From a virus, in IMG/VR virus record IMGVR_UViG_3300037189_013105, positions 1 through 58,205 of that record: DNA of 58,205 bases. One strand, written 5' to 3'. The position numbers and the translations under genes were made by a program. The notes beneath the pieces are model-generated. The model had not been told where the DNA came from, ran no database searches, and worked only from the letters and a program-made list of their open reading frames with translations. Below, piece by piece: positions 1 through 58,205 of the stretch. Within the stretch, counting starts at the first letter, position 1; each line of letters opens with the position of its first letter.

Positions 1-59
1 TGATTGGCGAAAAGAAATTCGACGCAGAAAATAGGCTCAGGGGGAGGGATTATTTGTAA
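1..59 (+). CDS. terL: Terminase large subunit, C-terminal end (partial copy)
   Basis: These bases encode the last residues of the large terminase, ending with TAA at 57-59. The complete gene is at 56522-58177; this is the same sequence seen again because the circle was opened inside the gene. The stop overlaps the start of the next gene (TAATG). Confidence 0.93.
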   Translation, partial: IGEKKFDAENRLRGRDYL

Positions 60-87
60 TGGCGAAAACCATCACGGACATTGTGAA
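1..87. repeat. Terminal direct repeat, left copy
   Basis: The first 87 bases are identical to the last 87 (58119-58205). An exact overlap of this kind is what an assembler leaves at the ends of a circular or circularly permuted molecule. It falls inside an ordinary coding region (end of terL, start of the next gene), so it is more likely an assembly overlap than a biological terminal repeat. Confidence 0.95.
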
Positions 88-310
88 AAACGGAGGCGTG
101 GCGCGGTACGAGGAGTTTACCGTTCGTGTTGCGCCACTGATTGACGGCAGTATCGCGCTTGAGATTCAGCCTGACGAGACGGATTTGGTGGCGGAAGTGA
201 CCTGTCTGCGCGATCAGGCGACAAAAGTCATCGCCGTCGCCTGCCATGATTTCAGGCAGGCGCGTTCGTACAAGAACCTGACCGCTCAGAAGTTAGGAAT
301 GGCGGCTTAA
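59..310 (+). CDS. Hypothetical protein, 83 aa
   Basis: I do not recognise this protein. Its ATG overlaps the terL stop codon (TAATG), so it is probably translated by coupling to the terminase. It is a soluble, mixed-charge protein with no membrane segment or cysteine pair motif. It is the first of six short genes between terL and the portal gene, a position that in podoviruses often holds small packaging or head-maturation accessories. That role is inference from position only. The first 29 bases of the gene appear again at 58177-58205. Confidence 0.75.
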   Translation: MAKTITDIVKNGGVARYEEFTVRVAPLIDGSIALEIQPDETDLVAEVTCLRDQATKVIAVACHDFRQARSYKNLTAQKLGMAA

Positions 311-312
311 TT

Positions 313-573
313 ATGGCAAAGACTCCTGCATGGCAACGAAACGAGGGTAAAAACCCGAACGGCGGATTGAACGCTAAAGGTCGCGCCTCGGCGAAGGCGG
401 AAGGGCATAACTTGAAACCTCCTGCGCCCAACCCTAAGACAAAAGCGGATGCAGGGCGCAAGGCGTCTTTCTGCGCTCGAATGTCAGGGATGAAGGCAAA
501 GTTGACGTCCGAGAAAACCGCCAAAGACCCCGATAGCCGTATCAACAAATCTCTGAGAGCATGGAACTGCTAA
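313..573 (+). CDS. Small basic protein, DUF6321-like
   Basis: An 86-residue, strongly basic protein. The N-terminal part (W-Q-R-N-E-G-K-N-P-N-G-G-L-N-A-K-G-R, about residues 8-25) matches from memory a family found beside terminase genes in many short-tailed phages, annotated as DUF6321. A following lysine/proline-rich stretch and a C-x-R-M-x-G-M-K block (about residues 55-62) also fit. Function unknown; the basic charge suggests contact with nucleic acid or the head interior, which is inference. It lies 2 bases after the preceding gene and its stop overlaps the next start. Confidence 0.75.
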   Translation: MAKTPAWQRNEGKNPNGGLNAKGRASAKAEGHNLKPPAPNPKTKADAGRKASFCARMSGMKAKLTSEKTAKDPDSRINKSLRAWNC

Positions 574-743
574 TGAAAAAACCTGTGTGGGAAACTCCCT
601 ACCCATCGCGCAGGTATGCGCGAGAGAAAAAATCGACGCCATTGACGCCCAAGCAGAAATCAAGCGCGAAGGCGACGGCTAAGGCGGCGGGACGCCCGTA
701 CCCGAACCTTGTGGACAACATAAGGGCGGCGAAAGGTAAATGA
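573..743 (+). CDS. Small basic protein, 56 aa
   Basis: Start chosen at 573, where TAATG overlaps the upstream stop, rather than at the in-frame ATG 12 bases earlier inside the previous gene. The C-terminal half carries K-A-A-G-R-P-Y-P-N-L-V-D-N, a motif that recurs in small proteins next to DUF6321-like genes in podoviruses. Lysine-rich, no hydrophobic segment. Function unknown. One copy of the dispersed palindrome (604-626) is coding here and supplies part of the sequence P-S-R-R-Y-A-R-E, a sign that the repeat can be tolerated inside genes. Confidence 0.72.
   Translation: MKKPVWETPYPSRRYAREKKSTPLTPKQKSSAKATAKAAGRPYPNLVDNIRAAKGK
604..626. repeat. Dispersed palindrome, copy 1 (inside a CDS)
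   Basis: CATCGCGCAGGTATGCGCGA: reverse complement has arms TCGCGCA / TGCGCGA around TACC. Differs from copy 2 (1526-1548) by one spacer base. Lies inside the 573-743 gene. Confidence 0.75.
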
Positions 744-973
744 TATACACCGTTCTTGCCGTCCTGATTGCCCTGTGTGGCATTCTGTGGCTACTTCGGC
801 GAATTGTATGCCTGTTGACTATCCTGTGCGCCCTGATGGGTCATGTGCAAGAATCGTTGCCGGGTAACGACGGAGCGGAAGGCAAGGACGTGACGCCCTA
901 TCAACGACTGCTTGCCGTGTGGGAGGTCATCCGGCATTACCAGAGCAGGCAACGAGGGAGAGACTATATCTGA
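740..973 (+). CDS. Small membrane protein, 77 aa
   Basis: Begins with ATGA overlapping the upstream stop. The first ~35 residues are strongly hydrophobic, with a pair of arginines (L-L-R-R) near the middle, giving one membrane segment or a short hairpin. The C-terminal ~40 residues are polar and end with a basic tail. No family recognised. Position among small head-proximal genes gives no firm clue; a holin-like or Rz-like role cannot be excluded, but the lysis genes lie elsewhere (31898-33387). Confidence 0.7.
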   Translation: MIYTVLAVLIALCGILWLLRRIVCLLTILCALMGHVQESLPGNDGAEGKDVTPYQRLLAVWEVIRHYQSRQRGRDYI

Positions 974-1359
974 TGCGGAACCAACCGATTAAGGCGACTA
1001 TGACAAAAGACGATGTGACGGGCGAGGAGACAATTGAATTTGCGGGCGACGTTGCAGAATTGACGCCCTATGTGATTACCGTGCGCCCTGAATGCTACCC
1101 TATCCTTGTGGAACTCTTGGGAGAGCGACCGCTTGCGGCGAAGATCGGCAAAGCGGGCAAGTCTGCAAAGAATGCGTTTGACGTTGCGCTGACCGAAGGC
1201 GAGCAGTTCACGCTGGATCAGATCAAACTTGGTTTGGGACGGGGCAACTACAACCCTGACAAATACTCGCGCCGGGATATGCTCATGGCGTATGCTGACT
1301 GCGGGAATATCCGACGTGAGGGCGAACCGCGACCCGACGCCTACTCGGAGGATAAGTAA
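973..1359 (+). CDS. Hypothetical protein, 128 aa
   Basis: Start taken at the ATG overlapping the upstream TGA (TGATG at 971-975). The protein is soluble and acidic overall, with a central basic patch (A-A-K-I-G-K-A-G-K-S-A-K, about residues 50-61). Not recognised. It is transcribed with the small genes on both sides, and a GGAG Shine-Dalgarno sequence for the next microgene lies at its 3' end. Confidence 0.7.
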   Translation: MRNQPIKATMTKDDVTGEETIEFAGDVAELTPYVITVRPECYPILVELLGERPLAAKIGKAGKSAKNAFDVALTEGEQFTLDQIKLGLGRGNYNPDKYSRRDMLMAYADCGNIRREGEPRPDAYSEDK

Positions 1360-1361
1360 CC

Positions 1362-1460
1362 ATGCCTGATACCCAAACGAATGATTCCCTGATTGACGAT
1401 GACATGATTGACGATGACATGATTGATGATGACTTGGACTGCGACCACCTTCTGCGCTAA
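1362..1460 (+). CDS. Acidic microprotein with I-D-D-D-M repeats, 32 aa
   Basis: A short open frame with a good Shine-Dalgarno (GGAGGATAAG) two bases after the preceding gene. The product is built around three tandem I-D-D-D-(M/L) units encoded by a 15-base repeat, so it carries a dense negative charge, and it ends in C-D-H-L-L-R. It is followed at once by a terminator. The strong ribosome site and placement support translation; function is unknown. A short acidic peptide in a head operon could mimic DNA or bind a basic partner; that is speculation. Confidence 0.5.
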   Translation: MPDTQTNDSLIDDDMIDDDMIDDDLDCDHLLR

Positions 1461-1490
1461 CTGACCCAACGACTTAACGTTTGACACAGA

Positions 1491-1520
1491 CCTTTCCTGG
1501 ACGCTCAGGAGGGGTTTTTT
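1491..1520 (+). terminator. Rho-independent terminator
   Basis: Nine-pair stem CCTTTCCTG / CAGGAGGGG (two G-T pairs) around a 6-base loop, followed directly by six T. It separates the small post-terminase genes from the portal gene. Confidence 0.75.
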
Positions 1521-1525
1521 ATTGC

Positions 1526-1548
1526 CTCTCGCGCACACCTGCGCGATG
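1526..1548. repeat. Dispersed palindrome, copy 2 (5' of portal)
   Basis: Core TCGCGCACACCTGCGCGA: arms TCGCGCA / TGCGCGA, spacer CACC. Lies between the 1491 terminator and the portal start. Confidence 0.8.
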
Positions 1549-1657
1549 TTCGCCAAAAGCATCGGAGACACACGCCTTGCGATTTGCCATACCCCAACTC
1601 AAAGTCTTTGACCGAGGGCAAAAAAATAACACCTACGGCAATCCGAGCAAGGCAGTA

Positions 1658-3958
1658 ATGTCCGAGGACAACAAGGAGGAAATCCTTGACCCTGACGCTC
1701 CTGAAGGCGAGGTTCCCGATGCCGCAAACGACGCACAGAAACGAAAGTGGGTCAACTACGTCCAAAGTCAGTTCAAAATCTTTGCCGACTCCCGGTATCT
1801 GCTGGAACTTGATTGGGCGTTGTCCCTGGCGTTCTATGAATCACGGCAGTGGCTCTACAAATCGTCAAACGGGCAGTTTCTTCGTCGCCTGATTAACGAG
1901 GACGAGTACACAAGGTACATGACCGTCAACCGTATGGCGGGACTGATTGACAAGGTGGAAAGCCTCGCCACGCAGACCGCGCCTGACGTACAGTTCTTGC
2001 CCATTACGGACAACGAGAAGGACGTAAAAGCGGCGCAGACGGCGGAAGCGATCCATCAGCATTACTCGGCATTGTATGACAGGTCTACGCAGACCAAGCG
2101 GCGCGTCTCATGGGCATTGAAATCCACCACGTCGTTCATTCACCTGTATTGGGACGACAAGATGGATCGGCGTATGCCCGTCATGGACGACTCACAGGTT
2201 GTCATGGGCGAGGACGGTATGCCGCAAGCGGTGGTTCAGGGTTCCGAAGTGGTGGAAGCCGGGGGCGTTGGCGAGGAGATTTTGCCCGGTTTCTCGGTGT
2301 ACGTGCCGGGAATCTACAAGGACTGGTCAGAGGTTGACCGGGCGATTGTCGCGCAGGTCAAACCGCTTGGTTATTTGTTAGACAGGTTCGGCGACAAGGC
2401 AAAAGGTATCAAGCCGGATGCCGTGATGAGCGCTGCAGGGCTTGCCGGGTACGTGGATCAGTACCTTGACTCGTCCGGTGGCGTTGGCGTTGGGGCGTCT
2501 CCGACAAGGACGTATGCGGCAAAAGTCAACAAGAACGCCGCCGTCCTGTACCACTACTACGAACTCCCCAACGCCAAGCGACCAAAGGGCGCATACGCCT
2601 GTGTCGCCGGGAACACGCTTCTGCACCTGTCGGATTACCCCTACGACAAAAAGGACTCTTTGCCGCTTGTGCCTCTGTCTTGGGCGCACCGAAGCGGCAC
2701 GGTGTACGGAATGGCGCTTGCGGAACGACTGGTCGAACCGCAGATGGTCTACAACCGCGTGTACTCCTCCATCCTTGAGCAGATGGAAAACGAGGTGGAC
2801 TACGAAGTAGCGCCCGAAGGTTCTAATGTGGGACCGGAGGGAATGCAACGGCGGAAAGGCACGCGCACTCGCGTTCCTATCTCCTACAATCCCGCCGCAG
2901 GACCCGCGCCGCAGATTGTCCGTGCGCCCGGTATCAACCCTACCCGATTCACGTTCTTGCAACGCATTGAGCAGGACATGAGAGATATCGCAGGGGTGCA
3001 TGACGTGTCCGAAGGCGTTGCGCCTGCCGGGACGCCCGCCCAGGCGGTCAATATGCTCCAGAAGGCGGATCAGACCCAACACGCGCACCTCAGAAACGAG
3101 ATTGAGCGAAGCGCAAAGGAAATTGCGGAATGGGAAGTAGCGCTCGAAATCCAGTACGCCCCCTCCCCGTTCCTTCTGGCATTCGCCTCCCAATCGGACA
3201 ACCAATCGTCACCGACACAACCGATGGGGATGCCGCAGACGCCTCCGATGCCTTCTCCAATGCCGCCTCAGATGCCGCAGGGGATGCCGTCACCGATGGG
3301 GATGGATATGACTTCACCGATGGGTGGGCAAGCGCCCTCTATGAGTGACCCGTCAATGGGAATGCCGATGCCGCCGATGCCCGGTGGTATGCCGGGAATG
3401 CCGCAAGGCAATCCTGCCGGTAAATCCGCCGCGCTCGGTCTGCAAAGCCTTGAAGCGCTAAGAGATGGCGGAGCGTTCCATGTGCGCGTTGTGCCGGGTT
3501 CCGCCATGAACGAGACGCCTGACGACAAGTTCAACAAGGCGATGGCATTGAATACGGCGGGCGCATTGAACCCGATGAATCCCGGCGCAATCCCGTTCCT
3601 TCGGGCGTCCGGTCTTGCCAATGCCGACCAACTGATTGAGTACGTCAAAGCCGCGACTCCCCCGCCGCCACCGCCCGCTCCCCCGCCGCCACCGCCCGCT
3701 CCCCCGCCTGCGCCGACAGGACCGAGCATGGACGAGCAGATGGCGCTCGCGCAACACAATGCCGAGATCAACACGCAAAAAAACATTGCCACCAAGCAAG
3801 CCGATGTGCAGATGGAGATGCAACGAAACGAGCATCAGTCGGCGTTGCAGATTCAACAGGCGGAAGCCCTGAAAGAACTTGACCTAAGAGCGGAAATGGC
3901 GAAGCGGCACTACGGCATCACGCAATCGCCACAAGCGCCGCAAAAGGGAGCGAGGTAA
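1658..3958 (+). CDS. Portal protein, 766 aa
   Basis: Twelve copies of a portal protein form the ring at one capsid vertex through which DNA is packed and ejected. Size, position two blocks after terL and just before scaffold and capsid genes, and a body rich in aromatic and acidic blocks (for example Y-H-Y-Y-E-L-P and P-Q-M-V-Y-N-R-V-Y-S-S-I-L-E) support the call. The start is set at 1658 (AAGG seven bases upstream), because the in-frame extension to 1481 would run through the terminator and a palindrome. The C-terminal third is unusual: a Met/Pro/Gly-rich segment (about residues 575-655), then two P-P-P-P-P-P-A blocks, then a Gln-rich helix. These look like flexible linkers and a crown-like barrel extension. 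Confidence 0.88.
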   Translation: MSEDNKEEILDPDAPEGEVPDAANDAQKRKWVNYVQSQFKIFADSRYLLELDWALSLAFYESRQWLYKSSNGQFLRRLINEDEYTRYMTVNRMAGLIDKVESLATQTAPDVQFLPITDNEKDVKAAQTAEAIHQHYSALYDRSTQTKRRVSWALKSTTSFIHLYWDDKMDRRMPVMDDSQVVMGEDGMPQAVVQGSEVVEAGGVGEEILPGFSVYVPGIYKDWSEVDRAIVAQVKPLGYLLDRFGDKAKGIKPDAVMSAAGLAGYVDQYLDSSGGVGVGASPTRTYAAKVNKNAAVLYHYYELPNAKRPKGAYACVAGNTLLHLSDYPYDKKDSLPLVPLSWAHRSGTVYGMALAERLVEPQMVYNRVYSSILEQMENEVDYEVAPEGSNVGPEGMQRRKGTRTRVPISYNPAAGPAPQIVRAPGINPTRFTFLQRIEQDMRDIAGVHDVSEGVAPAGTPAQAVNMLQKADQTQHAHLRNEIERSAKEIAEWEVALEIQYAPSPFLLAFASQSDNQSSPTQPMGMPQTPPMPSPMPPQMPQGMPSPMGMDMTSPMGGQAPSMSDPSMGMPMPPMPGGMPGMPQGNPAGKSAALGLQSLEALRDGGAFHVRVVPGSAMNETPDDKFNKAMALNTAGALNPMNPGAIPFLRASGLANADQLIEYVKAATPPPPPPAPPPPPPAPPPAPTGPSMDEQMALAQHNAEINTQKNIATKQADVQMEMQRNEHQSALQIQQAEALKELDLRAEMAKRHYGITQSPQAPQKGAR

Positions 3959-3979
3959 ACGCTTTGGAGGAAGCGGAAA

Positions 3980-4333
3980 ATGACAGACGAAAATCAGGAT
4001 GGCGTCGTTTCCCCTATCGTACTGGATGCGGTCAATAAATCGTGGGCGCAATTGTACCGTGAAGCGGGAGCAATACGCCCTTTCAACCAACAAAACATTG
4101 CCCGTTCAATCAGCGATGAACCGATGTTTTCGTACAACGAGATCAAAGCGTTCCTTTGCCCTTACTGCCGTGACGGGTTCCCTGAAGTCATGCACTTAGG
4201 GGATAAGAAAGAGTTTGTGCATTATCTTGTTCGTGGAGGATCAAAGTATCCCTGTCAGGCGAATGCATTCCGCACAGATGCAAGGTTTACGGAACGGTTT
4301 CTTCGCCGCATAGACGAACGACACGCAAAGTAA
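3980..4333 (+). CDS. Hypothetical protein with C-x2-C motif, 117 aa
   Basis: ATG at 3980 is preceded by a clear GGAGG. The central part contains L-C-P-Y-C-R-D-G-F, a C-x2-C knuckle, and a further cysteine 35 residues later (K-Y-P-C-Q), so a zinc site is possible but only three cysteines and several histidines are visible. The C-terminus is basic. No family recognised. It closes the portal transcription unit, since a strong terminator follows at 4458. Confidence 0.72.
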   Translation: MTDENQDGVVSPIVLDAVNKSWAQLYREAGAIRPFNQQNIARSISDEPMFSYNEIKAFLCPYCRDGFPEVMHLGDKKEFVHYLVRGGSKYPCQANAFRTDARFTERFLRRIDERHAK

Positions 4334-4457
4334 TAGCAATACGGATTAGCCCGCGCATTTTACGCTTGCGTAAGAGAGGGAGTTGAACGCTCCCGATTGC
4401 TTTCGTCTTGCCACCAGACGTTAAACGATGGCTTGTGTTTCACTCCATTTCTGTCTC
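4334..4457. other. Intergenic segment with two small hairpins
   Basis: No gene is seen. Two short inverted repeats occur: TTACGC-TT-GCGTAA and GGGAG-ttgaacg-CTCCC. No convincing promoter was found. Confidence 0.4.
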
Positions 4458-4491
4458 AACCTCGCCCGATAATCGGGCGAGGTTCTTTTTT
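4458..4491 (+). terminator. Strong Rho-independent terminator before scaffold
   Basis: Perfect 12-pair stem (AACCTCGCCCGA with its complement) around loop TAA, followed by C and six T. The scaffold gene starts only 58 bases further on, and no good promoter is visible between, so partial read-through is likely. Confidence 0.88.
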
Positions 4492-4504
4492 ACCTATTTC
4501 GCAC

Positions 4505-4524
4505 CTCGCACAAGTGTGTGCGAT
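4505..4524. repeat. Dispersed palindrome, copy 3 (5' of scaffold)
   Basis: CTCGCACAAGTGTGTGCGAT, the exact reverse complement of copy 5 (11617-11636). Sits between the 4458 terminator and the scaffold start. Confidence 0.85.
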
Positions 4525-4548
4525 AGACGCGAGAAAGAAGATCACCAA

Positions 4549-5511
4549 ATGCCTACGTTAAACACGGACGCTAACGCTACGAACTCCGTAGCGGTCGAGG
4601 CGGCGTTCACCGGGGATCACCCCGAACACCTGATTGCGGTAGACAAACCCTGGTCGGAATTGTTCCTTGATGCGCGTAACGCCGAATCGCAAACGGCGCA
4701 GGACGACAGTGACGACTTAGAGTACGAACCTACCATTGACCCCGACGACGACGAAGCCGCAGACGATATTGAAGCGGGCGACGAAACGTACGGGGAAGAG
4801 GAAGAAGGCGCAGATGGCGACGAGCAACCGCTTAAGTTTACCGGAGACGATGCACGGCTTGGTAAACGGGCGCAAGACCGTATCCGTGACCTGATCCAGA
4901 AAAACAAAGAATTACAAGACATCGCTCAATGGAACCCCGTTGTCGAGCAGATCAAGGCGCTTGGCGTCAGCAACCCCACAGAATTGCAGGAATACCTTGC
5001 ACAGCAGGCGGAAGCGCAGCGCATCGAAGCCGAAAATCAACAGGTCGCCGCATACCTGAACGAGCAGTTCAGCGAGGGTTACATTGATGAAAATACGCGC
5101 AACCTCCAGTGGCAGGTACATCTGCTGAACCAGCAGGTACAGCAGGCGCAGATGGAACAGACGCGATTGATGGCGCAAACGCAGGAATCCAAAGCCATCA
5201 GTCAGTACCCCGTCATCGCCGCGCAGGGGCAACCCATGTATCAGGCGCTCCGTTCTCAGGGCATTGAACCTCTGAAAGCGGCAAAGGTCGTGCATGAGAC
5301 GCTTGCCGCCACCAGTGGAGCGGCGCAGACCAACGCGGCAAGAGAACTCGCCAAAGCCAGGAAAGCCCCTCCGGTAGCGTCAGGACGCAAGCAGGGAAGC
5401 GGCGTCACGCAGATGCGCCCCGGTCAGGGAGGGTCGCGCCCGTCCACGACGGTGGATTGGAAGCAGGGTATCAAGGGCAGTTACTCCCAACTGTTCGGAC
5501 TCAAAAAATAA
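4549..5511 (+). CDS. Putative capsid scaffolding protein, 320 aa
   Basis: Scaffolds fill the procapsid and guide capsid protein assembly. Evidence: position between portal and major capsid genes; a very acidic N-terminal region with runs of Asp and Glu (about residues 55-95); a long Gln/Glu/Ala-rich central helix likely to form a coiled coil (about residues 130-215); and a basic C-terminus ending in L-F-G-L-K-K, as expected for a capsid-binding tail. ATG 4549 was chosen because upstream in-frame sequence contains the terminator. No protease motif is seen. Confidence 0.8.
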   Translation: MPTLNTDANATNSVAVEAAFTGDHPEHLIAVDKPWSELFLDARNAESQTAQDDSDDLEYEPTIDPDDDEAADDIEAGDETYGEEEEGADGDEQPLKFTGDDARLGKRAQDRIRDLIQKNKELQDIAQWNPVVEQIKALGVSNPTELQEYLAQQAEAQRIEAENQQVAAYLNEQFSEGYIDENTRNLQWQVHLLNQQVQQAQMEQTRLMAQTQESKAISQYPVIAAQGQPMYQALRSQGIEPLKAAKVVHETLAATSGAAQTNAARELAKARKAPPVASGRKQGSGVTQMRPGQGGSRPSTTVDWKQGIKGSYSQLFGLKK

Positions 5512-5535
5512 ACCAGAAGCAAAAAGGAGCCACTT

Positions 5536-5913
5536 ATGGCAATCAAGAAATCGTTCTCCAATAGCGCAATGGCGGCTCCGGTGTCGCATTCCGCAAAACG
5601 TGTTGCGGCGAACAACGCCCTCAGCAAAAGCCGGGAGGGTAAATCCGCGCCCGACTACGCCTCCATGTCCAACTCCAACAACCCCGGTTCCCCTGCCGGG
5701 TCGGTGATGAACGGAGCGTACAAGATGGTCACGCATCCCGGTCTGAAGACGGGCAACCTCGGTAAATTGCCGGAGAAATCCAAAGTCGCCGCAACAAAAC
5801 TGCCTTCCATGAAAGGCAACAACTCCAAAGTCGCCAACAAGGAGCAGTACGCGGTTTCCCGTATCGGCTCGGTCGCTGCGGCGAAAGACTACAAGGGTAA
5901 AGGTGGCAAGTGA
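5536..5913 (+). CDS. Basic, low-complexity protein, 125 aa
   Basis: Starts after a strong AAAAAGGAG. It is rich in Lys, Ser, Ala and Asn, has no hydrophobic core typical of an enzyme, and resembles the short basic proteins after terL in composition. It lies between scaffold and capsid genes and its stop overlaps the next start (TGATG). A head-interior DNA-condensing or minor head role is possible, but inferred only from charge and place. Confidence 0.68.
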   Translation: MAIKKSFSNSAMAAPVSHSAKRVAANNALSKSREGKSAPDYASMSNSNNPGSPAGSVMNGAYKMVTHPGLKTGNLGKLPEKSKVAATKLPSMKGNNSKVANKEQYAVSRIGSVAAAKDYKGKGGK

Positions 5914-6104
5914 TGGCAAAAACTGTCAAGGGAATGCCCTGCACCCCGGCAAAGGTTGCCAAGACCCCCAAGAACAACCCGATGCGCCCTGACGCAAGCA
6001 TCAACCCGTCCGGCAAGCCTGTCGGCGGTAAAGGCATCAGCCCGGTCATGGGCAAGAAAACCATGCCAAAAATGGGACGGATGGGAAGCCCGAAAGGGTA
6101 CTGA
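5913..6104 (+). CDS. Basic Met/Pro/Gly-rich protein, 63 aa
   Basis: Start at the ATG overlapping the previous TGA. The product has a high proportion of Lys, Pro, Gly and Met (K-K-T-M-P-K-M-G-R-M-G-S near the end) and one Cys. No fold recognised. Its composition is like the post-terminase peptides, suggesting a family of small basic virion or packaging proteins in this phage. Confidence 0.62.
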   Translation: MAKTVKGMPCTPAKVAKTPKNNPMRPDASINPSGKPVGGKGISPVMGKKTMPKMGRMGSPKGY

Positions 6105-6157
6105 TTACCCGCTAAAAACTGAATATCGCACAACTGAATAACTTTCACACGACTTTC

Positions 6158-6177
6158 CTCGCGCACACTTGCGCGAT
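6158..6177. repeat. Dispersed palindrome, copy 4 (5' of capsid gene)
   Basis: CTCGCGCACACTTGCGCGAT: arms TCGCGCA / TGCGCGA, spacer CACT. It has the paired A-T to G-C change relative to copies 3 and 5. Lies just before the 6180 terminator. Confidence 0.8.
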
Positions 6178-6179
6178 AT

Positions 6180-6211
6180 GCCCGCTCGGTTTAAACCGGG
6201 GGGCTTTTTTT
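6180..6211 (+). terminator. Rho-independent terminator before capsid gene
   Basis: GC-rich hairpin (GCCC...CGGTTT / AAACCG...GGGC) followed by seven T. The capsid ATG lies 63 bases downstream without a visible promoter. Confidence 0.75.
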
Positions 6212-6240
6212 ATGCCTGACCGCACCCTGCGGAACAGGCG

Positions 6241-6260
6241 CTCGTGCGAGAACGCACGAG
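6241..6260 (+). promoter_or_regulatory. Hairpin abutting the capsid ribosome site
   Basis: CTCGTGCG-AGAA-CGCACGAG, a perfect 8-pair stem with a tetraloop, ends at the first base of AGGAG for the capsid gene. The same hairpin plus AGGAGATTAC recurs at 7374-7393. It may protect the message 5' end or mark an RNA processing site; the effect is inferred. Confidence 0.6.
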
Positions 6261-6273
6261 AGGAGATTACCAA

Positions 6274-7332
6274 ATGGCGCTTACGAACGCTGATAGCAAC
6301 GCTATCTCTCTGTCTGAGTATGCCGTTCTTAGCAACGACCCGCTCATTCAGAAGCTCACCTTTTCCCTGCACCAGACGGGCAACATCTTGCAGGACATTC
6401 CTTTCACCACGAAATCTTCCCTGAAGATGCGCGGTTCCCGCTTTACGGGTCTTAACGGAACCCTGCCGACAATCGGTTGGCGACGTCTGAACGAAGCCCC
6501 TTCCGCCACGAAGGGTCGCCCGACTCCTTACGAAGAGCAGGCGATGATCATGTCCAACGTCATTCAGATTGACGCGCAGTTAATCAATGACGACATGACC
6601 ATCGGCGATCCGTTGCAGAACGAGATCAACGCCTACATGGAGGCTTTGAAGTACGAAGTCAACTACCGCTTCCTGCTGAACGACCCCACCGACCCGACAA
6701 ACGGCGACGTGGACGCATGGGCGGGAATCAAGTACCGACTCGACAACCCTTCGCTCTACAACATTCCCACCGAAATGAAGGTGATTGGGATTGAAGGCGC
6801 GGGTACGGGTTCTCCGATTGTCGCAACGGCGTCCATGACCGCAACCAACGCCAACGACTTTATCGCCTCCATCCAGACCGCTCTTGACTACATGGGCGCT
6901 CCCGATGGCGAAGGCGTTGTCATGTACACCAACGACCTTGTAAAGCGTCGTCTGGAACGCGCTATCCGCATCATGGGCGCAGGCGCAGGTTTCGACATTA
7001 CCAAAGACGCCTTCGACCGCCCGGTTGAATCCTACAAGGCGATGAAGATTCGCGACATTGGTCGCCGCGCCGACCAGGTTACGCGCATCCTCGGTGACGA
7101 AACGCTCACCGGCGGTACGTGGGCGACGGGTTCCAAGTACGCCTCCCTGTACTTTGTGCGCTACGGAGCAGGGTTGTTTGAAGGGTGGCAGAAGCAACCC
7201 CTGAAACCGCAGTTCCTCGGACTCGACCCCACCAACGGTACGCAGTACAACGTCCTGATCGATTGGGCGTGTGGTCTGTGGCAACCGAACAACCGTTCCA
7301 TCGCCCGAATCCAGTCGATTCAGACCTCGTAG
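6274..7332 (+). CDS. Major capsid protein, 352 aa
   Basis: This is the shell protein, by position (after scaffold, before cement protein and adaptors), by length, and by an HK97-type composition: an N-terminal segment with A-L-T-N-A-D-S-N, a long central helix region with E-A-L-K-Y-E-V-N-Y (about residues 125-135), and a C-terminal region rich in Gly, Trp and Asp (I-D-W-A-C-G-L-W, about 330). It starts at ATG 6274 after a good AGGAG; upstream in-frame codons lie in the hairpin. I cannot assign a named subfamily. The hairpin-plus-Shine-Dalgarno leader and codon regularity suggest high expression. Confidence 0.88.
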   Translation: MALTNADSNAISLSEYAVLSNDPLIQKLTFSLHQTGNILQDIPFTTKSSLKMRGSRFTGLNGTLPTIGWRRLNEAPSATKGRPTPYEEQAMIMSNVIQIDAQLINDDMTIGDPLQNEINAYMEALKYEVNYRFLLNDPTDPTNGDVDAWAGIKYRLDNPSLYNIPTEMKVIGIEGAGTGSPIVATASMTATNANDFIASIQTALDYMGAPDGEGVVMYTNDLVKRRLERAIRIMGAGAGFDITKDAFDRPVESYKAMKIRDIGRRADQVTRILGDETLTGGTWATGSKYASLYFVRYGAGLFEGWQKQPLKPQFLGLDPTNGTQYNVLIDWACGLWQPNNRSIARIQSIQTS

Positions 7333-7348
7333 GTCATTCACATAAAAG

Positions 7349-7371
7349 TAGGGGAGACAGGTTCTCCCCTA
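7349..7371 (+). promoter_or_regulatory. Intercistronic hairpin after capsid gene
   Basis: TAGGGGAGA-CAGGT-TCTCCCCTA, a perfect 9-pair stem without a T run. It stands two bases before the second leader hairpin, so two hairpins lie head to tail between capsid and cement genes. Confidence 0.55.
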
Positions 7372-7373
7372 TA

Positions 7374-7393
7374 CTCGTGCGAGAACGCACGAG
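7374..7393 (+). promoter_or_regulatory. Duplicate of the capsid leader hairpin
   Basis: Identical to 6241-6260, including the downstream AGGAGATTAC and the ATGGC start context. The duplication places the same RNA element before the two head proteins likely to be made in largest amount. Confidence 0.6.
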
Positions 7394-7406
7394 AGGAGAT
7401 TACAAA

Positions 7407-7853
7407 ATGGCTTTTGATGTTAACGCGATCTGGCTTTCCACGACCGCGATCACCCATGCGACGACGGCGACGGTCACTGCCGTTGGTTCCGCCAAAGACG
7501 TTGGCGGCGGCGGTCCTCGTCGCGGCTATGACCTTACCTGCCGTGTCGCTTCCGTTTTCGCCACTGTCGCATCTCTTGCGACTTCTGCCGTCACTTACAC
7601 CTTCGTCGCGCAGGCGGCGGATGATACGGCATTCTCTACCAACCTGATCCAGTACAACTTTGAACCGTTCGTACTGAACTATGTCAACGGTTCCACCACC
7701 GCCAGCAACGTCACGGCGGGATTCCGTCAGACGCACCGATTCGCCCCGGACAATAAACGCTACATCCGCGTTTACTGCGCCGTTGGCGTCGGCGGCACTG
7801 CTGTCGTTGACAGTATCATCGAAGCGGTCGTCGGTCAATCGACTCCCGCCTAA
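7407..7853 (+). CDS. Capsid cement/decoration protein, Bbp16-like, 148 aa
   Basis: Bbp16-type proteins bind the outside of podoviral capsids and stabilise them. The sequence is small, Ala/Thr/Val-rich and likely beta-structured, with a pattern remembered from that family: a strand-rich centre with T-F-V-A-Q-A-A-D-D-T-A-F (about residues 65-76) and F-A-P-D-N-K-R-Y-I-R-V-Y (about 113-124), then a C-terminal Val/Gly stretch. It directly follows the capsid gene and shares its leader hairpin, which fits a protein needed in many copies per head. Confidence 0.72.
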   Translation: MAFDVNAIWLSTTAITHATTATVTAVGSAKDVGGGGPRRGYDLTCRVASVFATVASLATSAVTYTFVAQAADDTAFSTNLIQYNFEPFVLNYVNGSTTASNVTAGFRQTHRFAPDNKRYIRVYCAVGVGGTAVVDSIIEAVVGQSTPA

Positions 7854-7859
7854 TCACTG

Positions 7860-7893
7860 AAGTCAGGCAACGATATTCTCGTTGCCTGACTTT
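7860..7893 (+). terminator. Probable terminator after cement gene
   Basis: Perfect 14-pair stem AAGTCAGGCAACGA / TCGTTGCCTGACTT around TATTC, followed by a weak TTTAATCT tail. Confidence 0.65.
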
Positions 7894-7921
7894 AATCTCA
7901 ACCTTTGGAGGAAGGTTCCTT

Positions 7922-10096
7922 TTGTTCACCGATAAACTCAACCAATCCGATTTTGATCTTTTAAATTCCGCCCTGAAGCATTCGCAGGAAGGGCGACTTG
8001 ACCTTGCCGAACCGTTACTTGCCGAGTTTCTGAAGCGCCATCCGTTTGAACCGGACGTGCTGAACCATCACTGTGACGTACTCTCCAAGAGTCGCAAACT
8101 GCCCGAAGCCTACGAAAAAGCGGCGCTTGGCGCATCGCTTTTCCCCAAAGATTCCAACTGGCATACGGCGGCAAGTATCTGCGCTGGGGCGATGGGTAAC
8201 GTGGAACTGGCGCTCGCGCACACGGAGCGAGCGATAAAGGTTTCGCCCTACAACAATATCGCCAAGTGGAACCGGGCATTGTACCTTCTTGCTCTTGGAC
8301 GATGGGAAGAAGGGTGGAAAGAGTACGAATGCCGATGGGCGAACCGTGCGCCGTGCCGCACAATGAAACCGCATTGGGACGGCACGTATTTGGGCGAGGA
8401 TAAAACGCTTTACCTGTGGTGGGAACAGGGACTCGGCGACACGCTCTGCATGATCCGCTTCATCATCCCGGTTTGGAAAAAAGCCGGGAAACCCAAACTC
8501 GTCATCGAGGTACAGCAACCTCTGATTCCTCTTCTATCGTCGTTTAGCAGGATTCCGACATGGCAGATTGTCGCGCCTCAAAGCGACGGGTCATTTGTCA
8601 CGGAATTTGACGAGCATTTGCCTTTGATGTCCCTGCCGCATATTCATGGAATTAAATCGCCGTCCGAGTTGCCGGATGGCGTACTGTTCAGCGCCTCTCC
8701 TCTTCCTCCAAAGGATGACGGCGCTGATACGACAAAAGCCGATATGAAGTCCTCCCGTATCGGCTTTTGTTGGAAAGGTTCTGCAAGCCACGCGAACGAT
8801 GAGGCAAGAAGCCTGAGCGAAGAACTTGCCGCACGGTTTGCCTTGACCCTGAAGAAGCATGGCGTGGAAGTGGTTTCGCTTGTGCCGGGGGCGAAGGTCC
8901 CGGGCATTAAGGGAAGCGAAGCGTTCCAGACGCCACACTTCGGGTACACCGGGCAAATTATCGCCGGTTGTGACGCAGTGGTTTCGGTGGATACGTCGGT
9001 GGCGCACCTGACGGGCAGTATGGGAAAGTCTCTGATTGTCCTGACTCCGAAGGCGGCGGATTACCGATGGGGGATAACGGGTGAGCATTGTTTCTGGTAT
9101 CCGTCTGCGACCCTCTTGCGGCAGGATGTTCAGGACGATTGGGAAACCGTCCTGCTACGCGCCGTAGAGCGTGTGACGGGCGTTGCTGTGACGGAGTTGG
9201 AACCCGCGCCTCCTGCGCCGGAACCGGAACGTGACCCGCACAAGTTGGAAATGCCATCGTCACAGTTTGATGTGCTTGCCGGGGATATCCCGGTTGCTGT
9301 CGGTGGCGTTCCTCTGTACCGATTCTATTACCATCTGGCGATTATGCTGGACGCCAGGAACATCGTGGAGACGGGAACGTACTGCGGCGCGGCGACGGTG
9401 TACCTTGCGGCGGCGGCGAAGCACTTGGGCGGGAAACTGGTGACAATAGACGATTCTTTCCTCTCCAATTCGGTGGAGGGCAACATTGATTCTATGATTG
9501 TCGCCAAGAATGCGGTCAAGAATCTGGACGTGGAAGGCGTTGTCCGGTTCATGGACGGCGATAGCGTGGAATCCCTCGCCCTCCTTGCCGATGGCGGCGA
9601 CCTCAAGGACGTTGACCTTATCGTTCTGGACGACGACCATAGCGCGGGGACTTTGCTCAAGGAACTTGAGACGGTGTGGGCGCACCTTCGACCCGGCGCA
9701 ATCGTGCTGTCGCATGACGGCATGAACTACCACACACCGGGCGTTCAGGTGGCGTTCAAAGAATTTGCCCGAAGGCACGGCGTTGCCCCAATCTACCTGC
9801 CGACGTTTGGGAGCGTCGTCATGCTACAGAAACCCTATGGCGCGGAACTGACGTACCGATGCGCTCATGGCTGGGTGGCAAAGGGAACGAACTACAGCGC
9901 CGGGGAAGCGGCAGGGATGCGTGACTTTGACCCGATCACGGTAAGCGGATGGGACGATTACATCGGGGTGCGGGACTCTTTCTTCCCCGGCGATAGCGTT
10001 CCTTTGACGCAGCGAGAAGAAGAAGCGTGGATTCACAAGCATTACCCGCTTAATGTGACCGAATCTGCACACTCGGAACGAGTTGCAAGAGAATAA
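7922..10096 (+). CDS. TPR + glycosyltransferase-9-like + SAM methyltransferase fusion, 724 aa
   Basis: Three regions are visible. Residues ~1-150 are helical repeats with TPR spacing (H-T-E-R-A-I-K-V-S-P-Y-N and R-A-L-Y-L-L-A-L-G-R-W-E-E-G). Residues ~160-420 resemble ADP-heptose/GT9-type transferases: W-E-Q-G-L-G-D-T-L near the start and D-A-V-V-S-V-D-T-S-V-A-H-L-T-G (~349-363), the usual sugar-nucleotide site. Residues ~445-650 look like a class I SAM methyltransferase (V-E-T-G-T-Y-C-G-A-A-T-V-Y at ~480; V-D-L-I-V-L-D-D-D-H at ~562). Such fusions are known in bacterial glycan pathways. Here it sits between cement and adaptor genes, isolated by terminators, with a TTG start after GGAGGAAGG. 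It may modify virion proteins or host surface glycans; the substrate is unknown. Confidence 0.82.
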   Translation: MFTDKLNQSDFDLLNSALKHSQEGRLDLAEPLLAEFLKRHPFEPDVLNHHCDVLSKSRKLPEAYEKAALGASLFPKDSNWHTAASICAGAMGNVELALAHTERAIKVSPYNNIAKWNRALYLLALGRWEEGWKEYECRWANRAPCRTMKPHWDGTYLGEDKTLYLWWEQGLGDTLCMIRFIIPVWKKAGKPKLVIEVQQPLIPLLSSFSRIPTWQIVAPQSDGSFVTEFDEHLPLMSLPHIHGIKSPSELPDGVLFSASPLPPKDDGADTTKADMKSSRIGFCWKGSASHANDEARSLSEELAARFALTLKKHGVEVVSLVPGAKVPGIKGSEAFQTPHFGYTGQIIAGCDAVVSVDTSVAHLTGSMGKSLIVLTPKAADYRWGITGEHCFWYPSATLLRQDVQDDWETVLLRAVERVTGVAVTELEPAPPAPEPERDPHKLEMPSSQFDVLAGDIPVAVGGVPLYRFYYHLAIMLDARNIVETGTYCGAATVYLAAAAKHLGGKLVTIDDSFLSNSVEGNIDSMIVAKNAVKNLDVEGVVRFMDGDSVESLALLADGGDLKDVDLIVLDDDHSAGTLLKELETVWAHLRPGAIVLSHDGMNYHTPGVQVAFKEFARRHGVAPIYLPTFGSVVMLQKPYGAELTYRCAHGWVAKGTNYSAGEAAGMRDFDPITVSGWDDYIGVRDSFFPGDSVPLTQREEEAWIHKHYPLNVTESAHSERVARE

Positions 10097-10107
10097 CTCC
10101 TTTTGCA

Positions 10108-10153
10108 GGCGTCCAAATGAGATTCACGCTGAATCTCAGGGACGCCTTTTGTT
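10108..10153 (+). terminator. Terminator after the fusion gene
   Basis: A long two-part hairpin: outer stem GGCGTCC / GGACGCC and inner stem GAGATTCA / TGAATCTC around CGC, followed by TTTTGTTTTG. Confidence 0.8.
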
Positions 10154-10180
10154 TTGCCGGGGAGAAGAGGAAATCACACC

Positions 10181-10867
10181 ATGTCACTGACACGCGGCGA
10201 CATTAAACGGATCACCACGCAACGGTTAGGAGAGTTTCAAGGCACGGAAGCGGGAGACGATCCCCTTCTGTACAACGACATTATCCAGAGAGTCGTTGAC
10301 CGCATTGCAAGGGATACGTTCTGTTTCTACACGACCAAAACGGCGGCATTGGTGGCGAACCAGGCGGATTACTGTATGCCGGATTTGATCCGCCTCAAGA
10401 CGGGCGTTGTCAAGGACGCATCCGGCAACTGGCAACCCCTGATTATCGACGATCTTTGGAAGTTCGACGATATCCGATCCTACGATTGGCGAAACAGCAC
10501 GGCAAGCGATCCGCCGCAATACCTGCTGACGACAAGCTCAGATTCCACGTTCACCTTCTACCCGACGCCTTCCACTTCTCGCACTTCAGGTTACCGACTT
10601 GAAGGCTACTTTGTGCCGGGAGCGTACTGGTCATACGACACGAACGGCGCAGGAGTCGCTATCACGGACTCCTCTATCATACCGCTTCACACGGAGGCAG
10701 AGGAAGTAGTTCTGGACGGGGTAGCGTCGGAGCGAGCCATCATGTTCGCCCACACGAGCGAAAGGGCAAAAGCTCTTTATCCCCATTACCGGGAACGGTT
10801 TGAAAAGGGCGTTCGCAGGCTTGAGGGCATCACCCGCACCTTCTCGCGCAGTAACCACCGGATTTAA
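10181..10867 (+). CDS. Head-tail adaptor protein, 228 aa
   Basis: Adaptor proteins attach below the portal and seal the head. ATG 10181 follows GAAGAGG. The protein has an N-terminal helix-rich part (G-D-I-K-R-I-T-T-Q-R-L-G, then I-I-Q-R-V-V-D-R-I-A-R-D), a beta-rich middle and a C-terminal helix (A-K-A-L-Y-P-H-Y-R-E-R-F-E). That order is usual for podoviral tail adaptors. No exact family is assigned. It is followed 5 bases later by a protein of like size and plan, and the pair probably forms successive rings. Confidence 0.65.
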   Translation: MSLTRGDIKRITTQRLGEFQGTEAGDDPLLYNDIIQRVVDRIARDTFCFYTTKTAALVANQADYCMPDLIRLKTGVVKDASGNWQPLIIDDLWKFDDIRSYDWRNSTASDPPQYLLTTSSDSTFTFYPTPSTSRTSGYRLEGYFVPGAYWSYDTNGAGVAITDSSIIPLHTEAEEVVLDGVASERAIMFAHTSERAKALYPHYRERFEKGVRRLEGITRTFSRSNHRI

Positions 10868-10872
10868 CTCTT

Positions 10873-11598
10873 ATGAGCATCACCCTTTCTGCGCTTGAAA
10901 AGCGCGTCTACAGCAGGCTCAACGAAGCGGCAAATACCGATGTGGCAGCGCTTCAGAGCGGCACATCGGGAACGCCCACCACCACCACCACGCAGGGCGT
11001 TATCGACCTCTACAACGCCGTCTGCGGGGAACTGTGCCGCACCTGTATCCCTTTGCCGGGAACAGGCACGATCTCCTCGTACACGACGGGTCAGGTGGTC
11101 TTTAACCTCAGTTCTCTATCGTCCCTGACCTCTGGCATTTCGGCGTTGTGGACGGCGTATGAAATCGCCTACAACGGAACAAATTTATCGCCTGCCGGGA
11201 TGCTGGAACTGGTCAACTGGACGGAATCGGCGGGCGGATTGCACTCAGCAACAAGCGCAACGCCCCTGTACTGGTGCGAGTACGGCGACGGCGGAAACTA
11301 CGCCATCAACCCTCCTCCGGCGTCTTCCTACACGCTCAAGGTATCGGGCTATGGCGTCCCTACCGTCGCCACCTCTGGCACGGACACGACGGCATGGCTT
11401 CCTGACGATCTGCTTGAAATGCTGGAATACCGGATCAGCTACCTGATTGCGGCGAAGAACTTTGACGACGAGACGATGACGGGTCGGGCGCAGGTCTGGA
11501 ACAACGAGTTTGAACTGCGCCGACAGGAACTGATCTCGCGCCTCCCCAAAAGCCTGAAAGGGTGGAAGTACCGGGGAGCGCTTAACCCGCAGAAATGA
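10873..11598 (+). CDS. Second head-tail adaptor/completion protein, 241 aa
   Basis: Begins with helical A-L-E-K-R-V-Y-S-R-L-N-E-A and ends with a helix rich in Arg and Glu (N-E-F-E-L-R-R-Q-E-L), with a Ser/Thr/Gly beta-type centre and P-D-D-L-L-E-M-L-E-Y-R-I-S-Y at ~177. This helix-beta-helix plan and the position just after another adaptor and before the tail genes support a head-completion role. Function is inferred mainly from context. Confidence 0.6.
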   Translation: MSITLSALEKRVYSRLNEAANTDVAALQSGTSGTPTTTTTQGVIDLYNAVCGELCRTCIPLPGTGTISSYTTGQVVFNLSSLSSLTSGISALWTAYEIAYNGTNLSPAGMLELVNWTESAGGLHSATSATPLYWCEYGDGGNYAINPPPASSYTLKVSGYGVPTVATSGTDTTAWLPDDLLEMLEYRISYLIAAKNFDDETMTGRAQVWNNEFELRRQELISRLPKSLKGWKYRGALNPQK

Positions 11599-11605
11599 GC
11601 GATTG

Positions 11606-11824
11606 ATGAACCTTTTATCGCACACACTTGTGCGAGTGGTATGCCCTGATTGCAATACTTTCAATATGTGCGAATACGAGATTGACAAAGAAGTGACGCC
11701 TTCGCAACGGCAGGACTTCTTGAAAAAACACCCTATCGCCTGCCGCCATTGCGGGCTTGAAGTCAAACTCGTTCCCGTCCCTGTCCGAGACAAAAACGCG
11801 AAGGAGACTGTCCATGCGCGTTAA
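11606..11824 (+). CDS. Small zinc-knuckle protein, 72 aa
   Basis: Two C-x2-C pairs, C-P-D-C (~13-16) and C-R-H-C (~46-49), about 30 residues apart, form a probable zinc ribbon. Start taken at ATG 11606; a TTG lies one codon earlier. The 5' end is formed by a copy of the dispersed palindrome, which encodes L-S-H-T-L-V-R. The stop lies 11 bases inside the next microgene. Function unknown. Confidence 0.65.
   Translation: MNLLSHTLVRVVCPDCNTFNMCEYEIDKEVTPSQRQDFLKKHPIACRHCGLEVKLVPVPVRDKNAKETVHAR
11617..11636. repeat. Dispersed palindrome, copy 5 (inside a CDS)
   Basis: ATCGCACACACTTGTGCGAG, exact reverse complement of copy 3. Lies near the 5' end of the zinc-knuckle gene. Confidence 0.85.
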
Positions 11825-11915
11825 ACCCGTTCATCTTTGCCTGTTTTACCTCGTTCTTCTGACGTTTTTCATCCTGTTCATCGCCGTCTGCGGCGGGAAG
11901 CTGGTAATGACTTGA
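11814..11915 (+). CDS. Single-pass membrane microprotein, 33 aa
   Basis: Preceded by AAGGAG and overlapping the zinc-knuckle gene by 11 bases. Nearly the whole peptide is one hydrophobic segment (L-C-L-F-Y-L-V-L-L-T-F-F-I-L-F-I-A-V) with basic residues at the N-terminal side, so the N-terminus should stay in the cytoplasm. Its stop overlaps a possible TTG start of the next small gene (TTGA). Function unknown. Confidence 0.5.
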   Translation: MRVKPVHLCLFYLVLLTFFILFIAVCGGKLVMT

Positions 11916-12040
11916 AATTACGCCGAAACCTTCCTTTTGTGTTGTTCCTTGCCCTGATGGTCGCCTGCCTGTTGTCGCCGGGGACGTTCGGCGGGTTTAT
12001 TTTGGGTCCACTAATTCAAATATCGTGCTTCTCGGAGTAA
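11912..12040 (+). CDS. Small hydrophobic protein, 42 aa
   Basis: A TTG start overlapping the upstream TGA gives a peptide with a basic N-terminus (K-L-R-R-N) and a hydrophobic core with L-M-V-A-C, which resembles a signal or lipobox-like segment. It precedes the esterase gene by 8 bases. The coding call rests on coupling geometry only, so confidence is limited. Confidence 0.4.
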   Translation: MKLRRNLPFVLFLALMVACLLSPGTFGGFILGPLIQISCFSE

Positions 12041-12048
12041 CCATCTAA

Positions 12049-13404
12049 ATGCCCAGTTTTGTACCATCGCAAATAGCGGATATCGACAAACTCAACCGTT
12101 TTCTTCGGTTGCAGGGGTGGGCGGTCGTCGCGCAGTACAACAACCCCGGTAAAGGCGGATATACCACATCCGGCAGTAACTACACTACGTTTCGCGTCAA
12201 GCATAAAATTTTGTACGATTGCTCGGAATTGATGTTTGTTTACGCCAACTGGAAGGGGAGCGGATCGGCGGCAGGGGAAACAGCCAATACCAACGCCATC
12301 ACTGTTAAATCGGCGGTGCAACGCCCCGGAACCTCGGCGACGGACGAAACGCAACCGCGCATCCCGATTCCGTTCGCCGGAGCGCGTACTGTCACGATCC
12401 CTGCAACCGTGCAGACCAGTGTGTTTGCATGGAGCGATTCTGTACCGCTACCCTGCAATGCAAACAGTTATGTTTTTACGCGCAACGGGGCGCAATGTGG
12501 AACAGGGGAAAACATTCCTGCGGGCGGTTATCGTTGGGCGGCAAATAGCACCGGCGAGGGTGTGACAAATAACAACGATTCTGTAGACAGCGGAAGTATG
12601 GGGTCGTTCACCAACGGTTCAGCGTTTGCGCCTGTTCTGATTTTAGGGCGACTCAACAATTATGCAGACCTGCTCCCTACGGTTGCGATAATTGGGGACT
12701 CTATTGCATCCGGTACGGGCGAAACGGTTTCCGTTTCAAGCGCAACGGAATTTACGATGGGCAACTCCGGGTTTTATCAGGGTTTCGCGGAACGCTCGTG
12801 CCGCGACCTAAGCATCCCGATTTTTTCGCTATCAACGGGCGGCGAGACGGCGCAAAACTTTACCGGGACGACATCTGCGTTAAGAACGCAACTCCTGCGA
12901 TATGCGACTCACGCCGTCCTGAATCATGGGACTAACGACCTCGCCTCACGCACGACGGCGCAACTACAGGCGGATATCCTGACAATTACCCGCTATTGTC
13001 TCTCCCTCGGCGTTCGTGTCGCTCGCGTCACCATCCTGCCCAAAACCACTTCAACGGACTCGTGGGCGACGGCGGCGAATCAGACGGTCACAAGCCAGGA
13101 ATCGAACCGATTAGCCATTAATGCGTGGCTCAGGGATTCTTCTGCATCCGGGTATGTACAACAGGCATTGGCGACGGTGACGGCGGCGCAACTGGCGGCG
13201 TGTGGCGGTAGCAGTAAAGCAGTGACGGTATACGACGTTTGCACAAACATTGAAGCGAACTCCTCAAACGTGCTGACGCAGAACGGCGGCAGGTGGCTGG
13301 CGACCGGGAGCGCGAATGCGCCAACAACGGACGGAACGCATCCTTCCTCCGCCTATCATCAACTGATGGCGAATCAAATACCGTCGTCGTGGTTCACGTT
13401 CTAA
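12049..13404 (+). CDS. SGNH/GDSL-family esterase, tail-associated, 451 aa
   Basis: SGNH hydrolases remove acyl groups from carbohydrates or lipids. The four blocks are visible: G-D-S (I-I-G-D-S-I-A-S-G, ~213-221), the Gly block (S-T-G-G-E-T-A, ~263-269), the Asn block (N-H-G-T-N-D-L-A, ~291-298) and the D-x-x-H block (D-G-T-H-P, ~428-432). Ser, Asp and His form the catalytic triad. The first ~200 residues are beta-rich, probably a binding or trimerisation part. Being among tail fibre genes, it is likely a virion enzyme deacetylating host surface polysaccharide; the substrate is not known. Confidence 0.85.
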   Translation: MPSFVPSQIADIDKLNRFLRLQGWAVVAQYNNPGKGGYTTSGSNYTTFRVKHKILYDCSELMFVYANWKGSGSAAGETANTNAITVKSAVQRPGTSATDETQPRIPIPFAGARTVTIPATVQTSVFAWSDSVPLPCNANSYVFTRNGAQCGTGENIPAGGYRWAANSTGEGVTNNNDSVDSGSMGSFTNGSAFAPVLILGRLNNYADLLPTVAIIGDSIASGTGETVSVSSATEFTMGNSGFYQGFAERSCRDLSIPIFSLSTGGETAQNFTGTTSALRTQLLRYATHAVLNHGTNDLASRTTAQLQADILTITRYCLSLGVRVARVTILPKTTSTDSWATAANQTVTSQESNRLAINAWLRDSSASGYVQQALATVTAAQLAACGGSSKAVTVYDVCTNIEANSSNVLTQNGGRWLATGSANAPTTDGTHPSSAYHQLMANQIPSSWFTF

Positions 13405-13419
13405 GGAGCACTGAGACAA

Positions 13420-13926
13420 ATGGCTATTTATCTATTTTCAGTCAATTTCGGATCGTCTAAATCAGGTCAGGCGGCGAATGTCCGGTACTCTGTCCGTGAC
13501 TCGTCTCCCGCTACCAAAATCGCCGCTACCAACACCGGGATTGCAGAAAAGATGGATGCGGCGGGAACGACGGGTATAGGTTCGTATTCGGCAATCGTCA
13601 GCATTGACGATTCGGCATGGACGTTCCCCATCGAGGTGACATATACCATTGTCGGACAAACAGGGGTAGGGGTAGTAGACACGATTCCCTACTCGCCTTC
13701 ACTGATTGCCAATATTTGGGCGGTCGCCTTGTCGGACATTTCATCGATCCCTGCGATTACCGCTTCGGTGAAGGACGCTATCAACTGGCTTTTCGTATTG
13801 GGTAGAAACAAGCGAACGCAGACGGCGACTACCGAGACGGTGTTTAAGGACGACGGGACGACAACGGCGGCGACTTCGACCAAGAGCGACGACGGCTCTG
13901 TTTTCACAAGGGGTAAATATTCGTAA
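13420..13926 (+). CDS. Tail-region beta-rich protein, 168 aa
   Basis: Starts after AAGGAGCAC. Ser/Thr/Ala/Val-rich, no cysteine, with an N-terminal half of alternating strands and a short helix (V-K-D-A-I-N-W-L-F-V-L-G-R-N-K, ~115-129) before a Thr/Asp-rich tail. Such short proteins between esterase and fibre genes are often fibre connectors or chaperones. No homologous family recognised. Confidence 0.6.
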   Translation: MAIYLFSVNFGSSKSGQAANVRYSVRDSSPATKIAATNTGIAEKMDAAGTTGIGSYSAIVSIDDSAWTFPIEVTYTIVGQTGVGVVDTIPYSPSLIANIWAVALSDISSIPAITASVKDAINWLFVLGRNKRTQTATTETVFKDDGTTTAATSTKSDDGSVFTRGKYS

Positions 13927-13938
13927 GGAGCGTTTCTG

Positions 13939-15222
13939 ATGGCGATTGACTCATCACTTAAGCGCTCCAGTTCGCTTCTTGACTCAGTAACACTGCCAAG
14001 CGGCAGTATCAGCGCATCGGTACGCCCTGCGCTTTTGGGGCAGTATTCGTTCGGGGTTGGCGTTGTCCGTATTTCCAGTGTCAAATACAGAACTCTTAAC
14101 TCTCGCTCTGGTTCTGATAGCGGTCTGATTGCAACGGCATATCTACAGGATGGTTCACCGGGCGACACACTGACGCGGGCTACGTACCCCTCCAGCTTTC
14201 AGGACGTTCAGGATACCTCCGCTTCTCCTGCGACAATCACGTTGTTGGGCGAAATTACGCTCAGTGATACATGGCTCTTAGGGGATTGGCAAGCAACCTA
14301 CAACGCGAATTACAACTCGTCTCTCAACGGCGCTACAGGCACAAAGAGATTAGACTATAAAGACTCTACAGGTTCCTGGCAAACCGGAACGCCTGTTGCC
14401 ATAACGCTTCGTAATGGGATAAGCGTTTACGATACCGCAACAGGAAATGGGTCAGCGATAACAGGCGGCGTTCAGGCGATACGCTTTGCCCTCAACTTAA
14501 CGCGCCCTAATAATGGTCAACCGACACAAGTCTCTCTTGACCTGTACGATTTCCGTGTATCGCTCAGTCCTTCTGCGCCCGTCTTAACAGCGAATTTCTG
14601 TTCTGCTGCCGGGACGAGTGTGAGTTTATCCTGGGCGACAGTTTCGGTTGCGGTGAATTACCGTGTCTACCGGGATGGAGCATTGGTCGCAACGGTTACT
14701 GCGCCAACGATTAGTTATGTTGCAACAAGTCAGAGTATAGCGGAATCGCATACATGGACGGTGCGAACATGGGACGGGATCAGCGAATCTTCTAATTCCA
14801 ATGCAGTCACCGGGGCGACATCTTCAACGCCAACGGTTACGCTTGCCGGAACGCTTACTAAATGCGGCAAGTTCATTGACCTGACGTGGACAGTGTTCCC
14901 GGCAAGTGACGCAAGCCTGACGGCGACGATCACGCACTCTTATCTAAACATTTTTGGGCAGACGGTAAGCGAGACAATCTATAGCGGCAATGCAAGCGGG
15001 TCGTACACCTATACCCTGCGCTCTTACGAGATAGGGTCGGCTCAGACGTTTGTTTTATCGGCTTCCAACCCTTGCGGTTCCGGTTCCAGTACACTTGTCG
15101 TCTCGTCAATGTATTCAACGACGCCGGATTGCACAACGACATACGTTTCCCAGCCGGACTGCTCAACGACTTACACCGACGCTCCGACTATTACAACGAC
15201 TTACACGACGGGCGACTTTTAG
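13939..15222 (+). CDS. Tail protein with fibronectin-III-like domains, 427 aa
   Basis: The N-terminal half is beta-rich without a named domain. From ~215 onward the sequence has FN3 features: V-S-L-S-W-A-T-V followed by Y-R-V-Y-R-D-G (~225-245), and later F-I-D-L-T-W-T-V with Y-T-Y-T-L-R-S-Y. The last ~35 residues hold three related units of the form T-T-Y-x5-D-C, giving a Cys/Thr repeat tail. FN3 modules in phage tails usually bind surface carbohydrate. The stop codon overlaps the end of the convergent lipoprotein gene by 4 bases. Confidence 0.68.
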   Translation: MAIDSSLKRSSSLLDSVTLPSGSISASVRPALLGQYSFGVGVVRISSVKYRTLNSRSGSDSGLIATAYLQDGSPGDTLTRATYPSSFQDVQDTSASPATITLLGEITLSDTWLLGDWQATYNANYNSSLNGATGTKRLDYKDSTGSWQTGTPVAITLRNGISVYDTATGNGSAITGGVQAIRFALNLTRPNNGQPTQVSLDLYDFRVSLSPSAPVLTANFCSAAGTSVSLSWATVSVAVNYRVYRDGALVATVTAPTISYVATSQSIAESHTWTVRTWDGISESSNSNAVTGATSSTPTVTLAGTLTKCGKFIDLTWTVFPASDASLTATITHSYLNIFGQTVSETIYSGNASGSYTYTLRSYEIGSAQTFVLSASNPCGSGSSTLVVSSMYSTTPDCTTTYVSQPDCSTTYTDAPTITTTYTTGDF

Positions 15223-15629
15223 GGCGACCAGTGAAAAGTTGACGGCGCTCCGTTTTGCAGGGTCATGGGAACCTCGTCGCCTTTGGAGTCATAGAGGGCA
15301 AGCGGGTAAATGACATTGACTTGCAAATTGTACGGGTCAAAGTAAATGACGCCGTTACCTCCTATGAAAGACGGCGCTTTGTTCGCCCTGCCAATCTGTA
15401 GCCATTTGGTTTTGTCGTCGCCGTTTTTGGCGAACAGTTTATATCCTTGTAGGTTCCGATCGCTGATGTGTTCAATGCCGACCGTGATGAACTTGTCGGC
15501 GTTGTAGTTGACGCCGTACCCGATGGGGTCAGAAGTGGCGCGTGGAGGCGAGGATGGCGAATTTCCTCCCCCTCCTCCGCACCCGGCGAGAAAAAGCGCA
15601 ATCAGTACAGGGATCAGTGATTTTTTCAT
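15219..15629 (-). CDS. Leftward lipoprotein (moron candidate), 136 aa
   Basis: The N-terminus is M-K-K-S followed by a hydrophobic stretch and the lipobox L-A-G-C (cysteine at residue 17), then a Gly/Ser/Pro linker: a classic signal-peptidase-II lipoprotein, so it should be exported and lipid-anchored. The remaining ~95 residues have an FN3-like pattern (D-R-N-L-Q-G-Y-K-L-F and Y-P-L-A-L-Y-D-S-K-G-D). It has AAGGAG before ATG and its own promoter-like site. It is the only leftward gene in the late block, as is typical of prophage-expressed genes that change the host surface or block superinfection; that role is inferred. Confidence 0.82.
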   Translation of the reverse strand: MKKSLIPVLIALFLAGCGGGGGNSPSSPPRATSDPIGYGVNYNADKFITVGIEHISDRNLQGYKLFAKNGDDKTKWLQIGRANKAPSFIGGNGVIYFDPYNLQVNVIYPLALYDSKGDEVPMTLQNGAPSTFHWSP

Positions 15630-15648
15630 AGAGACTCCTTAACCGGAT

Positions 15649-15677
15649 ACGTTATCTCAGGACAAAGGCTTTGCCAA
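15649..15677 (-). promoter_or_regulatory. Candidate promoter for the lipoprotein gene
   Basis: On the minus strand TTGGCA and TAACGT are separated by 17 bases, 20 bases before the lipoprotein start. It overlaps the start of the rightward tail hub gene. Confidence 0.45.
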
Positions 15678-18600
15678 TGGGAACAAATGTTCTTTTAGAA
15701 AATAGTTTCAACGGACTGGACGTTTCAACGCCTCCTGAATCTTTACCTCCCGGTTTCCTGACCGCTTGCGACGACGCCATCTTTGTCGGGCATATCGGCG
15801 ACGGGGGGCATCTTCAGACAAGACCCGGTATGCAGGGCGTCTGGACGAGCGCTATCAGTACGAACGTCTATATTGCGGCGGGAACCACGTTCCGGGATTC
15901 AAGCGGCGTTCAGTATTACGTGTTTGTGGCGGGAACGTTGGCGACGGCGACTTCGGGCGGCGCTCTTTACTACTGGGTGAAAGGGGCATCCGCTCCGGTT
16001 GCGGCGACCAATGCGACGGGCGCGACATGGGACTGTACGAAGGTGCAACTCATACGCGGGAACGACTACGTTTTCATCGTGGGTTCAACGGACGGCAAAG
16101 TATACCGCTACGCGCCTGCGGGGTCTGTGGAGGGCATTACAGGGGCGACAACGCCCTCGTACACGGTAGCGGATTCTCTGACGAACAACCAGGTCGTTTC
16201 CTTCACTTCGGCAACAAACCTTGTAAATGATACGTACTCCGCATCCTCCATCACGGTCAGTAACTCTAAATTCGCCGGGGGCAAGCCGCAAGGTTCGGGC
16301 GTCACCAATAATATCTTTGATGACCAGACAGGCGGGTCAAGCGTCTGGTATGTCAACAACTCGCCGACAGTCGTCGAGCTTGCCACCAACCAGAGTTTGA
16401 CGACGACGACAGGCACAGTTTACAATGCGGCGAATCAGTCAACGGGAGGATGGGTCAGGCTTGACGCGACGGGCGACAACATCATCACCAAGACGGGTTC
16501 CGAGTATAGCAACGTCACGGTGTTCACCCCGACAACAGGCGAATCGGTAACACGGTACGCGACTCACTTCCGTGTCAACTTCCAGTACCTTGCCTCCTTT
16601 GCCACCAACGCCGTCACGGTGACGTTGTACGCCTGTGATAGCGGAGGGACGGTCAAGGCGTCTGTTCCGGTTCAGTTCACAACGGCGACGACGGGTTCAG
16701 CAGTTCTGGCGTCGGTGTATTTCTCGTTCGCTAACATCATTGCCGATACCGTGCCTGTGAAATTGAAAGTGGGGTTTCAAAACTCAGGTTCCGGCACGGG
16801 AGGTTCTACTAACGGTCCTTATATTACCGAAGTGGATATAGTTCCTGTCGCTCCCCCAACGCCTATTTTGTCTAATAGCGGCGTTCAGTTCTTCGCGCAT
16901 GGGGCGACGGTCTATCCGGGTAGTTATGCAAGGATCGGCAATCAGCACATCAGTTACAACTACTTTGTTGCGGTTGGCAGTACGCTTAACTTCTCAAATT
17001 ACACACAGATTGCCATTTCGTATTCTCCTTTGATTCAGGGGTTGCAAACTCCCCGTATCCGTATGCGCTTTCGCAACACGTACAACGGCAATTATGTAGA
17101 CACGGCGGAACTGTTGCCATACACCGATTCAACCGGGCGGCAATACCTGACGGCAAACCTTTCGGGGTTGTCAGATAATATCGGAGGATCATCCTCTACC
17201 ATTCTTGGCGCAATCAAAATCATTGACTTTTACTCCGTTGATGATTTGCCTTTGTCGGGCGTTTCGGCGGCGGGGCAAGCGGTGTTCCAGATTGGTCCTA
17301 TCTTCAACGCGGGAAACCTGACGCCATCGCTTGTGTACACCTACGCCATCCGTGAAAAGACGGCGACCAACAACTATCTGTCGCAAGCCATTTACGGCTC
17401 ACCCGGTATCATCCCGACTCAGGTACTTGCGACAGGGCAACTGAACTTCTCCTCCAACCCTCCGACCAATAGCGGAGCGGTAACAGAGGTATGGCGCTCA
17501 GGCGGCACGTTCACGGACGGTCTGTACCGCAAGGTGGCGGAAGTCAGTTCGGGCGGGTCACTGACGTATGGTTCGTCGTACTGCGCTTATTCTTCGGGCG
17601 TATTGACGGATTCAACGCCTGATACGGCATTGATCGGAACGACGACGATGGTAGACCATACCGCTCCTGCGTTCGGCGGGGCGTGGGGGTACGCCGTCTC
17701 GGTCGCCGTGTTCGCCCAACGACTCGCCGTTATCACGCAACCCAATAGCGGGACGGGCAACGCATCTATCTATCTATCTCAGGTCAATACCGGCAATGAG
17801 TTCGGGCTTTATTGGGACACGGTGAACGACCCGACAAGCGCCAACGTTATCAACCAGGGCTACTGGCGAAGAATCTCCGGTAACGAGAACGCATCGTCGG
17901 GTCAATCTGCGGTGAGGATCATCCCCTATCAGCAAAGCCTTATCATTCTCTTTAAGGATATGCTCGCCGTCTTACGCGGTTCGTCGCCGTCTGACTTCGA
18001 CCTTCGCCGCTATGCAGGAACGACGCAACGGGGCGCAATCTGCGCCAACGCCTGCTTCGTGTTCGGGAACCTTCTGTACTTCTTGGCGGAAGATGGACTT
18101 CGGACATGGGACGGGGAGGAGATCGGGAAAGCCTCGCAACTGATTGACCGAGCATTGAACCCGCAAGCCACATTGACGGGCGCTCCCCTGTCTGCGGCGG
18201 CGTATGTGCAATCGTCTCTCTTTTCTCAAGCGGATCGTCTGTACCTTGCCGCGCCGTTTGTTTCCGGCGATTCAGAGACGGCGGGGATTTACGTGCTGGA
18301 TCAGATGGCGGGAGGACGCTGGCTTCGGTGGAAAAAAACGGGCATTACGGGTGGGTTCACCTTCTCCTCGTCGGCGGATCAGAACGACTTCTATGTGACG
18401 CGAAACGACGGAATGATTTACAAGATCACCGGCGGCACGTATGGCGATAAATCAACGTCGGGCGGGTCAACCTCTGCCGTGACGATGACGATCAATACGC
18501 GCCTTCTGACCGCACCGGCAAGGAAACTGCGGGGCGAGCGCATGGGGTTCTCCTGCGAGGCGGCATCGCCCGATGGCGTATCGCCCGATACGCCATCGTT

Positions 18601-18817
18601 TGTGATTACCGCCATCGGAGATGGGTCAACGGGCAATCAGACGCAATTCACCTATACGGGCGCTGCTGGAGTGAACGATATCTCGCGCATGAAAGTATCG
18701 TCCCGCACAAGGGGCAGGTATCTGCAACTGGTCTTTACGGCGACTCCCGGCACGGCGACCAACTATTGCACCCTGCGCCGATTGTTCCTGAGCGCCGAAG
18801 AAGATAAGTCGCTTTAA
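15677..18817 (+). CDS. Tail hub/nozzle protein with propeller-like domain, 1046 aa
   Basis: The largest tail protein. The region ~655-880 has the pattern seen in tubular hub proteins of T7-like and P22-like phages: Q-R-L-A-V-I near the start, L-I-I-L-F-K-D-M-L-A-V-L-R-G, then G-N-L-L-Y-F-L-A-E-D-G-L-R-T-W-D-G, repeated blade-like strands. The N-terminal ~600 residues are Thr/Ser/Gly-rich beta structure and probably receptor-side or collar insertions. The start is set at ATG 15677 (AAAGG eight bases before); a TTG two codons earlier is possible. A short ATCT repeat occurs near 17765-17780. Confidence 0.75.
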   Translation: MGTNVLLENSFNGLDVSTPPESLPPGFLTACDDAIFVGHIGDGGHLQTRPGMQGVWTSAISTNVYIAAGTTFRDSSGVQYYVFVAGTLATATSGGALYYWVKGASAPVAATNATGATWDCTKVQLIRGNDYVFIVGSTDGKVYRYAPAGSVEGITGATTPSYTVADSLTNNQVVSFTSATNLVNDTYSASSITVSNSKFAGGKPQGSGVTNNIFDDQTGGSSVWYVNNSPTVVELATNQSLTTTTGTVYNAANQSTGGWVRLDATGDNIITKTGSEYSNVTVFTPTTGESVTRYATHFRVNFQYLASFATNAVTVTLYACDSGGTVKASVPVQFTTATTGSAVLASVYFSFANIIADTVPVKLKVGFQNSGSGTGGSTNGPYITEVDIVPVAPPTPILSNSGVQFFAHGATVYPGSYARIGNQHISYNYFVAVGSTLNFSNYTQIAISYSPLIQGLQTPRIRMRFRNTYNGNYVDTAELLPYTDSTGRQYLTANLSGLSDNIGGSSSTILGAIKIIDFYSVDDLPLSGVSAAGQAVFQIGPIFNAGNLTPSLVYTYAIREKTATNNYLSQAIYGSPGIIPTQVLATGQLNFSSNPPTNSGAVTEVWRSGGTFTDGLYRKVAEVSSGGSLTYGSSYCAYSSGVLTDSTPDTALIGTTTMVDHTAPAFGGAWGYAVSVAVFAQRLAVITQPNSGTGNASIYLSQVNTGNEFGLYWDTVNDPTSANVINQGYWRRISGNENASSGQSAVRIIPYQQSLIILFKDMLAVLRGSSPSDFDLRRYAGTTQRGAICANACFVFGNLLYFLAEDGLRTWDGEEIGKASQLIDRALNPQATLTGAPLSAAAYVQSSLFSQADRLYLAAPFVSGDSETAGIYVLDQMAGGRWLRWKKTGITGGFTFSSSADQNDFYVTRNDGMIYKITGGTYGDKSTSGGSTSAVTMTINTRLLTAPARKLRGERMGFSCEAASPDGVSPDTPSFVITAIGDGSTGNQTQFTYTGAAGVNDISRMKVSSRTRGRYLQLVFTATPGTATNYCTLRRLFLSAEEDKSL

Positions 18818-18840
18818 GAATCGCTTAAGAGTCAACATCC

Positions 18841-19620
18841 ATGCCTGAGTTTAACACAAAAAACCTGCGCCAGAGCGACTATGACGCAGACTTTTCCTCC
18901 CTTCGTGCGGCGAACAATCAACTGCTGGCGCGGATTGCGGAACTTGAAAAGCGGGTGACGACACAAGCGGCAAGCCCGGTTGTCAGCACGTCCACCTACA
19001 CGCCTCCGCCATCGTCGTCCGGTCTGACTTCCGTAAGCCTTGCTCTGCCGTCTATCTTCACGGTAGACAATTCGCCGCTGACTTCAAACGGAGTTATTAC
19101 GGCAACGCTCGCTTCGCAATCGGCAAACCTTTTGTGGGCGTCACCGGACGGATCGAGCGGGTCGCCGTCTTTTCGTTCAATGGCGCTTGCGGATATTCCG
19201 AACCTTTTGATTACCGGCGCAAAGATTGCCAGTTCTACGATAGCCATCGGCAAACTTTCGGCTACGGGGTCGCCTTCCTCAACGACGTTTTTAAGGGGCG
19301 ATGATACGTGGGCGGTTCCGGCAAGCAGTAACGCCCTGAGCATCGTTACGGCGTCCGGCACGACCTACACCATCGGCGCGACCAATGACGTTGTGGTATC
19401 CACCAACGCAAGCGATATCACGGTAACGCTTGTCTCTGCGGCGTCCTTTGGCGCACGGAGACTGACGATCAAACGAACGCAAACGGGACAGATCACGGCG
19501 ACCGCAGGCGGCGGCGACACCGTAGACGGTTCCGCAAGTTATTCAAAGACGGCGATTATTGCGCCGTTTGCTTGCATTACACTCATCAGCGACGGGGCGA
19601 ACGCCTGGTACATTCAGTAA
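18841..19620 (+). CDS. Tail fibre protein, 259 aa
   Basis: Begins with a coiled-coil-like helix (L-L-A-R-I-A-E-L-E-K-R, ~28-38), then Ser/Thr-rich shaft sequence. A block S-P-L-T-S-N-G-V-I followed by S-A-N-L-L-W-A and F-R-S-M-A-L-A-D-I-P (~75-120) is a recurring fibre-shaft motif in podoviruses. The C-terminus is beta-rich (T-I-K-R-T-Q-T-G-Q-I) and ends in W-Y-I-Q. It may be the receptor-binding fibre or a short trimeric appendage. Confidence 0.72.
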   Translation: MPEFNTKNLRQSDYDADFSSLRAANNQLLARIAELEKRVTTQAASPVVSTSTYTPPPSSSGLTSVSLALPSIFTVDNSPLTSNGVITATLASQSANLLWASPDGSSGSPSFRSMALADIPNLLITGAKIASSTIAIGKLSATGSPSSTTFLRGDDTWAVPASSNALSIVTASGTTYTIGATNDVVVSTNASDITVTLVSAASFGARRLTIKRTQTGQITATAGGGDTVDGSASYSKTAIIAPFACITLISDGANAWYIQ

Positions 19621-19675
19621 CCATTTTAACGCGCCACTCTTGAAAGAATGGCGGGAGAGAAAAGAGATCACGCAC

Positions 19676-20371
19676 ATGGCAGGAATCTTTGGAATGGGCG
19701 GGGGCAAGAACCCGTATTCGGGCGATGTGGCGACTCAGGCGGGGAACCTCTCCCGCGTTGGCTCGCAGTACAACAACGCCGGTCAGCAATCCTACGACGA
19801 TTACAACTACTACCGACCGCAGGCGCAGGACGCCACCTCTCAACTCGCCCAACTGCTTCAGCGGCGCTCAGGCGGGGCGACCTCGCAGGAGAGGGCGGGA
19901 TATATCAACGGGCGACTCGGCAACGTGCAGGACGCCTACAATCAGCAGATGGAAATGCTGAAAAACCAGAGCGCCGGGGGCGGGGGCAACTCGTGGAATC
20001 AGGGGCAGGGTACGGTGTACGCCGCGCAACTCGCAAAAGCGCTTGGTTCTGCCGGGAATGACGCCAGTAACTACTACGATCAGCGGCAGGCGGATTCCCT
20101 GAACCAACTGCAACAACTTCTTTCCGGTCAGGCGCAGCAGAACTTTGGCAACGCAATGGGCGCATATGGCGGGGCGCAAAGCGCGTATGGCAACGCCGCG
20201 AACCAGTACGGCAATCTCGCGCAGGCATGGCAGGCGCAACAGGACGCGCAACAGCAACAATTGATGGGACTTCTTGGAGGGGGATTGCAACTCGCCGGGA
20301 ATTTGTACGGAATGGGCGCGTTCGGCGGGATACCCGCGCAGAGACAACAAACGCAGTCTAAACCGCTTTGA
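19676..20371 (+). CDS. Gln/Gly/Tyr-rich internal virion (ejection) protein, 231 aa
   Basis: Rich in Gln, Gly, Asn and Tyr with long amphipathic helices (Q-L-A-Q-L-L-Q-R-R and L-N-Q-L-Q-Q-L-L-S-G-Q-A-Q-Q) and a C-terminal G-L-L-G-G-G-L-Q-L membrane-active-like segment. This composition, placed after the fibre gene and before two very large proteins, is typical of small podoviral ejection proteins that build a channel through the cell envelope. No enzymatic motif is seen. Confidence 0.68.
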   Translation: MAGIFGMGGGKNPYSGDVATQAGNLSRVGSQYNNAGQQSYDDYNYYRPQAQDATSQLAQLLQRRSGGATSQERAGYINGRLGNVQDAYNQQMEMLKNQSAGGGGNSWNQGQGTVYAAQLAKALGSAGNDASNYYDQRQADSLNQLQQLLSGQAQQNFGNAMGAYGGAQSAYGNAANQYGNLAQAWQAQQDAQQQQLMGLLGGGLQLAGNLYGMGAFGGIPAQRQQTQSKPL

Positions 20372-20400
20372 TTTAACAGAGAGAAAAGGGAATCACACTA

Positions 20401-21990
20401 ATGGCAAAACCTCCTGCAAAAAAACCAAATACGGGTCTTGATCCTGTGCCGCTGCGAAGTCAATGGATACCGATACCTGCAAGTCAAAGCGGACCTGCAA
20501 ATCGAACAGTGAAAAATAAGGACAATCAGGATATCTCGGTGATGATGCCGGATCAGGGTTGGGATTGGCGCAATACTTTACGCCAAAACGGTCTTACGCC
20601 CGGTTCGCTGTTTCCCATACAAGCGCCGGATCGGGGATTGATGCAACGTGAAACGCCTCCTTCTTTTCCTCTGATTGCGCCTCCTGTAGAAAACAGCACA
20701 ACGGATGAAGAACGGTTACCGGAATATCTTTCCAAAACGTATGACTATCCGGTTCCTCCTAACATGATTCGGAATCCGGCATTGACACCGCGTGATTTCA
20801 GGGGCGATGCGAAGCGGGGCTTGATTGCCTCTGGTGTTGCGGCATTGCTGGGAGGATTGCTTGGCGGCGGTCAGGGCGCTCTTGCAGGGCTTGCGGCAGG
20901 CGGTCAGGGTGCGATGCAGGGATCGGATGCGCGGGAGCAAGACCGATTGCAGAACTACAACGCGCAAGTACAGGATATCCAGAACGCGAATCAGGTAGCG
21001 GCACAGGACTACCAGAGACAGTATCAGCAAGCGGCGAACCGGGAGAATTTGGGCATTAAGAAGGTAACCGCTCTGGAGCGCTCTATTGCCGAAAAAGAGA
21101 AAAGAGAGAACGGCATCAGAGACGATGAACGGGCGATGGTGATAATGCTTGCCCAGATGACTCCAGAGGCTCGACAAGCGTATCTTGCGGGCAATCCTGC
21201 AATTTTGCAGAAGTATCCGGGGGCGGGCGCTTTTGCCAAAATCCCGGCAAAGTCACCAGATCAATTGAAGTATGAGGCGCAAGTCAAGCGATTGCAGTTA
21301 GAGATTCCCATCCATGAAAGGACAATGCAAAACCCGAACGCTTCTATTGAAACAAAACAACAGGCGGGCAACAGGCTAAACCAGATCATGAAGGCGCTGA
21401 ATCCCAGCGCATTGCCAATAAATTACAATTTCAAAGCAAACGACGAAATGACGCCGTATCAGAAAGCGGAGATTGAACTACGCAAAGCCGTAGCCGCTCA
21501 ACAGGCGGCGACTACGGAGGCGGCAAGAAAGAATGCCGACAGGACTTATGAGCTTGCGTTAAAACGATTCGAGTATGAGAAAAGCAAAAAGCCGGGCGCT
21601 TCCTTCCGTGACCCGGTAACCGGATTGACGCCGTCTGAAATTTTTAAAGTTAATGATGAAATTGGTGCGATGGAGAGCATTTTAAAGGCGGGCGGATATA
21701 GAAAGAATGGCGTTTGGTACACTCTCCTTCCTGAAGAAAAAAATCAAATGCAAGAGTTGGTCGATACAAAACGATCCAGATTGAATCCTAATTCTCCCAA
21801 AACCAAACCTGATGTTCCTTTAGGATTCCCTGTCACGATTCCTTCAAACGGCAAACCCCTTGTTAAAAACCCTACAGGCGGTTTTATTTACGATACCCCC
21901 GGTAAAAATAACGCTACTCCTCCTCCTTTGAAAGTACAGGCGGGAGCAAAAGGCAAGTACGGAAAATATAAATTTGAAACCGTGAAATAA
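20401..21990 (+). CDS. Internal virion/ejection protein, 529 aa
   Basis: A Pro-rich N-terminus is followed by a Gly/Ala hydrophobic helix (V-A-A-L-L-G-G-L-L-G-G-G, ~147-158) and a long Gln/Arg/Glu-rich helical region (~175-235), then more helical, charged sequence and a basic C-terminus. The glycine-zipper segment suggests membrane insertion. It follows the first ejection protein by 29 bases and precedes the polyvalent gene by 10, so the four are probably co-ejected. Confidence 0.65.
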   Translation: MAKPPAKKPNTGLDPVPLRSQWIPIPASQSGPANRTVKNKDNQDISVMMPDQGWDWRNTLRQNGLTPGSLFPIQAPDRGLMQRETPPSFPLIAPPVENSTTDEERLPEYLSKTYDYPVPPNMIRNPALTPRDFRGDAKRGLIASGVAALLGGLLGGGQGALAGLAAGGQGAMQGSDAREQDRLQNYNAQVQDIQNANQVAAQDYQRQYQQAANRENLGIKKVTALERSIAEKEKRENGIRDDERAMVIMLAQMTPEARQAYLAGNPAILQKYPGAGAFAKIPAKSPDQLKYEAQVKRLQLEIPIHERTMQNPNASIETKQQAGNRLNQIMKALNPSALPINYNFKANDEMTPYQKAEIELRKAVAAQQAATTEAARKNADRTYELALKRFEYEKSKKPGASFRDPVTGLTPSEIFKVNDEIGAMESILKAGGYRKNGVWYTLLPEEKNQMQELVDTKRSRLNPNSPKTKPDVPLGFPVTIPSNGKPLVKNPTGGFIYDTPGKNNATPPPLKVQAGAKGKYGKYKFETVK

Positions 21991-22000
21991 GGAGTTCATT

Positions 22001-25000
22001 ATGCCAGATATTGTTCTTACCGACCCTAAAGGGCGTAAACTGAAGATCACGGTTCCTGTTGGCGCAGAGATGCCCAAAGAGTCTGATATCGACGCCATGT
22101 TCTCAAAGGCGTACCCGGATACCGTTACGCCTAAACCTGTTGTTGCTCCCAAGCTAATTCCTTCTCCCGTTGCGCCTGCCCCTGCGCCTACTGTTCAGCA
22201 ACCAACAGAGCGGTTAAGATCAGAAACGGTATTTCAACCGCAGGACGCCTTTCTTTCAAACCTTCCTGCGGGAACGGCAAAATTGCCAAGTAGCGGCGTC
22301 AACAATGATTCCGCAATTAACGAATTGCGTGGTCAATTTGCAAACATGAGCGGTCAACAACGAAGGAGTATTAACTACCTTTCTGCGTTCGCTAATCAGT
22401 ACCCTCATATCTTCAAAGGCAATAGCGTTTTTTACGGCGACAAGGAATACAAAGTAGGTCGGGTATACCCTGCGGGGGATGTATCGCTGATCGGTTCCAA
22501 TGGAGAGGAGCAATTCGTACAAGACCCTTCGCTTATTTCGCCAGGTTCCACCTCCACAAGTTTCCTCACCCCTGCGGTAACTCCGTTGACTCCTCCTCCC
22601 GCGCAACTGCCTCCGAAGCCTGCGCCTCAATCGCCGCCGATGAGCATTACAGATTTTAGACGGCGTGACAATATTGCTATTTCCAATGGGGGCAAGTCTT
22701 ACGCAGATGTACAGGCGAGCGCTCCTGTCAAGACAGATTTTTTCGGCAATGCAATCCCCGATGTTTTAGGAACGCCTTACGCCAATAACGCACAGGCATT
22801 ACGGAAGACTGCGCCAAATGTCCCAACTGTTGCGCCTCCACGCAAAAACGAGTTAGGCGCATTGGGGTATTTGGGCGATGCAATCTTGAACGCTCCAAAT
22901 GCTATTGCCCGTAACTTCGCGCTTTCCCTATCGCAGATGGAACAGTCTCGCTTGAAGAAAAATGGTTACACGGCGGCGGCGAATGAAGTGTTTGACCAGA
23001 CAAATCCCCTTGTCGCCAAAGACCCGACACAGGTATATTTGGACTCCCAATTACAAGACTACCCGGAGCTTGCAAAAGCGGCGGCATCAGGTTATGCAGG
23101 CGGCGCGGTTCTTGGAAAAGTCGGGGGGGCGTTTGGTCCGGTGGGGGCGCTTGCGGGAACGGTTCTCGGTAGCGCAGGCGGCGCGATGCTTGGTCCGAAG
23201 GGTATTGATGCGGCGGCGGGCGCAATGATGGGCAACTCCTACGACCCGGAGGTTGCCGACCAGTACCGCCAGCGACAGGAAAAAGCCAATGCAACGGCTC
23301 CCGGCGCGGCGGCAGCAGGAAAGATCACGGCGCTTGCCGTTGCGTTTGGGTTGAACCCGGCGCAAGCGGTGCGTAACGCGAAATCCGCTTATGGCGCAAT
23401 CGCGTCAGGAAAAACGCTGATGGCGGCGGCGAAGGCGCGTGGAGTCTCGCCACTCGCCATGTATAACGCGGCGATAGCGGGAAGGGCGGCTCCAGAGTAC
23501 GTCGCGGCGGCGCGTCAATTTGCCAAAGGGTTTGAAGCGGCGAGCAATGTCGGATTGAATGTGGGCTTGTCCGTTCCTCCTGCGATAGAAGCGGCAAAGA
23601 ACCGTGATCCGTATATGGCAGCAGAAGCCATTGCAGGCGCTCTTGCAGGACGGGCGCACAATGGCGTCGTAGAGCGACCATTTGACCCGATTCAGGGATA
23701 TCAGTCGGCAAGACGCGCTTTAAAAACAAATCAGCGCAGTACGTCTTTCCGTGACGATACTCCGTCCATTCGTCCTCCGCTTCCCCAGCCCCCTACATCT
23801 CTTGCCGCGCCGGGTGCGATGAACCTGAACCTGATGCCCGGAGGGTATGACGGTCAAGGCGCGAACTTGCCGCAAATCACCGGGCGCAGATCGCTTGTTT
23901 CGCAGGGTACAAAAGCGCGGATGCAGGGTATTGACCTAAACGACAACAACCCGCAGGAACCCGATATCCTTGACTACCTGTACAACCCGGAGAAAGTCAA
24001 CCCATCGAACCCGGTTCCATTGGAGACGGCGGCAAGAATGTCGCGCCTTGATCTTGGCAATGTTCCCTACCCGACGTATGGACTGCCAAATATCAACGGA
24101 CTGCCAATGATGCCGGGCGCGAAGAATCCTGATACAACAATAATTCCGAACCCCCTTGTAGACAAGAGTCCGTCTCCGCTTCGTCAGGGAAGCGCCTCGC
24201 CTTCTCGAAATGTTCCGTCAGCGCCGGGTATCAGATTGAATCCGGTAGGGGAATCGTCTGCTCCGAACAAACCGGGCGTTCCTACCGTGCCAGGTCTTGA
24301 TCTGTCGCCCAAACCTCCTACCGCTAAACCTGCTAAGACAAAACCTGCTAAAGAGACTCCCGCGCCTGTTGCAGAGACTCCTGCGGAGACTCCTGCTAAG
24401 ACGGAACCTGCTAAGACAGAACCTGTTAAGACGGAACCTGCTAAGACGGATGCCGCACCTCAAATTCGCACCGAGATTGTTGACCCTTCTACCATTGACA
24501 TTGACCCGCGTATGCAATACAAGACGACGGGCGTCAAGGACAAAAAGAACAACGTTACTGATGCATTAAAAGGCACGGATACCTATGATGTAGATCAAGG
24601 CGGGGTATGGACGGTATTCCGGTATGAGGATGGAAGGCTTGTTGCCGTCAATTCGCACCATCGCCGCGAACTTGCCAACCGCGCAAAATCGTTTGTCCGT
24701 GTCGGCGCGGATGGTCAATTACAAAATATGCCGCGCCAGGTTTCTGTTCGTGTGCTGGACGCTAAAGACGGATGGACGCCAGAAAGAGCGCGGGCGTATG
24801 GCGCTTTAGAGAATATCCGTGACGGAAAAGGAACCGCTGCCGATGCGCTTGATGTAATGGGCGAACTTGGTATAAATCCAGAGGATTTTTCTAAGTACGG
24901 CATTAGCATGACGGGCGACATGGCGCGAAACATTCAGGGATTATCTGCGCTGACGCCTTCGGCAATTGGTCGCGTTCGTATGGGCGACTTGCCGGAAAGC

Positions 25001-28000
25001 GTTGCGGCGGGGATTGGAAGTGTCAAAGGGCTTACGCCCGAAGCGCAGGAAGGCGCAATCCATGAGGCGGCGAGCAGGAACTATGGCACGTTCGACAAGG
25101 GGCGCGATCTTGGCAATGAGTTTTTGCAGGATCAGAACGACGGAACACTCGCGCAAGAATCTTCTCAAGGGGATTTATTCGGCGGCGAATACCAAGCTCC
25201 TGCAACGTCTACGAGGGGTATTCGCGTCGATATCAAAAACGGCGTTGCAACCGAATTGGCACGGGCGTACAATGAACTGACGACGCCGACCCGCGCCAAA
25301 CTGCGCGACGGCGAAAAGATTGACTCAGAGGCAAGGCGACAGGAAGCGGCGATGATGGGCGAATCCGCTCGCGCCGTCCGGGAAAGAACCCGTCTTGTAT
25401 TAGAGAATGAAAGCGTCAAGGCGCGTGTCGCTCAGTTAGCAAAGGAAGTATCTGATGGAAAAACAACCGTCCATAAGGCGACCGTCACCCTCGCCGATGA
25501 ACTCCGAGATGTCGTCGGCAAGTCCGTCAAAGAAATTGTCTCCGGGCGACTTGAACTTCGTAGCGGCGGCGCTAAAGAAAGCCAAGAGCCTACCGCAGAC
25601 ACACCGGGAGGCAGTAGCGCACGTTCACCAGAGGAAACTCAAGGCGCAAACCTTCTCAGTAGCCAAGAACCCTCCCCCGCTAAACCTGCCCAAGAAGTAA
25701 GCAAGACGCCCTCCCAACCGGAGGGCGTTGCTGTTTCTGAACCTGCAAAGTCTACTTCCCGCCTTGACTCCATCGAGTCCGACGCTCGCGCCAAGATCAA
25801 CGAGATCAAGCAGCGGAAGAAGGGTGCAGGCATCACGTATCGCCCCGAAGATGAACCGGAACTGATTGCGGCGTATGCCAAACTCGGCGCGGTCAAGATT
25901 GCTAAGGGCGCGGTCAAGTTTGCGGAGTGGTCGAAGCAGATGGTCGCCGAGCATGGGGAAGCGATCAAGCCGTACTTGCGGGAGATATGGAAACAATCCA
26001 ATGAGATTCATGCCAAAGAAGGCTTTGCATCAAAAGACAAAGCGATATTGTACTCAAAATTCACTCCAGATGATAGGTACGATGTTGACTTTCTGATTAG
26101 TGTTGGATTAGAGGAGATGCAGGATAACCCCGGCATAACCCGCGATGAGTTTGACCGGATTATGCGACGGACAGACCGCCGTACTTTTGACAAAGACCCC
26201 GACACTTTTTGGGAAGCGGTCAAAATCGAGCATCAAAGAGGCATCGAAAAAGATGCATGGATGGATGAGCCTATGAGCAAAGAAGAATTTGCTCGTAGGA
26301 TGAAAGTAGAAAACGAAAAAGAACTTCAAGAGGAAAGAGATCGTAATTATGTACCAACGTTTGAGCAGGTGTTGGAGCAACATAAGCGGGAAAAAGAGGA
26401 GTTAAAACGGGATCAAACCGCAAAAGGCATTGTGCAAACGGGCAAGGAAAACTTCCTTAAATCCTTAGAATTGGATCAGAACCTGTCTCCTGCCGCCAAG
26501 AAGGTAGCAAAACTGTTTGTTGATACATTGCCAACTTCCGCTTTTGACTTTGTTCGCCTTTCCAACACAGATCAAACCGCAAGCGACAGCGCAGTAGCTG
26601 ATGTAAAAGCATCTGGTTTTTACACTTTGAGGCATCCATTAGAAACGGCAAACTCCGTTGTCTTTCTATCAAAAATAGGCGCAGGTCAAGAGGATGTTAC
26701 TCCCCATGAAATAGCTCATCACCTGTCATTCTTGTTACCCAGCGAAGAACGTTCATCGTTACACAATTACTTTGCTGATTTGGTGGGCAACGAAAATATG
26801 AGAGCGGAATTATACCGCAAATTCCCTGGATCAGATTATGACTTGAAAGACTTGTTCAACGAATGGGTTGCCGAAGGCATTCGCAAAGAAATCATGCTTC
26901 AGGTTGGGAAAGGCGGGAAATTAAACGCGAAAGAAACCCCGCAATCTTACCTTGAATATCTTGGGATGACCGCCCCTGCGCCGAAAGTCAAACCTACATG
27001 GCAAGATGCCTTGAAGCGAACAGCAGAGAACATCAAGGAGCGAGAGGCAGACGCTAAATTACCTTTATCGGAACGCCTGCAAAAACAAGTCAAAAAGGCT
27101 TTTGGTCGCCTTGTCGATATGTTGCGGAACGTGCTGTCGAAACAGAAAGAAAATGTTTCGCCGTCCCGTTTTGCGCGTACCGTCGAAATTATTATGGGCG
27201 GCAAAGACTTGTCGTACAGACCAGAGGAGTTTGTTGACGAAAACGGCAAAGCAAAAGACGCTTTCTATGGACCGCTATACAGTAACGCAAAAACTGCTGA
27301 TGAGTCCAGAGGAATGGAAAAGCCTTACGGAGTCGCTTTTTCTTTGCCCCCTACATCCCAACCAACCTCCAGTGTCCAAAAGAAACCATCTTATGCTGGA
27401 AAGGAAGCGCCTACAGACGAGCAATTGCGTAGTTTCCGCTGGACTAAACGAGAAGCGCCTTTAGTAATGGCAAACCGCAATTTGCCAGATGGTACAAAAG
27501 TTGGCATACGATTGAACCTGAATGCTTCTGAGGTAAATGGTGCGCCGATACAAACCATTCACGCAAAGAACTACAATGGCGAAGCATTAGGCTACGATAG
27601 CGCAGTGACCGTTCGTAATGCTGAATTGGAAGTCAATCAAGGGGCAAGGGAAAAGATAGCTTCAGGTCAATCCAGCAAATACCCTATGGCATCTGTTAGT
27701 GGGGAATTAGCGCAGGTTCCTCCTTCAACAGAGGGCGTTCCTTTGCGATTCAATCCTCGGTCTTTGCATTTGTTTGTAGACTCTGAAGGCAATGGTGTGC
27801 GTGGCGCGGATGAAATCACCGTTGTGGGCAATCGTGCCTATGCGCGAGGAGAAATTCGCTATTGGGATGAAAAATCTGCACCGTCTGCCCTTACGCCATC
27901 TGAAGTTAGATTCAAGCAATTGGAAGCCATTGAAAGCCGTATTCAGGCGCGTTTGTCGGACAGACTGAAGCGCGAACTCGGCAAGGGCATTGTGATGGCT

Positions 28001-29389
28001 GACCCGTTTGGAGCGATGACTGCCGCACGGTTTGCCAAGTTCTTACCCGATTTGGCGAAACTGATGGCGGTGAAGATGGCGAAGGGCGTTGTTAAGGGCG
28101 AGATGTTCACCCGCGCCGCCATTGATGCTTTCGGCAAAGGGATTGAACCGCATCTTGATGCACTGTACGCCGAGTCTGAACGTCTCTACAAAGAACAGTA
28201 CGGCAAGATCAACGTACCGACATTTGGTTCAAAGCAAAACCCGGAGAATGTCGGGACGGATGCTACCCGGCTCAACGTTGGGACGGATGCTACCCGGCTC
28301 AACGTCAAGGCGAATCCGTTGAACTTGGATGTCAATGGCGGGATGAACCCCAAGAAATTGGTGAGTACGCAAAAGCAATACAACCGACCTTACTCTGGCG
28401 ATAACCCCGGACGTTCGGCAACGCCCGTAAACCCGCTTGCGCGACCCGTACAGGCTTCGCAGACTGTCGCGGGACAGAATACGCCTTCCGCTACGGAAAA
28501 AGACAAGGAAGCGAACGCTCAGACTGCGGTTACGCCAACACCCGAAGTCAAGACCGAGACGGCGAAACCTACTGAGGCGAAACCTACTGAGGCGAAACCT
28601 ACTGAGGCGAAACCTACTGAGACGGTTCCGGTGCAGAATAAGGTCACGGCGGGAGCGAATCCGGTTGACGACCCTATTGGTTCCATGCGCGAGGAGGGTT
28701 CTCGCCTTCGGCATTCGGACATGGAAGCGGCGGCGAACCGTCTTGGTGTGACATTGCCAGAGAAAGAGCCTCGTCCTGGATACTTTGAACAGGTCAAGCA
28801 AAACGCTATCGACCAACTCCCTCAACTACTTGCTGACATAAACCAGTCTAAAAACCCGCGTGAATTGTCGCCGGAGCATCGTGTGGCGGGGCATTTGTAC
28901 CTTGATTATATTGACAAGAATGTTTTACCGGAATTAGACCGTCGATTTGAAGCGGAAACTGACCCGGTGAAGAAGCAGGATATTGGAAATGAAATCAAGG
29001 CGACACTGGATCGGTATGGCGATGTTGCCTCAAAGGTGTACCGGGCAGGGAGCGAGGCGGGGCGAGGGCTTGGACTCCAGAGGCTTTTTGCCAAAGCGCC
29101 GATTAACGCGGCGAAGCTGATTGAAAAAGCGACCTCTCTTGCCGGAAGGGATTTATCACCTACGACAAAGCGCTTCATTACCGAAAAGTCGCTTCAGGCA
29201 AACCGTGTACAGGATCGTATAAACGGGCAGATAGACACCGCTGCTAACAATGCTTTACGGGAAGTCTCAACCCGCAAAAAGCCTGTTCCTAAAGTGTTCA
29301 CCGAAGATGTATTCAACGAATCGCGCCGTCGCCTTTCCTCGGTAGACTTTGCCAAAATGCGTAACGAACTTGACGGGAGTAATTGCTGA
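22001..29389 (+). CDS. Giant polyvalent internal virion protein, 2462 aa
   Basis: Polyvalent proteins are injected with phage DNA and combine several activities. In order: a Pro-rich N-terminus; Gly/Ala-zipper helices (~285-420), likely membrane-active; a K-T-E-P-A repeat linker (~765-825); a ParB/sulfiredoxin-like nuclease region with V-N-S-H-H-R-R-E-L-A (~885-894); a module with K-G-A-V-K-F-A-E-W; a metallopeptidase site H-E-I-A-H-H (~1569-1574, HExxH); a domain with P-D-G-T-K-V-G-I-R-L (~1828) seen in other phage polyvalent proteins; a second copy of the K-G-V-V module (~2025-2060); and a helical C-terminus. Two tandem repeat tracts lie at 28253-28306 and 28562-28621. The stop overlaps the next start (TGATG). 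Confidence 0.82.
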   Translation: MPDIVLTDPKGRKLKITVPVGAEMPKESDIDAMFSKAYPDTVTPKPVVAPKLIPSPVAPAPAPTVQQPTERLRSETVFQPQDAFLSNLPAGTAKLPSSGVNNDSAINELRGQFANMSGQQRRSINYLSAFANQYPHIFKGNSVFYGDKEYKVGRVYPAGDVSLIGSNGEEQFVQDPSLISPGSTSTSFLTPAVTPLTPPPAQLPPKPAPQSPPMSITDFRRRDNIAISNGGKSYADVQASAPVKTDFFGNAIPDVLGTPYANNAQALRKTAPNVPTVAPPRKNELGALGYLGDAILNAPNAIARNFALSLSQMEQSRLKKNGYTAAANEVFDQTNPLVAKDPTQVYLDSQLQDYPELAKAAASGYAGGAVLGKVGGAFGPVGALAGTVLGSAGGAMLGPKGIDAAAGAMMGNSYDPEVADQYRQRQEKANATAPGAAAAGKITALAVAFGLNPAQAVRNAKSAYGAIASGKTLMAAAKARGVSPLAMYNAAIAGRAAPEYVAAARQFAKGFEAASNVGLNVGLSVPPAIEAAKNRDPYMAAEAIAGALAGRAHNGVVERPFDPIQGYQSARRALKTNQRSTSFRDDTPSIRPPLPQPPTSLAAPGAMNLNLMPGGYDGQGANLPQITGRRSLVSQGTKARMQGIDLNDNNPQEPDILDYLYNPEKVNPSNPVPLETAARMSRLDLGNVPYPTYGLPNINGLPMMPGAKNPDTTIIPNPLVDKSPSPLRQGSASPSRNVPSAPGIRLNPVGESSAPNKPGVPTVPGLDLSPKPPTAKPAKTKPAKETPAPVAETPAETPAKTEPAKTEPVKTEPAKTDAAPQIRTEIVDPSTIDIDPRMQYKTTGVKDKKNNVTDALKGTDTYDVDQGGVWTVFRYEDGRLVAVNSHHRRELANRAKSFVRVGADGQLQNMPRQVSVRVLDAKDGWTPERARAYGALENIRDGKGTAADALDVMGELGINPEDFSKYGISMTGDMARNIQGLSALTPSAIGRVRMGDLPESVAAGIGSVKGLTPEAQEGAIHEAASRNYGTFDKGRDLGNEFLQDQNDGTLAQESSQGDLFGGEYQAPATSTRGIRVDIKNGVATELARAYNELTTPTRAKLRDGEKIDSEARRQEAAMMGESARAVRERTRLVLENESVKARVAQLAKEVSDGKTTVHKATVTLADELRDVVGKSVKEIVSGRLELRSGGAKESQEPTADTPGGSSARSPEETQGANLLSSQEPSPAKPAQEVSKTPSQPEGVAVSEPAKSTSRLDSIESDARAKINEIKQRKKGAGITYRPEDEPELIAAYAKLGAVKIAKGAVKFAEWSKQMVAEHGEAIKPYLREIWKQSNEIHAKEGFASKDKAILYSKFTPDDRYDVDFLISVGLEEMQDNPGITRDEFDRIMRRTDRRTFDKDPDTFWEAVKIEHQRGIEKDAWMDEPMSKEEFARRMKVENEKELQEERDRNYVPTFEQVLEQHKREKEELKRDQTAKGIVQTGKENFLKSLELDQNLSPAAKKVAKLFVDTLPTSAFDFVRLSNTDQTASDSAVADVKASGFYTLRHPLETANSVVFLSKIGAGQEDVTPHEIAHHLSFLLPSEERSSLHNYFADLVGNENMRAELYRKFPGSDYDLKDLFNEWVAEGIRKEIMLQVGKGGKLNAKETPQSYLEYLGMTAPAPKVKPTWQDALKRTAENIKEREADAKLPLSERLQKQVKKAFGRLVDMLRNVLSKQKENVSPSRFARTVEIIMGGKDLSYRPEEFVDENGKAKDAFYGPLYSNAKTADESRGMEKPYGVAFSLPPTSQPTSSVQKKPSYAGKEAPTDEQLRSFRWTKREAPLVMANRNLPDGTKVGIRLNLNASEVNGAPIQTIHAKNYNGEALGYDSAVTVRNAELEVNQGAREKIASGQSSKYPMASVSGELAQVPPSTEGVPLRFNPRSLHLFVDSEGNGVRGADEITVVGNRAYARGEIRYWDEKSAPSALTPSEVRFKQLEAIESRIQARLSDRLKRELGKGIVMADPFGAMTAARFAKFLPDLAKLMAVKMAKGVVKGEMFTRAAIDAFGKGIEPHLDALYAESERLYKEQYGKINVPTFGSKQNPENVGTDATRLNVGTDATRLNVKANPLNLDVNGGMNPKKLVSTQKQYNRPYSGDNPGRSATPVNPLARPVQASQTVAGQNTPSATEKDKEANAQTAVTPTPEVKTETAKPTEAKPTEAKPTEAKPTETVPVQNKVTAGANPVDDPIGSMREEGSRLRHSDMEAAANRLGVTLPEKEPRPGYFEQVKQNAIDQLPQLLADINQSKNPRELSPEHRVAGHLYLDYIDKNVLPELDRRFEAETDPVKKQDIGNEIKATLDRYGDVASKVYRAGSEAGRGLGLQRLFAKAPINAAKLIEKATSLAGRDLSPTTKRFITEKSLQANRVQDRINGQIDTAANNALREVSTRKKPVPKVFTEDVFNESRRRLSSVDFAKMRNELDGSNC
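24393..24447 (+). repeat. 15-base tandem repeats coding K-T-E-P-A
   Basis: About four imperfect copies of a 15-base unit (AAGACGGAACCTGCT) make a Lys/Pro/Glu linker in the polyvalent protein. Similar linker repeats occur at 28562. Confidence 0.7.
28253..28306 (+). repeat. 27-base tandem duplication in the polyvalent gene
   Basis: A 27-base unit beginning GGGACGGATGCTACCCGG occurs twice in direct succession and encodes two copies of G-T-D-A-T-R-L-N-V. It lies in the linker between the duplicated helical module and the C-terminus. Confidence 0.8.
28562..28621 (+). repeat. 15-base tandem repeat, four perfect copies
   Basis: GCGAAACCTACTGAG repeated four times without a mismatch, coding A-K-P-T-E units. 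Perfect identity at the third codon positions points to recent expansion. Confidence 0.88.
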
Positions 29390-31872
29390 TGCCTACGCCG
29401 TGTGACATTATAGACGACCTTGTAAAAGCCGGGGGGCATTTTGCCGAGACGGGGGATAGAACCTTCGCGGATTGGCAAAAGCGGATGAAAGCGGAGATAT
29501 CTCCTGATTTGTCCGATGCGATGCTCCAGAGGGTATGGGGTAAGGTTCGTGCGGAACTTGCCAAAAACCCTGCTTTGTCTCAAGCAAAAACCGCCGATGT
29601 TTTTATTGAACAACTGGCGCGAAGGGTAGGGCGTGAAGGAGCGGCGAATTTTGCCGATGCGATGGATGATATGCACCCGGATATCTTCCGCAAACTGGTA
29701 TCAGGGACATTGTTATCTGCCGAGGAGCGCAAGATTGTTGCGGAACAATACGGTCTGGTAGCGAAACGGGGCGCGGCGGGAAAAGCAGTCGCGGCAGTGA
29801 CAGGCGGTATCGGCGATGTGATACAGGCGGCGCGTGAGACGGCAAAGGAAAGGGCAAGATTGAACTCTGCCGCACAAAAGGCGGCGCGAACGCCTGAACA
29901 AAATTTGCGTGATGCTATTGCGCCGACGCTTGGCAAAAGAGAAAACGCGGATAGATTCCTTGCAGACCTGAAATCCAACAACCCTGATTTGTACAATGCC
30001 TTATTGACGGATAAGCCCATGACGGCATCACAGAAAAGAGATTTAGCTCAGTTTTATGATGCCCATACAACGACACGCAATCAAACGCCTGCTCAGGTTC
30101 GGCAAGCCGTAGAAGATATTCGTTCTGCGGCTAAAATTTCCGAAAAAACGGTGCAAACTTCTGTTGACAAGATGCTTGCCAACATGAGTGACTTGTTTCC
30201 TGAGACGGCAAAAAAAGAAGATTTAGCGCCCATTGCTTTAAAAGAGTACCGAGATTCCGCAGGCGATTTAACACGGTTTGCTCGCGCTATAAAGAAACAA
30301 TTTGGCGACCAACTTAGCGAACAAACAATGAAGCGGTTGTTCACTGAGGCGGCAAACCAGTTCCGGCAAAAGACGATGCCAGTGGACGATATCAAGCAAG
30401 AGATGACCAATGCCGCCATGAAGGAGATATTGGCGAATCGGACTCCGGCTCAAAAAGCATGGGATAGAATCCGCGATGCTTCCAACGCGCCAACCTCACT
30501 GATTACCTCCGTTGACTTTTCTGCACCGTTTCGGCAAGGTGAGTCTCTAACGCTTGCTAATCCCAAGACCGCTTTCTATGGAAAAGAATCACCGTTCTTT
30601 AAGATGTTTCAGGCATTCAAATCCAAAGAAGTCGCCGATGAAGTCATGGCAGAAATCAAAACACGTTCCAATGCAATGGCTTACAAAGACAGCGGGCTTT
30701 ACCTGTCAGAGCATGGCGACGGCAAGATTGATTTATCTAAAGCGGAGGAAGTGTTCCGTTCTAATCTCGCCGAGAAAGTTCCCTGGGTTCGTTCTTCTGA
30801 ACGCGCCTATGTCACCTACCTGAATAAACTTCGCGCCGATTCCTTCGATTTGATGTACCGTCAGGCGGCGAACATCGAAGGAGGAACTCCGAGCGAAGCG
30901 ACGGCAAAAGCGATTGCTAACTATATCAATGTGGCGACGGGCAGAGGGAGTAACGGGAAGTTTACAGAAGGCGCGGCAAAAGCGTTTTCTGGCATTATCT
31001 TCTCTCCGAGAAACGCTATCAGTCAGTTCCAGTATGCCGGAGGGCAACCTCTTTATTCCGGCACAAAAGCCTCGCGCATGGTCATAGGACGCCAGTATGC
31101 ACAGTATGCGGTTGCAATGACTACCGTTTATGCACTGGCAAAGGCGGCAGGATTTAAAGTTAATTTCGATCTTGAATCAAACGACTTCATGAAAATACAA
31201 ATAGGTTCTGTGATGATTGATCCATTGGGAGGACGCCAGCAACCTGTTCGTGTCATCGCCCAATTACTGAGCGGTCAGAAAACCAAGCAAGGCGGCGCAG
31301 GTTCACGATCTTATTCTCCCAAAGATGTCGCTACGGATTATGTCAGGAACAAACTGTCGCCTGTCGCGGGAGCGGTGGTCGATGTCCTTTCGCGCAACCA
31401 ACCAGAGAAACCGTTCCCAAATGCCAAAGCAACGGATGCTAATGGCAACCTACTTGCACCCTATGGGCGTGACTTTTTGGGAAGGAATGTCGCTGATGTA
31501 GGAGGTGTTGGAACGGACATTTACAATATCGCTACGGGCAACACCAAAAAGCCTGTCATTGAAAAAGGCAAGCAGATGACAAGCCGTGAACAGGCGCTGG
31601 GCGCAATAGACTACTATGCAACTAAACTGATGGCTCCTATCACGGTCACCGATATTTTAAGCGGTCTTACTTTGAACGGCGTAGAACCGCAAGACATTCC
31701 TCCAACCATACTTGCGACGAGTTTATCTATCTTCGGTATGGGCGCTCGCGTGATGGATGTAGAGGAAGTAAACCGACGCGCTAACCCCAACGCGGATAAA
31801 TCAGGCGGTAAAAGCCCGATGGACAAGTTCTTACCATCTCCTATCAACATGGACAAGTACCTGCCAAAATAA
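29389..31872 (+). CDS. Large internal virion/ejection protein, 827 aa
   Basis: ATG at 29389 overlaps the stop of the polyvalent gene. The protein is mainly helical and charged in the first ~370 residues (coiled-coil-like stretches), with a conserved-looking region S-G-I-I-F-S-P-R-N-A-I-S-Q-F (~542-555), a hydrophobic segment soon after (V-A-M-T-T-V-Y-A-L-A-K-A-A-G, ~580), and D-P-L-G-G-R-Q-Q-P-V-R (~611). These features match the last large protein of the virion block in many podoviruses, which helps bring DNA across the membrane. No catalytic motif is identified. Confidence 0.68.
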   Translation: MPTPCDIIDDLVKAGGHFAETGDRTFADWQKRMKAEISPDLSDAMLQRVWGKVRAELAKNPALSQAKTADVFIEQLARRVGREGAANFADAMDDMHPDIFRKLVSGTLLSAEERKIVAEQYGLVAKRGAAGKAVAAVTGGIGDVIQAARETAKERARLNSAAQKAARTPEQNLRDAIAPTLGKRENADRFLADLKSNNPDLYNALLTDKPMTASQKRDLAQFYDAHTTTRNQTPAQVRQAVEDIRSAAKISEKTVQTSVDKMLANMSDLFPETAKKEDLAPIALKEYRDSAGDLTRFARAIKKQFGDQLSEQTMKRLFTEAANQFRQKTMPVDDIKQEMTNAAMKEILANRTPAQKAWDRIRDASNAPTSLITSVDFSAPFRQGESLTLANPKTAFYGKESPFFKMFQAFKSKEVADEVMAEIKTRSNAMAYKDSGLYLSEHGDGKIDLSKAEEVFRSNLAEKVPWVRSSERAYVTYLNKLRADSFDLMYRQAANIEGGTPSEATAKAIANYINVATGRGSNGKFTEGAAKAFSGIIFSPRNAISQFQYAGGQPLYSGTKASRMVIGRQYAQYAVAMTTVYALAKAAGFKVNFDLESNDFMKIQIGSVMIDPLGGRQQPVRVIAQLLSGQKTKQGGAGSRSYSPKDVATDYVRNKLSPVAGAVVDVLSRNQPEKPFPNAKATDANGNLLAPYGRDFLGRNVADVGGVGTDIYNIATGNTKKPVIEKGKQMTSREQALGAIDYYATKLMAPITVTDILSGLTLNGVEPQDIPPTILATSLSIFGMGARVMDVEEVNRRANPNADKSGGKSPMDKFLPSPINMDKYLPK

Positions 31873-31897
31873 CCAAATAGAAAAGGAATCACTCCCG

Positions 31898-32392
31898 ATG
31901 GAAGAATTAACGCCCGCCAAAATGTTTGCGGGACTGCTCGCATCACTTCTTGCGGTTCACCAATGGACTCCGGTTTATATCGAAAGGACGCTCACGGTAG
32001 CGTCCTTTTTTATTTTGATCGACCTGATAACCGGGGCATGGAGCGCGGCGCTTTCGGGGCGACTGACCTCGTCTGCCTTGCGCCAGAAGATGGCGGCGAA
32101 GTGTGTGCAGTATTTCTGCATTGTCGCTGTCGGATCGGGCGTCTCTATCCTCGCCGGGAATTGGACGTTTGTTTACATGGCAATCTTCTTTGTGTGCGGC
32201 ACAGAGGCATTGAGCATCATCGAGAACGCGCAAACCCTGGAAAAGAACGGAGTGAATTTGGGACCGCTGTCTCCGTTTCTATCCAAGATACAGCAGTTCT
32301 TCGATCTCTCCAGCAAACTCGGTAAACCAGACGATAATCAAAGCAAAGCAAAGGACGGTGACAAAAATGGCAATAAAACTGAACTTCCTTGA
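31898..32392 (+). CDS. Holin, phage_holin_4 type, 164 aa
   Basis: Holins form membrane lesions that start lysis. Three hydrophobic segments are visible (~30-50, ~72-95 and ~100-115). The family signature of the TcdE/BhlA-like holin group is clear: I-D-L-I-T-G-A-W-S-A followed by a basic loop (S-G-R-L-T-S-S-A-L-R-Q-K-M-A-A-K). The C-terminus is polar with many Lys, Asp and Asn residues. It overlaps the start of the next small gene, and the peptidase gene lies ~520 bases downstream. Confidence 0.85.
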   Translation: MEELTPAKMFAGLLASLLAVHQWTPVYIERTLTVASFFILIDLITGAWSAALSGRLTSSALRQKMAAKCVQYFCIVAVGSGVSILAGNWTFVYMAIFFVCGTEALSIIENAQTLEKNGVNLGPLSPFLSKIQQFFDLSSKLGKPDDNQSKAKDGDKNGNKTELP

Positions 32393-32546
32393 GAAATGGG
32401 CGATTCGGCAGATTCTGGGCGCATTGCGGGGCGATATCGCGCTCAAGGCAGCGGCAGACGGCGACCTGACATTGTTTTCGCAGATGTTCTTCCAGTGGGC
32501 AAGCGAGAAAGTGACCTCAAAGAACCCGCCCAAGCCGCAGTTTTGA
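32367..32546 (+). CDS. Hypothetical protein, 59 aa
   Basis: Overlaps the holin 3' end by 26 bases. The ATG at 32367 is preceded by AAGGAC; a GTG three codons earlier is an alternative. The peptide is amphipathic and helical (F-L-E-K-W-A-I-R-Q-I-L-G-A-L-R-G) with no membrane segment long enough for a holin. Position in the lysis block suggests a holin modulator, which is inference. Confidence 0.55.
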   Translation: MAIKLNFLEKWAIRQILGALRGDIALKAAADGDLTLFSQMFFQWASEKVTSKNPPKPQF

Positions 32547-32736
32547 GTAAACGCTAATGATACTAAATCGGCAATCAAGGCAGACCGGAATTGCACCGAC
32601 TCAGGATACTCTCCTGTTTGCTGTATACGGGTGGCGTTTGCAACCGCACTCACTGTCCCCGCCGCTACTTCGATTAAACCGACAATATCTTACCATGACC
32701 GGGCAATGTCGCCCCTGTGAACAAACAGGAGGAATG

Positions 32737-32841
32737 ATGTCCGACGATATGCAGATCGGCGCGGTAAGCCTGATGACTTCCGCGCTTTTTCTTTTGTGCT
32801 GCCTTGCAAGAATCTGGATGAACGAACGACGCAATGATTGA
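32737..32841 (+). CDS. Single-pass membrane microprotein in lysis block, 34 aa
   Basis: AGGAGG lies five bases before ATG 32737. The peptide has an acidic start (S-D-D), one hydrophobic segment (A-V-S-L-M-T-S-A-L-F-L-L-C-C-L-A) and a basic end. This charge layout predicts N-out topology. It may act as a pinholin-like or spanin-like lysis accessory; no family is recognised. Confidence 0.55.
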   Translation: MSDDMQIGAVSLMTSALFLLCCLARIWMNERRND

Positions 32842-32899
32842 TGCTACGTAAATGTAGCAGATGCTACGCAAGCGTAGCAGATGCTACGCAAGCGTAGTA
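32840..32899. repeat. Three 20-base tandem units, each a small palindrome
   Basis: GATGCTACGCAAGCGTAGCA is repeated three times with few changes; each unit contains CTACGC-AA-GCGTAG or a variant. The first unit has CTACGT-AA-ATGTAG, so the stem is kept with one G-T pair. The array ends directly before AGGAG of the peptidase gene. Confidence 0.85.
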
Positions 32900-32913
32900 G
32901 AGGAGTATCCCTA

Positions 32914-33387
32914 ATGTCTCACATACCCGATACGGTCAATGAACCTCTGGCAATCGCCGCCCGAAAAGCGGTCAGGGACGACGCCTTTGAAAAGCGTCCC
33001 GGTTACTGCCAGAGGTTCGTGCGGCAGGTCATGCAGTCTATCTATGGTCGCCGCTACAACGCCTATTATCAGGATTCTGCCAGAGAAACGGCAGAGGAGT
33101 TCCGCGAACACGCTTTGGGATTTGTGCCGGACGACGATACGGAATACCGTTTGGGCGACATTCTCTACAAAGAGAAAGGCTCCGGAGGTTTTGGTCATGT
33201 TGGTATATGGGTAGGGCGCGTCAACGGATCGGATGTTCCATTGGTCGCCGAAAACTCCAGTACGCGAACGGGGAGGATATCCGGCGCGAAAGGGTATCGC
33301 ACGATGGCGCAATTTAACGCGGATGGCGGCGTTTCATGGGTGGTGCGCCTTCCTGCTCCGGTTCCGACAGGCGACTCTGTAGCTTAA
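32914..33387 (+). CDS. Endolysin-like CHAP/NlpC-P60 peptidase, 157 aa
   Basis: Likely cleaves peptide bonds in host peptidoglycan. The Cys is in Y-C-Q-R-F-V (~29), the His in G-H-V-G-I-W-V-G (~98) and a polar third residue in A-E-N-S-S (~115-119), the usual order of papain-fold amidases. One compact domain, with no cell-wall-binding repeat and no signal peptide, so export would need the holin. ATG 32914 was chosen because AGGAG precedes it and earlier in-frame codons lie in the tandem hairpins. A virion-associated role is possible but position in the lysis block favours endolysin. Confidence 0.78.
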   Translation: MSHIPDTVNEPLAIAARKAVRDDAFEKRPGYCQRFVRQVMQSIYGRRYNAYYQDSARETAEEFREHALGFVPDDDTEYRLGDILYKEKGSGGFGHVGIWVGRVNGSDVPLVAENSSTRTGRISGAKGYRTMAQFNADGGVSWVVRLPAPVPTGDSVA

Positions 33388-33410
33388 GACATAACGAAAG
33401 GCGGCGATTC

Positions 33411-34466
33411 GTGACTCATGAGGAAATACTCAGCGGTAATCGTCTGGAGATGTTCATGGCGGCGTATCGGGCATCGTCCTGTGACGCGACCATTGCGGAA
33501 AAACTGACAGCGCAGGGATGGAATGTTAGCGGCAAAACAATCCATGACTACCGCAGGCATTTGAAGTTGCCTCTTGCCCGTCGTCAGGCAGAGGTTACTA
33601 TTCCTGATGCGCCCAACGAAAATTCAACGATTCCCAACGAAAAACCAACGGATTCGTTGTATCTCCCTGATACAAGGACAATTATCAACTTCCCGCCCAA
33701 AGACGCCGAGATATTAGGCTTTGATATCAACATCCCCGATTCGCCTATCCCTTTTCAGGACGCATGGCTTCGTCTCTCTGGCGACTTTGCTATTGTGAGC
33801 GACCTTCATATCCCTTACCATTCTGGGCGCGTTCTCAGGGCATTCTGTCAGGATGCGGCGAAGAACAAGATACGTCGCTGCGTTATCTCTGGTGACTTCT
33901 TGGACATGAATCAGGCGCACCCTAAACGCGGCGGTGTTCAGCATGACCGGACATTGAATGATGACTTTGATGTTGCGCGTGATGTTCTCAGGGGAATGTT
34001 TACGGTGTTCGATGAGATTGTATACTTATTTGGCAACCATGATTCTTGGCTCAATGCGTACCTGCGTAAAATCTATGACGGGAAGCGGTTACTCTCCAAT
34101 GAGTTCCATGAGTTCGCGGAAGGGTTGACTATCTCGGACTATGAAATCTGTCAGTTAGAATCCGGCGGCGTGACTGTGACCGTACCGCATGGGGCGAACT
34201 TCTCCGGCGCGAACGCATTGGGAGTAGCGCAAAGATTGGCGGCGAAGTTTGAGACGGCGGTTGTGCTTGGGCATCAACATTTGCATTGTACGGGCAGGAG
34301 TTTTTCAGGAAGGCATCAGGTAGTCTGCATGGGTGGGGCGCATTCACCGCGAAGGTTAGCGTATGCACAGCGCTCTCCCAAGACCCACGCTTGTATGACG
34401 CAGGGGTATTGTTTGCTGAAGAATGGTGTACTGACCGCAGTAGACATGACAACAGGAGAAGATTAA
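33411..34466 (+). CDS. Calcineurin-like metallophosphoesterase, 351 aa
   Basis: Hydrolyses phosphoester bonds with two metal ions; the phage substrate is unknown. Residues ~1-60 look like a helix-turn-helix-like module (C-D-A-T-I-A-E-K-L-T-A-Q-G then K-T-I-H-D-Y-R-R-H). The catalytic part has all family motifs: S-D-L-H-I-P (~132), G-D-F-L-D-M (~162), G-N-H-D-S-W (~208) and the C-terminal G-H-Q-H-L-H (~286). The start is GTG 33411 after AAAGGCGG. The same C-terminal region is present again, diverged, at 35118-35318 after an HNH gene. Confidence 0.85.
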   Translation: MTHEEILSGNRLEMFMAAYRASSCDATIAEKLTAQGWNVSGKTIHDYRRHLKLPLARRQAEVTIPDAPNENSTIPNEKPTDSLYLPDTRTIINFPPKDAEILGFDINIPDSPIPFQDAWLRLSGDFAIVSDLHIPYHSGRVLRAFCQDAAKNKIRRCVISGDFLDMNQAHPKRGGVQHDRTLNDDFDVARDVLRGMFTVFDEIVYLFGNHDSWLNAYLRKIYDGKRLLSNEFHEFAEGLTISDYEICQLESGGVTVTVPHGANFSGANALGVAQRLAAKFETAVVLGHQHLHCTGRSFSGRHQVVCMGGAHSPRRLAYAQRSPKTHACMTQGYCLLKNGVLTAVDMTTGED

Positions 34467-34486
34467 TAGTAGTCTTACCTGCTTAA

Positions 34487-34495
34487 TGGTATAAT
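34487..34495 (+). promoter_or_regulatory. Extended -10 promoter candidate for the HNH gene
   Basis: TGGTATAAT gives a consensus -10 with the TGn extension; no good -35 is visible. A hairpin GTCCCCG / CGGGGAC (34504-34532) follows in the leader. Confidence 0.45.
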
Positions 34496-34564
34496 AAAAG
34501 CGTGTCCCCGCATAGCGTCAACTACCGGGGACGTGGAAGCAAACCTCTGTGAAAGGTTCGATTC

Positions 34565-35122
34565 ATGTCTACTATACCTCAATTATCCCTCTTTGACGGG
34601 GCAATATGTCCCATATGCAAAATTTGGGTTACTTCTTCGGGTTATCGTCAAAAAACAATGCGAAAATGCGTTGATTGTGAACGGGCGCAATGCCGCGCTT
34701 ATTACAAATCCCATAAAGATGCCGCATCAGAGCGAAGCCGTAAATGGCGACAATTAAACGCTGAGTACAATATTACGCGGATGGCTAAATGGCACGAAGA
34801 TCACAAAGATCGTGCATTAGAGCGAAACCGCCAATGGCGCAAAGAAAATCCCGAAAAACGCAAAGTTACCAAACACCGGCGTTATGCACGACAACAAAAC
34901 GCAAAAGGGAGTTTCACTCCAGAACAATGGGCGTTATTGCTTTCTTTCTACGGCAATAAATGCCTTTGTTGTGGGTCGTCAGATGACATTTGCGCTGACC
35001 ATGTAATTTCTTTAAAAGTAGGAGGAGAAAACACGATTGAAAATCTTCAACCTTTGTGCCGCCGATGCAACAGTCGCAAGAGGACAAAGCATATTGACTA
35101 CCGAGTTTGCAACATCCCTTAA
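34565..35122 (+). CDS. HNH homing-type endonuclease, 185 aa
   Basis: A C-terminal HNH fold is clear: C-L-C-C-G (~137), A-D-H-V-I-S-L (~149-155), N-L-Q-P-L-C-R-R-C-N-S-R-K (~164-176). The N-terminal part has a zinc-knuckle pair (C-P-I-C, C-V-D-C) and a repeated W-R-Q-L-N/W-R-K-E-N block that resembles DNA-contacting repeats in mobile HNH proteins. It has its own promoter-like site and ends exactly where a second phosphoesterase C-terminus begins, so it is probably a free-standing mobile endonuclease that moved with flanking sequence. Confidence 0.85.
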   Translation: MSTIPQLSLFDGAICPICKIWVTSSGYRQKTMRKCVDCERAQCRAYYKSHKDAASERSRKWRQLNAEYNITRMAKWHEDHKDRALERNRQWRKENPEKRKVTKHRRYARQQNAKGSFTPEQWALLLSFYGNKCLCCGSSDDICADHVISLKVGGENTIENLQPLCRRCNSRKRTKHIDYRVCNIP

Positions 35123-35318
35123 ACATCAGCATCATGCGGAATCGGGGATTGACCTATCGGGAAGGTTCCAGGCGGTCTGTCTTGGTTGCGCGGCTGACCC
35201 TCGCAAGATGATGTACATCCATAAATCTCCGAGAACTAACCCTCACCAGACGCAGGGGTATGCGATGTTGAAGGATGGCTACGTCAAGGCGTACAGCGGC
35301 AACGGAGGCACATGGTGA
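35118..35318 (+). pseudogene. Diverged metallophosphoesterase C-terminal fragment
   Basis: The reading frame after the HNH stop encodes L-K-H-Q-H-H-A-E-S-G, then R-F-Q-A-V-C-L-G, then S-P-R-T-N-P-H-Q-T-Q-G-Y-A-M-L-K-D-G. This aligns along its whole length with the C-terminal ~60 residues of the intact enzyme at 33411-34466 (G-H-Q-H-L-H, H-Q-V-V-C-M-G, S-P-K-T-H-A-C-M-T-Q-G-Y-C-L-L-K-N-G). DNA identity is modest, so it derives from a related gene, not a fresh duplication. It lacks the catalytic core. Its stop overlaps the next GTG start. Confidence 0.75.
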
Positions 35319-35464
35319 CACCGAAACAACAGATGGCAGCGGGGATACGTCAGTTAGCGGTAAGCCTGTCCATGATGCTACGATTGATCGGACACAATGC
35401 GGTGTTAGCGGCGGCGGTGGCGGAACTGGAACGTTTGGCGCGTGACACGGAGAATGGCGCGTGA
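35315..35464 (+). CDS. Small helical protein, 49 aa
   Basis: GTG overlaps the stop of the phosphoesterase fragment (GTGA). The product is a single amphipathic helix with Met/Leu/Ala-rich faces (L-A-V-S-L-S-M-M-L-R-L-I-G) and a charged end. It probably followed the original phosphoesterase gene and travelled with the fragment. Function unknown. Confidence 0.45.
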   Translation: MTPKQQMAAGIRQLAVSLSMMLRLIGHNAVLAAAVAELERLARDTENGA

Positions 35465-35476
35465 ATGGCACAAGAG

Positions 35477-35506
35477 AAAGCCTCAAGAGTTTCCTCTTGA
35501 GGCTTT
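35477..35506. terminator. Bidirectional terminator
   Basis: Perfect 13-pair stem AAAGCCTCAAGAG / CTCTTGAGGCTTT around TTTC. Preceded by the 15-mer that also precedes the next terminator (35459-35473 and 35678-35692). Confidence 0.75.
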
Positions 35507-35690
35507 ATCAAAGCCGTACAAGCACTTGGCATTCATTTTTCCGCTCCTCAAGCCTTTCGGCGAGGTACGTGTCCTAACCCTTGCGGGAACCCAATCCTTG
35601 CGATATTCGGGCTGTGTTGCTCAATGCCTGATGGCATTTTGTACGGACGAGCATTTGAATCTATTATACACTCGCTTGCGTGAATGGCAC
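35507..35690. other. Non-coding spacer between two terminators
   Basis: No gene is accepted here. It is bounded by two copies of GCGTGAATGGCACAA, each leading into a bidirectional hairpin. A TTGAAT/TATTAT-like pair near 35654-35670 is too close to be a standard promoter. Confidence 0.4.
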
Positions 35691-35727
35691 AAAGAATCCC
35701 GGTAGTCATTGACTACCGGGATTCTTT
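35691..35727. terminator. Bidirectional terminator for the leftward zinc-gene cluster
   Basis: Near-perfect 18-base inverted repeat (AAAGAATCCCGGTAGTCA and its complement) with a single central base; A run on one side and T run on the other. The stop of the leftward gene lies inside it. Confidence 0.85.
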
Positions 35728-36080
35728 TCCTCTGCCTGCCAATGCGCTAACCTTGCACGGTGGATGCACTCGCACATTGCGGTGCGTCCGGTTGCGTTTA
35801 GGTCAATCGGGTAAAACATCACAGCGGAAAGGTGACCGTTTGAACAACCATTAGTATCGGCGTACAAATCGCCGCTCATATGTATCAGCGCATCCATCGC
35901 AAACCCTGCCGCCCAATCACTGTCAGAAACAGGTGTTATGTACAACCATATTCTGTTATGCTTCCCCTGCTTGATATATTGATCAAGCCCGCCTATCAGC
36001 AATGCCGCCTTATTAAGTTCCTCAATGCTACAGGTCGCCGCATCCAGCGCCAGTAGTTCGCCTCGTTGTTCGTCTGTCAT
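35706..36080 (-). CDS. Hypothetical protein, 124 aa
   Basis: Leftward. Start placed at the internal ATG (M-T-D-E-Q-R) with AGGA three bases upstream. The sequence is mixed alpha/beta with two separated cysteines near the C-terminus (M-C-E-C-I-H, ~107-112) and W-L-Y-I-T-P-V-S-D in the centre. Not recognised. It is the last gene of a three-gene leftward cluster next to the integrase region, transcribed from the promoter at 36671. Confidence 0.62.
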   Translation of the reverse strand: MTDEQRGELLALDAATCSIEELNKAALLIGGLDQYIKQGKHNRIWLYITPVSDSDWAAGFAMDALIHMSGDLYADTNGCSNGHLSAVMFYPIDLNATGRTAMCECIHRARLAHWQAEEKNPGSQ

Positions 36081-36157
36081 TCGTCCTATCCCCATTCTGT
36101 GATTTTAACGTACACCTGATCTGTCAATGCCTTGTGCGCGTTCTCGGTCTATCTTCG

Positions 36158-36367
36158 CTAATGTGCATCACCCCATAATGTGACAATTAATCGTTGTTTC
36201 TGACGCCGTGGGATGCTTTTGCAGGAATAACACCTAACAAATACATCTCCCTGACCATGTTCGCCGAACGTGCGCCCTGTAGAGGTGTCAAAAACATCCG
36301 TCGCGGGAGTGCGTATCTCCCACAGCGTACCTCCGCACCGCGAACAAGTTGTAACTGCCTCGTCCAT
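36158..36367 (-). CDS. Zinc-ribbon protein, 69 aa
   Basis: Two C-x2-C pairs, C-S-R-C-G-G (~8-13) and C-Y-S-C-K (~46-50), make a zinc ribbon; the C-terminus is basic (R-R-Q-K-Q-R). AAGGG precedes the start. Such small ribbons can bind nucleic acid or host RNA polymerase, but no specific function is shown. Confidence 0.7.
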   Translation of the reverse strand: MDEAVTTCSRCGGTLWEIRTPATDVFDTSTGRTFGEHGQGDVFVRCYSCKSIPRRQKQRLIVTLWGDAH

Positions 36368-36434
36368 ATTATCCCTTGTCTTGCGTTAATTGCATTTGGT
36401 CGGTGGGAGGGGAATCTCACCCCTCCCGGTGTCA

Positions 36435-36641
36435 TTAGGCGATGTACTCGCTCATTGTGATGTATCGTGCGTCCCGGCACTCCTCGCATTCGTAGATGGT
36501 CATTGTGTCCGTCTCGCCCTGTGCTGATTCGTAGCGGATGATGGTTTCCGCCGCATCCAGTTCATCTGTCGCCAGATCGCGCTTGCAGTATTCGCAGTAC
36601 GCCGGGTGCGTGTCCATCACAAACTCAAAGTCAAATTTCAT
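36435..36641 (-). CDS. Zinc-ribbon protein, 68 aa
   Basis: Cysteine pairs C-E-Y-C-K-R (~16-21) and C-E-E-C-R-D (~52-57) with an acidic, Thr-rich middle. A strong GGAGG precedes ATG 36641. First gene after the leftward promoter at 36671-36699. The protein is acidic, unlike its basic neighbour. Function unknown. Confidence 0.72.
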   Translation of the reverse strand: MKFDFEFVMDTHPAYCEYCKRDLATDELDAAETIIRYESAQGETDTMTIYECEECRDARYITMSEYIA

Positions 36642-36670
36642 AGATGAAGTCCTCCGTCTCTTATGTATTC

Positions 36671-36699
36671 ATGTTACCATTGATAATTAGATTAGTCAA
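36671..36699 (-). promoter_or_regulatory. Leftward promoter of the zinc-ribbon cluster
   Basis: TTGACT, 17-base spacer, TAACAT on the minus strand. The -10 region shares ATTATCnAnGGTAACnTGA with the opposing promoter at 36705-36733. Confidence 0.7.
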
Positions 36700-36704
36700 G
36701 GGGA

Positions 36705-36733
36705 TTGACAAAATATATTATCTACGGTAACTT
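36705..36733 (+). promoter_or_regulatory. Rightward promoter of the HTH/LSm-like operon
   Basis: TTGACA, 17-base spacer, TAACTT. The two divergent promoters match at 24 of 34 aligned bases, suggesting a shared operator and a common regulator. Confidence 0.7.
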
Positions 36734-36743
36734 GATTTAGAAC

Positions 36744-36983
36744 ATGGAAATATTGATATACGAGGGGCAGGAATACGTCTCCGGTTCGGAGCTGGCGCGA
36801 TCCACGGGCGTCAATCGTGCGGCGGTCTACAACGCGGTACGGGAGGGACGTTTGCCAGCGGTGCGCGTGATGGGGAGGACATTGATCCCTCGCGCCGCCG
36901 CAGAAGCGTACCAGCCGACTGGCAGGGGTGGGTTGCGGAGCGGGTCAGGACGCCCACGAAAGGCGAAGGGTGGCGACGAATGA
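36744..36983 (+). CDS. HTH DNA-binding protein (excisionase/HTH_17-like) with AT-hook-like tail, 79 aa
   Basis: The first ~55 residues fit a MerR/excisionase-type winged helix: V-S-G-S-E-L-A-R-S-T-G-V-N-R-A-A-V-Y as the helix-turn-helix, then E-G-R-L-P-A-V-R-V-M-G as the wing. The C-terminus is Gly/Arg-rich with S-G-R-P-R-K, an AT-hook-like core. It lies beside the integrase, so excisionase or regulator of the divergent promoter pair are both possible. No strong Shine-Dalgarno is seen; the leader is short. Confidence 0.78.
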   Translation: MEILIYEGQEYVSGSELARSTGVNRAAVYNAVREGRLPAVRVMGRTLIPRAAAEAYQPTGRGGLRSGSGRPRKAKGGDE

Positions 36984-37207
36984 GCGATACGCAGTCAGTA
37001 ATGTCAGTTTATGTGGGAAAGCGGGTCAGAGTGTTTTTCGCAGGCGACCTGATCCGGGGAAATCTATCCTTCCAGAGCTACACGCTTTTAGGTTTTACGG
37101 ATGCAGGAGTGTTTCTGCGCGACAACAATGTGGATACGTTCCTGCCTTATCACATGATTGGACAGATAGCGCGTAACAAAGCCGACGACATGGAGACATC
37201 AGGATGA
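36980..37207 (+). CDS. LSm/Hfq-like small protein, 75 aa
   Basis: Start overlaps the upstream stop (ATGA). The pattern resembles an Sm fold: strands V-R-V-F-F-A-G-D, R-G-N-L-S-F-Q, Y-T-L-L-G-F, G-V-F-L-R-D-N-N, then L-P-Y-H-M-I-G-Q-I, which lines up with the K-H-A-I-S motif of Hfq in which the His contacts RNA. Length (75) suits a minimal Hfq. Family identity is an inference from pattern only. Its place in an operon with a DNA-binding protein beside the lysogeny region would suit RNA-level control. Confidence 0.45.
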   Translation: MSDTQSVMSVYVGKRVRVFFAGDLIRGNLSFQSYTLLGFTDAGVFLRDNNVDTFLPYHMIGQIARNKADDMETSG

Positions 37208-37398
37208 ACGACGCCATCATCTACCCGGTCATTGACGGCGCGGTGGAATGGGCGGGAAAACGTCTTACGGTCGCCCAGTTCATGCGCGTTCAGATTCGGC
37301 GGTGGAATGCCTGGGCTGTGTCACTGGAACGGGATGCCGTCATCGTGCGACCATTGGCACAGATGCCTCGCCCTGAGCGACCAGCGCCGATGTGGTAG
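37204..37398 (+). CDS. Hypothetical protein, 64 aa
   Basis: Coupled to the LSm-like gene by ATGA. The peptide has alternating hydrophobic strands (R-L-T-V-A-Q-F-M-R-V and D-A-V-I-V-R-P-L-A) and a Pro/Arg-rich end. Not recognised. A GATA microsatellite and the shared terminator follow directly. Confidence 0.6.
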   Translation: MNDAIIYPVIDGAVEWAGKRLTVAQFMRVQIRRWNAWAVSLERDAVIVRPLAQMPRPERPAPMW

Positions 37399-37400
37399 CC

Positions 37401-37420
37401 AGATAGATAGATAGATAGAT
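37401..37420. repeat. GATA tetranucleotide microsatellite
   Basis: Five tandem GATA-type units between the stop of the 64-aa gene and the terminator. A shorter ATCT tract occurs in the tail hub gene near 17765. Confidence 0.85.
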
Positions 37421-37455
37421 GCCTACTCGAAAGAAAACCTTTCGAGTAGGCTTTT
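37421..37455. terminator. Bidirectional terminator between the LSm operon and integrase
   Basis: Perfect 13-pair stem GCCTACTCGAAAG / CTTTCGAGTAGGC around AAAAC with a T run on the plus side. It separates two convergent units. Confidence 0.8.
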
Positions 37456-37464
37456 GAGTATTTA

Positions 37465-38487
37465 CTATTTCTTGCGCGATATCTGGTCAGCAGGGCTGTA
37501 CTGCCTGTGCTGTTTCTGGATATCTGCCTGAGCGTACCTCACATATCTACCTGTCATGGTTGTATCGGTGTGACCCAAGAGCGCCATCAATGCGAACTGG
37601 TTACCGCCGTTACGCAGGAAGCTGACCGCGAACGTGTGACGGAAGGTGTGAGGCGAACACCGGGCATGGTCGATCCCTGCCGCTTCGCCGATTTTATGGA
37701 CTATCTGCTCGATGCCGGAGCGTGATAATCCTTGACCGGAGAGGTTCCCGCCCTCTGAGATAAAGACCGGGCTATCATGGTCGCGTTCCCGCTCAGACAA
37801 ATACATCCAGAGAGATCGTGAGGATGTTTTACCAAGAGGCAGAGTTCTTTTCTTGCCTCCCTTTCCCTCGACTCTCAAACATGGTGCGCCGGACAAATCA
37901 ACGTCTTTGTACGTGAGTTGCGAAAGTTCGGTCACTCTTGCTCCGGTATCCAGTAATAACCACATCAGGCATTCGTTCCTTCGCGGTTGCAGTGTTTTCT
38001 TGGATGCTTTTAAGAGCGCCTGTATTTGATCGTCAGTGAAGGGTTGTATCTGGTCTGGACGGTCTATCGGCGTATTGATTAAGGACATCGGTGATGCATC
38101 AATGGCTCCCTGCGAGACGCACCAGGAGAAGAACGCGGAAAGACTGCGATGGTAGGTAGCAACGGTTCCAGGCGCGATTTTCTGGCGCGTGATACCGCCG
38201 ACATTGCCTTCAAATCCCCATCTATTGATGCCGGGGGCAAGAGTCTTTCCTGTGTGATGCAGGAAGGCTCGTAGGGCATGGATATCGACGACATTGTACT
38301 CCCGGTCTGCGAGAAACCAGAGTAACTTGTCGAGGATGTAACGCCTGTTTTTCAGGGTGGCGGCGCTGTGCTGCGCGATGTCGCCTTCTAATTGCCAACC
38401 TTGCGCCCATTGCTTCAATTCTGTTAGCGACAGAAGATGTGTAGATACCGCTTCGTTTTTAGACGAAGTAATCGCTCTGTTTTTCAT
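37465..38487 (-). CDS. int: Tyrosine integrase, 340 aa
   Basis: Catalyses site-specific recombination between attP and the host tRNA gene. The catalytic residues are present in order: Arg in T-G-A-R-V-T-E-L (~193), Lys in G-K-G-G-K-K-R (~220), H-x-x-R in H-T-F-R-H-T-F (~286-292), His in L-L-G-H-T-D-T-T (~311) and the nucleophile Tyr in G-R-Y-V-R-Y-A (~321 or 324). The N-terminal ~60 residues would bind arm sites and the next ~100 are the core-binding SAM-like domain. GGAGG precedes ATG 38487. One putative arm site (38465-38478) overlaps the first codons, so integrase may repress its own gene. Confidence 0.95.
   Translation of the reverse strand: MKNRAITSSKNEAVSTHLLSLTELKQWAQGWQLEGDIAQHSAATLKNRRYILDKLLWFLADREYNVVDIHALRAFLHHTGKTLAPGINRWGFEGNVGGITRQKIAPGTVATYHRSLSAFFSWCVSQGAIDASPMSLINTPIDRPDQIQPFTDDQIQALLKASKKTLQPRRNECLMWLLLDTGARVTELSQLTYKDVDLSGAPCLRVEGKGGKKRTLPLGKTSSRSLWMYLSERERDHDSPVFISEGGNLSGQGLSRSGIEQIVHKIGEAAGIDHARCSPHTFRHTFAVSFLRNGGNQFALMALLGHTDTTMTGRYVRYAQADIQKQHRQYSPADQISRKK
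38465..38478. promoter_or_regulatory. Putative integrase arm site 1
   Basis: GAAGTAATCGCTCT, identical to site 2, lies inside the first codons of int on the other side of the att core from sites 2 and 3. Confidence 0.6.
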
Positions 38488-38578
38488 AATGCCTCCATTT
38501 GTGATGTTTGGAGGCGATGGAAACCGCTTATTTTACCCTGCTATTACAACCAATACTGCTATATTGATAGTAATTGAT

Positions 38579-38621
38579 GGGCAGTACAGGATTTGAACCT
38601 GTGACCTCTTCCGTGTCAAGG
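38579..38621 (-). other. attP: attP core: 3' end of a tRNA-Val(GAC) gene
   Basis: On the minus strand the segment reads as the anticodon loop with TTGACAC, the variable region, a perfect T arm (ACAGG-TTCAAAT-CCTGT) and the acceptor half ACTGCCC. The 5' half of a tRNA is absent, and pairing of the anticodon stem fails just before CCTTGACAC, which marks the edge of identity. This is the usual structure of an attP for an integrase that inserts into a tRNA gene and restores it. It lies 91 bases from int. Confidence 0.82.
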
Positions 38622-38694
38622 AGTTGTTCTGTTTTCCTCTCAAAACACGCATTTTGAGAGGGGGAAAGGGTTTCCAACGCCTGCAAAAACTACC

Positions 38695-38708
38695 GAAGTA
38701 ATCGCTCT
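38695..38708. promoter_or_regulatory. Putative integrase arm site 2
   Basis: Exact copy of GAAGTAATCGCTCT, 74 bases beyond the att core. Confidence 0.6.
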
Positions 38709-38720
38709 AATAAACAAACT

Positions 38721-38734
38721 GAAGAAATCGCTCT
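38721..38734. promoter_or_regulatory. Putative integrase arm site 3
   Basis: GAAGAAATCGCTCT, one change from sites 1 and 2, 26 bases from site 2 in the same orientation. Confidence 0.55.
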
Positions 38735-38789
38735 GATGGAAAGGGGGAGTTACAGCGACGTAACGAAACAAGCATACAAACATTTAGTA

Positions 38790-38825
38790 TTGCCTGAAGT
38801 TAGTAACTATGTTACAGTGATAACA
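38790..38825 (+). promoter_or_regulatory. Promoter with overlapping palindromic operator
   Basis: TTGCCT, 17 bases, TACAGT, with the palindrome TGTTA-CAGTGA-TAACA (38810-38825) over the -10. It would drive the small gene at 38855. The half site TAAC also occurs in the 36671-36733 promoter pair. Confidence 0.5.
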
Positions 38826-38854
38826 TCACGATAGGATGGTATTTACAACGCAGT

Positions 38855-39049
38855 ATGGCTAACATTTCTACCCCCCCCCCCGAAATTTTGCAACTTTCAG
38901 AGGCAATACTTAAACTGAATCCTCATTATCGTCGCTTGGTGATGGAGGAGATTGATAATCTTCTCGCAACTGATTCTCCAACTGGCGACGGTAAAAAGAA
39001 TCAACGATGTCAGCAATGTGCAAGCGATGAGGCTCGTCCAATAACCTGA
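38855..39049 (+). CDS. Small regulatory-type protein with poly-C tract, 64 aa
   Basis: After the short N-terminus M-A-N-I-S-T comes a run of 11 C giving three prolines, then a helix (I-L-Q-L-S-E-A-I-L-K-L-N-P-H-Y-R-R-L-V-M-E) like the C-terminal helices of phage repressors. The 3' 140 bases overlap the repressor gene on the other strand, so the last ~45 residues are constrained by that gene. No clear Shine-Dalgarno. The upstream promoter/operator supports it, but the coding call is uncertain. A change in the C tract would shift the frame. Confidence 0.45.
   Translation: MANISTPPPEILQLSEAILKLNPHYRRLVMEEIDNLLATDSPTGDGKKNQRCQQCASDEARPIT
38871..38881. repeat. Homopolymer tract, 11 C
   Basis: Eleven consecutive C within the sixth to ninth codons of the 38855 gene. 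A second tract of ten C lies in the primase-helicase gene (45857-45866). Confidence 0.9.
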
Positions 39050-39404
39050 TTCGTGCAATCAAGGGCAAGATGTCAAGCGGGATTTCCTCGGTGTTATCAT
39101 CGGGTAGGAATCCCGCAATCACCATGCCTTCGCGCCGGGTATCGTCAGGCAGGTTCAAAGCATCGGCGATGCGGTTCACGGCAGACCTGGTGCGCGACTG
39201 ATTGCCGGAACGGACATTCGATAGCCATCCGGCAGAACCTCCCATGACCTGAGACAATCGGTGCGACGACCAACCTTTCGCCGCTAACTGCTTGTCTAAC
39301 CATTCCGAAAACGCATCCCGGTTTTTCACTCTACTACCTACCAATCTAACCCCTGTCAATTTAACCCCTGTCAATCTGACATTTGTCAATCCGATTTCAA
39401 TCAT
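38910..39404 (-). CDS. XRE-family repressor (CI-like), 164 aa
   Basis: Likely maintains lysogeny by binding operators near the divergent gene. Residues ~30-95 contain a helix-turn-helix (S-S-H-R-L-S-Q-V-M-G-G-S-A-G-W-L-S-N-V-R-S-G) with family spacing. A C-terminal helix (E-P-H-R-L-H-I-A-D-I-V-D-S-F-Y, ~127-141) probably dimerises. No LexA-type autocleavage Ser/Lys pair is evident, so induction would differ from lambda. ATG 39404 was chosen for AAGGAG seven bases before. Three 15-base direct repeats at the start of the gene give the odd N-terminal sequence L-T-G-V-K/L-T-G-V-R. Confidence 0.82.
   Translation of the reverse strand: MIEIGLTNVRLTGVKLTGVRLVGSRVKNRDAFSEWLDKQLAAKGWSSHRLSQVMGGSAGWLSNVRSGNQSRTRSAVNRIADALNLPDDTRREGMVIAGFLPDDNTEEIPLDILPLIARIRLLDEPHRLHIADIVDSFYRRQLENQLREDYQSPPSPSDDNEDSV
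39347..39391. repeat. Three 15-base direct repeats in the 5' end of the repressor gene
   Basis: TAACCCCTGTCAATT, TAACCCCTGTCAATC and TGACATTTGTCAATC in immediate succession; each has TTGACA on the minus strand. They code for 5-residue protein repeats but also look like tandem operator sites. Confidence 0.75.
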
Positions 39405-39418
39405 TTGAATCTCCTTCA

Positions 39419-39447
39419 ATCATATCTAAAATTAGAAACATTGTCAC
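39419..39447 (-). promoter_or_regulatory. Candidate repressor promoter (leftward)
   Basis: Minus strand GTGACA, 17 bases, TATGAT. The predicted message would start at or just before AAGGAG, giving a very short leader. Confidence 0.5.
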
Positions 39448-39459
39448 TGGTTTTATAAT
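39432..39459 (+). promoter_or_regulatory. Candidate Cro promoter (rightward)
   Basis: TTAGAA, 16 bases, TATAAT, overlapping the leftward repressor promoter, so the two are probably mutually exclusive. Confidence 0.45.
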
Positions 39460-39496
39460 TGGTGATGATACGTTCTAAAAATGGTAAGATAAAAAC

Positions 39497-39724
39497 ATGA
39501 CATTTCGTGAGTTAGTAAAGTCTCAGGACAGTAATATCTACAGATTATGCAAGGTATCCGGTCTGAGTCCTTCGGTTGTAGGGCGCGTCATGAGGTTAGG
39601 TCGCTGTAACACTACGACGATGGTCAAGCTGGCAGCGGCGCTGAATGTCGATATCACAAAGGTGCATGATGCAATGATGCAGACACTGCACACCTCAAAT
39701 CAGTTACCGGAAATAAAAAAATAA
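39497..39724 (+). CDS. Cro-like XRE-family HTH protein, 75 aa
   Basis: Nearly all of the protein is a helix-turn-helix domain: N-I-Y-R-L-C-K-V-S-G-L-S-P-S-V-V-G-R-V-M (~13-32), then M-V-K-L-A-A-A-L-N-V-D-I-T-K-V-H. It is divergent from the repressor with overlapping promoters, the standard lysis-lysogeny arrangement. No strong ribosome site precedes the ATG (GGTAAG). It probably turns off the repressor promoter during lytic growth. Confidence 0.8.
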   Translation: MTFRELVKSQDSNIYRLCKVSGLSPSVVGRVMRLGRCNTTTMVKLAAALNVDITKVHDAMMQTLHTSNQLPEIKK

Positions 39725-39726
39725 TC

Positions 39727-39755
39727 TTGACGAACATTTCTTTTTTTGGTAATAT
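39727..39755 (+). promoter_or_regulatory. Strong early rightward promoter
   Basis: TTGACG, 17-base AT-rich spacer, TAATAT, 30 bases before the first gene of the right early operon. It overlaps the end of the Cro-like gene's leader-proximal stop region. Confidence 0.78.
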
Positions 39756-39784
39756 GCTTTCAGACAAGTTTACTGGAGGGCGAT

Positions 39785-40102
39785 ATGACAACAGATTCAC
39801 CGATTACAGCGCCGATTGATGCACCGATTGATGCAACGATTACAGCGCCGATTCCTGCATACGAACAAGCCAGAGCGTTACAGGCTAATACCGCCGTTAT
39901 CGCGGAGTACGCGAAGCCTTTTGAGGCGGTTGAGGAAGCATTGAATGGCAAGCGGGTAGGGGAATGGCTGACCGGATCGCCTTGCCATGACTGCGAGAGT
40001 TTCAACACTGTCAAGGCTCTGTTCTACTACGACGCATCAGAATGGAAGGGATACCTCAACAAGAACTTCTGTATCTCTTGTCCTGGCAGTTATGTTCGCT
40101 GA
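39785..40102 (+). CDS. Hypothetical early protein, 105 aa
   Basis: ATG 39785 has GGAGGG before it. The N-terminus is a low-complexity series of P-I-(T/D)-A units coded by a short repeat, then an Ala-rich helix (E-Q-A-R-A-L-Q-A-N-T-A-V-I), then a Cys-containing part with C-H-D-C (~71) and C-I-S-C (~97), a possible zinc ribbon. First gene after the early promoter and followed by a terminator, the place of an antiterminator in lambdoid phages; there is no sequence support for that role. Confidence 0.65.
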   Translation: MTTDSPITAPIDAPIDATITAPIPAYEQARALQANTAVIAEYAKPFEAVEEALNGKRVGEWLTGSPCHDCESFNTVKALFYYDASEWKGYLNKNFCISCPGSYVR

Positions 40103-40331
40103 CGATTTCGCTGATTTACCGATTTCCTGCTGACGCTCGCACAAGTGTGTGCGAATGGCGGCGGGGAAGACCTGATTTTACCATCAGGCATTTACATAGA
40201 AAGACGGACGGGATGGCTTCTGGGATAGATTGTTTGCCCGTCCCGTCCGAGGTTCCGACCAGTTTTTACCAGTTTCGCCGCACGGTGAGATGACGCCTCG
40301 GAAAGACGAGGATATCAGTCCTCCTATCATT
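40103..40331. other. Intergenic region with palindrome and long inverted repeat
   Basis: Contains a dispersed palindrome (40136-40154), an inverted repeat CGGACGGG...CCCGTCCG (40194-40250) and no accepted gene. A 42-codon frame from 40290 runs through the terminator and is not accepted. Confidence 0.6.
40136..40154. repeat. Dispersed palindrome, copy 6
   Basis: CTCGCACAAGTGTGTGCGA, same core as copies 3 and 5, in the 3' region after the 39785 gene. Confidence 0.85.
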
Positions 40332-40369
40332 GGGGCGGCAAGCGGGACATTTTGCCGCCCCCTTTTTTT
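40332..40369 (+). terminator. Strong terminator in the early operon
   Basis: Ten-pair stem GGGGCGGCAA / TTGCCGCCCC, then C and seven T. All genes from 40538 lie beyond it with no strong promoter between, so read-through or antitermination is expected. Confidence 0.88.
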
Positions 40370-40382
40370 AGAGAGGGCGCTA

Positions 40383-40460
40383 CCTGCCCAAGTGGTAGCT
40401 CAGACGAACGCTGTTTGAGGTGGCGTGAACGTGAGGCAGGTTCGATTCCTGCGGGTGGGA
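40383..40460 (+). tRNA. tRNA-like element (identity unclear)
   Basis: A canonical T arm (GCAGG-TTCGATT-CCTGC) is followed by GGGTGGG, which pairs with CCTGCCC at the 5' end (two G-T pairs). A 5-pair stem CGCTG / TGGCG encloses TTTGAGG, which would place UGA (Ser), or GAG (Leu) if shifted by one. The D arm is poor and the variable loop short for a Ser/Leu tRNA. It may be a degenerate or unusual tRNA. Confidence 0.4.
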
Positions 40461-40498
40461 TTATAGGAATGAACGAGGGTGCGGTGAACGACAAAGCC

Positions 40499-40521
40499 CG
40501 CCCCTGCTATGAACAGGGGCG
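40499..40521 (+). promoter_or_regulatory. Hairpin before the 40538 ribosome site
   Basis: CGCCCCTG-CTATGAA-CAGGGGCG, a perfect 8-pair stem five bases before GGAGG. Confidence 0.55.
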
Positions 40522-40537
40522 AGGCTGGAGGACATAG

Positions 40538-40777
40538 GTGTTGGCTATGCCACAGACAGAGAATACCACAGATGCAGTAGTGGAGATGATGGAGCAATGG
40601 AGGATAGCGAATCAGAAGTTGATTACGTATGCCCATGATTTGTATATCCAGATTATTGATTTGATTGAGGTGGTGGAGTTGATGCCAGAGGCGTCTGACC
40701 CTGCTACAGACCTCTACATCGCTGTCAACGTCGCTCGCATCACGCTGGATCGGATCAGGGAAGGGGTGCAATCATGA
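40538..40777 (+). CDS. Hypothetical helical protein, 79 aa
   Basis: GGAGG with six-base spacing favours the GTG at 40538; the ATG three codons later is an alternative. Acidic, helical (D-A-V-V-E-M-M-E-Q-W, D-L-Y-I-Q-I-I-D-L-I-E-V-V), without cysteines. Not recognised. Its stop overlaps the next start. Confidence 0.6.
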   Translation: MLAMPQTENTTDAVVEMMEQWRIANQKLITYAHDLYIQIIDLIEVVELMPEASDPATDLYIAVNVARITLDRIREGVQS

Positions 40778-41154
40778 ATTATCCAGACCGTTCAGTGGAA
40801 GTTCGCCGCTACCGAATGCGACAATGGCAACGCTATCAATGCAATCCATGCGACACAATCATCCGTCAGATTGACCGACCAGACGATGAGTACGTCGTCG
40901 CGCCCCTTCCAGAACCAGTGATGGTACTGGGCAATCACTCGCAGATCAGCCTGACCGAGCGCCGATGGTTCATGGCGCTCGTTTTCGTCGCATGGTTTGC
41001 CGCAGGGCTTTTGCTGACGAGCGCCATGTATCCGGGTTGGTGGCAGGGCGTGGTGATGTACCTGTCCTGTGCGGGTGGGTTCTATCACGCTATTTTGAGC
41101 GATTGCGAGTATCTGGAAATTGACAGGGACATTGATGAGGAGGCGCAATCGTGA
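40774..41154 (+). CDS. Two-pass membrane protein, 126 aa
   Basis: ATGA overlap with the preceding gene. A basic N-terminal part (~1-65) precedes two hydrophobic segments (W-F-M-A-L-V-F-V-A-W-F-A-A-G-L-L, ~66-81, and W-W-Q-G-V-V-M-Y-L-S-C-A-G-G, ~89-102), then an acidic tail ending D-I-D-E-E-A-Q-S. The last seven bases before the stop form the Shine-Dalgarno for the next gene and the same tail codons recur in the next gene. Function unknown. Confidence 0.62.
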   Translation: MNYPDRSVEVRRYRMRQWQRYQCNPCDTIIRQIDRPDDEYVVAPLPEPVMVLGNHSQISLTERRWFMALVFVAWFAAGLLLTSAMYPGWWQGVVMYLSCAGGFYHAILSDCEYLEIDRDIDEEAQS

Positions 41155-41384
41155 TTTACCAGACCCGCATTGTCGCCGTTGCCGCTATGGGCAGTAGATT
41201 TCGCGCTATCTTGGGCAGTTATGGTTGCTCTGTGATATGCGCGTCTGGATATGGCGCATCCATAGCGGAGGCAATCCGCAACCTCCGCTCTGAGTGCGAA
41301 ATGACCGGATTCCGGTTGATTTTTCCGAGCGCTCTGCGGCGCTATATCCAACTGCCGATCGTTGATGAGGAGGCGCAATCATGA
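41151..41384 (+). CDS. Hypothetical protein, 77 aa
   Basis: GTG overlapping the upstream TGA. Alpha/beta pattern: F-R-A-I-L-G-S-Y-G-C-S-V-I-C-A-S-G-Y-G then A-S-I-A-E-A-I-R-N-L-R, similar in layout to small double-stranded-RBD-like or HicB-like folds, but I do not claim membership. Ends V-D-E-E-A-Q-S, coded by the same GATGAGGAGGCGCAATC block as the gene before. Confidence 0.6.
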   Translation: MIYQTRIVAVAAMGSRFRAILGSYGCSVICASGYGASIAEAIRNLRSECEMTGFRLIFPSALRRYIQLPIVDEEAQS

Positions 41385-41743
41385 ACGACCTGAGGATACC
41401 GAAAGGTGCGTACTCCGTCGTTCGGATGCGCGACAGTTTTGACGTAGTCACGACGGACGAGGACGGCGATTTAAGGCTAATCGTGTCGGTTTCCAGTGAG
41501 GACGAATTAGGCGAAGTCCAGGACGCAGAAGCGATTGCCAACGCTATCGCCGCCATACCTGACATGATTGATGCTCTGGAGAAGGCGAAACTGGCAATGC
41601 GGCAATACGAAAACCTGTTGTCAAAAGTCGATCCCAAATGGAACGGGCAATTGATCACTAACTGGTCGTATCCTGCGGGGATTGACGCAGAACATCAATG
41701 CGGCATTGTCCTCGCCAAAGTCAGAGGGGAGGCGCAATTATGA
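41381..41743 (+). CDS. Hypothetical protein, 120 aa
   Basis: Coupled by ATGA. An N-terminal beta part (Y-S-V-V-R-M-R-D-S-F-D-V-V) and a helical middle (D-A-E-A-I-A-N-A-I-A-A-I-P-D-M-I-D-A-L) resemble small phage proteins with an A-I-P-x-M-x-x-A-L helix of unknown function. It ends in E-A-Q-L, coded by GGAGGCGCAATTATGA, which serves as ribosome site and start of the next gene. Confidence 0.6.
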   Translation: MNDLRIPKGAYSVVRMRDSFDVVTTDEDGDLRLIVSVSSEDELGEVQDAEAIANAIAAIPDMIDALEKAKLAMRQYENLLSKVDPKWNGQLITNWSYPAGIDAEHQCGIVLAKVRGEAQL

Positions 41744-42033
41744 GCGGTATTACCGAGCAACCCTATTACAACCGGGGCAAGATTAAAGTCGGGGTATTCA
41801 TCCGTGACCAAAAACTTTGTTTCGACAAGGGCAACGTCATTAAGTACGTGTGCCGTGCCGGATTCAAGCCGGGAGTCAGCGAAGTCAGCGATTTGAGGAA
41901 AGCGATTGATTCGTTGCTGATGCTGATTCAACACATTGAAGAAGAATCTGCGGAACTGGAGACAGTCACGCTTTCTTCGCTAAGGGGCATAATGCCCCTT
42001 AGTAAGGATTCTGACAAGGAGGATCAGTCATGA
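41740..42033 (+). CDS. DUF3310 protein, 97 aa
   Basis: DUF3310 proteins are common in phage replication regions, with no settled activity. The signature is clear: P-Y-Y-N-R-G-K-I near the start, then L-C-F-D-K-G-N-V-I-K-Y-V-C-R-A-G-F-K (~25-42) and D-L-R-K-A-I-D-S-L (~51-59). Coupled to the genes on both sides. The C-terminal part is extended by a coding hairpin (41980-42002) and an acidic tail D-S-D-K-E-D-Q-S. Confidence 0.85.
   Translation: MSGITEQPYYNRGKIKVGVFIRDQKLCFDKGNVIKYVCRAGFKPGVSEVSDLRKAIDSLLMLIQHIEEESAELETVTLSSLRGIMPLSKDSDKEDQS
41980..42002 (+). promoter_or_regulatory. Coding hairpin near the end of the DUF3310 gene
   Basis: CTAAGGGGCAT-A-ATGCCCCTTAG, perfect dyad symmetry, 16 bases before the next ribosome site. 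Confidence 0.5.
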
Positions 42034-42236
42034 AGGCGACCAAGACCCCTAAGCCCCCTATGATCTGCCCCTGCGGTAAACCTGCGACCAATTGGCGAGG
42101 CAAGACATCGCACCTTTACATTCCCTGCTATTGCTCCGAGCAGTGCTTTCAGGAGGATGTAGAGAGTATCGCTGTCCCTGTCAGAGCGCGTCGTATCGTA
42201 GCGCGAAAGGTGAGTACGCGGGAGGCGAAGCGATGA
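42030..42236 (+). CDS. Zinc-knuckle protein, 68 aa
   Basis: Coupled by ATGA. C-P-C-G (~13-16) and C-Y-C-S-E-Q-C (~33-39) can form a treble-clef-like zinc site of the kind M-I-C-P-C-G-x-P-A; the C-terminus is Arg-rich (R-A-R-R-I-V-A-R-K). Probably binds nucleic acid; not recognised further. Confidence 0.65.
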   Translation: MKATKTPKPPMICPCGKPATNWRGKTSHLYIPCYCSEQCFQEDVESIAVPVRARRIVARKVSTREAKR

Positions 42237-42454
42237 CCCTGCGCGATCTGGCGCGATTGCTTCGCCCCTCTAACCCCTACAACGTGCGCTATCTGGAGCG
42301 CATCATGCGTTACGGTGGCGCGGGATTCGACTTGGCGCAACGCATGGGCAAGTTACTGGATCGTGACCCAATGGTTTTTCTGCACGGCGATGGAAACCGC
42401 CGAGATACGCAGGGACGGTCTGCTAACCGTCCCTGCGTGGGGGGGAAGCGATGA
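42233..42454 (+). CDS. Hypothetical basic protein, 73 aa
   Basis: Coupled by ATGA. N-terminal R-D-L-A-R-L-L-R-P-S-N-P-Y followed by R-Y-L-E-R-I-M-R-Y-G-G resembles a short DNA-binding helix pair. The last ~16 residues (D-T-Q-G-R-S-A-N-R-P) are coded by a perfect 12-pair hairpin. Function unknown. Confidence 0.58.
   Translation: MTLRDLARLLRPSNPYNVRYLERIMRYGGAGFDLAQRMGKLLDRDPMVFLHGDGNRRDTQGRSANRPCVGGKR
42407..42438 (+). promoter_or_regulatory. Coding hairpin before the VRR-NUC gene
   Basis: ACGCAGGGACGG / CCGTCCCTGCGT around TCTGCTAA, a perfect 12-pair stem that ends immediately before the G-rich ribosome site of the next gene. Confidence 0.6.
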
Positions 42455-42930
42455 TACTGACAGATGAAGCGGTAGAAGGTCTGAAAAAGCGCGGCGTTAC
42501 GCTTGAGGAAACGGTTGCCGAGACGAACCAGAGAACGGCGCGGAAGAAGCGCTCCAATTACGAATTTGAGCAGCAGGTTGAGTTGTTCAAATGGCTCAGG
42601 TTGTGGGAGCAAAAGGACAAGCGCCTTGTGTGGGTTCACGCTTCTTTGAATGGCGTTCGCCTGACCCCAAAGACCGCTAAGGGCGCTTATGCGGCGGGAA
42701 TGAAAAAAGGTATTTGGGATATCACGATAGATCACGAAGGCGCTTTCACGTACATCGGCGCTCGGATTGAGATGAAATCCCCCGGCAAGAAACTGACGCC
42801 GGAACAGGTTGATTTCCAGAATGCCCATCCTCAGTTTTGCTACCGAGTCTGCTTCACATGGCATCAGGCGGCGCAATTCATTTGTGACTACTTCGACATC
42901 ACAGACCCCGATATCCGAGGAGGCATCTAA
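42451..42930 (+). CDS. VRR-NUC domain nuclease, 159 aa
   Basis: VRR-NUC nucleases of the PD-(D/E)xK fold cut branched or structured DNA and act as phage junction resolvases or helicase partners. Visible motifs: F-E-Q-Q-V-E-L-F-K-W (~42-51), N-G-V-R-L (~70), G-M-K-K-G-I-W-D-I (~91-99, catalytic Asp) and I-E-M-K-S-P-G-K-K-L-T-P-E-Q (~113-126, E-x-K). About usual size for a stand-alone copy. Coupled to the upstream gene by ATGA and to the next by TAATG. Confidence 0.87.
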   Translation: MILTDEAVEGLKKRGVTLEETVAETNQRTARKKRSNYEFEQQVELFKWLRLWEQKDKRLVWVHASLNGVRLTPKTAKGAYAAGMKKGIWDITIDHEGAFTYIGARIEMKSPGKKLTPEQVDFQNAHPQFCYRVCFTWHQAAQFICDYFDITDPDIRGGI

Positions 42931-43181
42931 TGGCAAGTTCTTATCGGGACACATTACTGAAGGTTCTGGCTGATCTTAATGGCGACGGTGGGCAACACGC
43001 TATTAACGTCGGTATAGAACGGGCGGCAAAAGACGGTCTTGCCGCTTACCACAAGGCGATTGTTGAGAGAGATTCTGCCCGACACGAACTGGAGAAACTC
43101 AAGGACGAACGCGACGATTTAAAAGCGAGTGTGTTCATTCTGGAGCAAATCTGCAGATTAGAAAAGGGAGGCAAGCGATAG
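42930..43181 (+). CDS. Coiled-coil protein, 83 aa
   Basis: Helical throughout with a heptad stretch (A-R-H-E-L-E-K-L-K-D-E-R-D-D-L-K-A-S-V-F, ~50-69). Basic end. ATG overlaps the upstream TAA. Not recognised; could be an adaptor for the VRR-NUC or the methyltransferase. Confidence 0.58.
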   Translation: MASSYRDTLLKVLADLNGDGGQHAINVGIERAAKDGLAAYHKAIVERDSARHELEKLKDERDDLKASVFILEQICRLEKGGKR

Positions 43182-43375
43182 TGAAACTCAGGAATGACTC
43201 TGCGGCGCTGATGCTGTCGCTGTATGTGATTGGGTGCGTGTTTGTCCTGATCCTCTGGTGGGCGCTGTCGTTACGCAAACCGAATGCGACGTTGAAGCAG
43301 GTCAACCCGGCATTGTTCGCAAAGGCGCAATGGGAGTCCACGTTCCGGCAAGAAATGAGAGGAGAACGGGAATGA
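43181..43375 (+). CDS. Single-pass membrane protein, 64 aa
   Basis: GTG start overlaps the upstream TAG. One strong transmembrane segment ([19 protein letters not shown], ~11-29) with a basic N-terminus and a helical cytosolic or periplasmic C-terminus. Coupled to the methyltransferase gene by ATGA. Function unknown. Confidence 0.62.
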
Positions 43376-44043
43376 CCGTCGATCTGCACCTCGGCGATTG
43401 CCTTGATGTGATGCAGGGGATTCCTGACGGTTCTGTTGATGCTATTGTAGCAGACCCCCCCTATGGAATAAATCAAGACAAAATGGGCGGTTGTCGCGGT
43501 GATAGCAAAGTTACGGCAATGCCGCGACGAGCCATTATCGGAGATGACCAACCTTTTAATCCGTCGCACCTGCTTCATTATCCGATTGTTTGCTTGTTTG
43601 GGGGTAACCATTTTGCCGATAAATTACCTGCGTCATCATGCTGGTTGGTATGGGATAAACGCGACGGAGGAACGCCGGATAACTACTCGGATTGCGAAAT
43701 GGCATGGACAAATTTAAATTCTCCCGCCCGTATTTTTCACCATAAATGGCGGGGGATGATTCGAGCATCAGAACAACGTATTGCAAGGGTTCACCCGACC
43801 CAAAAACCTATCGTTCTGATGCAATGGGTTTTAGATATTTTAAAGATTCCGAAGGGCGCTACTGTTCTTGACCCTTACATGGGAAGCGGCACAACGGGCG
43901 TTGCTTGCGTCAATACCGGGCGCAATTTTATCGGCATTGAGAAAGACCCCGAATACTTCCAGATTGCACAGAAACGCATTCAGGAAGCGCAAAACGGATA
44001 CATCGCCGACCTATTTATGACGGGGAAAGAGGCGGAATTATGA
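43372..44043 (+). CDS. DNA N6-adenine/N4-cytosine methyltransferase, 223 aa
   Basis: Adds methyl groups to exocyclic amino groups of DNA bases. The catalytic D-P-P-Y-G (~29-33) precedes the SAM-binding motif [11 protein letters not shown] (~164-174), the beta-class order. H-P-T-Q-K-P (~140-145) is also typical. A short recognition part lies between. It has no cognate restriction gene, as usual for phage orphan enzymes that protect DNA from host restriction. Adenine is more likely than cytosine-N4 from D-P-P-Y-G, but not certain. Confidence 0.88.
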
Positions 44044-44092
44044 CGCCGCCGCAGTTGATACGGTCGTGCCGGGAACGGGGAGCAGGAATGAC

Positions 44093-44113
44093 ATCCGCGC
44101 AGACTTGTGCGAG
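44093..44113. repeat. Dispersed palindrome, copy 7 (degenerate)
   Basis: CCGCGCA-GACT-TGTGCGA core; one arm carries the G-C form and the other the A-T form, so symmetry is partly lost. Lies 50 bases after the methyltransferase gene. Confidence 0.6.
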
Positions 44114-44114
44114 C

Positions 44115-44327
44115 TCACCGCTCATTGACGACATGACCTGGAGTTGCTTGTCGCGCCAGATGCCCTTCTTTACGCGCCAGTTCGCGTATGGCGCGTTCTA
44201 TTACCGCCGACTCACTGATACCGTCAGCGGTTGCCATAAGGGACAAGAGGCGCTTGCCCTCATCGGTGAGACGGGCGGTAATCTGTTGGGTTTTTCGTGC
44301 GGTTCGCGGCATGGTGACAGTGTACAT
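44115..44327 (-). CDS. Ribbon-helix-helix transcriptional regulator, 70 aa
   Basis: Arc/CopG-type repressors bind DNA as dimers with an N-terminal beta-ribbon. Here the ribbon is Q-I-T-A-R-L-T-D (~16-23), then helix D-E-G-K-R-L-L-S-L-M-A and helix S-E-S-A-V-I-E-R-A-I-R-E-L-A. ATG 44327 follows AAGGAG. The only leftward gene in this rightward early block; its promoter would face the promoter at 44356, so it may regulate that promoter. Confidence 0.75.
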   Translation of the reverse strand: MYTVTMPRTARKTQQITARLTDEGKRLLSLMATADGISESAVIERAIRELARKEGHLARQATPGHVVNER

Positions 44328-44355
44328 CAAAGAACTTCTCCTTGCCTAATACCAA

Positions 44356-44384
44356 TTGCATTGCATTACAAAACAGTGTATAAT
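44356..44384 (+). promoter_or_regulatory. Promoter for the replication genes
   Basis: TTGCAT, 17-base spacer, TATAAT, 48 bases before the TTG start of the 44432 gene. It overlaps the upstream region of the leftward RHH gene. Confidence 0.72.
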
Positions 44385-44431
44385 CATAATTGTGCAATAC
44401 ATAATACCATGACACGGTAAGGAGTTTTAAG

Positions 44432-44893
44432 TTGCAGAAAATGAATCTCAATCCTGATGACAAAAAATACCTGGATCAGTTCGGACAGTATGACCGATCC
44501 TTGATTTCTAATTTGTTTCTTGCGGCGGTACGTAACGGTTTGCATTCTCCCGAATCTGTTACCGCCCATGTCAAGGCAGATGGGAAGAACAGACTGCGGC
44601 GTTACCCTGAGCGTGATAAGGAGCGCCTCCTCCTCTTACTTTCGACCATTGACACCGAGCAAGCTGCATTATACGCGGCGTACTGCATTTCCTACGAAGC
44701 ATTGCCACGCTCGGAGCGAGAGAAATTGAAGTCGGGGCGCAACCAGATGTATGTGCAACAAGCAATGGAGCAAAAGCCACCGTCTCCCGCACAACTTAGT
44801 TTCCTTACTACACTTGGTCACCGGGGGAAAGCGCCGGAAACGATGTTAGAAGCAAGCCAGATTATCAACGCGCTAAAAGGAAAGTCACTGTGA
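44432..44893 (+). CDS. Hypothetical protein preceding primase, 153 aa
   Basis: AAGGAG lies seven bases before TTG 44432; the ATG three codons later is too far from it, so TTG is preferred. Helical, basic protein with the C-terminal P-P-S-P-A-Q-L-S-F-L-T-T-L-G-H (~118-132), a phrase seen in small phage replication-associated proteins. Its stop overlaps the primase start. Possibly a helicase loader or primase partner by position. Confidence 0.62.
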   Translation: MQKMNLNPDDKKYLDQFGQYDRSLISNLFLAAVRNGLHSPESVTAHVKADGKNRLRRYPERDKERLLLLLSTIDTEQAALYAAYCISYEALPRSEREKLKSGRNQMYVQQAMEQKPPSPAQLSFLTTLGHRGKAPETMLEASQIINALKGKSL

Positions 44894-47424
44894 ATTTTGA
44901 TAAAATACCTTACGATCTTAAAATTTGTCGTCAATGGTGCAATTGGCGTTATGAGGAACGGGAAGGGAAGAAAACAAAGGTTCCGTACAACCCGCAAACA
45001 GGCGGGGGGGCTATGTCCAATAATCCGGCGACATGGAATGCTTTTACTGACTGTGTATCTTCTTACGAAAATGGCAATAAATACGACGGTGTAGGGTTTT
45101 TCTTATCGCCAGATGACAATTTCGTTGGAATCGACATTGACCATTGCCTTATAAACGGAGAGCTTACGGAGGAAGCGGCTGAGATCGTTGCCGCCGCCGA
45201 TTCCTATACCGAAGTTACTCCATCGGGTGAAGGTTTGCGAATCTTTGCGAAAGGAATCCTTCCCGAAGGACGGCGCAAAAAAGCCAATATTGAGATGTAC
45301 GACAGGATGCGGTTCCTGACTGTGACCGGGAACGTATTTGCCGGGGGCGAAATAGCGGAACGCTCCATGCAGATAACGCAGATTCATGCGAAGTATTTGG
45401 GAGAAACGCAAAAACCAACTCCCAAAGACAGGATGCCACGTTCTGTCAATGAAATGCCCATTTCCGATCAGGCGGCGCTATCGCGGATGTTTGCGGCAAA
45501 GAACGGGACGCGAATCGGGCAACTGTGGCGAGGCGATTACTTTGGAGCAGGTTACACTTCACAGAGTGAGGCTGATTCGGCGCTGTGCTATCACCTCGCT
45601 TTCTGGCTGGATGCCGATCCAGAGCGAGTAGATAGAATGTTTCGGGATTCGGCGCTGTACCGAGACAAGTGGGATGAGATGCGCGGAACGCAAACTTATG
45701 GGCAACTTACCGTAGGTCGGGCTTGCGGCAGTGTCTCGGAAGTTTATAAACAACCTTTTGATGCACAAAGTATTCAATTAGGCGATCCTGTACCATCTGA
45801 CAGCATTGACAGCATTGTCAGCATTGTCAACGGTACAACAAATTTAAAAACGGATTCCCCCCCCCCTTATAAAGAAGAAGAAGATACTTCAGTTAACGCT
45901 TTGAGAATACGTAAAAGCGTTGACAATGTTGACAATGCTGACTTTGATGCAATTGTGCCTATAGGTGACTACGAACTGCCTACTTTCCCGGTTCATGTCC
46001 TCCCCTTGTGGCTATCCGATTTTGTGACTGGTGTTTCTGAACAGACGCAGACGCCATCCGATATCACGGCAATCCTTTCTTTGACTGCTTGCGCCGCTGC
46101 TGTCGCCAAAGTTTACGAGATACAACCCAAACGCGGATGGCGAGAACCCTTGAACCTCTATACCGTTTCTGTGCTAAAAGCGGGGCATCGTAAATCCTCT
46201 TGCGTAGGAGCGGTTCTGCGACCACTGGAGGCATGGGAGAAGCAGGAACGACTGCGCTTGGAACCGGAGATAGCGCAAGCGCAAAGTCAGAAGCGGGTTA
46301 TGGAAGCGCGTTTGCGCGACCTTGAAAACAAGGCGGCGAAGTCGCAGGGCGAGGACGGACGCTATGCGCTTATGGAGGCGCAGGAGGCTGCCGCCGCCGT
46401 GTCGCAGATGGCGGAGCGCGGGGAGTTCCGGTTGTTTACCGAGGATTGTACGCCAGAGCGCCTCACCGGGCTGATGGCGGATAATGGTGGGCGTTTAGCG
46501 GTAATGTCTGCCGAGGGCGACAGTTTTGACATTATCGGCGGGCGATACTCGGACAAGGCGAACCTGGGCGTCTACCTTAAATCGCACAACGGGGAAACGT
46601 TGCTCGTTGACCGTATAGGTCGCAAGAGCGAGCGTGTGGAGAAACCCGCCCTGTCTCTCGGACTGAGCGTTCAACCCGACGTACTGCGCGGTCTACTGGT
46701 CAAGGCGCATTTGCGGGGGCGCGGTCTTTTGGGACGCTTTCTGTATTCATTGCCGCAGGATTACATGGGTTTTCGCAATACGGACTCCGAACCTCTTGAT
46801 GAGGAATTTGAAGCGCGGTACTGCGAGGGGATTCATTACCTGCTTTCTCTGAAGCCTGCCGCTGATGATTTTCCCCACACGCTGAAATTCTCGGATGCGG
46901 CGCTATTGATCTTCCGTCAACTGGAGAAGGACATAGAGGCGCAACTACGACCAGGAGCGGAGATGGGGGATATGACGGATTGGGGTGGCAAATGTGTGGG
47001 CGCTATCGCTCGGATTGCAGGGGTAATACATCTGGCGTCCCATGCGTTTCCTGCTCGACCTGTTACCGATTCCATCAGCGCCGGGGATTTGATGGGCGCT
47101 ATCGCTATTGGTTATTACTTTATTAGACACGCTCAGGCTGCATTTGCGGAAATGGGGGCAGATGCGGATTTGGATAATGCCCGACATATTCTGGAATGGG
47201 TGCAACGCCGTCGAGAGGAAAGGTTTTCTCACCGGGAGATTTACCGCAACATGGCGCGACGTTTCAAGCGCTCAGAGGACATGGCTCCAGCGCTTGAGAT
47301 TCTGTGCGCTCGGAACTACCTACGCGAAGTCAAGTGGGAATCCAAAGGGACGAAGCCAAAGGGGAGTGATTTTATCGTCAACCCCGTCGTCTTTGACGGA
47401 AAGGGCAAACATGGAAGCCTCTGA
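44890..47424 (+). CDS. Primase-helicase: AEP/NrS-1-like N-terminus with DUF3987, 844 aa
   Basis: The main replication protein. The N-terminal ~250 residues resemble archaeal-eukaryotic-type primase-polymerases: K-V-P-Y-N-P-Q-T-G (~30-38), G-I-D-I-D-H-C (~79-85, metal-binding D-x-D) and S-G-E-G-L-R-I-F (~113-120). A low-complexity linker (~295-355) holds 9-bp DNA repeats and a C10 tract. The C-terminal ~480 residues are a DUF3987-type region with K-A-G-H-R-K-S-S (~427), a Walker-A-like loop, and W-x-G-K-C-x-G-x-x-A-R (~700). It likely primes and unwinds phage DNA. Confidence 0.82.
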   Translation: MNFDKIPYDLKICRQWCNWRYEEREGKKTKVPYNPQTGGGAMSNNPATWNAFTDCVSSYENGNKYDGVGFFLSPDDNFVGIDIDHCLINGELTEEAAEIVAAADSYTEVTPSGEGLRIFAKGILPEGRRKKANIEMYDRMRFLTVTGNVFAGGEIAERSMQITQIHAKYLGETQKPTPKDRMPRSVNEMPISDQAALSRMFAAKNGTRIGQLWRGDYFGAGYTSQSEADSALCYHLAFWLDADPERVDRMFRDSALYRDKWDEMRGTQTYGQLTVGRACGSVSEVYKQPFDAQSIQLGDPVPSDSIDSIVSIVNGTTNLKTDSPPPYKEEEDTSVNALRIRKSVDNVDNADFDAIVPIGDYELPTFPVHVLPLWLSDFVTGVSEQTQTPSDITAILSLTACAAAVAKVYEIQPKRGWREPLNLYTVSVLKAGHRKSSCVGAVLRPLEAWEKQERLRLEPEIAQAQSQKRVMEARLRDLENKAAKSQGEDGRYALMEAQEAAAAVSQMAERGEFRLFTEDCTPERLTGLMADNGGRLAVMSAEGDSFDIIGGRYSDKANLGVYLKSHNGETLLVDRIGRKSERVEKPALSLGLSVQPDVLRGLLVKAHLRGRGLLGRFLYSLPQDYMGFRNTDSEPLDEEFEARYCEGIHYLLSLKPAADDFPHTLKFSDAALLIFRQLEKDIEAQLRPGAEMGDMTDWGGKCVGAIARIAGVIHLASHAFPARPVTDSISAGDLMGAIAIGYYFIRHAQAAFAEMGADADLDNARHILEWVQRRREERFSHREIYRNMARRFKRSEDMAPALEILCARNYLREVKWESKGTKPKGSDFIVNPVVFDGKGKHGSL
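45796..45831. repeat. 9-bp iterons, first array
   Basis: CTGACAGC, ATTGACAGC, ATTGTCAGC and ATTGTCAAC in tandem, in the linker of the primase gene (coding D-S-I-D-S-I-V-S-I-V-N). A second array in opposite orientation follows 87 bases later. Confidence 0.78.
45857..45866. repeat. Homopolymer tract, 10 C
   Basis: Ten C inside the primase-helicase linker, between the two iteron arrays; codes P-P-P. Slippage here would separate the primase part from the helicase part. Confidence 0.9.
45919..45942. repeat. 9-bp iterons, second array (inverted)
   Basis: GTTGACAAT, GTTGACAAT and GCTGAC, the complement of the first array's units. The two arrays flank an A+T-rich segment and the C10 tract. Confidence 0.78.
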
Positions 47425-47806
47425 TTTACTGCTCGGCTGTGCAAAGCGGGGAATTTCAATAATAGCAGACGACAGTGGATTTACAATCTGCCCTTCGGAA
47501 TCGGATAGACCCGCGCTTAGAGCGGCGATACACCGTCACCGATACGAGTTGCAGTCAATTCTCAACGACCAATTTGTCAGCAATGTCAACAAATTCAACG
47601 CTTTAGTTGCGCTCTTGCCTGACGACCCTAATCCTCTGAGCGCTGATGAGGAATCTTTTTTCCTTGAAATGGCGAGTGATGCGGGCTTAGGGGATATGCA
47701 ATCGTTTCCTGTTACAAAGACAATCAATGCTATTTATGCCACCAGTGACGGAGAGGTGCATATACGAATTTTAGAGGACGGCACACGCGAGACTTGCTTC
47801 CTCTGA
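47411..47806 (+). CDS. Hypothetical protein, 131 aa
   Basis: Overlaps the primase 3' end by 14 bases. Begins with a pattern like the TubC N-terminal docking or toxin-primase-associated small domain (L-L-G-C-A-K-R-G-I-S-I-I-A, then A-L-R-A-A-I-H-R-H-R-Y-E-L), common in proteins fused or next to DUF3987 primases. The C-terminus is acidic beta structure. It contains a further iteron-like GTCAGCAATGTCAAC (47576-47590). Confidence 0.62.
   Translation: MEASDLLLGCAKRGISIIADDSGFTICPSESDRPALRAAIHRHRYELQSILNDQFVSNVNKFNALVALLPDDPNPLSADEESFFLEMASDAGLGDMQSFPVTKTINAIYATSDGEVHIRILEDGTRETCFL
47572..47590. repeat. Iteron-like sequence downstream of primase
   Basis: GTCAGCAATGTCAAC differs by one base from GTCAGCATTGTCAAC of the first iteron array. 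Confidence 0.5.
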
Positions 47807-47886
47807 TGGTTTAGGCGATACGAGGCGGCGGTATCTCCTGAAATAATCCGGCGTACATACGCCAAGCCGCTGGAAAGAAACGTTCT

Positions 47887-48327
47887 ATGAACATCAACGA
47901 CTTTTTACCGCAGTCTACGCGCATGAAGGGCGAACTGCTTGAGGGATGGGGAATGGATGGCGATACTTTCGTCATCTCAAACGTGACCGGAAAGACCTAC
48001 GAGCGCCCAGGACAAGACCCGGAACGGAAAATATGCGTCCATTTTGCCGAGGCAGATGGTTATCCGCTTGAGTGCAATAAGACGCAACTCAAAACGTTTG
48101 CTGAATTGTTCGGCGCGGAAACGGATGCATGGCGAGGCAAGAAGGTCATCTTAATGTCCGGCATGACCAGTGATCCATCAGGAAAGCCTTGCAAGACGGT
48201 CATGGTAAAGGCGGCGCGTTCCGCTGCTCCTAATCCCAACGCACCCACTTCGCGCCCCGCTGCTCGACCTGTCTCGCAGTCGGTATCGGTTGGCGGTGAT
48301 GCGGAAATCACCGATCCGTTTGAATAG
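47887..48327 (+). CDS. Putative ssDNA-binding protein with acidic tip, 146 aa
   Basis: An N-terminal beta-rich domain of ~105 residues (L-L-E-G-W-G-M-D-G-D-T-F-V-I, then V-H-F-A-E-A-D, then K-K-V-I-L-M-S-G) could be an OB fold. A Pro/Ala/Ser-rich linker leads to the acidic end E-I-T-D-P-F-E, like the tip by which SSB recruits partner proteins. The Rad52-like protein downstream ends in a similar D-L-S-D-P-F. Family not confirmed; the tip and position in the replication block support the call. Confidence 0.55.
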   Translation: MNINDFLPQSTRMKGELLEGWGMDGDTFVISNVTGKTYERPGQDPERKICVHFAEADGYPLECNKTQLKTFAELFGAETDAWRGKKVILMSGMTSDPSGKPCKTVMVKAARSAAPNPNAPTSRPAARPVSQSVSVGGDAEITDPFE

Positions 48328-48336
48328 GCATTCTCA

Positions 48337-48361
48337 GGCGCAGGGCAAAAAGCCCTGCGCC
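48337..48361 (+). promoter_or_regulatory. Intercistronic hairpin after SSB-like gene
   Basis: GGCGCAGGGC-AAAAA-GCCCTGCGCC, a perfect 10-pair stem without a T run. Confidence 0.6.
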
Positions 48362-48399
48362 AGTAATCGCAATATTTGCAAGATAAAGGTTTGTTTCAG

Positions 48400-48885
48400 A
48401 TGAAAACGTGCGAGATTGTCCATTGCCCCGGCAAGACGGATATTTACGCTTTGCGCCTGTCGCATGAGGTCGATGGTGTGATGACCCTGAGCGTGGGATA
48501 CACGAAAAAGCAAGCGGAGCAAACGGCGGCGCGGTTAGGGTTCACGGTGGTCGCTGAAACGCCCAGAGAATGGGTGGAGGCGCATCAGAAATTTGATTGT
48601 GAAGACGGAGTTAGCACGTATTTTGTCCTTTGCCCTGAATGTGACAAACAGTTTGAGACAAAGCGCCCCGAATCGCAGTTTTGCTCACACGCTTGTTTCC
48701 ATAGGTTCCGCAGGCGGGACATGGTGACCAAGAAAGCGCCTGTTTTACCTGTGCGTTACTGCCAGGTTTGCCATGCCCCTTACCAGAGCAATCAGGCGCT
48801 GAAAAAGTTTTGTACCAGTGAATGCCGCAACAAGGCGAACAGTCTCGCGCACAAAAAGAACTTTGGATTGGAGGCGATAGCGTGA
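48400..48885 (+). CDS. Double zinc-finger protein, 161 aa
   Basis: Start taken at ATG 48400 after AAAGG. The N-terminal half is alpha/beta (L-S-V-G-Y-T-K-K-Q-A-E-Q-T-A-A-R-L-G-F). The C-terminal half has two zinc-ribbon/treble-clef modules: C-P-E-C-D with C-S-H-A-C (~88-108) and C-Q-V-C-H with C-T-S-E-C (~129-149), each followed by a basic helix (F-H-R-F-R-R-R; R-N-K-A-N-S). It probably binds DNA. Its stop overlaps the Dcm start, suggesting co-translation with the methyltransferase. Confidence 0.72.
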   Translation: MKTCEIVHCPGKTDIYALRLSHEVDGVMTLSVGYTKKQAEQTAARLGFTVVAETPREWVEAHQKFDCEDGVSTYFVLCPECDKQFETKRPESQFCSHACFHRFRRRDMVTKKAPVLPVRYCQVCHAPYQSNQALKKFCTSECRNKANSLAHKKNFGLEAIA

Positions 48886-50075
48886 CGCATTTATCCCTGT
48901 TTTCAGGCATTGGCGGCATCGATATTGCCGCACACTGGGCAGGATTTGAGACTATCGCCTTTGTGGAGCGTGAACCATTTTGTCAGTTAGTTTTGGCAAA
49001 GAACTTCCCCGGAGTACCCATTCATGACGACGTTACGACATTCGACGCTGAGTCTTTTCGAGGACGAGTTACCCTCCTGTCAGGAGGATTCCCCTGTCAG
49101 GACATCAGTATCGCAGGGAAGAACGCAGGATTATCGGGCGAACGTTCAGGACTATGGTTCGCCATGCTTGACGTTATTTCCAGAGTCAAACCCCGGTTTG
49201 TCCTGGCTGAAAACGTGGCTGCCCTCTATAGTCGAGGCATTGACACCGTACTCAGCGGGTTGGAAGAAGCGGGCTACACCGCAGAACCTTTCGTGGTGGC
49301 AGCTTCAGACATGGGAGCGCCACACCGACGCCAACGAGTCTTTATCGTCGCTGAACGACGAGAGCTCGCTGAACTGGATAACGCCAACAGCGGTACAGAT
49401 TCAGCGCTCGGACATGGAGAAACGAACGGCATACCGAGCGAGTATCGGGCGCAAGTACCTTGCAGGAACGCTGGAGGAACAGTTACAGAATTGGAGAACG
49501 CCTTGCGCCAGAGATCATCATCCCTGCATAGACCCAGAAGTGAAGATAGAGCGTGGGCAGAGGACGGACGGGCAATTGATGCTGGCGCATCAGGTGACCC
49601 GCAAACAGTTGACCCCGGAGAGTTGGGCGACTCCCGCATCAGCGGATGCGATAGGGTCTCACGGCGACGGTCAGGGACGGTCACTCAGGACGGACATTTA
49701 CAACCTGAAGCATCGCACCGAGTTCCCGACGCCGAGGGCGAACAAGGTGGGCGGATACAGCAGTCCGGGATATGCACCGACATTGCAGCAGGTGATACAG
49801 GGAGTCTTGAATCCGTCGTGGGTGGAAAATTTGATGGGCTTTCCAGAGGGATGGACGGATGTTTCCGATTCCCCGCCCGCCCCGGCGAAGAACAGCACGA
49901 ATGGGAAGCGCCGCGAACGATCACCAGCAAGCTGCCTGACCGTGCCAAACGATTGAAAGCGCTCGGTAATGCTGTCGTTCCCGCACAGGTCTACCCTATC
50001 CTCGTAGCCATCGCAAACCGAATCCATCGCACAAGTCTCGCACACACTTGTGCGATGTGCGAGAACACGAAATAA
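48882..50075 (+). CDS. dcm: C5-cytosine DNA methyltransferase, 397 aa
   Basis: Methylates C5 of cytosine. Motifs in order: I, S-L-F-S-G-I-G-G (~4-11); IV, G-G-F-P-C-Q-D-I (~67-74, catalytic Cys); VI, E-N-V-A-A-L (~112); VIII, R-R-Q-R-V-F-I-V-A (~149-157); X, L-G-N-A-V-V-P-A-Q (~369-377). A long region (~160-345) between VIII and X is the target-recognition part and is full of Gly, Asp and Arg. GTG start overlaps the upstream TGA. The last ~17 residues (T-S-L-A-H-T-C-A-M-C) come from a dispersed palindrome. Bases 49024-49956 also encode a second protein in another frame. Confidence 0.92.
   Translation: MTHLSLFSGIGGIDIAAHWAGFETIAFVEREPFCQLVLAKNFPGVPIHDDVTTFDAESFRGRVTLLSGGFPCQDISIAGKNAGLSGERSGLWFAMLDVISRVKPRFVLAENVAALYSRGIDTVLSGLEEAGYTAEPFVVAASDMGAPHRRQRVFIVAERRELAELDNANSGTDSALGHGETNGIPSEYRAQVPCRNAGGTVTELENALRQRSSSLHRPRSEDRAWAEDGRAIDAGASGDPQTVDPGELGDSRISGCDRVSRRRSGTVTQDGHLQPEASHRVPDAEGEQGGRIQQSGICTDIAAGDTGSLESVVGGKFDGLSRGMDGCFRFPARPGEEQHEWEAPRTITSKLPDRAKRLKALGNAVVPAQVYPILVAIANRIHRTSLAHTCAMCENTK
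49024..49956 (+). CDS. Nested overlapping gene inside dcm, 310 aa
   Basis: A complete frame, one base offset from dcm, with CGGAG nine bases before its ATG. The translation is not random: it begins L-S-L-F-E-D-E-L-P, has four W-x-T-P-type units (N-W-I-T-P-T-A, N-W-R-T-P-C-A-R-D, S-W-A-T-P-A-S-A-D, F-P-T-P-R-A-N), and ends with L-N-P-S-W-V-E-N-L-M-G-F-P-E-G-W-T-D-V. From memory these features mark a family in phages and prophages often seen beside C5 methyltransferases. The same bases encode G-K-F-D-G-L-S-R-G-M-D-G in dcm, a motif also usual there. Function unknown; possibly a specificity or accessory partner. Confidence 0.72.
   Translation: MTTLRHSTLSLFEDELPSCQEDSPVRTSVSQGRTQDYRANVQDYGSPCLTLFPESNPGLSWLKTWLPSIVEALTPYSAGWKKRATPQNLSWWQLQTWERHTDANESLSSLNDESSLNWITPTAVQIQRSDMEKRTAYRASIGRKYLAGTLEEQLQNWRTPCARDHHPCIDPEVKIERGQRTDGQLMLAHQVTRKQLTPESWATPASADAIGSHGDGQGRSLRTDIYNLKHRTEFPTPRANKVGGYSSPGYAPTLQQVIQGVLNPSWVENLMGFPEGWTDVSDSPPAPAKNSTNGKRRERSPASCLTVPND
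50037..50057. repeat. Dispersed palindrome, copy 8 (end of dcm)
   Basis: CTCGCACACACTTGTGCGAT core, reverse complement of copy 10. Flanking bases repeat CATCGCACAAGT and TGTGCGAG, forming a larger cluster at 50025-50062. Confidence 0.85.
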
Positions 50076-50094
50076 ATCAGGAAAGAATACAACC

Positions 50095-50826
50095 ATGAGT
50101 AATGTGATTTTAGAAGCGTTAGCCAAACCGTTTCCGCGTGAAGCCATCAAGACCAGGTCAGGCGGCGGCGGTAAACAATTACAGTATGTCGAGGCGCACA
50201 CGGTGATAAGGCGACTGAACGAGGCGACAGGGGGTAAATGGTCGCTGTCTGTCCTTCGTCTTGAGATGATGGGGGATGTGTTCACCGCGCACGTTTCCCT
50301 GACCATACCGGAGCTTGGAAGCAGGGAGCATATCGGAGTACAGCGGATGCAACAGAACGCCGGAGAGGATTTAGCGAAGGGTGCAATCAGTGACGCGCTA
50401 AAAAAAGCGGCGACGTTGTTTGGCGTCGGGTTGGAGTTGTATGGCAGAGACTACGAGGGTGACACGGAAGCGCCGATAGGCTTTTCGCCACAGACCATTC
50501 CTGGCGTTCGTTCTGGATTCGATCAGGCAAAAAAACCAGAGGTAGCGCAACAAACCAGAACCGCTCCGGCGCGGCAGGGAAGCGGTCCCAAAGATTTGTC
50601 GGGCGAGAATTGTAGCGAATGTGGCGTGGCATTGTCGAATGCTGTCCTCAAGTTTTCGTGCGATAAATATGGCAATCCGCTTTGCTTCGACCATCAGCAG
50701 GGAAGGCAGAGCAATCCTAATTCTCGACAATCGCACGTACCTGTGCGAGATACGCCGATACCGCCGCCGATGCCGGAGCAGGACTACAACGAGGTTGATT
50801 TGTCTGACCCGTTCGCCGAGGGGTAA
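50095..50826 (+). CDS. Rad52/Rad22-like single-strand annealing protein, 243 aa
   Basis: Anneals complementary single strands for recombination. The N-terminal ~130 residues match the family: L-A-K-P-F-P-R-E-A-I-K-T-R (~9-21), Y-V-E-A-H-T-V-I-R-R-L-N-E-A (~31-44), G-V-Q-R-M-Q-Q-N-A-G-E-D-L-A-K-G-A-I-S-D-A-L-K-K-A-A-T-L-F-G-V-G in two blocks (~84-114). A zinc pair C-S-E-C (~180) and C-D-K (~193) with H lies in the C-terminal part, and the end D-L-S-D-P-F-A-E-G resembles an SSB-type tip. ATG 50095 has AGGAA upstream. The stop overlaps the next start. Confidence 0.85.
   Translation: MSNVILEALAKPFPREAIKTRSGGGGKQLQYVEAHTVIRRLNEATGGKWSLSVLRLEMMGDVFTAHVSLTIPELGSREHIGVQRMQQNAGEDLAKGAISDALKKAATLFGVGLELYGRDYEGDTEAPIGFSPQTIPGVRSGFDQAKKPEVAQQTRTAPARQGSGPKDLSGENCSECGVALSNAVLKFSCDKYGNPLCFDHQQGRQSNPNSRQSHVPVRDTPIPPPMPEQDYNEVDLSDPFAEG
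50731..50748. repeat. Dispersed palindrome, copy 9 (inside Rad52-like gene)
   Basis: TCGCACGTACCTGTGCGA; arms TCGCAC / GTGCGA. It codes Q-S-H-V-P-V-R-D in the linker before the C-terminal tip. Confidence 0.65.
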
Positions 50827-51110
50827 TGGTAATTTTGCGCCTGACCATCACGGCTGACGATATCGCGCAAGGGAAACGCTCTGATACGTCCTGCTGCCCG
50901 ATTGCCTTATCGTTCAGACGAACGGCACAGAAAGAGCGTATCAGGGTAGCGGCGTTATGGGTGGTCGCTCCTCGTATCGTCTGTGCTACGGACGTTTACA
51001 GGGGCATACAGCGGTCATGGGCGATGCCAGAGGTGGCGGGTAAATGGTTGATAGCGTTCGATAAAGGCGAAACCGTTTCGCCTTTATCGTTTGAGTTGAG
51101 AGAGGAGTAG
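50826..51110 (+). CDS. Hypothetical small phage protein, 94 aa
   Basis: ATG overlaps the preceding TAA. The pattern L-T-I-T-A-D-D-I-A-Q-G-K-R-S-D-T-S-C-C-P-I-A-L-S near the start and F-D-K-G-E-T-V-S-P-L-S-F at the end is one seen in short proteins of actinophages and other phages, of unknown role. The C-terminal codons contain a perfect 14-pair hairpin. Confidence 0.65.
   Translation: MVILRLTITADDIAQGKRSDTSCCPIALSFRRTAQKERIRVAALWVVAPRIVCATDVYRGIQRSWAMPEVAGKWLIAFDKGETVSPLSFELREE
51059..51089 (+). promoter_or_regulatory. Coding hairpin at the end of the 50826 gene
   Basis: CGATAAAGGCGAAA / TTTCGCCTTTATCG around CCG, a perfect 14-pair stem 13 bases before GAGGAG of the next gene. Confidence 0.6.
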
Positions 51111-51115
51111 GGGGA

Positions 51116-51391
51116 ATGAATTTTGAATGGTTGATTGCATTGAGGAATGATGCTGATTGTATGTCAAGCGAATATCCCTCTGTGTCTGAGCGAATCAGGA
51201 AGGCGATATCCTACATCAAGGATTTGGAAGCGGAAAACGAGAGGGCATTCGATGAAAAAGTCCAGCGGCAGGAAGCTAACGAGGATTTACAAAGCGCTCT
51301 GAATTCGCGTGATAAATGGTTTGAGAAACACGAAGCCGCCTGTTGTCGGATTGAGGAATTGGAAGCGCAGATAAAAGAGATATCCGGGTAG
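51116..51391 (+). CDS. Coiled-coil protein, 91 aa
   Basis: Starts after a G-rich ribosome site. Helical and acidic, with coiled-coil heptads in the second half (K-D-L-E-A-E-N-E-R-A-F and C-R-I-E-E-L-E-A-Q-I). Last gene of the rightward early operon; its stop abuts the stop of the convergent gene. Function unknown. Confidence 0.62.
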   Translation: MNFEWLIALRNDADCMSSEYPSVSERIRKAISYIKDLEAENERAFDEKVQRQEANEDLQSALNSRDKWFEKHEAACCRIEELEAQIKEISG

Positions 51392-51859
51392 CTATTGCCC
51401 GTTTTTCAATTCCTTTGTTCCATCATCGTTGGTCACAAGGTAAATTTTTAGGTGTTCCGGGGTAGGTTTGGGGTTGCCTTCGTTCGCCGCTTTTGATACG
51501 TCATGTATGCCGGGATCACCGCTTCGTGTCCTTGATTTATGATAACAGTGTAACCCGCAATAAGATTGCTGTAAGCGCTGATTTCTTAATCGGCGATTTT
51601 TGGAATTAGTGAAAAATGTTTCGCCACACCCATCACAAGTATATTTTCGCAGTGGTTTAGTCATCGCGGCAGACTGTGCAGAACTTCTACCACATCCGCA
51701 AGAGCGAGTATTCCGATTCAGTAGGTTTTTCTGTTTCACTAATTTTTCTGTGCCGCATTGGCAACGACAAAGCCATTGCCTCTCATGGTGTATCGAAGAT
51801 GCGGCGGGAGAAACGACTACCCACAAACCAAAAGAATCGCCTATTTTTACTGTTTCCAT
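51392..51859 (-). CDS. Zinc-ribbon protein related to HNH-associated domains, 155 aa
   Basis: Start set at the ATG with GGAGG four bases before. The N-terminal half has G-D-S-F-G-L-W-V-V and W-L-C-R-C-Q-C-G (~29-36) followed by R-S-C-G-C-G (~52-57), the layout found at the N-termini of many phage HNH/AP2 endonucleases. A second zinc module (C-D-G-C-G, Y-C-G-L-H-C) follows. No HNH nuclease core is present, so it is a stand-alone DNA-binding remnant or regulator. Located beyond a terminator, apart from the leftward operon. Confidence 0.68.
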   Translation of the reverse strand: METVKIGDSFGLWVVVSPAASSIHHERQWLCRCQCGTEKLVKQKNLLNRNTRSCGCGRSSAQSAAMTKPLRKYTCDGCGETFFTNSKNRRLRNQRLQQSYCGLHCYHKSRTRSGDPGIHDVSKAANEGNPKPTPEHLKIYLVTNDDGTKELKNGQ

Positions 51860-51878
51860 TTTTCCTCCAGACAAACAC

Positions 51879-51914
51879 AAAAAAGGGGCGAGGTAGATTA
51901 TCCTACCTCGCCCC
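51879..51914 (-). terminator. Terminator of the leftward operon
   Basis: On the minus strand: 12-pair stem GGGGCGAGGTAG / CTACCTCGCCCC followed by six T. It lies between the 51923 and 51392 genes and overlaps the leader of the latter. Confidence 0.88.
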
Positions 51915-51922
51915 TGACGTTT

Positions 51923-52342
51923 TTACTTCGCCTTCCTCCAGTACGCTTCGACGTTTTCAACGATGGCGCAGAGAGCGTTTAAAGGCATAATCTGGAGTTT
52001 GACAACCAATTCGCTGTCGTTTACGCCCCATTTGTTGGCGTATTCAGACTCTGCGTCTGATACCTCCATCCATAAATTGGAAATCGTGTCGGGCGTGATG
52101 AATGTCCCATTGAGGATATCGCGCAGGTAGTTTATCTCTGCCTTGCTGAGTTTCTCCTGGACTTCTTCGTCGCCGTCTGCGATGAGCGCGGCGTATCGTT
52201 CGATGGTGTTTGTTGTCGGGGTAGAGATAGATTCCCTACCCGCTCCGAACTCCCGTACAGGATCGACGCGGGAACGGATAAACTCCTCCGCTTGGGGCGA
52301 TAAAAGTACAGTGACGCGGTCTGCTTCACGTTTTGATGGCAT
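51923..52342 (-). CDS. Hypothetical protein, 139 aa
   Basis: Start at the ATG overlapping the upstream stop (TAATG on the minus strand). N-terminus basic (M-P-S-K-R-E-A-D-R-V-T-V-L-L-S-P-Q-A-E-E-F), like a ribbon-helix-helix start; the rest is helical and acidic (E-K-L-S-K-A-E-I-N-Y-L-R-D-I-L-N-G). It may be a small regulator or antitoxin-like protein. Last gene before the terminator. Confidence 0.62.
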   Translation of the reverse strand: MPSKREADRVTVLLSPQAEEFIRSRVDPVREFGAGRESISTPTTNTIERYAALIADGDEEVQEKLSKAEINYLRDILNGTFITPDTISNLWMEVSDAESEYANKWGVNDSELVVKLQIMPLNALCAIVENVEAYWRKAK

Positions 52343-52620
52343 TAGATACTTATTTCCTTCCTGTCGTAAATAGATGTTGTCGTCGTTTCCCACGCTCTCC
52401 CGTTGTAGGAGATGCGAGCGATAACCTGCCCGTTTTCGTCGCGTACTTCTCCAGCGCCGCCCGACCAGTTGCCGCTCCCGATATCTGCGGATTCGATGAA
52501 CGCTTTACAGGCGATGGAAGCGCCTTTGATATCGTCTACAGGGATGACGACGGGCGCTATGATGTTTTGCTGATGGCGGGGGTAATCTGGATTGAATACA
52601 GAGCATAATTTGACTGTCAT
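52342..52620 (-). CDS. Hypothetical protein, 92 aa
   Basis: Beta-rich, with G-S-G-N-W-S-G-G-A-G-E-V (~49-60) and V-I-A-R-I-S-Y-N-G-R-A-W (~66-77). Soluble, one cysteine pair far apart. GGAAAG precedes the start. Not recognised. Coupled to the following gene. Confidence 0.6.
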   Translation of the reverse strand: MTVKLCSVFNPDYPRHQQNIIAPVVIPVDDIKGASIACKAFIESADIGSGNWSGGAGEVRDENGQVIARISYNGRAWETTTTSIYDRKEISI

Positions 52621-52666
52621 AATGTTTCACTTTCCGGTTGTTGTCTGGTGTGATCTCCTGACTGGT

Positions 52667-52915
52667 CTATAGTTCGCTGTCAATCACAGACGAGGCGCAA
52701 TCCAATGTGCAGGGGTGTGTGCCTGTCTCGTCTATGTTCTTTTCGATAACTCTGACGAGGCTGTAGTGCTTGCGACAGTAACCGCCTTTTCCGCAGGAGT
52801 CACAAGCCTCTGGCATACCTTCGCTTCTTCGGGCGATGTACCAGACGCCATCGACATTGGTCATGTACGCCTGTTCCCATATGTACCCGCCTGTCGCTCT
52901 GCCTTTATTTCCCAT
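52667..52915 (-). CDS. Cys-rich protein, 82 aa
   Basis: Contains C-D-S-C-G-K-G-G-Y-C (~38-47) and C-T-L-D-C (~69-73), five cysteines able to hold zinc. GGAGG before ATG 52915. The start lies 11 bases inside the preceding gene. Not recognised. Confidence 0.6.
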   Translation of the reverse strand: MGNKGRATGGYIWEQAYMTNVDGVWYIARRSEGMPEACDSCGKGGYCRKHYSLVRVIEKNIDETGTHPCTLDCASSVIDSEL

Positions 52916-53177
52916 TGTTCTGTCCTCCGGTTATCGCGCAAGTCTCGCACACATCGCACATCGCACAAGTGTGTGCGAGACTTGTGCGAGATGTGAGATG
53001 CGCGAGGTATTCGTTCGCCTTTTGCTTTGCCTCGGCGAGCGTGTCGCATTGGCAGATGATGGTGAAATCTCCTATCACGCCCTCGGTGTTCGCGGGTATC
53101 ATGACTTCGTACACTGGTTTCAATCGAATCCAGGATATTTTGCAGAAGCGGTGCTGTTTTTTGATGATGGGTTTCAT
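52905..53177 (-). CDS. Hypothetical protein with palindrome-derived C-terminus, 90 aa
   Basis: The first ~65 residues are an ordinary alpha/beta protein (V-Y-E-V-M-I-P-A-N-T-E-G, then C-D-T-L-A-E-A-K-Q-K-A-N-E-Y). The last ~22, beginning T-S-L-A-H-T-C-A-M-C-D-V-C-E-T-C, are coded by the large palindrome cluster (52937-52986) and repeat the tail of the Dcm protein. The palindrome appears to have been inserted at the 3' end and to have added a Cys-rich tail. Confidence 0.55.
   Translation of the reverse strand: MKPIIKKQHRFCKISWIRLKPVYEVMIPANTEGVIGDFTIICQCDTLAEAKQKANEYLAHLTSRTSLAHTCAMCDVCETCAITGGQNNGK
52937..52986. repeat. Dispersed palindrome, copy 10 (nested large palindrome)
   Basis: Arms of 16 bases (CGCAAGTCTCGCACAC and GTGTGCGAGACTTGTG, one wobble) enclose ATCGCACATCGCACAAGT; the standard repeat unit ATCGCACAAGTGTGTGCGAG is at 52960-52979. 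Two or three units appear to be interleaved. Confidence 0.85.
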
Positions 53178-53225
53178 GGTTGCCGTCCGTCTGGTTCGAT
53201 GGTAAGATTCAGAGTCTAAACTCTC

Positions 53226-53257
53226 AGGCAGAGCGCTGATGTATCAGCGCTCTGCCT
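53226..53257. promoter_or_regulatory. Intercistronic hairpin
   Basis: AGGCAGAGCGCTGA / TCAGCGCTCTGCCT around TGTA, a perfect 14-pair stem. On the minus strand it stands between a stop codon and the leader element GAGAGTTTAGAC. Confidence 0.75.
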
Positions 53258-53271
53258 TTTCTGTTTGTTGG

Positions 53272-53523
53272 CTACGCTTTCGCGGGTTTCGCGTACATCC
53301 GGGCTAATATCTCAAGTGTTCGGCATTCTTTCGCAAACCTTTTGTACTTTGGGTTTTTGAGTCCGATGTTTGCCAAATCGTCGTAACGTTGCGCGATGTC
53401 GGCGAAGATATCCGCAGTTTTCCAACCCTGCACATAATCTTCTAAGCCTAACTCTTTGGCTAACCCCTGCGCCATCTCTGCGAGGCGTTCTGCTGTTGGC
53501 GGTATCTTCTCATTGTTTTTCAT
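53272..53523 (-). CDS. Hypothetical protein, 83 aa
   Basis: Helical, basic at both ends; R-L-A-E-M-A-Q-G-L-A-K-E-L (~13-25) and C-R-T-L-E-I-L-A-R-M-Y (~68-78). Preceded by the duplicated leader with AAAGAGAGTTAAGACACC. Not recognised. Confidence 0.62.
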   Translation of the reverse strand: MKNNEKIPPTAERLAEMAQGLAKELGLEDYVQGWKTADIFADIAQRYDDLANIGLKNPKYKRFAKECRTLEILARMYAKPAKA

Positions 53524-53617
53524 GGTGTCTTAACTCTCTTTCTTTCCCCGTCACCCTTTCTAAGCTCGGCTTCGGACGAGTCACAGCGGGGTTAGGAAGG
53601 GCGACAGATGCCGCCCA
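53524..53617 (-). ncRNA. Duplicated structured leader, copy A
   Basis: About 94 bases aligning almost end to end with 54317-54405. Minus-strand order: hairpin GGGCG...CGCCC (53599-53616), stem CTCG / CGAG with loop TCCGAAGC (53565-53580), block GGGTGACGGGGAAAG, then GAGAGTTAAGACA before the ATG. Confidence 0.6.
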
Positions 53618-53626
53618 GAGTGTTGG

Positions 53627-54316
53627 TTATTCCTCGTCGCCTTCTTCCTCCTCGTCGCCTTCGTTGTTCAAGCTGTCTGCTACGCTCTGCGCCGCATCTT
53701 CCCAGTTTGTGAAAACAGGATCGACAGAGTCTGCGTCGTAAATCTCGCCCATGACCTCAGAGACTTTGCTGGCTTTGATGGTTGAGAATTTGACGGCAGG
53801 TTCGTTTTCTTCTAACCATTCTTTGACAGCATCCCTCACACAATCGCGGTTATCTTCCCAGTTCATGTCCCAAACTTCCCGCACCGCCAAGTCCTGGACA
53901 TCCGTCTCGAACTGACCGCTGAAATATTCACTTCCAAGACCATAGCCAGGCTCAGAATCCCAATGGGCGCGATGGTTGGAGCCATCCCACTGCACCGTGA
54001 ATCCTTCTGTGTAGGATTCACGGTTTTCCCATATCTTGATACAGAGTTCCGCGATAGCGTCTGTGCTGACGCCATCAGGCAATTGGGCAGACTTGTCAAT
54101 GCCGTGATACAGGCGAAAAGAAATACCAGCTGTGTCATGGATGTTCTGGCGCACCGCAAACGCCCCGTTCTTGTTGCCGTTCGCAAGTTCTTCCAGATCG
54201 ACTTCCAGTTCATTGTGCCAGAAACCGTTTTCGTAGCTTCCGCTGTTAGTCAGCGTAGCATTCTCGTCAATTCCTAAGATGTCCAGCATCTCGTTCATCT
54301 GTTCAATCGTGTTCAT
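53627..54316 (-). CDS. Acidic protein, 229 aa
   Basis: Start at the ATG three bases after the leader block AAGAC. Rich in Asp, Glu, Trp and Asn, with F-T-V-Q-W-D-G-S-N-H-R-A-H-W (~107-120) and a C-terminal run of Glu/Asp (E-G-D-E-E-E-E-G-D-E-E). Very low pI. Such DNA-mimic-like acidity can belong to anti-restriction proteins, but no family is recognised. Confidence 0.65.
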   Translation of the reverse strand: MNTIEQMNEMLDILGIDENATLTNSGSYENGFWHNELEVDLEELANGNKNGAFAVRQNIHDTAGISFRLYHGIDKSAQLPDGVSTDAIAELCIKIWENRESYTEGFTVQWDGSNHRAHWDSEPGYGLGSEYFSGQFETDVQDLAVREVWDMNWEDNRDCVRDAVKEWLEENEPAVKFSTIKASKVSEVMGEIYDADSVDPVFTNWEDAAQSVADSLNNEGDEEEEGDEE

Positions 54317-54405
54317 TGTCTTAACTCTTTCTTTCCCCGTCACCCTTTTTCAGCACGGCTTCGGACGTGTCTTAGCGGGTTTAAGAGGGGCGACAGATGC
54401 CGCCC
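54317..54405 (-). ncRNA. Duplicated structured leader, copy B
   Basis: Paralogue of copy A. The 18-base hairpin at 54388-54405 is identical to that of copy A; the second stem is CACG / CGTG instead of CTCG / CGAG with the same loop, a compensatory pair change. Confidence 0.6.
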
Positions 54406-54414
54406 GGTTTGGTT

Positions 54415-54750
54415 TTACGCGGCAGACTTGACCTGACAGCGGCAGAACAGGCAGACCGTGCAAGGGCGTAGTTTCTGGTTCTCGTCGTCGTCGCTGTTTT
54501 TGCTGACCGGAACGAAGGAGGATATCTTGATCGCCTTTTCGCCCTTTACTACTCCGTACCCTTGAGCAATCCATCGGTTAAACGTGAAGAAATCGCTGTA
54601 CGGTTCACAGTTGCAACCATCATGGACGCCCTCAGTCTTGCGGGAGGCGACAGCGTTCACGATTTGGAGGATGGACGCGGGCGAAAACTTGGAGAAGGTT
54701 ACCGCCTGGTCGGCGGTCATTTTTTCTTTTTTGTTGGTTGTTGTGTTCAT
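54415..54750 (-). CDS. ArdC-like ssDNA-binding domain protein, 111 aa
   Basis: The central part F-T-F-N-R-W-I-A-Q-G-Y-G-V-V-K-G-E-K (~50-67) matches the conserved W-x6-G-x-x-V-x-x-G-E-K region of ArdC N-terminal domains (ssDNA binding, anti-restriction). A cysteine cluster C-T-V-C-L-F-C-R-C ends the protein. The ATG follows GAGAGTTTAGACACC. The 3' end (T-C-A-A-G-T-C-T-G-C-C-G-C-G-T-A-A) is identical to that of the next gene upstream. Anti-restriction is plausible but not proven. Confidence 0.62.
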   Translation of the reverse strand: MNTTTNKKEKMTADQAVTFSKFSPASILQIVNAVASRKTEGVHDGCNCEPYSDFFTFNRWIAQGYGVVKGEKAIKISSFVPVSKNSDDDENQKLRPCTVCLFCRCQVKSAA

Positions 54751-54787
54751 GGTGTCTAAACTCTCTTTCTGGTTTGTTCGGTGTCGG

Positions 54788-54955
54788 TTACGCGGCAGAC
54801 TTGAAGCGGTAGGGGTTGCCCTTGACGAATCGCCCTCTGCTGTCACGTACAGGGTTTACCTGTTCTTTGCAAAGGATACGGATGATATCGTCTGCTACCA
54901 TTTTGTAGGACAGAGCGATAGCGAACATAGCGACGATTAGCGATAAAACTTCCAT
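54788..54955 (-). CDS. Small membrane-anchored protein, 55 aa
   Basis: First gene of the leftward operon. An N-terminal hydrophobic segment (V-L-S-L-I-V-A-M-F-A-I-A-L-S-Y) is followed by a charged helix and a basic tail (R-D-S-R-G-R-F-V-K-G-N-P-Y-R-F). Leader AAGAAAGAGAGTTTAGACAA precedes ATG 54955. It ends K-S-A-A, as does the ArdC-like protein, through a shared 17-base 3' end. Function unknown. Confidence 0.6.
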   Translation of the reverse strand: MEVLSLIVAMFAIALSYKMVADDIIRILCKEQVNPVRDSRGRFVKGNPYRFKSAA

Positions 54956-55013
54956 TTGTCTAAACTCTCTTTCTTAGCGGGTTCCGGTTGGTGTCCGTCC
55001 CGCCTACGAACCT

Positions 55014-55042
55014 ACTATACAGCACTGTGCGCCCTATGTCAA
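55014..55042 (-). promoter_or_regulatory. Strong leftward promoter
   Basis: TTGACA, 17-base spacer, TATAGT on the minus strand, about 60 bases before the 54955 start. The best consensus promoter in the window; drives the operon to 51923. Confidence 0.82.
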
Positions 55043-55308
55043 TGGGATTTGCGAAAATAATTAAAAAAAGATTTTAGAATACCAAAATGAGTATAATATA
55101 TATCAATGCCTATCATTAAATACCGGCGCAATCGGCATGATTACCAAAAATAAAACGACATGATATATTGTGCGTGTGAAAATACTGTGAGTCGCAATGG
55201 CATATCAGATAGTCACACGCTACACAAAACTGCATAGACCCGCGCTGTCAGTCACTATGCTGATAGCGCTCATGGGATGTAATAGGTAGAGGGGGAAGGT
55301 GTATCTGC
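55043..55308. other. A+T-rich non-coding region with hairpins
   Basis: No gene is seen. 55045-55165 is strongly A+T-rich with a TATAAT (55094-55100 area) but no good -35. An inverted repeat GCGTGTGA...TCACACGC lies at about 55171-55220, and a 10-pair hairpin at 55242-55269. Confidence 0.55.
55242..55269 (+). promoter_or_regulatory. Hairpin before the packaging genes
   Basis: GCGCTGTCAG-TCACTATG-CTGATAGCGC, ten pairs including one G-T, 40 bases before ATG 55309. No T run follows. Confidence 0.5.
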
Positions 55309-55803
55309 ATGGATCATGTACGCAGACTCAATATCCTACGCTCAGAGGTTGCCAACGCTGACAGCCGCCCCCTCTCTACCGCTGAAAAGCGCGAAATTGC
55401 GAAACTGACAGGGACAGAGTACAAACCTGTTGATACCGCTGCCAACGTCGCCAAACACGCTGGATATCTACCTGATACCGCCAATTCTAACGCCCAACGC
55501 GAGATATTGGGATACAGCATCAAAACGCCAACAAGCCGCGATGAGGTATCCCTGCACTCCTACAACTCAGGCAACAGAGCGTTAGACGTAGACGATAACA
55601 CTGCCTACCTGCGAGGGCTGACAAAATCCAGGATTGCACAGGCGAACAAATGCAGGGAAGCGCATGATTTACGAAACACCAGCAAACGCAAACTAAACGA
55701 ATACAACACGCTCTCACAAAAATTTGAGACAGATTGGCGTACGACATGGGTAGACGCCCTCGCTGATACCAATACAGAGGATACAGAGGATACAGAACAA
55801 TGA
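55309..55803 (+). CDS. Hypothetical protein, 164 aa
   Basis: GAAGGTG precedes ATG. Hydrophilic and helical; L-S-T-A-E-K-R-E-I-A-K-L-T-G-T (~22-36) looks like a helix-turn-helix start, and the C-terminus is acidic with N-T-E-D-T-E-D-T-E-Q coded by a short repeat. Leads the packaging operon and is coupled to the next gene by ATGA. Not recognised. Confidence 0.62.
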   Translation: MDHVRRLNILRSEVANADSRPLSTAEKREIAKLTGTEYKPVDTAANVAKHAGYLPDTANSNAQREILGYSIKTPTSRDEVSLHSYNSGNRALDVDDNTAYLRGLTKSRIAQANKCREAHDLRNTSKRKLNEYNTLSQKFETDWRTTWVDALADTNTEDTEDTEQ

Positions 55804-55985
55804 ACATCGAAACGCTCGAAAAAATGATCGAATTGGCGGCGGTATGCGCTCAGGATGCGATATCTGATGATATTCGCCTGCGCTACGTCGAGGCATACGT
55901 CAATCTGTGCGATGTCTGGCTTGAGGTAATCGACGTTATCGACGTTGTGCCTGATGCGATTTCAATCGAGTTCGACGAGAATTAA
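55800..55985 (+). CDS. Acidic small protein, 61 aa
   Basis: Coupled by ATGA. Entirely helical/strand mix with Asp/Glu/Val (D-V-W-L-E-V-I-D-V-I-D-V-V). Two cysteines 20 residues apart. Not recognised; precedes TerS by 29 bases. Confidence 0.58.
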   Translation: MNIETLEKMIELAAVCAQDAISDDIRLRYVEAYVNLCDVWLEVIDVIDVVPDAISIEFDEN

Positions 55986-56014
55986 CCTTAGTTAATAACG
56001 AGTTTATAACGCTG

Positions 56015-56518
56015 ATGACCCCCCGTTTGAAATCGCCGACTGATGATATTATTCGCCAATATCTTGCACAGGGATGGACACACGCTGAGATAGCAGCTTC
56101 GTGCGGTGTTTCACAGCCTCGCATCACGAAAATTATCCAGCAAATACAGAGGCAAGATGCCGTTGCCAATGCCGCAAAACAACCAATAGAGATTGAGGCG
56201 GCAAAACGCTCGGTATGGCTTACTCATGACGAATACCAACGACAGTACGAGCGTCTGGAACGTCAGATAAAACTTGCGGAAGAAAACGGCGAATCGCTTG
56301 GTAGTCTCGTAAACGCTATCAATTCCGCACGTGGTTATTTGGATTCGGCGCGGGACACGATGGCGAAACTCTACGAGATACAGCAGATTCAACAATGGCA
56401 GAAAACTGTCCTTGATACGATTGGGCAATGCGCTCCGGCGGTCAGGGATGAGATTATGTTACGTCTGAAACAACAACGTCAGGTATCTGCGGCGTTCCTC
56501 CCTCCAAGCAATTCGTGA
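56015..56518 (+). CDS. terS: Terminase small subunit, 167 aa
   Basis: Binds the packaging site and presents DNA to TerL. An N-terminal helix-turn-helix is clear (D-D-I-I-R-Q-Y-L-A-Q-G-W-T-H-A-E-I-A, then C-G-V-S-Q-P-R-I-T-K-I-I, ~9-42). A central coiled-coil region (Q-Y-E-R-L-E-R-Q-I-K-L-A-E-E-N, ~73-87) is the usual oligomerising part. The gene lies three bases before terL. Sequence identity is not enough to name a subfamily. Confidence 0.78.
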   Translation: MTPRLKSPTDDIIRQYLAQGWTHAEIAASCGVSQPRITKIIQQIQRQDAVANAAKQPIEIEAAKRSVWLTHDEYQRQYERLERQIKLAEENGESLGSLVNAINSARGYLDSARDTMAKLYEIQQIQQWQKTVLDTIGQCAPAVRDEIMLRLKQQRQVSAAFLPPSNS

Positions 56519-56521
56519 CAA

Positions 56522-58177
56522 ATGCCTAACCTGAGCGCAAAACCTGACGACCTGTTCAATATGTTGTTCGGCGAAGCGGAGGAGATGGGTATCGTCGCTC
56601 CGCAACCGGAACCGCTGGACGGCGCGGAACTCGGCATCTACGAGTGGATACAACGCTACTACGGCAACTTCACAACGGCGGAATGGGCGGATCGTCACAA
56701 GCGGGTTTTTGATTGGTTCGATGCCATAGAACCTAACATTGCGCCTAGATTCGACCTTGTCGAGACATGGGGGCGCGGCGGTGCGAAATCATCTACTGTC
56801 GAGATAGGGACGGCGCGATGGTGCGCGAAGCTGTCTCGCCGCTACGTCCTGTACCTCTGCGGGACGCAGGAACAAGCCAACAAACACGTTCAGAGCATCT
56901 CTACGCTTCTTGGTTCGCTCGGCGTAGAGCGTAAGGTTAACAAATACGGATCGTCGCAGGGATGGCGCAGAGACGAACTGAGGACGGCAAACGGCTTTAA
57001 CGTCACGGGCATCGGTATACGAGAGGCGATGCGAGGCGCAAAACTCGACAACTTCAGACCTGACGCGCTTATCATTGACGACATTGATGAGATACACGAT
57101 TCTGGCGATGTGATAGCGAGAAAGATTGAACGCATCCGGGGCGACATCATCGGGGCGGGAGCGCCTCACCTTGCTATTATCTACGTCCAGAATCTTATCC
57201 ATGCCATGTCCATCATGGCGAAAGTTCGCAACCGTACTGCTGACTTCTTGATGTCTGCGAAGGTCGCGCCTATTGAACCTGCTGTGCAAAACCTTGAGGT
57301 AGAGCAGCAGGAGGACGGGACATACAAAATCGTCAGCGGTGAGGCGACATGGGCGGGACAACCTCTTGACGCCTGTGAACGCCAGATCAACAAACAGGGT
57401 TTACAATCTTTCCTGCGCGAATCACAGCACGACATGAGAGCCGGGGGTGCGTTCTTTCCTGAGTACGACCCTGCCGTTCACCTTGTGCCAACGCCCGGCA
57501 TTGACGACGTAGACGGCAATGGCAAACCAATCTACCCGCAGTCATGGTGGAACTGGTACGGCGGTCTGGATGGCGGTTATAACGACCCGGCAGCGTTTGA
57601 GTTGTGGTGTTCCGACCCACACGGCAACGAAATCTGTGTAGAAGCGTGGGAGGAGCGGCATATGCGCCCTATCCCGCTCGCTCAGAAGGTAAGGGACACG
57701 CTCACCCGTTGGGGGATTGATCCCCGTAGATGCCCGATTACCTACGATCACAACATGGGCGCGTCAACGTGGAAAGGCGTCAGGACGGAACCCGACGTGA
57801 AAGCCTTCACCGATGCCGGATTGTGGATGCGAGCGAGTGACCCGCAACTTGATCGGCAGGCGCATGGATGGAACCGTGTACGTGAGTTTTTAGCCCTACC
57901 CGGTAAGGTCAGATACCTGCGTGAGACGGCGATTCGTGCGGCGGATGCCATCAGTGGAGCACGGTTCCACCTGACCAAGCCGGAGGACATGGCGCACGAT
58001 GGCAACTCACACCTTGCCCATGCCCACCTGTACGCAACGGCAGGGCAATACGGCGCGGCGACCCCACCCGAATCGCCTGAAGCGAAGGCGGCAAGGCTCA
58101 AGCGTGAATATTTCGGTCTGATTGGCGAAAAGAAATTCGACGCAGAAAATAGGCTCAGGGGGAGGGATTATTTGTAA
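56522..58177 (+). CDS. terL: Terminase large subunit, 551 aa
   Basis: ATP-driven packaging motor and nuclease. Walker-A-like G-R-G-G-A-K-S-S (~83-90), Walker B L-I-I-D-D-I-D-E (~183-190), and the RNase H-like nuclease with G-L-D-G-G-Y-N-D-P (~346-354), I-T-Y-D-H-N-M-G (~405-412) and D-G-N-S-H-L-A-H-A-H (~492-501) are visible. Length is normal for a short-tailed phage. The Walker A departs from the usual G-x4-G-K-(S/T) but fits phage terminases. The stop overlaps the start of the next gene (partial copy 58177-58205). Confidence 0.93.
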   Translation: MPNLSAKPDDLFNMLFGEAEEMGIVAPQPEPLDGAELGIYEWIQRYYGNFTTAEWADRHKRVFDWFDAIEPNIAPRFDLVETWGRGGAKSSTVEIGTARWCAKLSRRYVLYLCGTQEQANKHVQSISTLLGSLGVERKVNKYGSSQGWRRDELRTANGFNVTGIGIREAMRGAKLDNFRPDALIIDDIDEIHDSGDVIARKIERIRGDIIGAGAPHLAIIYVQNLIHAMSIMAKVRNRTADFLMSAKVAPIEPAVQNLEVEQQEDGTYKIVSGEATWAGQPLDACERQINKQGLQSFLRESQHDMRAGGAFFPEYDPAVHLVPTPGIDDVDGNGKPIYPQSWWNWYGGLDGGYNDPAAFELWCSDPHGNEICVEAWEERHMRPIPLAQKVRDTLTRWGIDPRRCPITYDHNMGASTWKGVRTEPDVKAFTDAGLWMRASDPQLDRQAHGWNRVREFLALPGKVRYLRETAIRAADAISGARFHLTKPEDMAHDGNSHLAHAHLYATAGQYGAATPPESPEAKAARLKREYFGLIGEKKFDAENRLRGRDYL

Positions 58178-58205
58178 TGGCGAAAACCATCACGGACATT
58201 GTGAA
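58119..58205. repeat. Terminal direct repeat, right copy
   Basis: Exact copy of bases 1-87. Joining the two copies gives a 58118-base circle in which the terminase gene and the gene after it are both intact. Confidence 0.95.
58177..58205 (+). CDS. 5' end of the 83-aa gene (partial copy)
   Basis: Same sequence as 59-87; the gene continues there once the circle is closed. Confidence 0.9.

Follow-up and report, generated by a model that had tools for sequence, protein, structure and literature searches.

A predicted TPR, GT9-like glycosyltransferase and methyltransferase fusion in a phage head operon, a putative modifier of a head protein

What is a large protein of a glycan-modification type doing among the head genes of a tailed phage, between the capsid and the adaptors? 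The gene that raises this question is a single open reading frame (7922..10096 (+); 724 aa, TTG start) in a 58,205-base virus record, the whole of which was analysed and is referred to here as the window. A Shine-Dalgarno-like GGAGGA block, recognised by eye, is found 9 nt 5’ of the TTG (7907..7912 (+)). Upstream lie, in order, the genes for a P22-type portal, the major capsid protein (6274..7332 (+); phrog_212 / GP7 / PF20911) and a 148-aa cement-like protein (7407..7853 (+)), which matched no Pfam or PHROGs family and is so named from its position and size only. Two SU10-type adaptors follow (10181..10867 (+), Pfam E=1e-12; 10873..11598 (+), Pfam E=1.5e-10). A preliminary description of this DNA had placed one frame between capsid and cement genes and adaptors, and both its coordinates and its neighbours proved exact.

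The last 87 bases of the record repeat the first 87 (a second copy of the first 60 bases starts 87 bases from the record end, whereas the first 100 have no second copy), which suggests a circular genome 58,118 bp long. Because it encodes a tyrosine integrase (37465-38487 (-)) and an HTH protein (38910-39419 (-)), the phage is probably temperate. It also carries two DNA methylases, of the N6/N4 and C5 type (43234-44043 and 48822-50075), and, after the adaptors, a GDSL-type esterase (12049-13404; Pfam E 8e-9, phrog_8480 E 9e-40). Within the late region an antisense ORF (15219-15629 (-)), whose start resembles a lipoprotein signal by eye (LAGCGGGG), is possibly an accessory gene. The portal C-terminus (about 3200-3600) contains Met/Pro/Gln-rich repeats, whose length in the window is not the same as in its closest relative, L002.

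At the level of sequence families, the methyltransferase is the clearest part of the protein: Methyltransf_24 (PF13578) matched well above its cut-off (E=1.1e-16, residues 482-599, 62 bits vs 26.3). TPR_16 (E=6e-5, 23.9 vs 32.7 bits), TPR_14 (18.1 vs 23.5) and Glyco_transf_9 (PF01075; E=0.004, residues 344-374, 17.0 vs 22 bits) stayed below theirs, PF04989 matched weakly, and Glyco_transf_41 was absent among the six Pfam matches of the protein (E up to 0.01). Four viral relatives (L006, L010, L027 and L077) exceed the Glyco_transf_9 cut-off of 22, with 24.0-26.3 bits. The nearest PHROGs family is phrog_2675 (E=3.9e-10), which PHROGs names DNA methyltransferase. No structural family was matched in Pfam or PHROGs, in agreement with the earlier view that the protein is not structural, and a reading of it as a structural domain was dropped.

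The remaining domains were delineated in an AlphaFold model built on 26 sequences, the window protein and its viral relatives (mean pLDDT 72.1). Repeated antiparallel helix pairs at the N-terminus form a predicted TPR solenoid (residues 10-141; 7949..8344 (+)) that aligns with TPR chains at Z 15.6-17.1, and it is followed by a GT9-like GT-B domain (residues about 152-422; 8375..9187 (+)); the TPR helices and the GT-B core (160-422) have pLDDT values mostly above 85. The GT-B domain aligns with solved GT9 enzymes, namely E. coli heptosyltransferase II (1psw; Z 16.9, 236 aligned, rmsd 3.4), a Veillonella GT9 (3tov; Z 16.6) and WaaC (Z 15.8), and also with TibC (Z 16.1). A low-confidence linker (residues 435-464; 9224..9313 (+)) leads to a class I SAM O-methyltransferase domain (residues 465-638; 9314..9835 (+)), modelled with moderate to low confidence (pLDDT blocks of 38-74) and best aligned to O-methyltransferases (8c9v, Z 17.7, 168 aligned, rmsd 2.5); no fold was resolved for the tail (residues 636-724). 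The three domains of a glycan-modification type that had been proposed are thus borne out, the methyltransferase by Pfam and the other two by predicted fold. In Foldseek, the top PDB chains were SPINDLY and O-GlcNAc transferases; since the whole-chain TM scores are low (about 0.2), this likeness appears to be one of shared plan, TPR plus GT-B, and not of close superposition.

The residues expected of a GT9-like enzyme are largely kept. In the aligned set, G170, G172, D173, H362 and Y393 are invariant (26/26), R296 is R in 25/26, and D357 varies, with D in 16 sequences and C in the other 10; a conserved N-lobe Asp (D173) and a His in the C-lobe block (H362) therefore accompany the GT-B fold in every sequence. 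D173, which ends the EQGLGD block (residues 168-173; 8423..8440 (+)), would occupy the position of the catalytic base. The preliminary description had drawn attention to this G-L-G-D block, no loss of which was seen among the relatives, and to a D-T-S-V-A-H block (within SVDTSVAHL, residues 355-363; 8984..9010 (+)), for which conservation is strict at the His and less strict at the Asp. In the methyltransferase domain, VETGTYCG (residues 482-489; 9365..9388 (+)) is, from what is established about this fold, presumably the SAM-binding loop.

Hairpins flank the gene on both sides, one between it and the cement gene (7858..7894; -25.9 kcal/mol, z -8.8) and one, followed by a T-rich stretch, 3’ of it (10107..10147 (+); -25.8 kcal/mol, z -6.4), as had been described. 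A similar hairpin (z -4.4) also separates the capsid and cement genes, so the supposed terminator fence is not distinctive of this gene and was ruled out as a special feature. We found no sigma-70-like promoter in 5900-12200 (0 vs 2.8 expected). Identical 26-base leaders, each comprising a hairpin and a Shine-Dalgarno sequence, lie directly 5’ of the capsid and cement genes (6244-6269 and 7377-7402) and are the only two copies in the window (0 expected); the three-domain gene is without this leader, as might be expected if less of the enzyme is required. Comparison of the window with L002 gave a dN/dS of 0.107 for the three-domain gene (724 codons) and 0.07 for the capsid, the former indicating that the gene is kept under purifying selection.

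The preliminary description knew of no standard phage gene with this architecture, a view that did not survive a wider search: TPR and GT9-like domains with a SAM methyltransferase, adjacent or fused, occur in many viral contigs and annotated phages. Searching with an alignment of the GT domain returned 431 relatives in viral contigs, and the best 80 of these 431 were reduced to 68 groups by clustering at 90% DNA identity, of which 50/68 were used for whole-record family searches. L002 carries a near copy of the window gene (97% identical) at the same genomic place. The relatives usually carry an N-terminal extension large enough for a TPR domain, and Pfam TPR families were found in 6/6 scanned. 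Three further groups (L027/L028, L077 and L034, the last read from its translation) have an FkbM-type methyltransferase fused C-terminally, in the order TPR-GT9-FkbM; in L027 the fusion has a portal gene (phrog_145) on one side and a major head protein gene (phrog_283) on the other, and in L077 it comes after a portal gene. With the methyltransferase alone as probe, no phage record was matched, and among viral contigs only L002 was. In the open-licence literature we found no phage head operon described as containing a TPR-GT9 or TPR-GT9-methyltransferase gene.

TPR-GT9 proteins are also common in bacteria (561 candidates), where we scanned 10 of the 11 ORFs having a C-terminal extension of at least 150 aa, out of 78. 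An alphaproteobacterial TPR-GT9-like ORF (L101:4614-6041) ends in Methyltransf_23 and is a putative cellular cousin of the fusion, and in a Sphaerotilus ORF (L141, about 5051-7150) the TPR-GT9-like type is combined with a TPR-GT41 (OGT-like) domain. In a FastTree phylogeny of 150 GT domains, viral and bacterial rows were mostly apart (7 changes vs 50 when shuffled), and the window and L002 joined L006 at 76% support; the rows were chosen by similarity and long branches meet in this tree, from which we claim no donor lineage.

Pairing with a METHYLTRANSFERASE recurs among the relatives. Among the 117 proteins encoded, across the 68 groups, by the first two genes after the glycosyltransferase, Methyltransf_23 is the commonest family (17/117), and it is present in at most 1/117 control genes from more than 5 kb away on the same contigs (117 drawn from 453; 25 families were named, every other having at most one member). 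The only methyltransferase among these 25 control families was one MT-A70. Whole-record searches yielded 29 Methyltransf_23 matches in 19 of the 50 records, and 10 of the 29 follow the glycosyltransferase on the same strand at a distance of 66-543 bp, with 0.21 expected at random; the probability calculated for this excess serves as a guide only, related phages not being independent. The partner belongs variously to Methyltransf_23, FkbM or Methyltransf_24, as if the activity, and not the gene, were kept. The methyltransferase domain, whose retention in relatives had been thought to matter, is accordingly not preserved as such; other SAM methyltransferase families take its place, rather than its being simply lost.

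Placement beside head genes recurs as well. Using profiles made from neighbour clusters and applied within 6 kb in the 68 groups, we recognised a capsid or portal gene upstream in 13/68, an adaptor or stabilisation gene downstream in 15/68, both in 8 and either in 20/68; the other 48/68 groups have no recognised head neighbour, in part through short flanks. Capsids of phrog_334 were found in 8/50 records, and seven of them precede the GT match by 0.94-1.04 kb, the eighth being at the opposite end of its contig (distances calculated by hand). SU10 adaptors are present in 12/50 records. In Podoviridae sp. ctDrO704, the order is capsid, two ORFs, TPR-GT, endonuclease, Methyltransf_23, GT8 and SU10 adaptor. 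Two cyanophage relatives, S-SRM01 and BUCT-ZZ01, instead have the gene beside tail fibre genes, and in one of them the protein itself also matches Methyltransf_11 weakly.

Two phages that share different parts of the window genome separate head from tail. L006 has a related capsid (38%, E 7e-81), a cement protein weakly similar to that of the window (phmmer E 2e-4) and a related glycosyltransferase (33%, E 2e-51), with the methyltransferase as a separate gene, and its tail module differs, with no SU10 adaptor match. L086, conversely, has a terminase 81% identical to that of the window, related adaptors and a different capsid, and its record, possibly a fragment, gave no match to the three-domain protein over 33.6 kb. 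With the head block kept where the tail differs, and no match to the gene in a record with another capsid, both comparisons appear to point to the head as partner.

The window capsid type does not depend on the gene, which is carried by three of seven records with that type (the window, L002 and L006). In the remaining four (L168-L171), which are fragments of 8.7 to 35.8 kb, no GT match was found, nor any between cement and connector, from which the gene appears to be an optional accessory and not part of the core head module. At the glycosyltransferase spot between cement and connector, L168 has a homing endonuclease (5312-5935 (-); phrog_314 E 3e-26). A Ser/Thr-rich N-terminus of the cement protein was considered as a marker and rejected, as by eye it did not separate gene-bearing from gene-lacking phages.

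We consider it probable that the product is a cytosolic protein glycosyltransferase and sugar O-methyltransferase that decorates the phage’s own head protein. The enzyme would be expressed late, together with the head genes; its TPR solenoid would hold the acceptor protein, to which the GT-B domain would add a sugar taken from a nucleotide-sugar donor, and the attached SAM O-methyltransferase might then methylate that sugar or the acceptor protein itself. The likeliest acceptor would be the capsid or the cement protein, both encoded just upstream. That the acceptor is a protein is suggested by the SPINDLY and O-GlcNAc transferase chains heading the Foldseek matches, by the alignment with TibC, and by the Sphaerotilus ORF that joins this type to GT41; a head target is supported by the two activities occurring together, and lying next to head genes, time and again. 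Against the proposed role count the four same-capsid records that show no such gene, the 48/68 groups in which no head neighbour was recognised, the relatives found elsewhere, such as those near cyanophage tail fibres, the Glyco_transf_9 score below its cut-off and the moderate to low confidence of the methyltransferase model, and the position of a gene can reflect tolerance of insertion rather than its target.

The preliminary description had left open whether capsid or tail proteins are decorated or the host surface is altered late in infection; decoration of the virion now fits better than the latter, and the head better than the tail, as a prediction. Modification of a host envelope glycan (e.g. 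LPS core or O-antigen), late or in the lysogen, with a changed receptor or superinfection as the outcome, draws on the solved GT9 matches being LPS heptosyltransferases, on how widespread TPR-GT9 relatives are in bacteria and on the temperate look of the phage. We regard it as unlikely, because the gene lies in the head operon and not by the integrase, no membrane or flippase partner adjoins it by eye, its TPR solenoid is like that of protein glycosyltransferases, and the methyltransferase pairing recurs next to capsid genes. A tail or tail-fibre target would account for the S-SRM01 and BUCT-ZZ01 neighbourhoods and seems to us quite unlikely, given the capsid-cement-glycosyltransferase block common to the window and L006 despite their different tails, and given that relatives with recognised structural neighbours mostly lie between capsid or portal and adaptor genes.

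The same placement would follow if a mobile accessory gene, whose target is unrelated to its neighbours, had settled at a place in the head operon that tolerates insertions; the four same-capsid records showing no such gene, the homing endonuclease occupying the spot in L168, the endonuclease between TPR-GT and methyltransferase in ctDrO704 and the hairpins on both sides all suit this improbable alternative, to which the low dN/dS and the recurrence of both activities there, across phages with different capsid families, are opposed. As to an enzyme that modifies DNA, the phage does encode two separate DNA methylases, and the phrog_2675 match bears such a name. An identity as DNA methyltransferase, which that name alone suggests, was rejected in view of the small-molecule O-methyltransferase fold; the protein contains no DPPY, NPPY or PCQ motif, and its TPR domain and head-operon position also speak for something else, making DNA modification a very improbable role.

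Returning to modification of a head protein, we raise, tentatively and as something we would not yet expect to hold in full, a broader proposal: that many tailed phages carry a writer for their own shell, made of a TPR-guided GT9-like protein glycosyltransferase and a sugar-capping O-methyltransferase, as a mobile accessory of the head module, here merged into one bifunctional polypeptide that would give the capsid a methylated-glycan coat. To our knowledge, phage virion glycosylation is documented in few systems, and if this reading is true, sugar-coated virus shells are perhaps commoner than thought. A TPR, a GT9-like domain and a SAM methyltransferase by capsid genes would then predict methylated-sugar shells in uncultured phages, the extent of virion glycosylation would become testable from sequence, and the enzyme would be a compact prokaryotic look-alike of O-GlcNAc transferase.

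The GT41 enzymes O-GlcNAc transferase and SPINDLY likewise fuse a TPR solenoid to a soluble GT-B domain, whereas the window GT domain is GT9-like, without a Glyco_transf_41 match, and has an additional methyltransferase. TibC, according to the cited part of PMC4358343, is a GT-B protein heptosyltransferase acting on autotransporter Ser residues; TibC and AAH share a related GT-B fold with the window protein, but TibC has an N-terminal beta-barrel and iron-finger and neither TPR nor methyltransferase, and the window N-terminus is predicted to be helical and TPR-like, with no beta-barrel of the BAHT (TibC/AAH) kind. The GT9 LPS heptosyltransferases WaaC and WaaF resemble it in GT-B fold (Z 15.8-16.9), yet act on a lipid acceptor and lack both TPR and methyltransferase, and the window sequence scores below the GT9 cut-off. 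As it answers to neither the GT41 nor the TibC family and misses that cut-off, we file the enzyme only as GT9-like. Its methyltransferase resembles SafC/COMT-type and CmcI-like O-methyltransferases in fold (Z up to 17.7) and in the weak PF04989 match; those enzymes stand alone and act on small molecules, whereas this one is fused.

Virion glycosylation as a kind is already known, and the three-domain enzyme in a head operon would be a new form of it. Capsid and tail glycosylation has been described for mycobacteriophages, including the Che8 capsid (Freeman et al. 2023, as cited in the relevant passages of PMC12619734 and PMC11256854). The likeness is that phage-borne glycosyltransferases are linked, in those passages, to glycans on the phage’s own capsid and tail proteins, as is proposed here for a head protein; the Maravista glycosyltransferases lie near the genome 3’ end in the account cited (PMC11256854), whereas the window enzyme lies inside the head operon and is fused to a methyltransferase. 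Podoviridae sp. ctDrO704 (MW202512) is alike in gene placement, with a TPR and GT9-like gene between capsid and SU10 adaptor and a methyltransferase nearby; it differs in that these are separate genes, the methyltransferase is of the Methyltransf_23 type, and extra GT8 and endonuclease genes are present.
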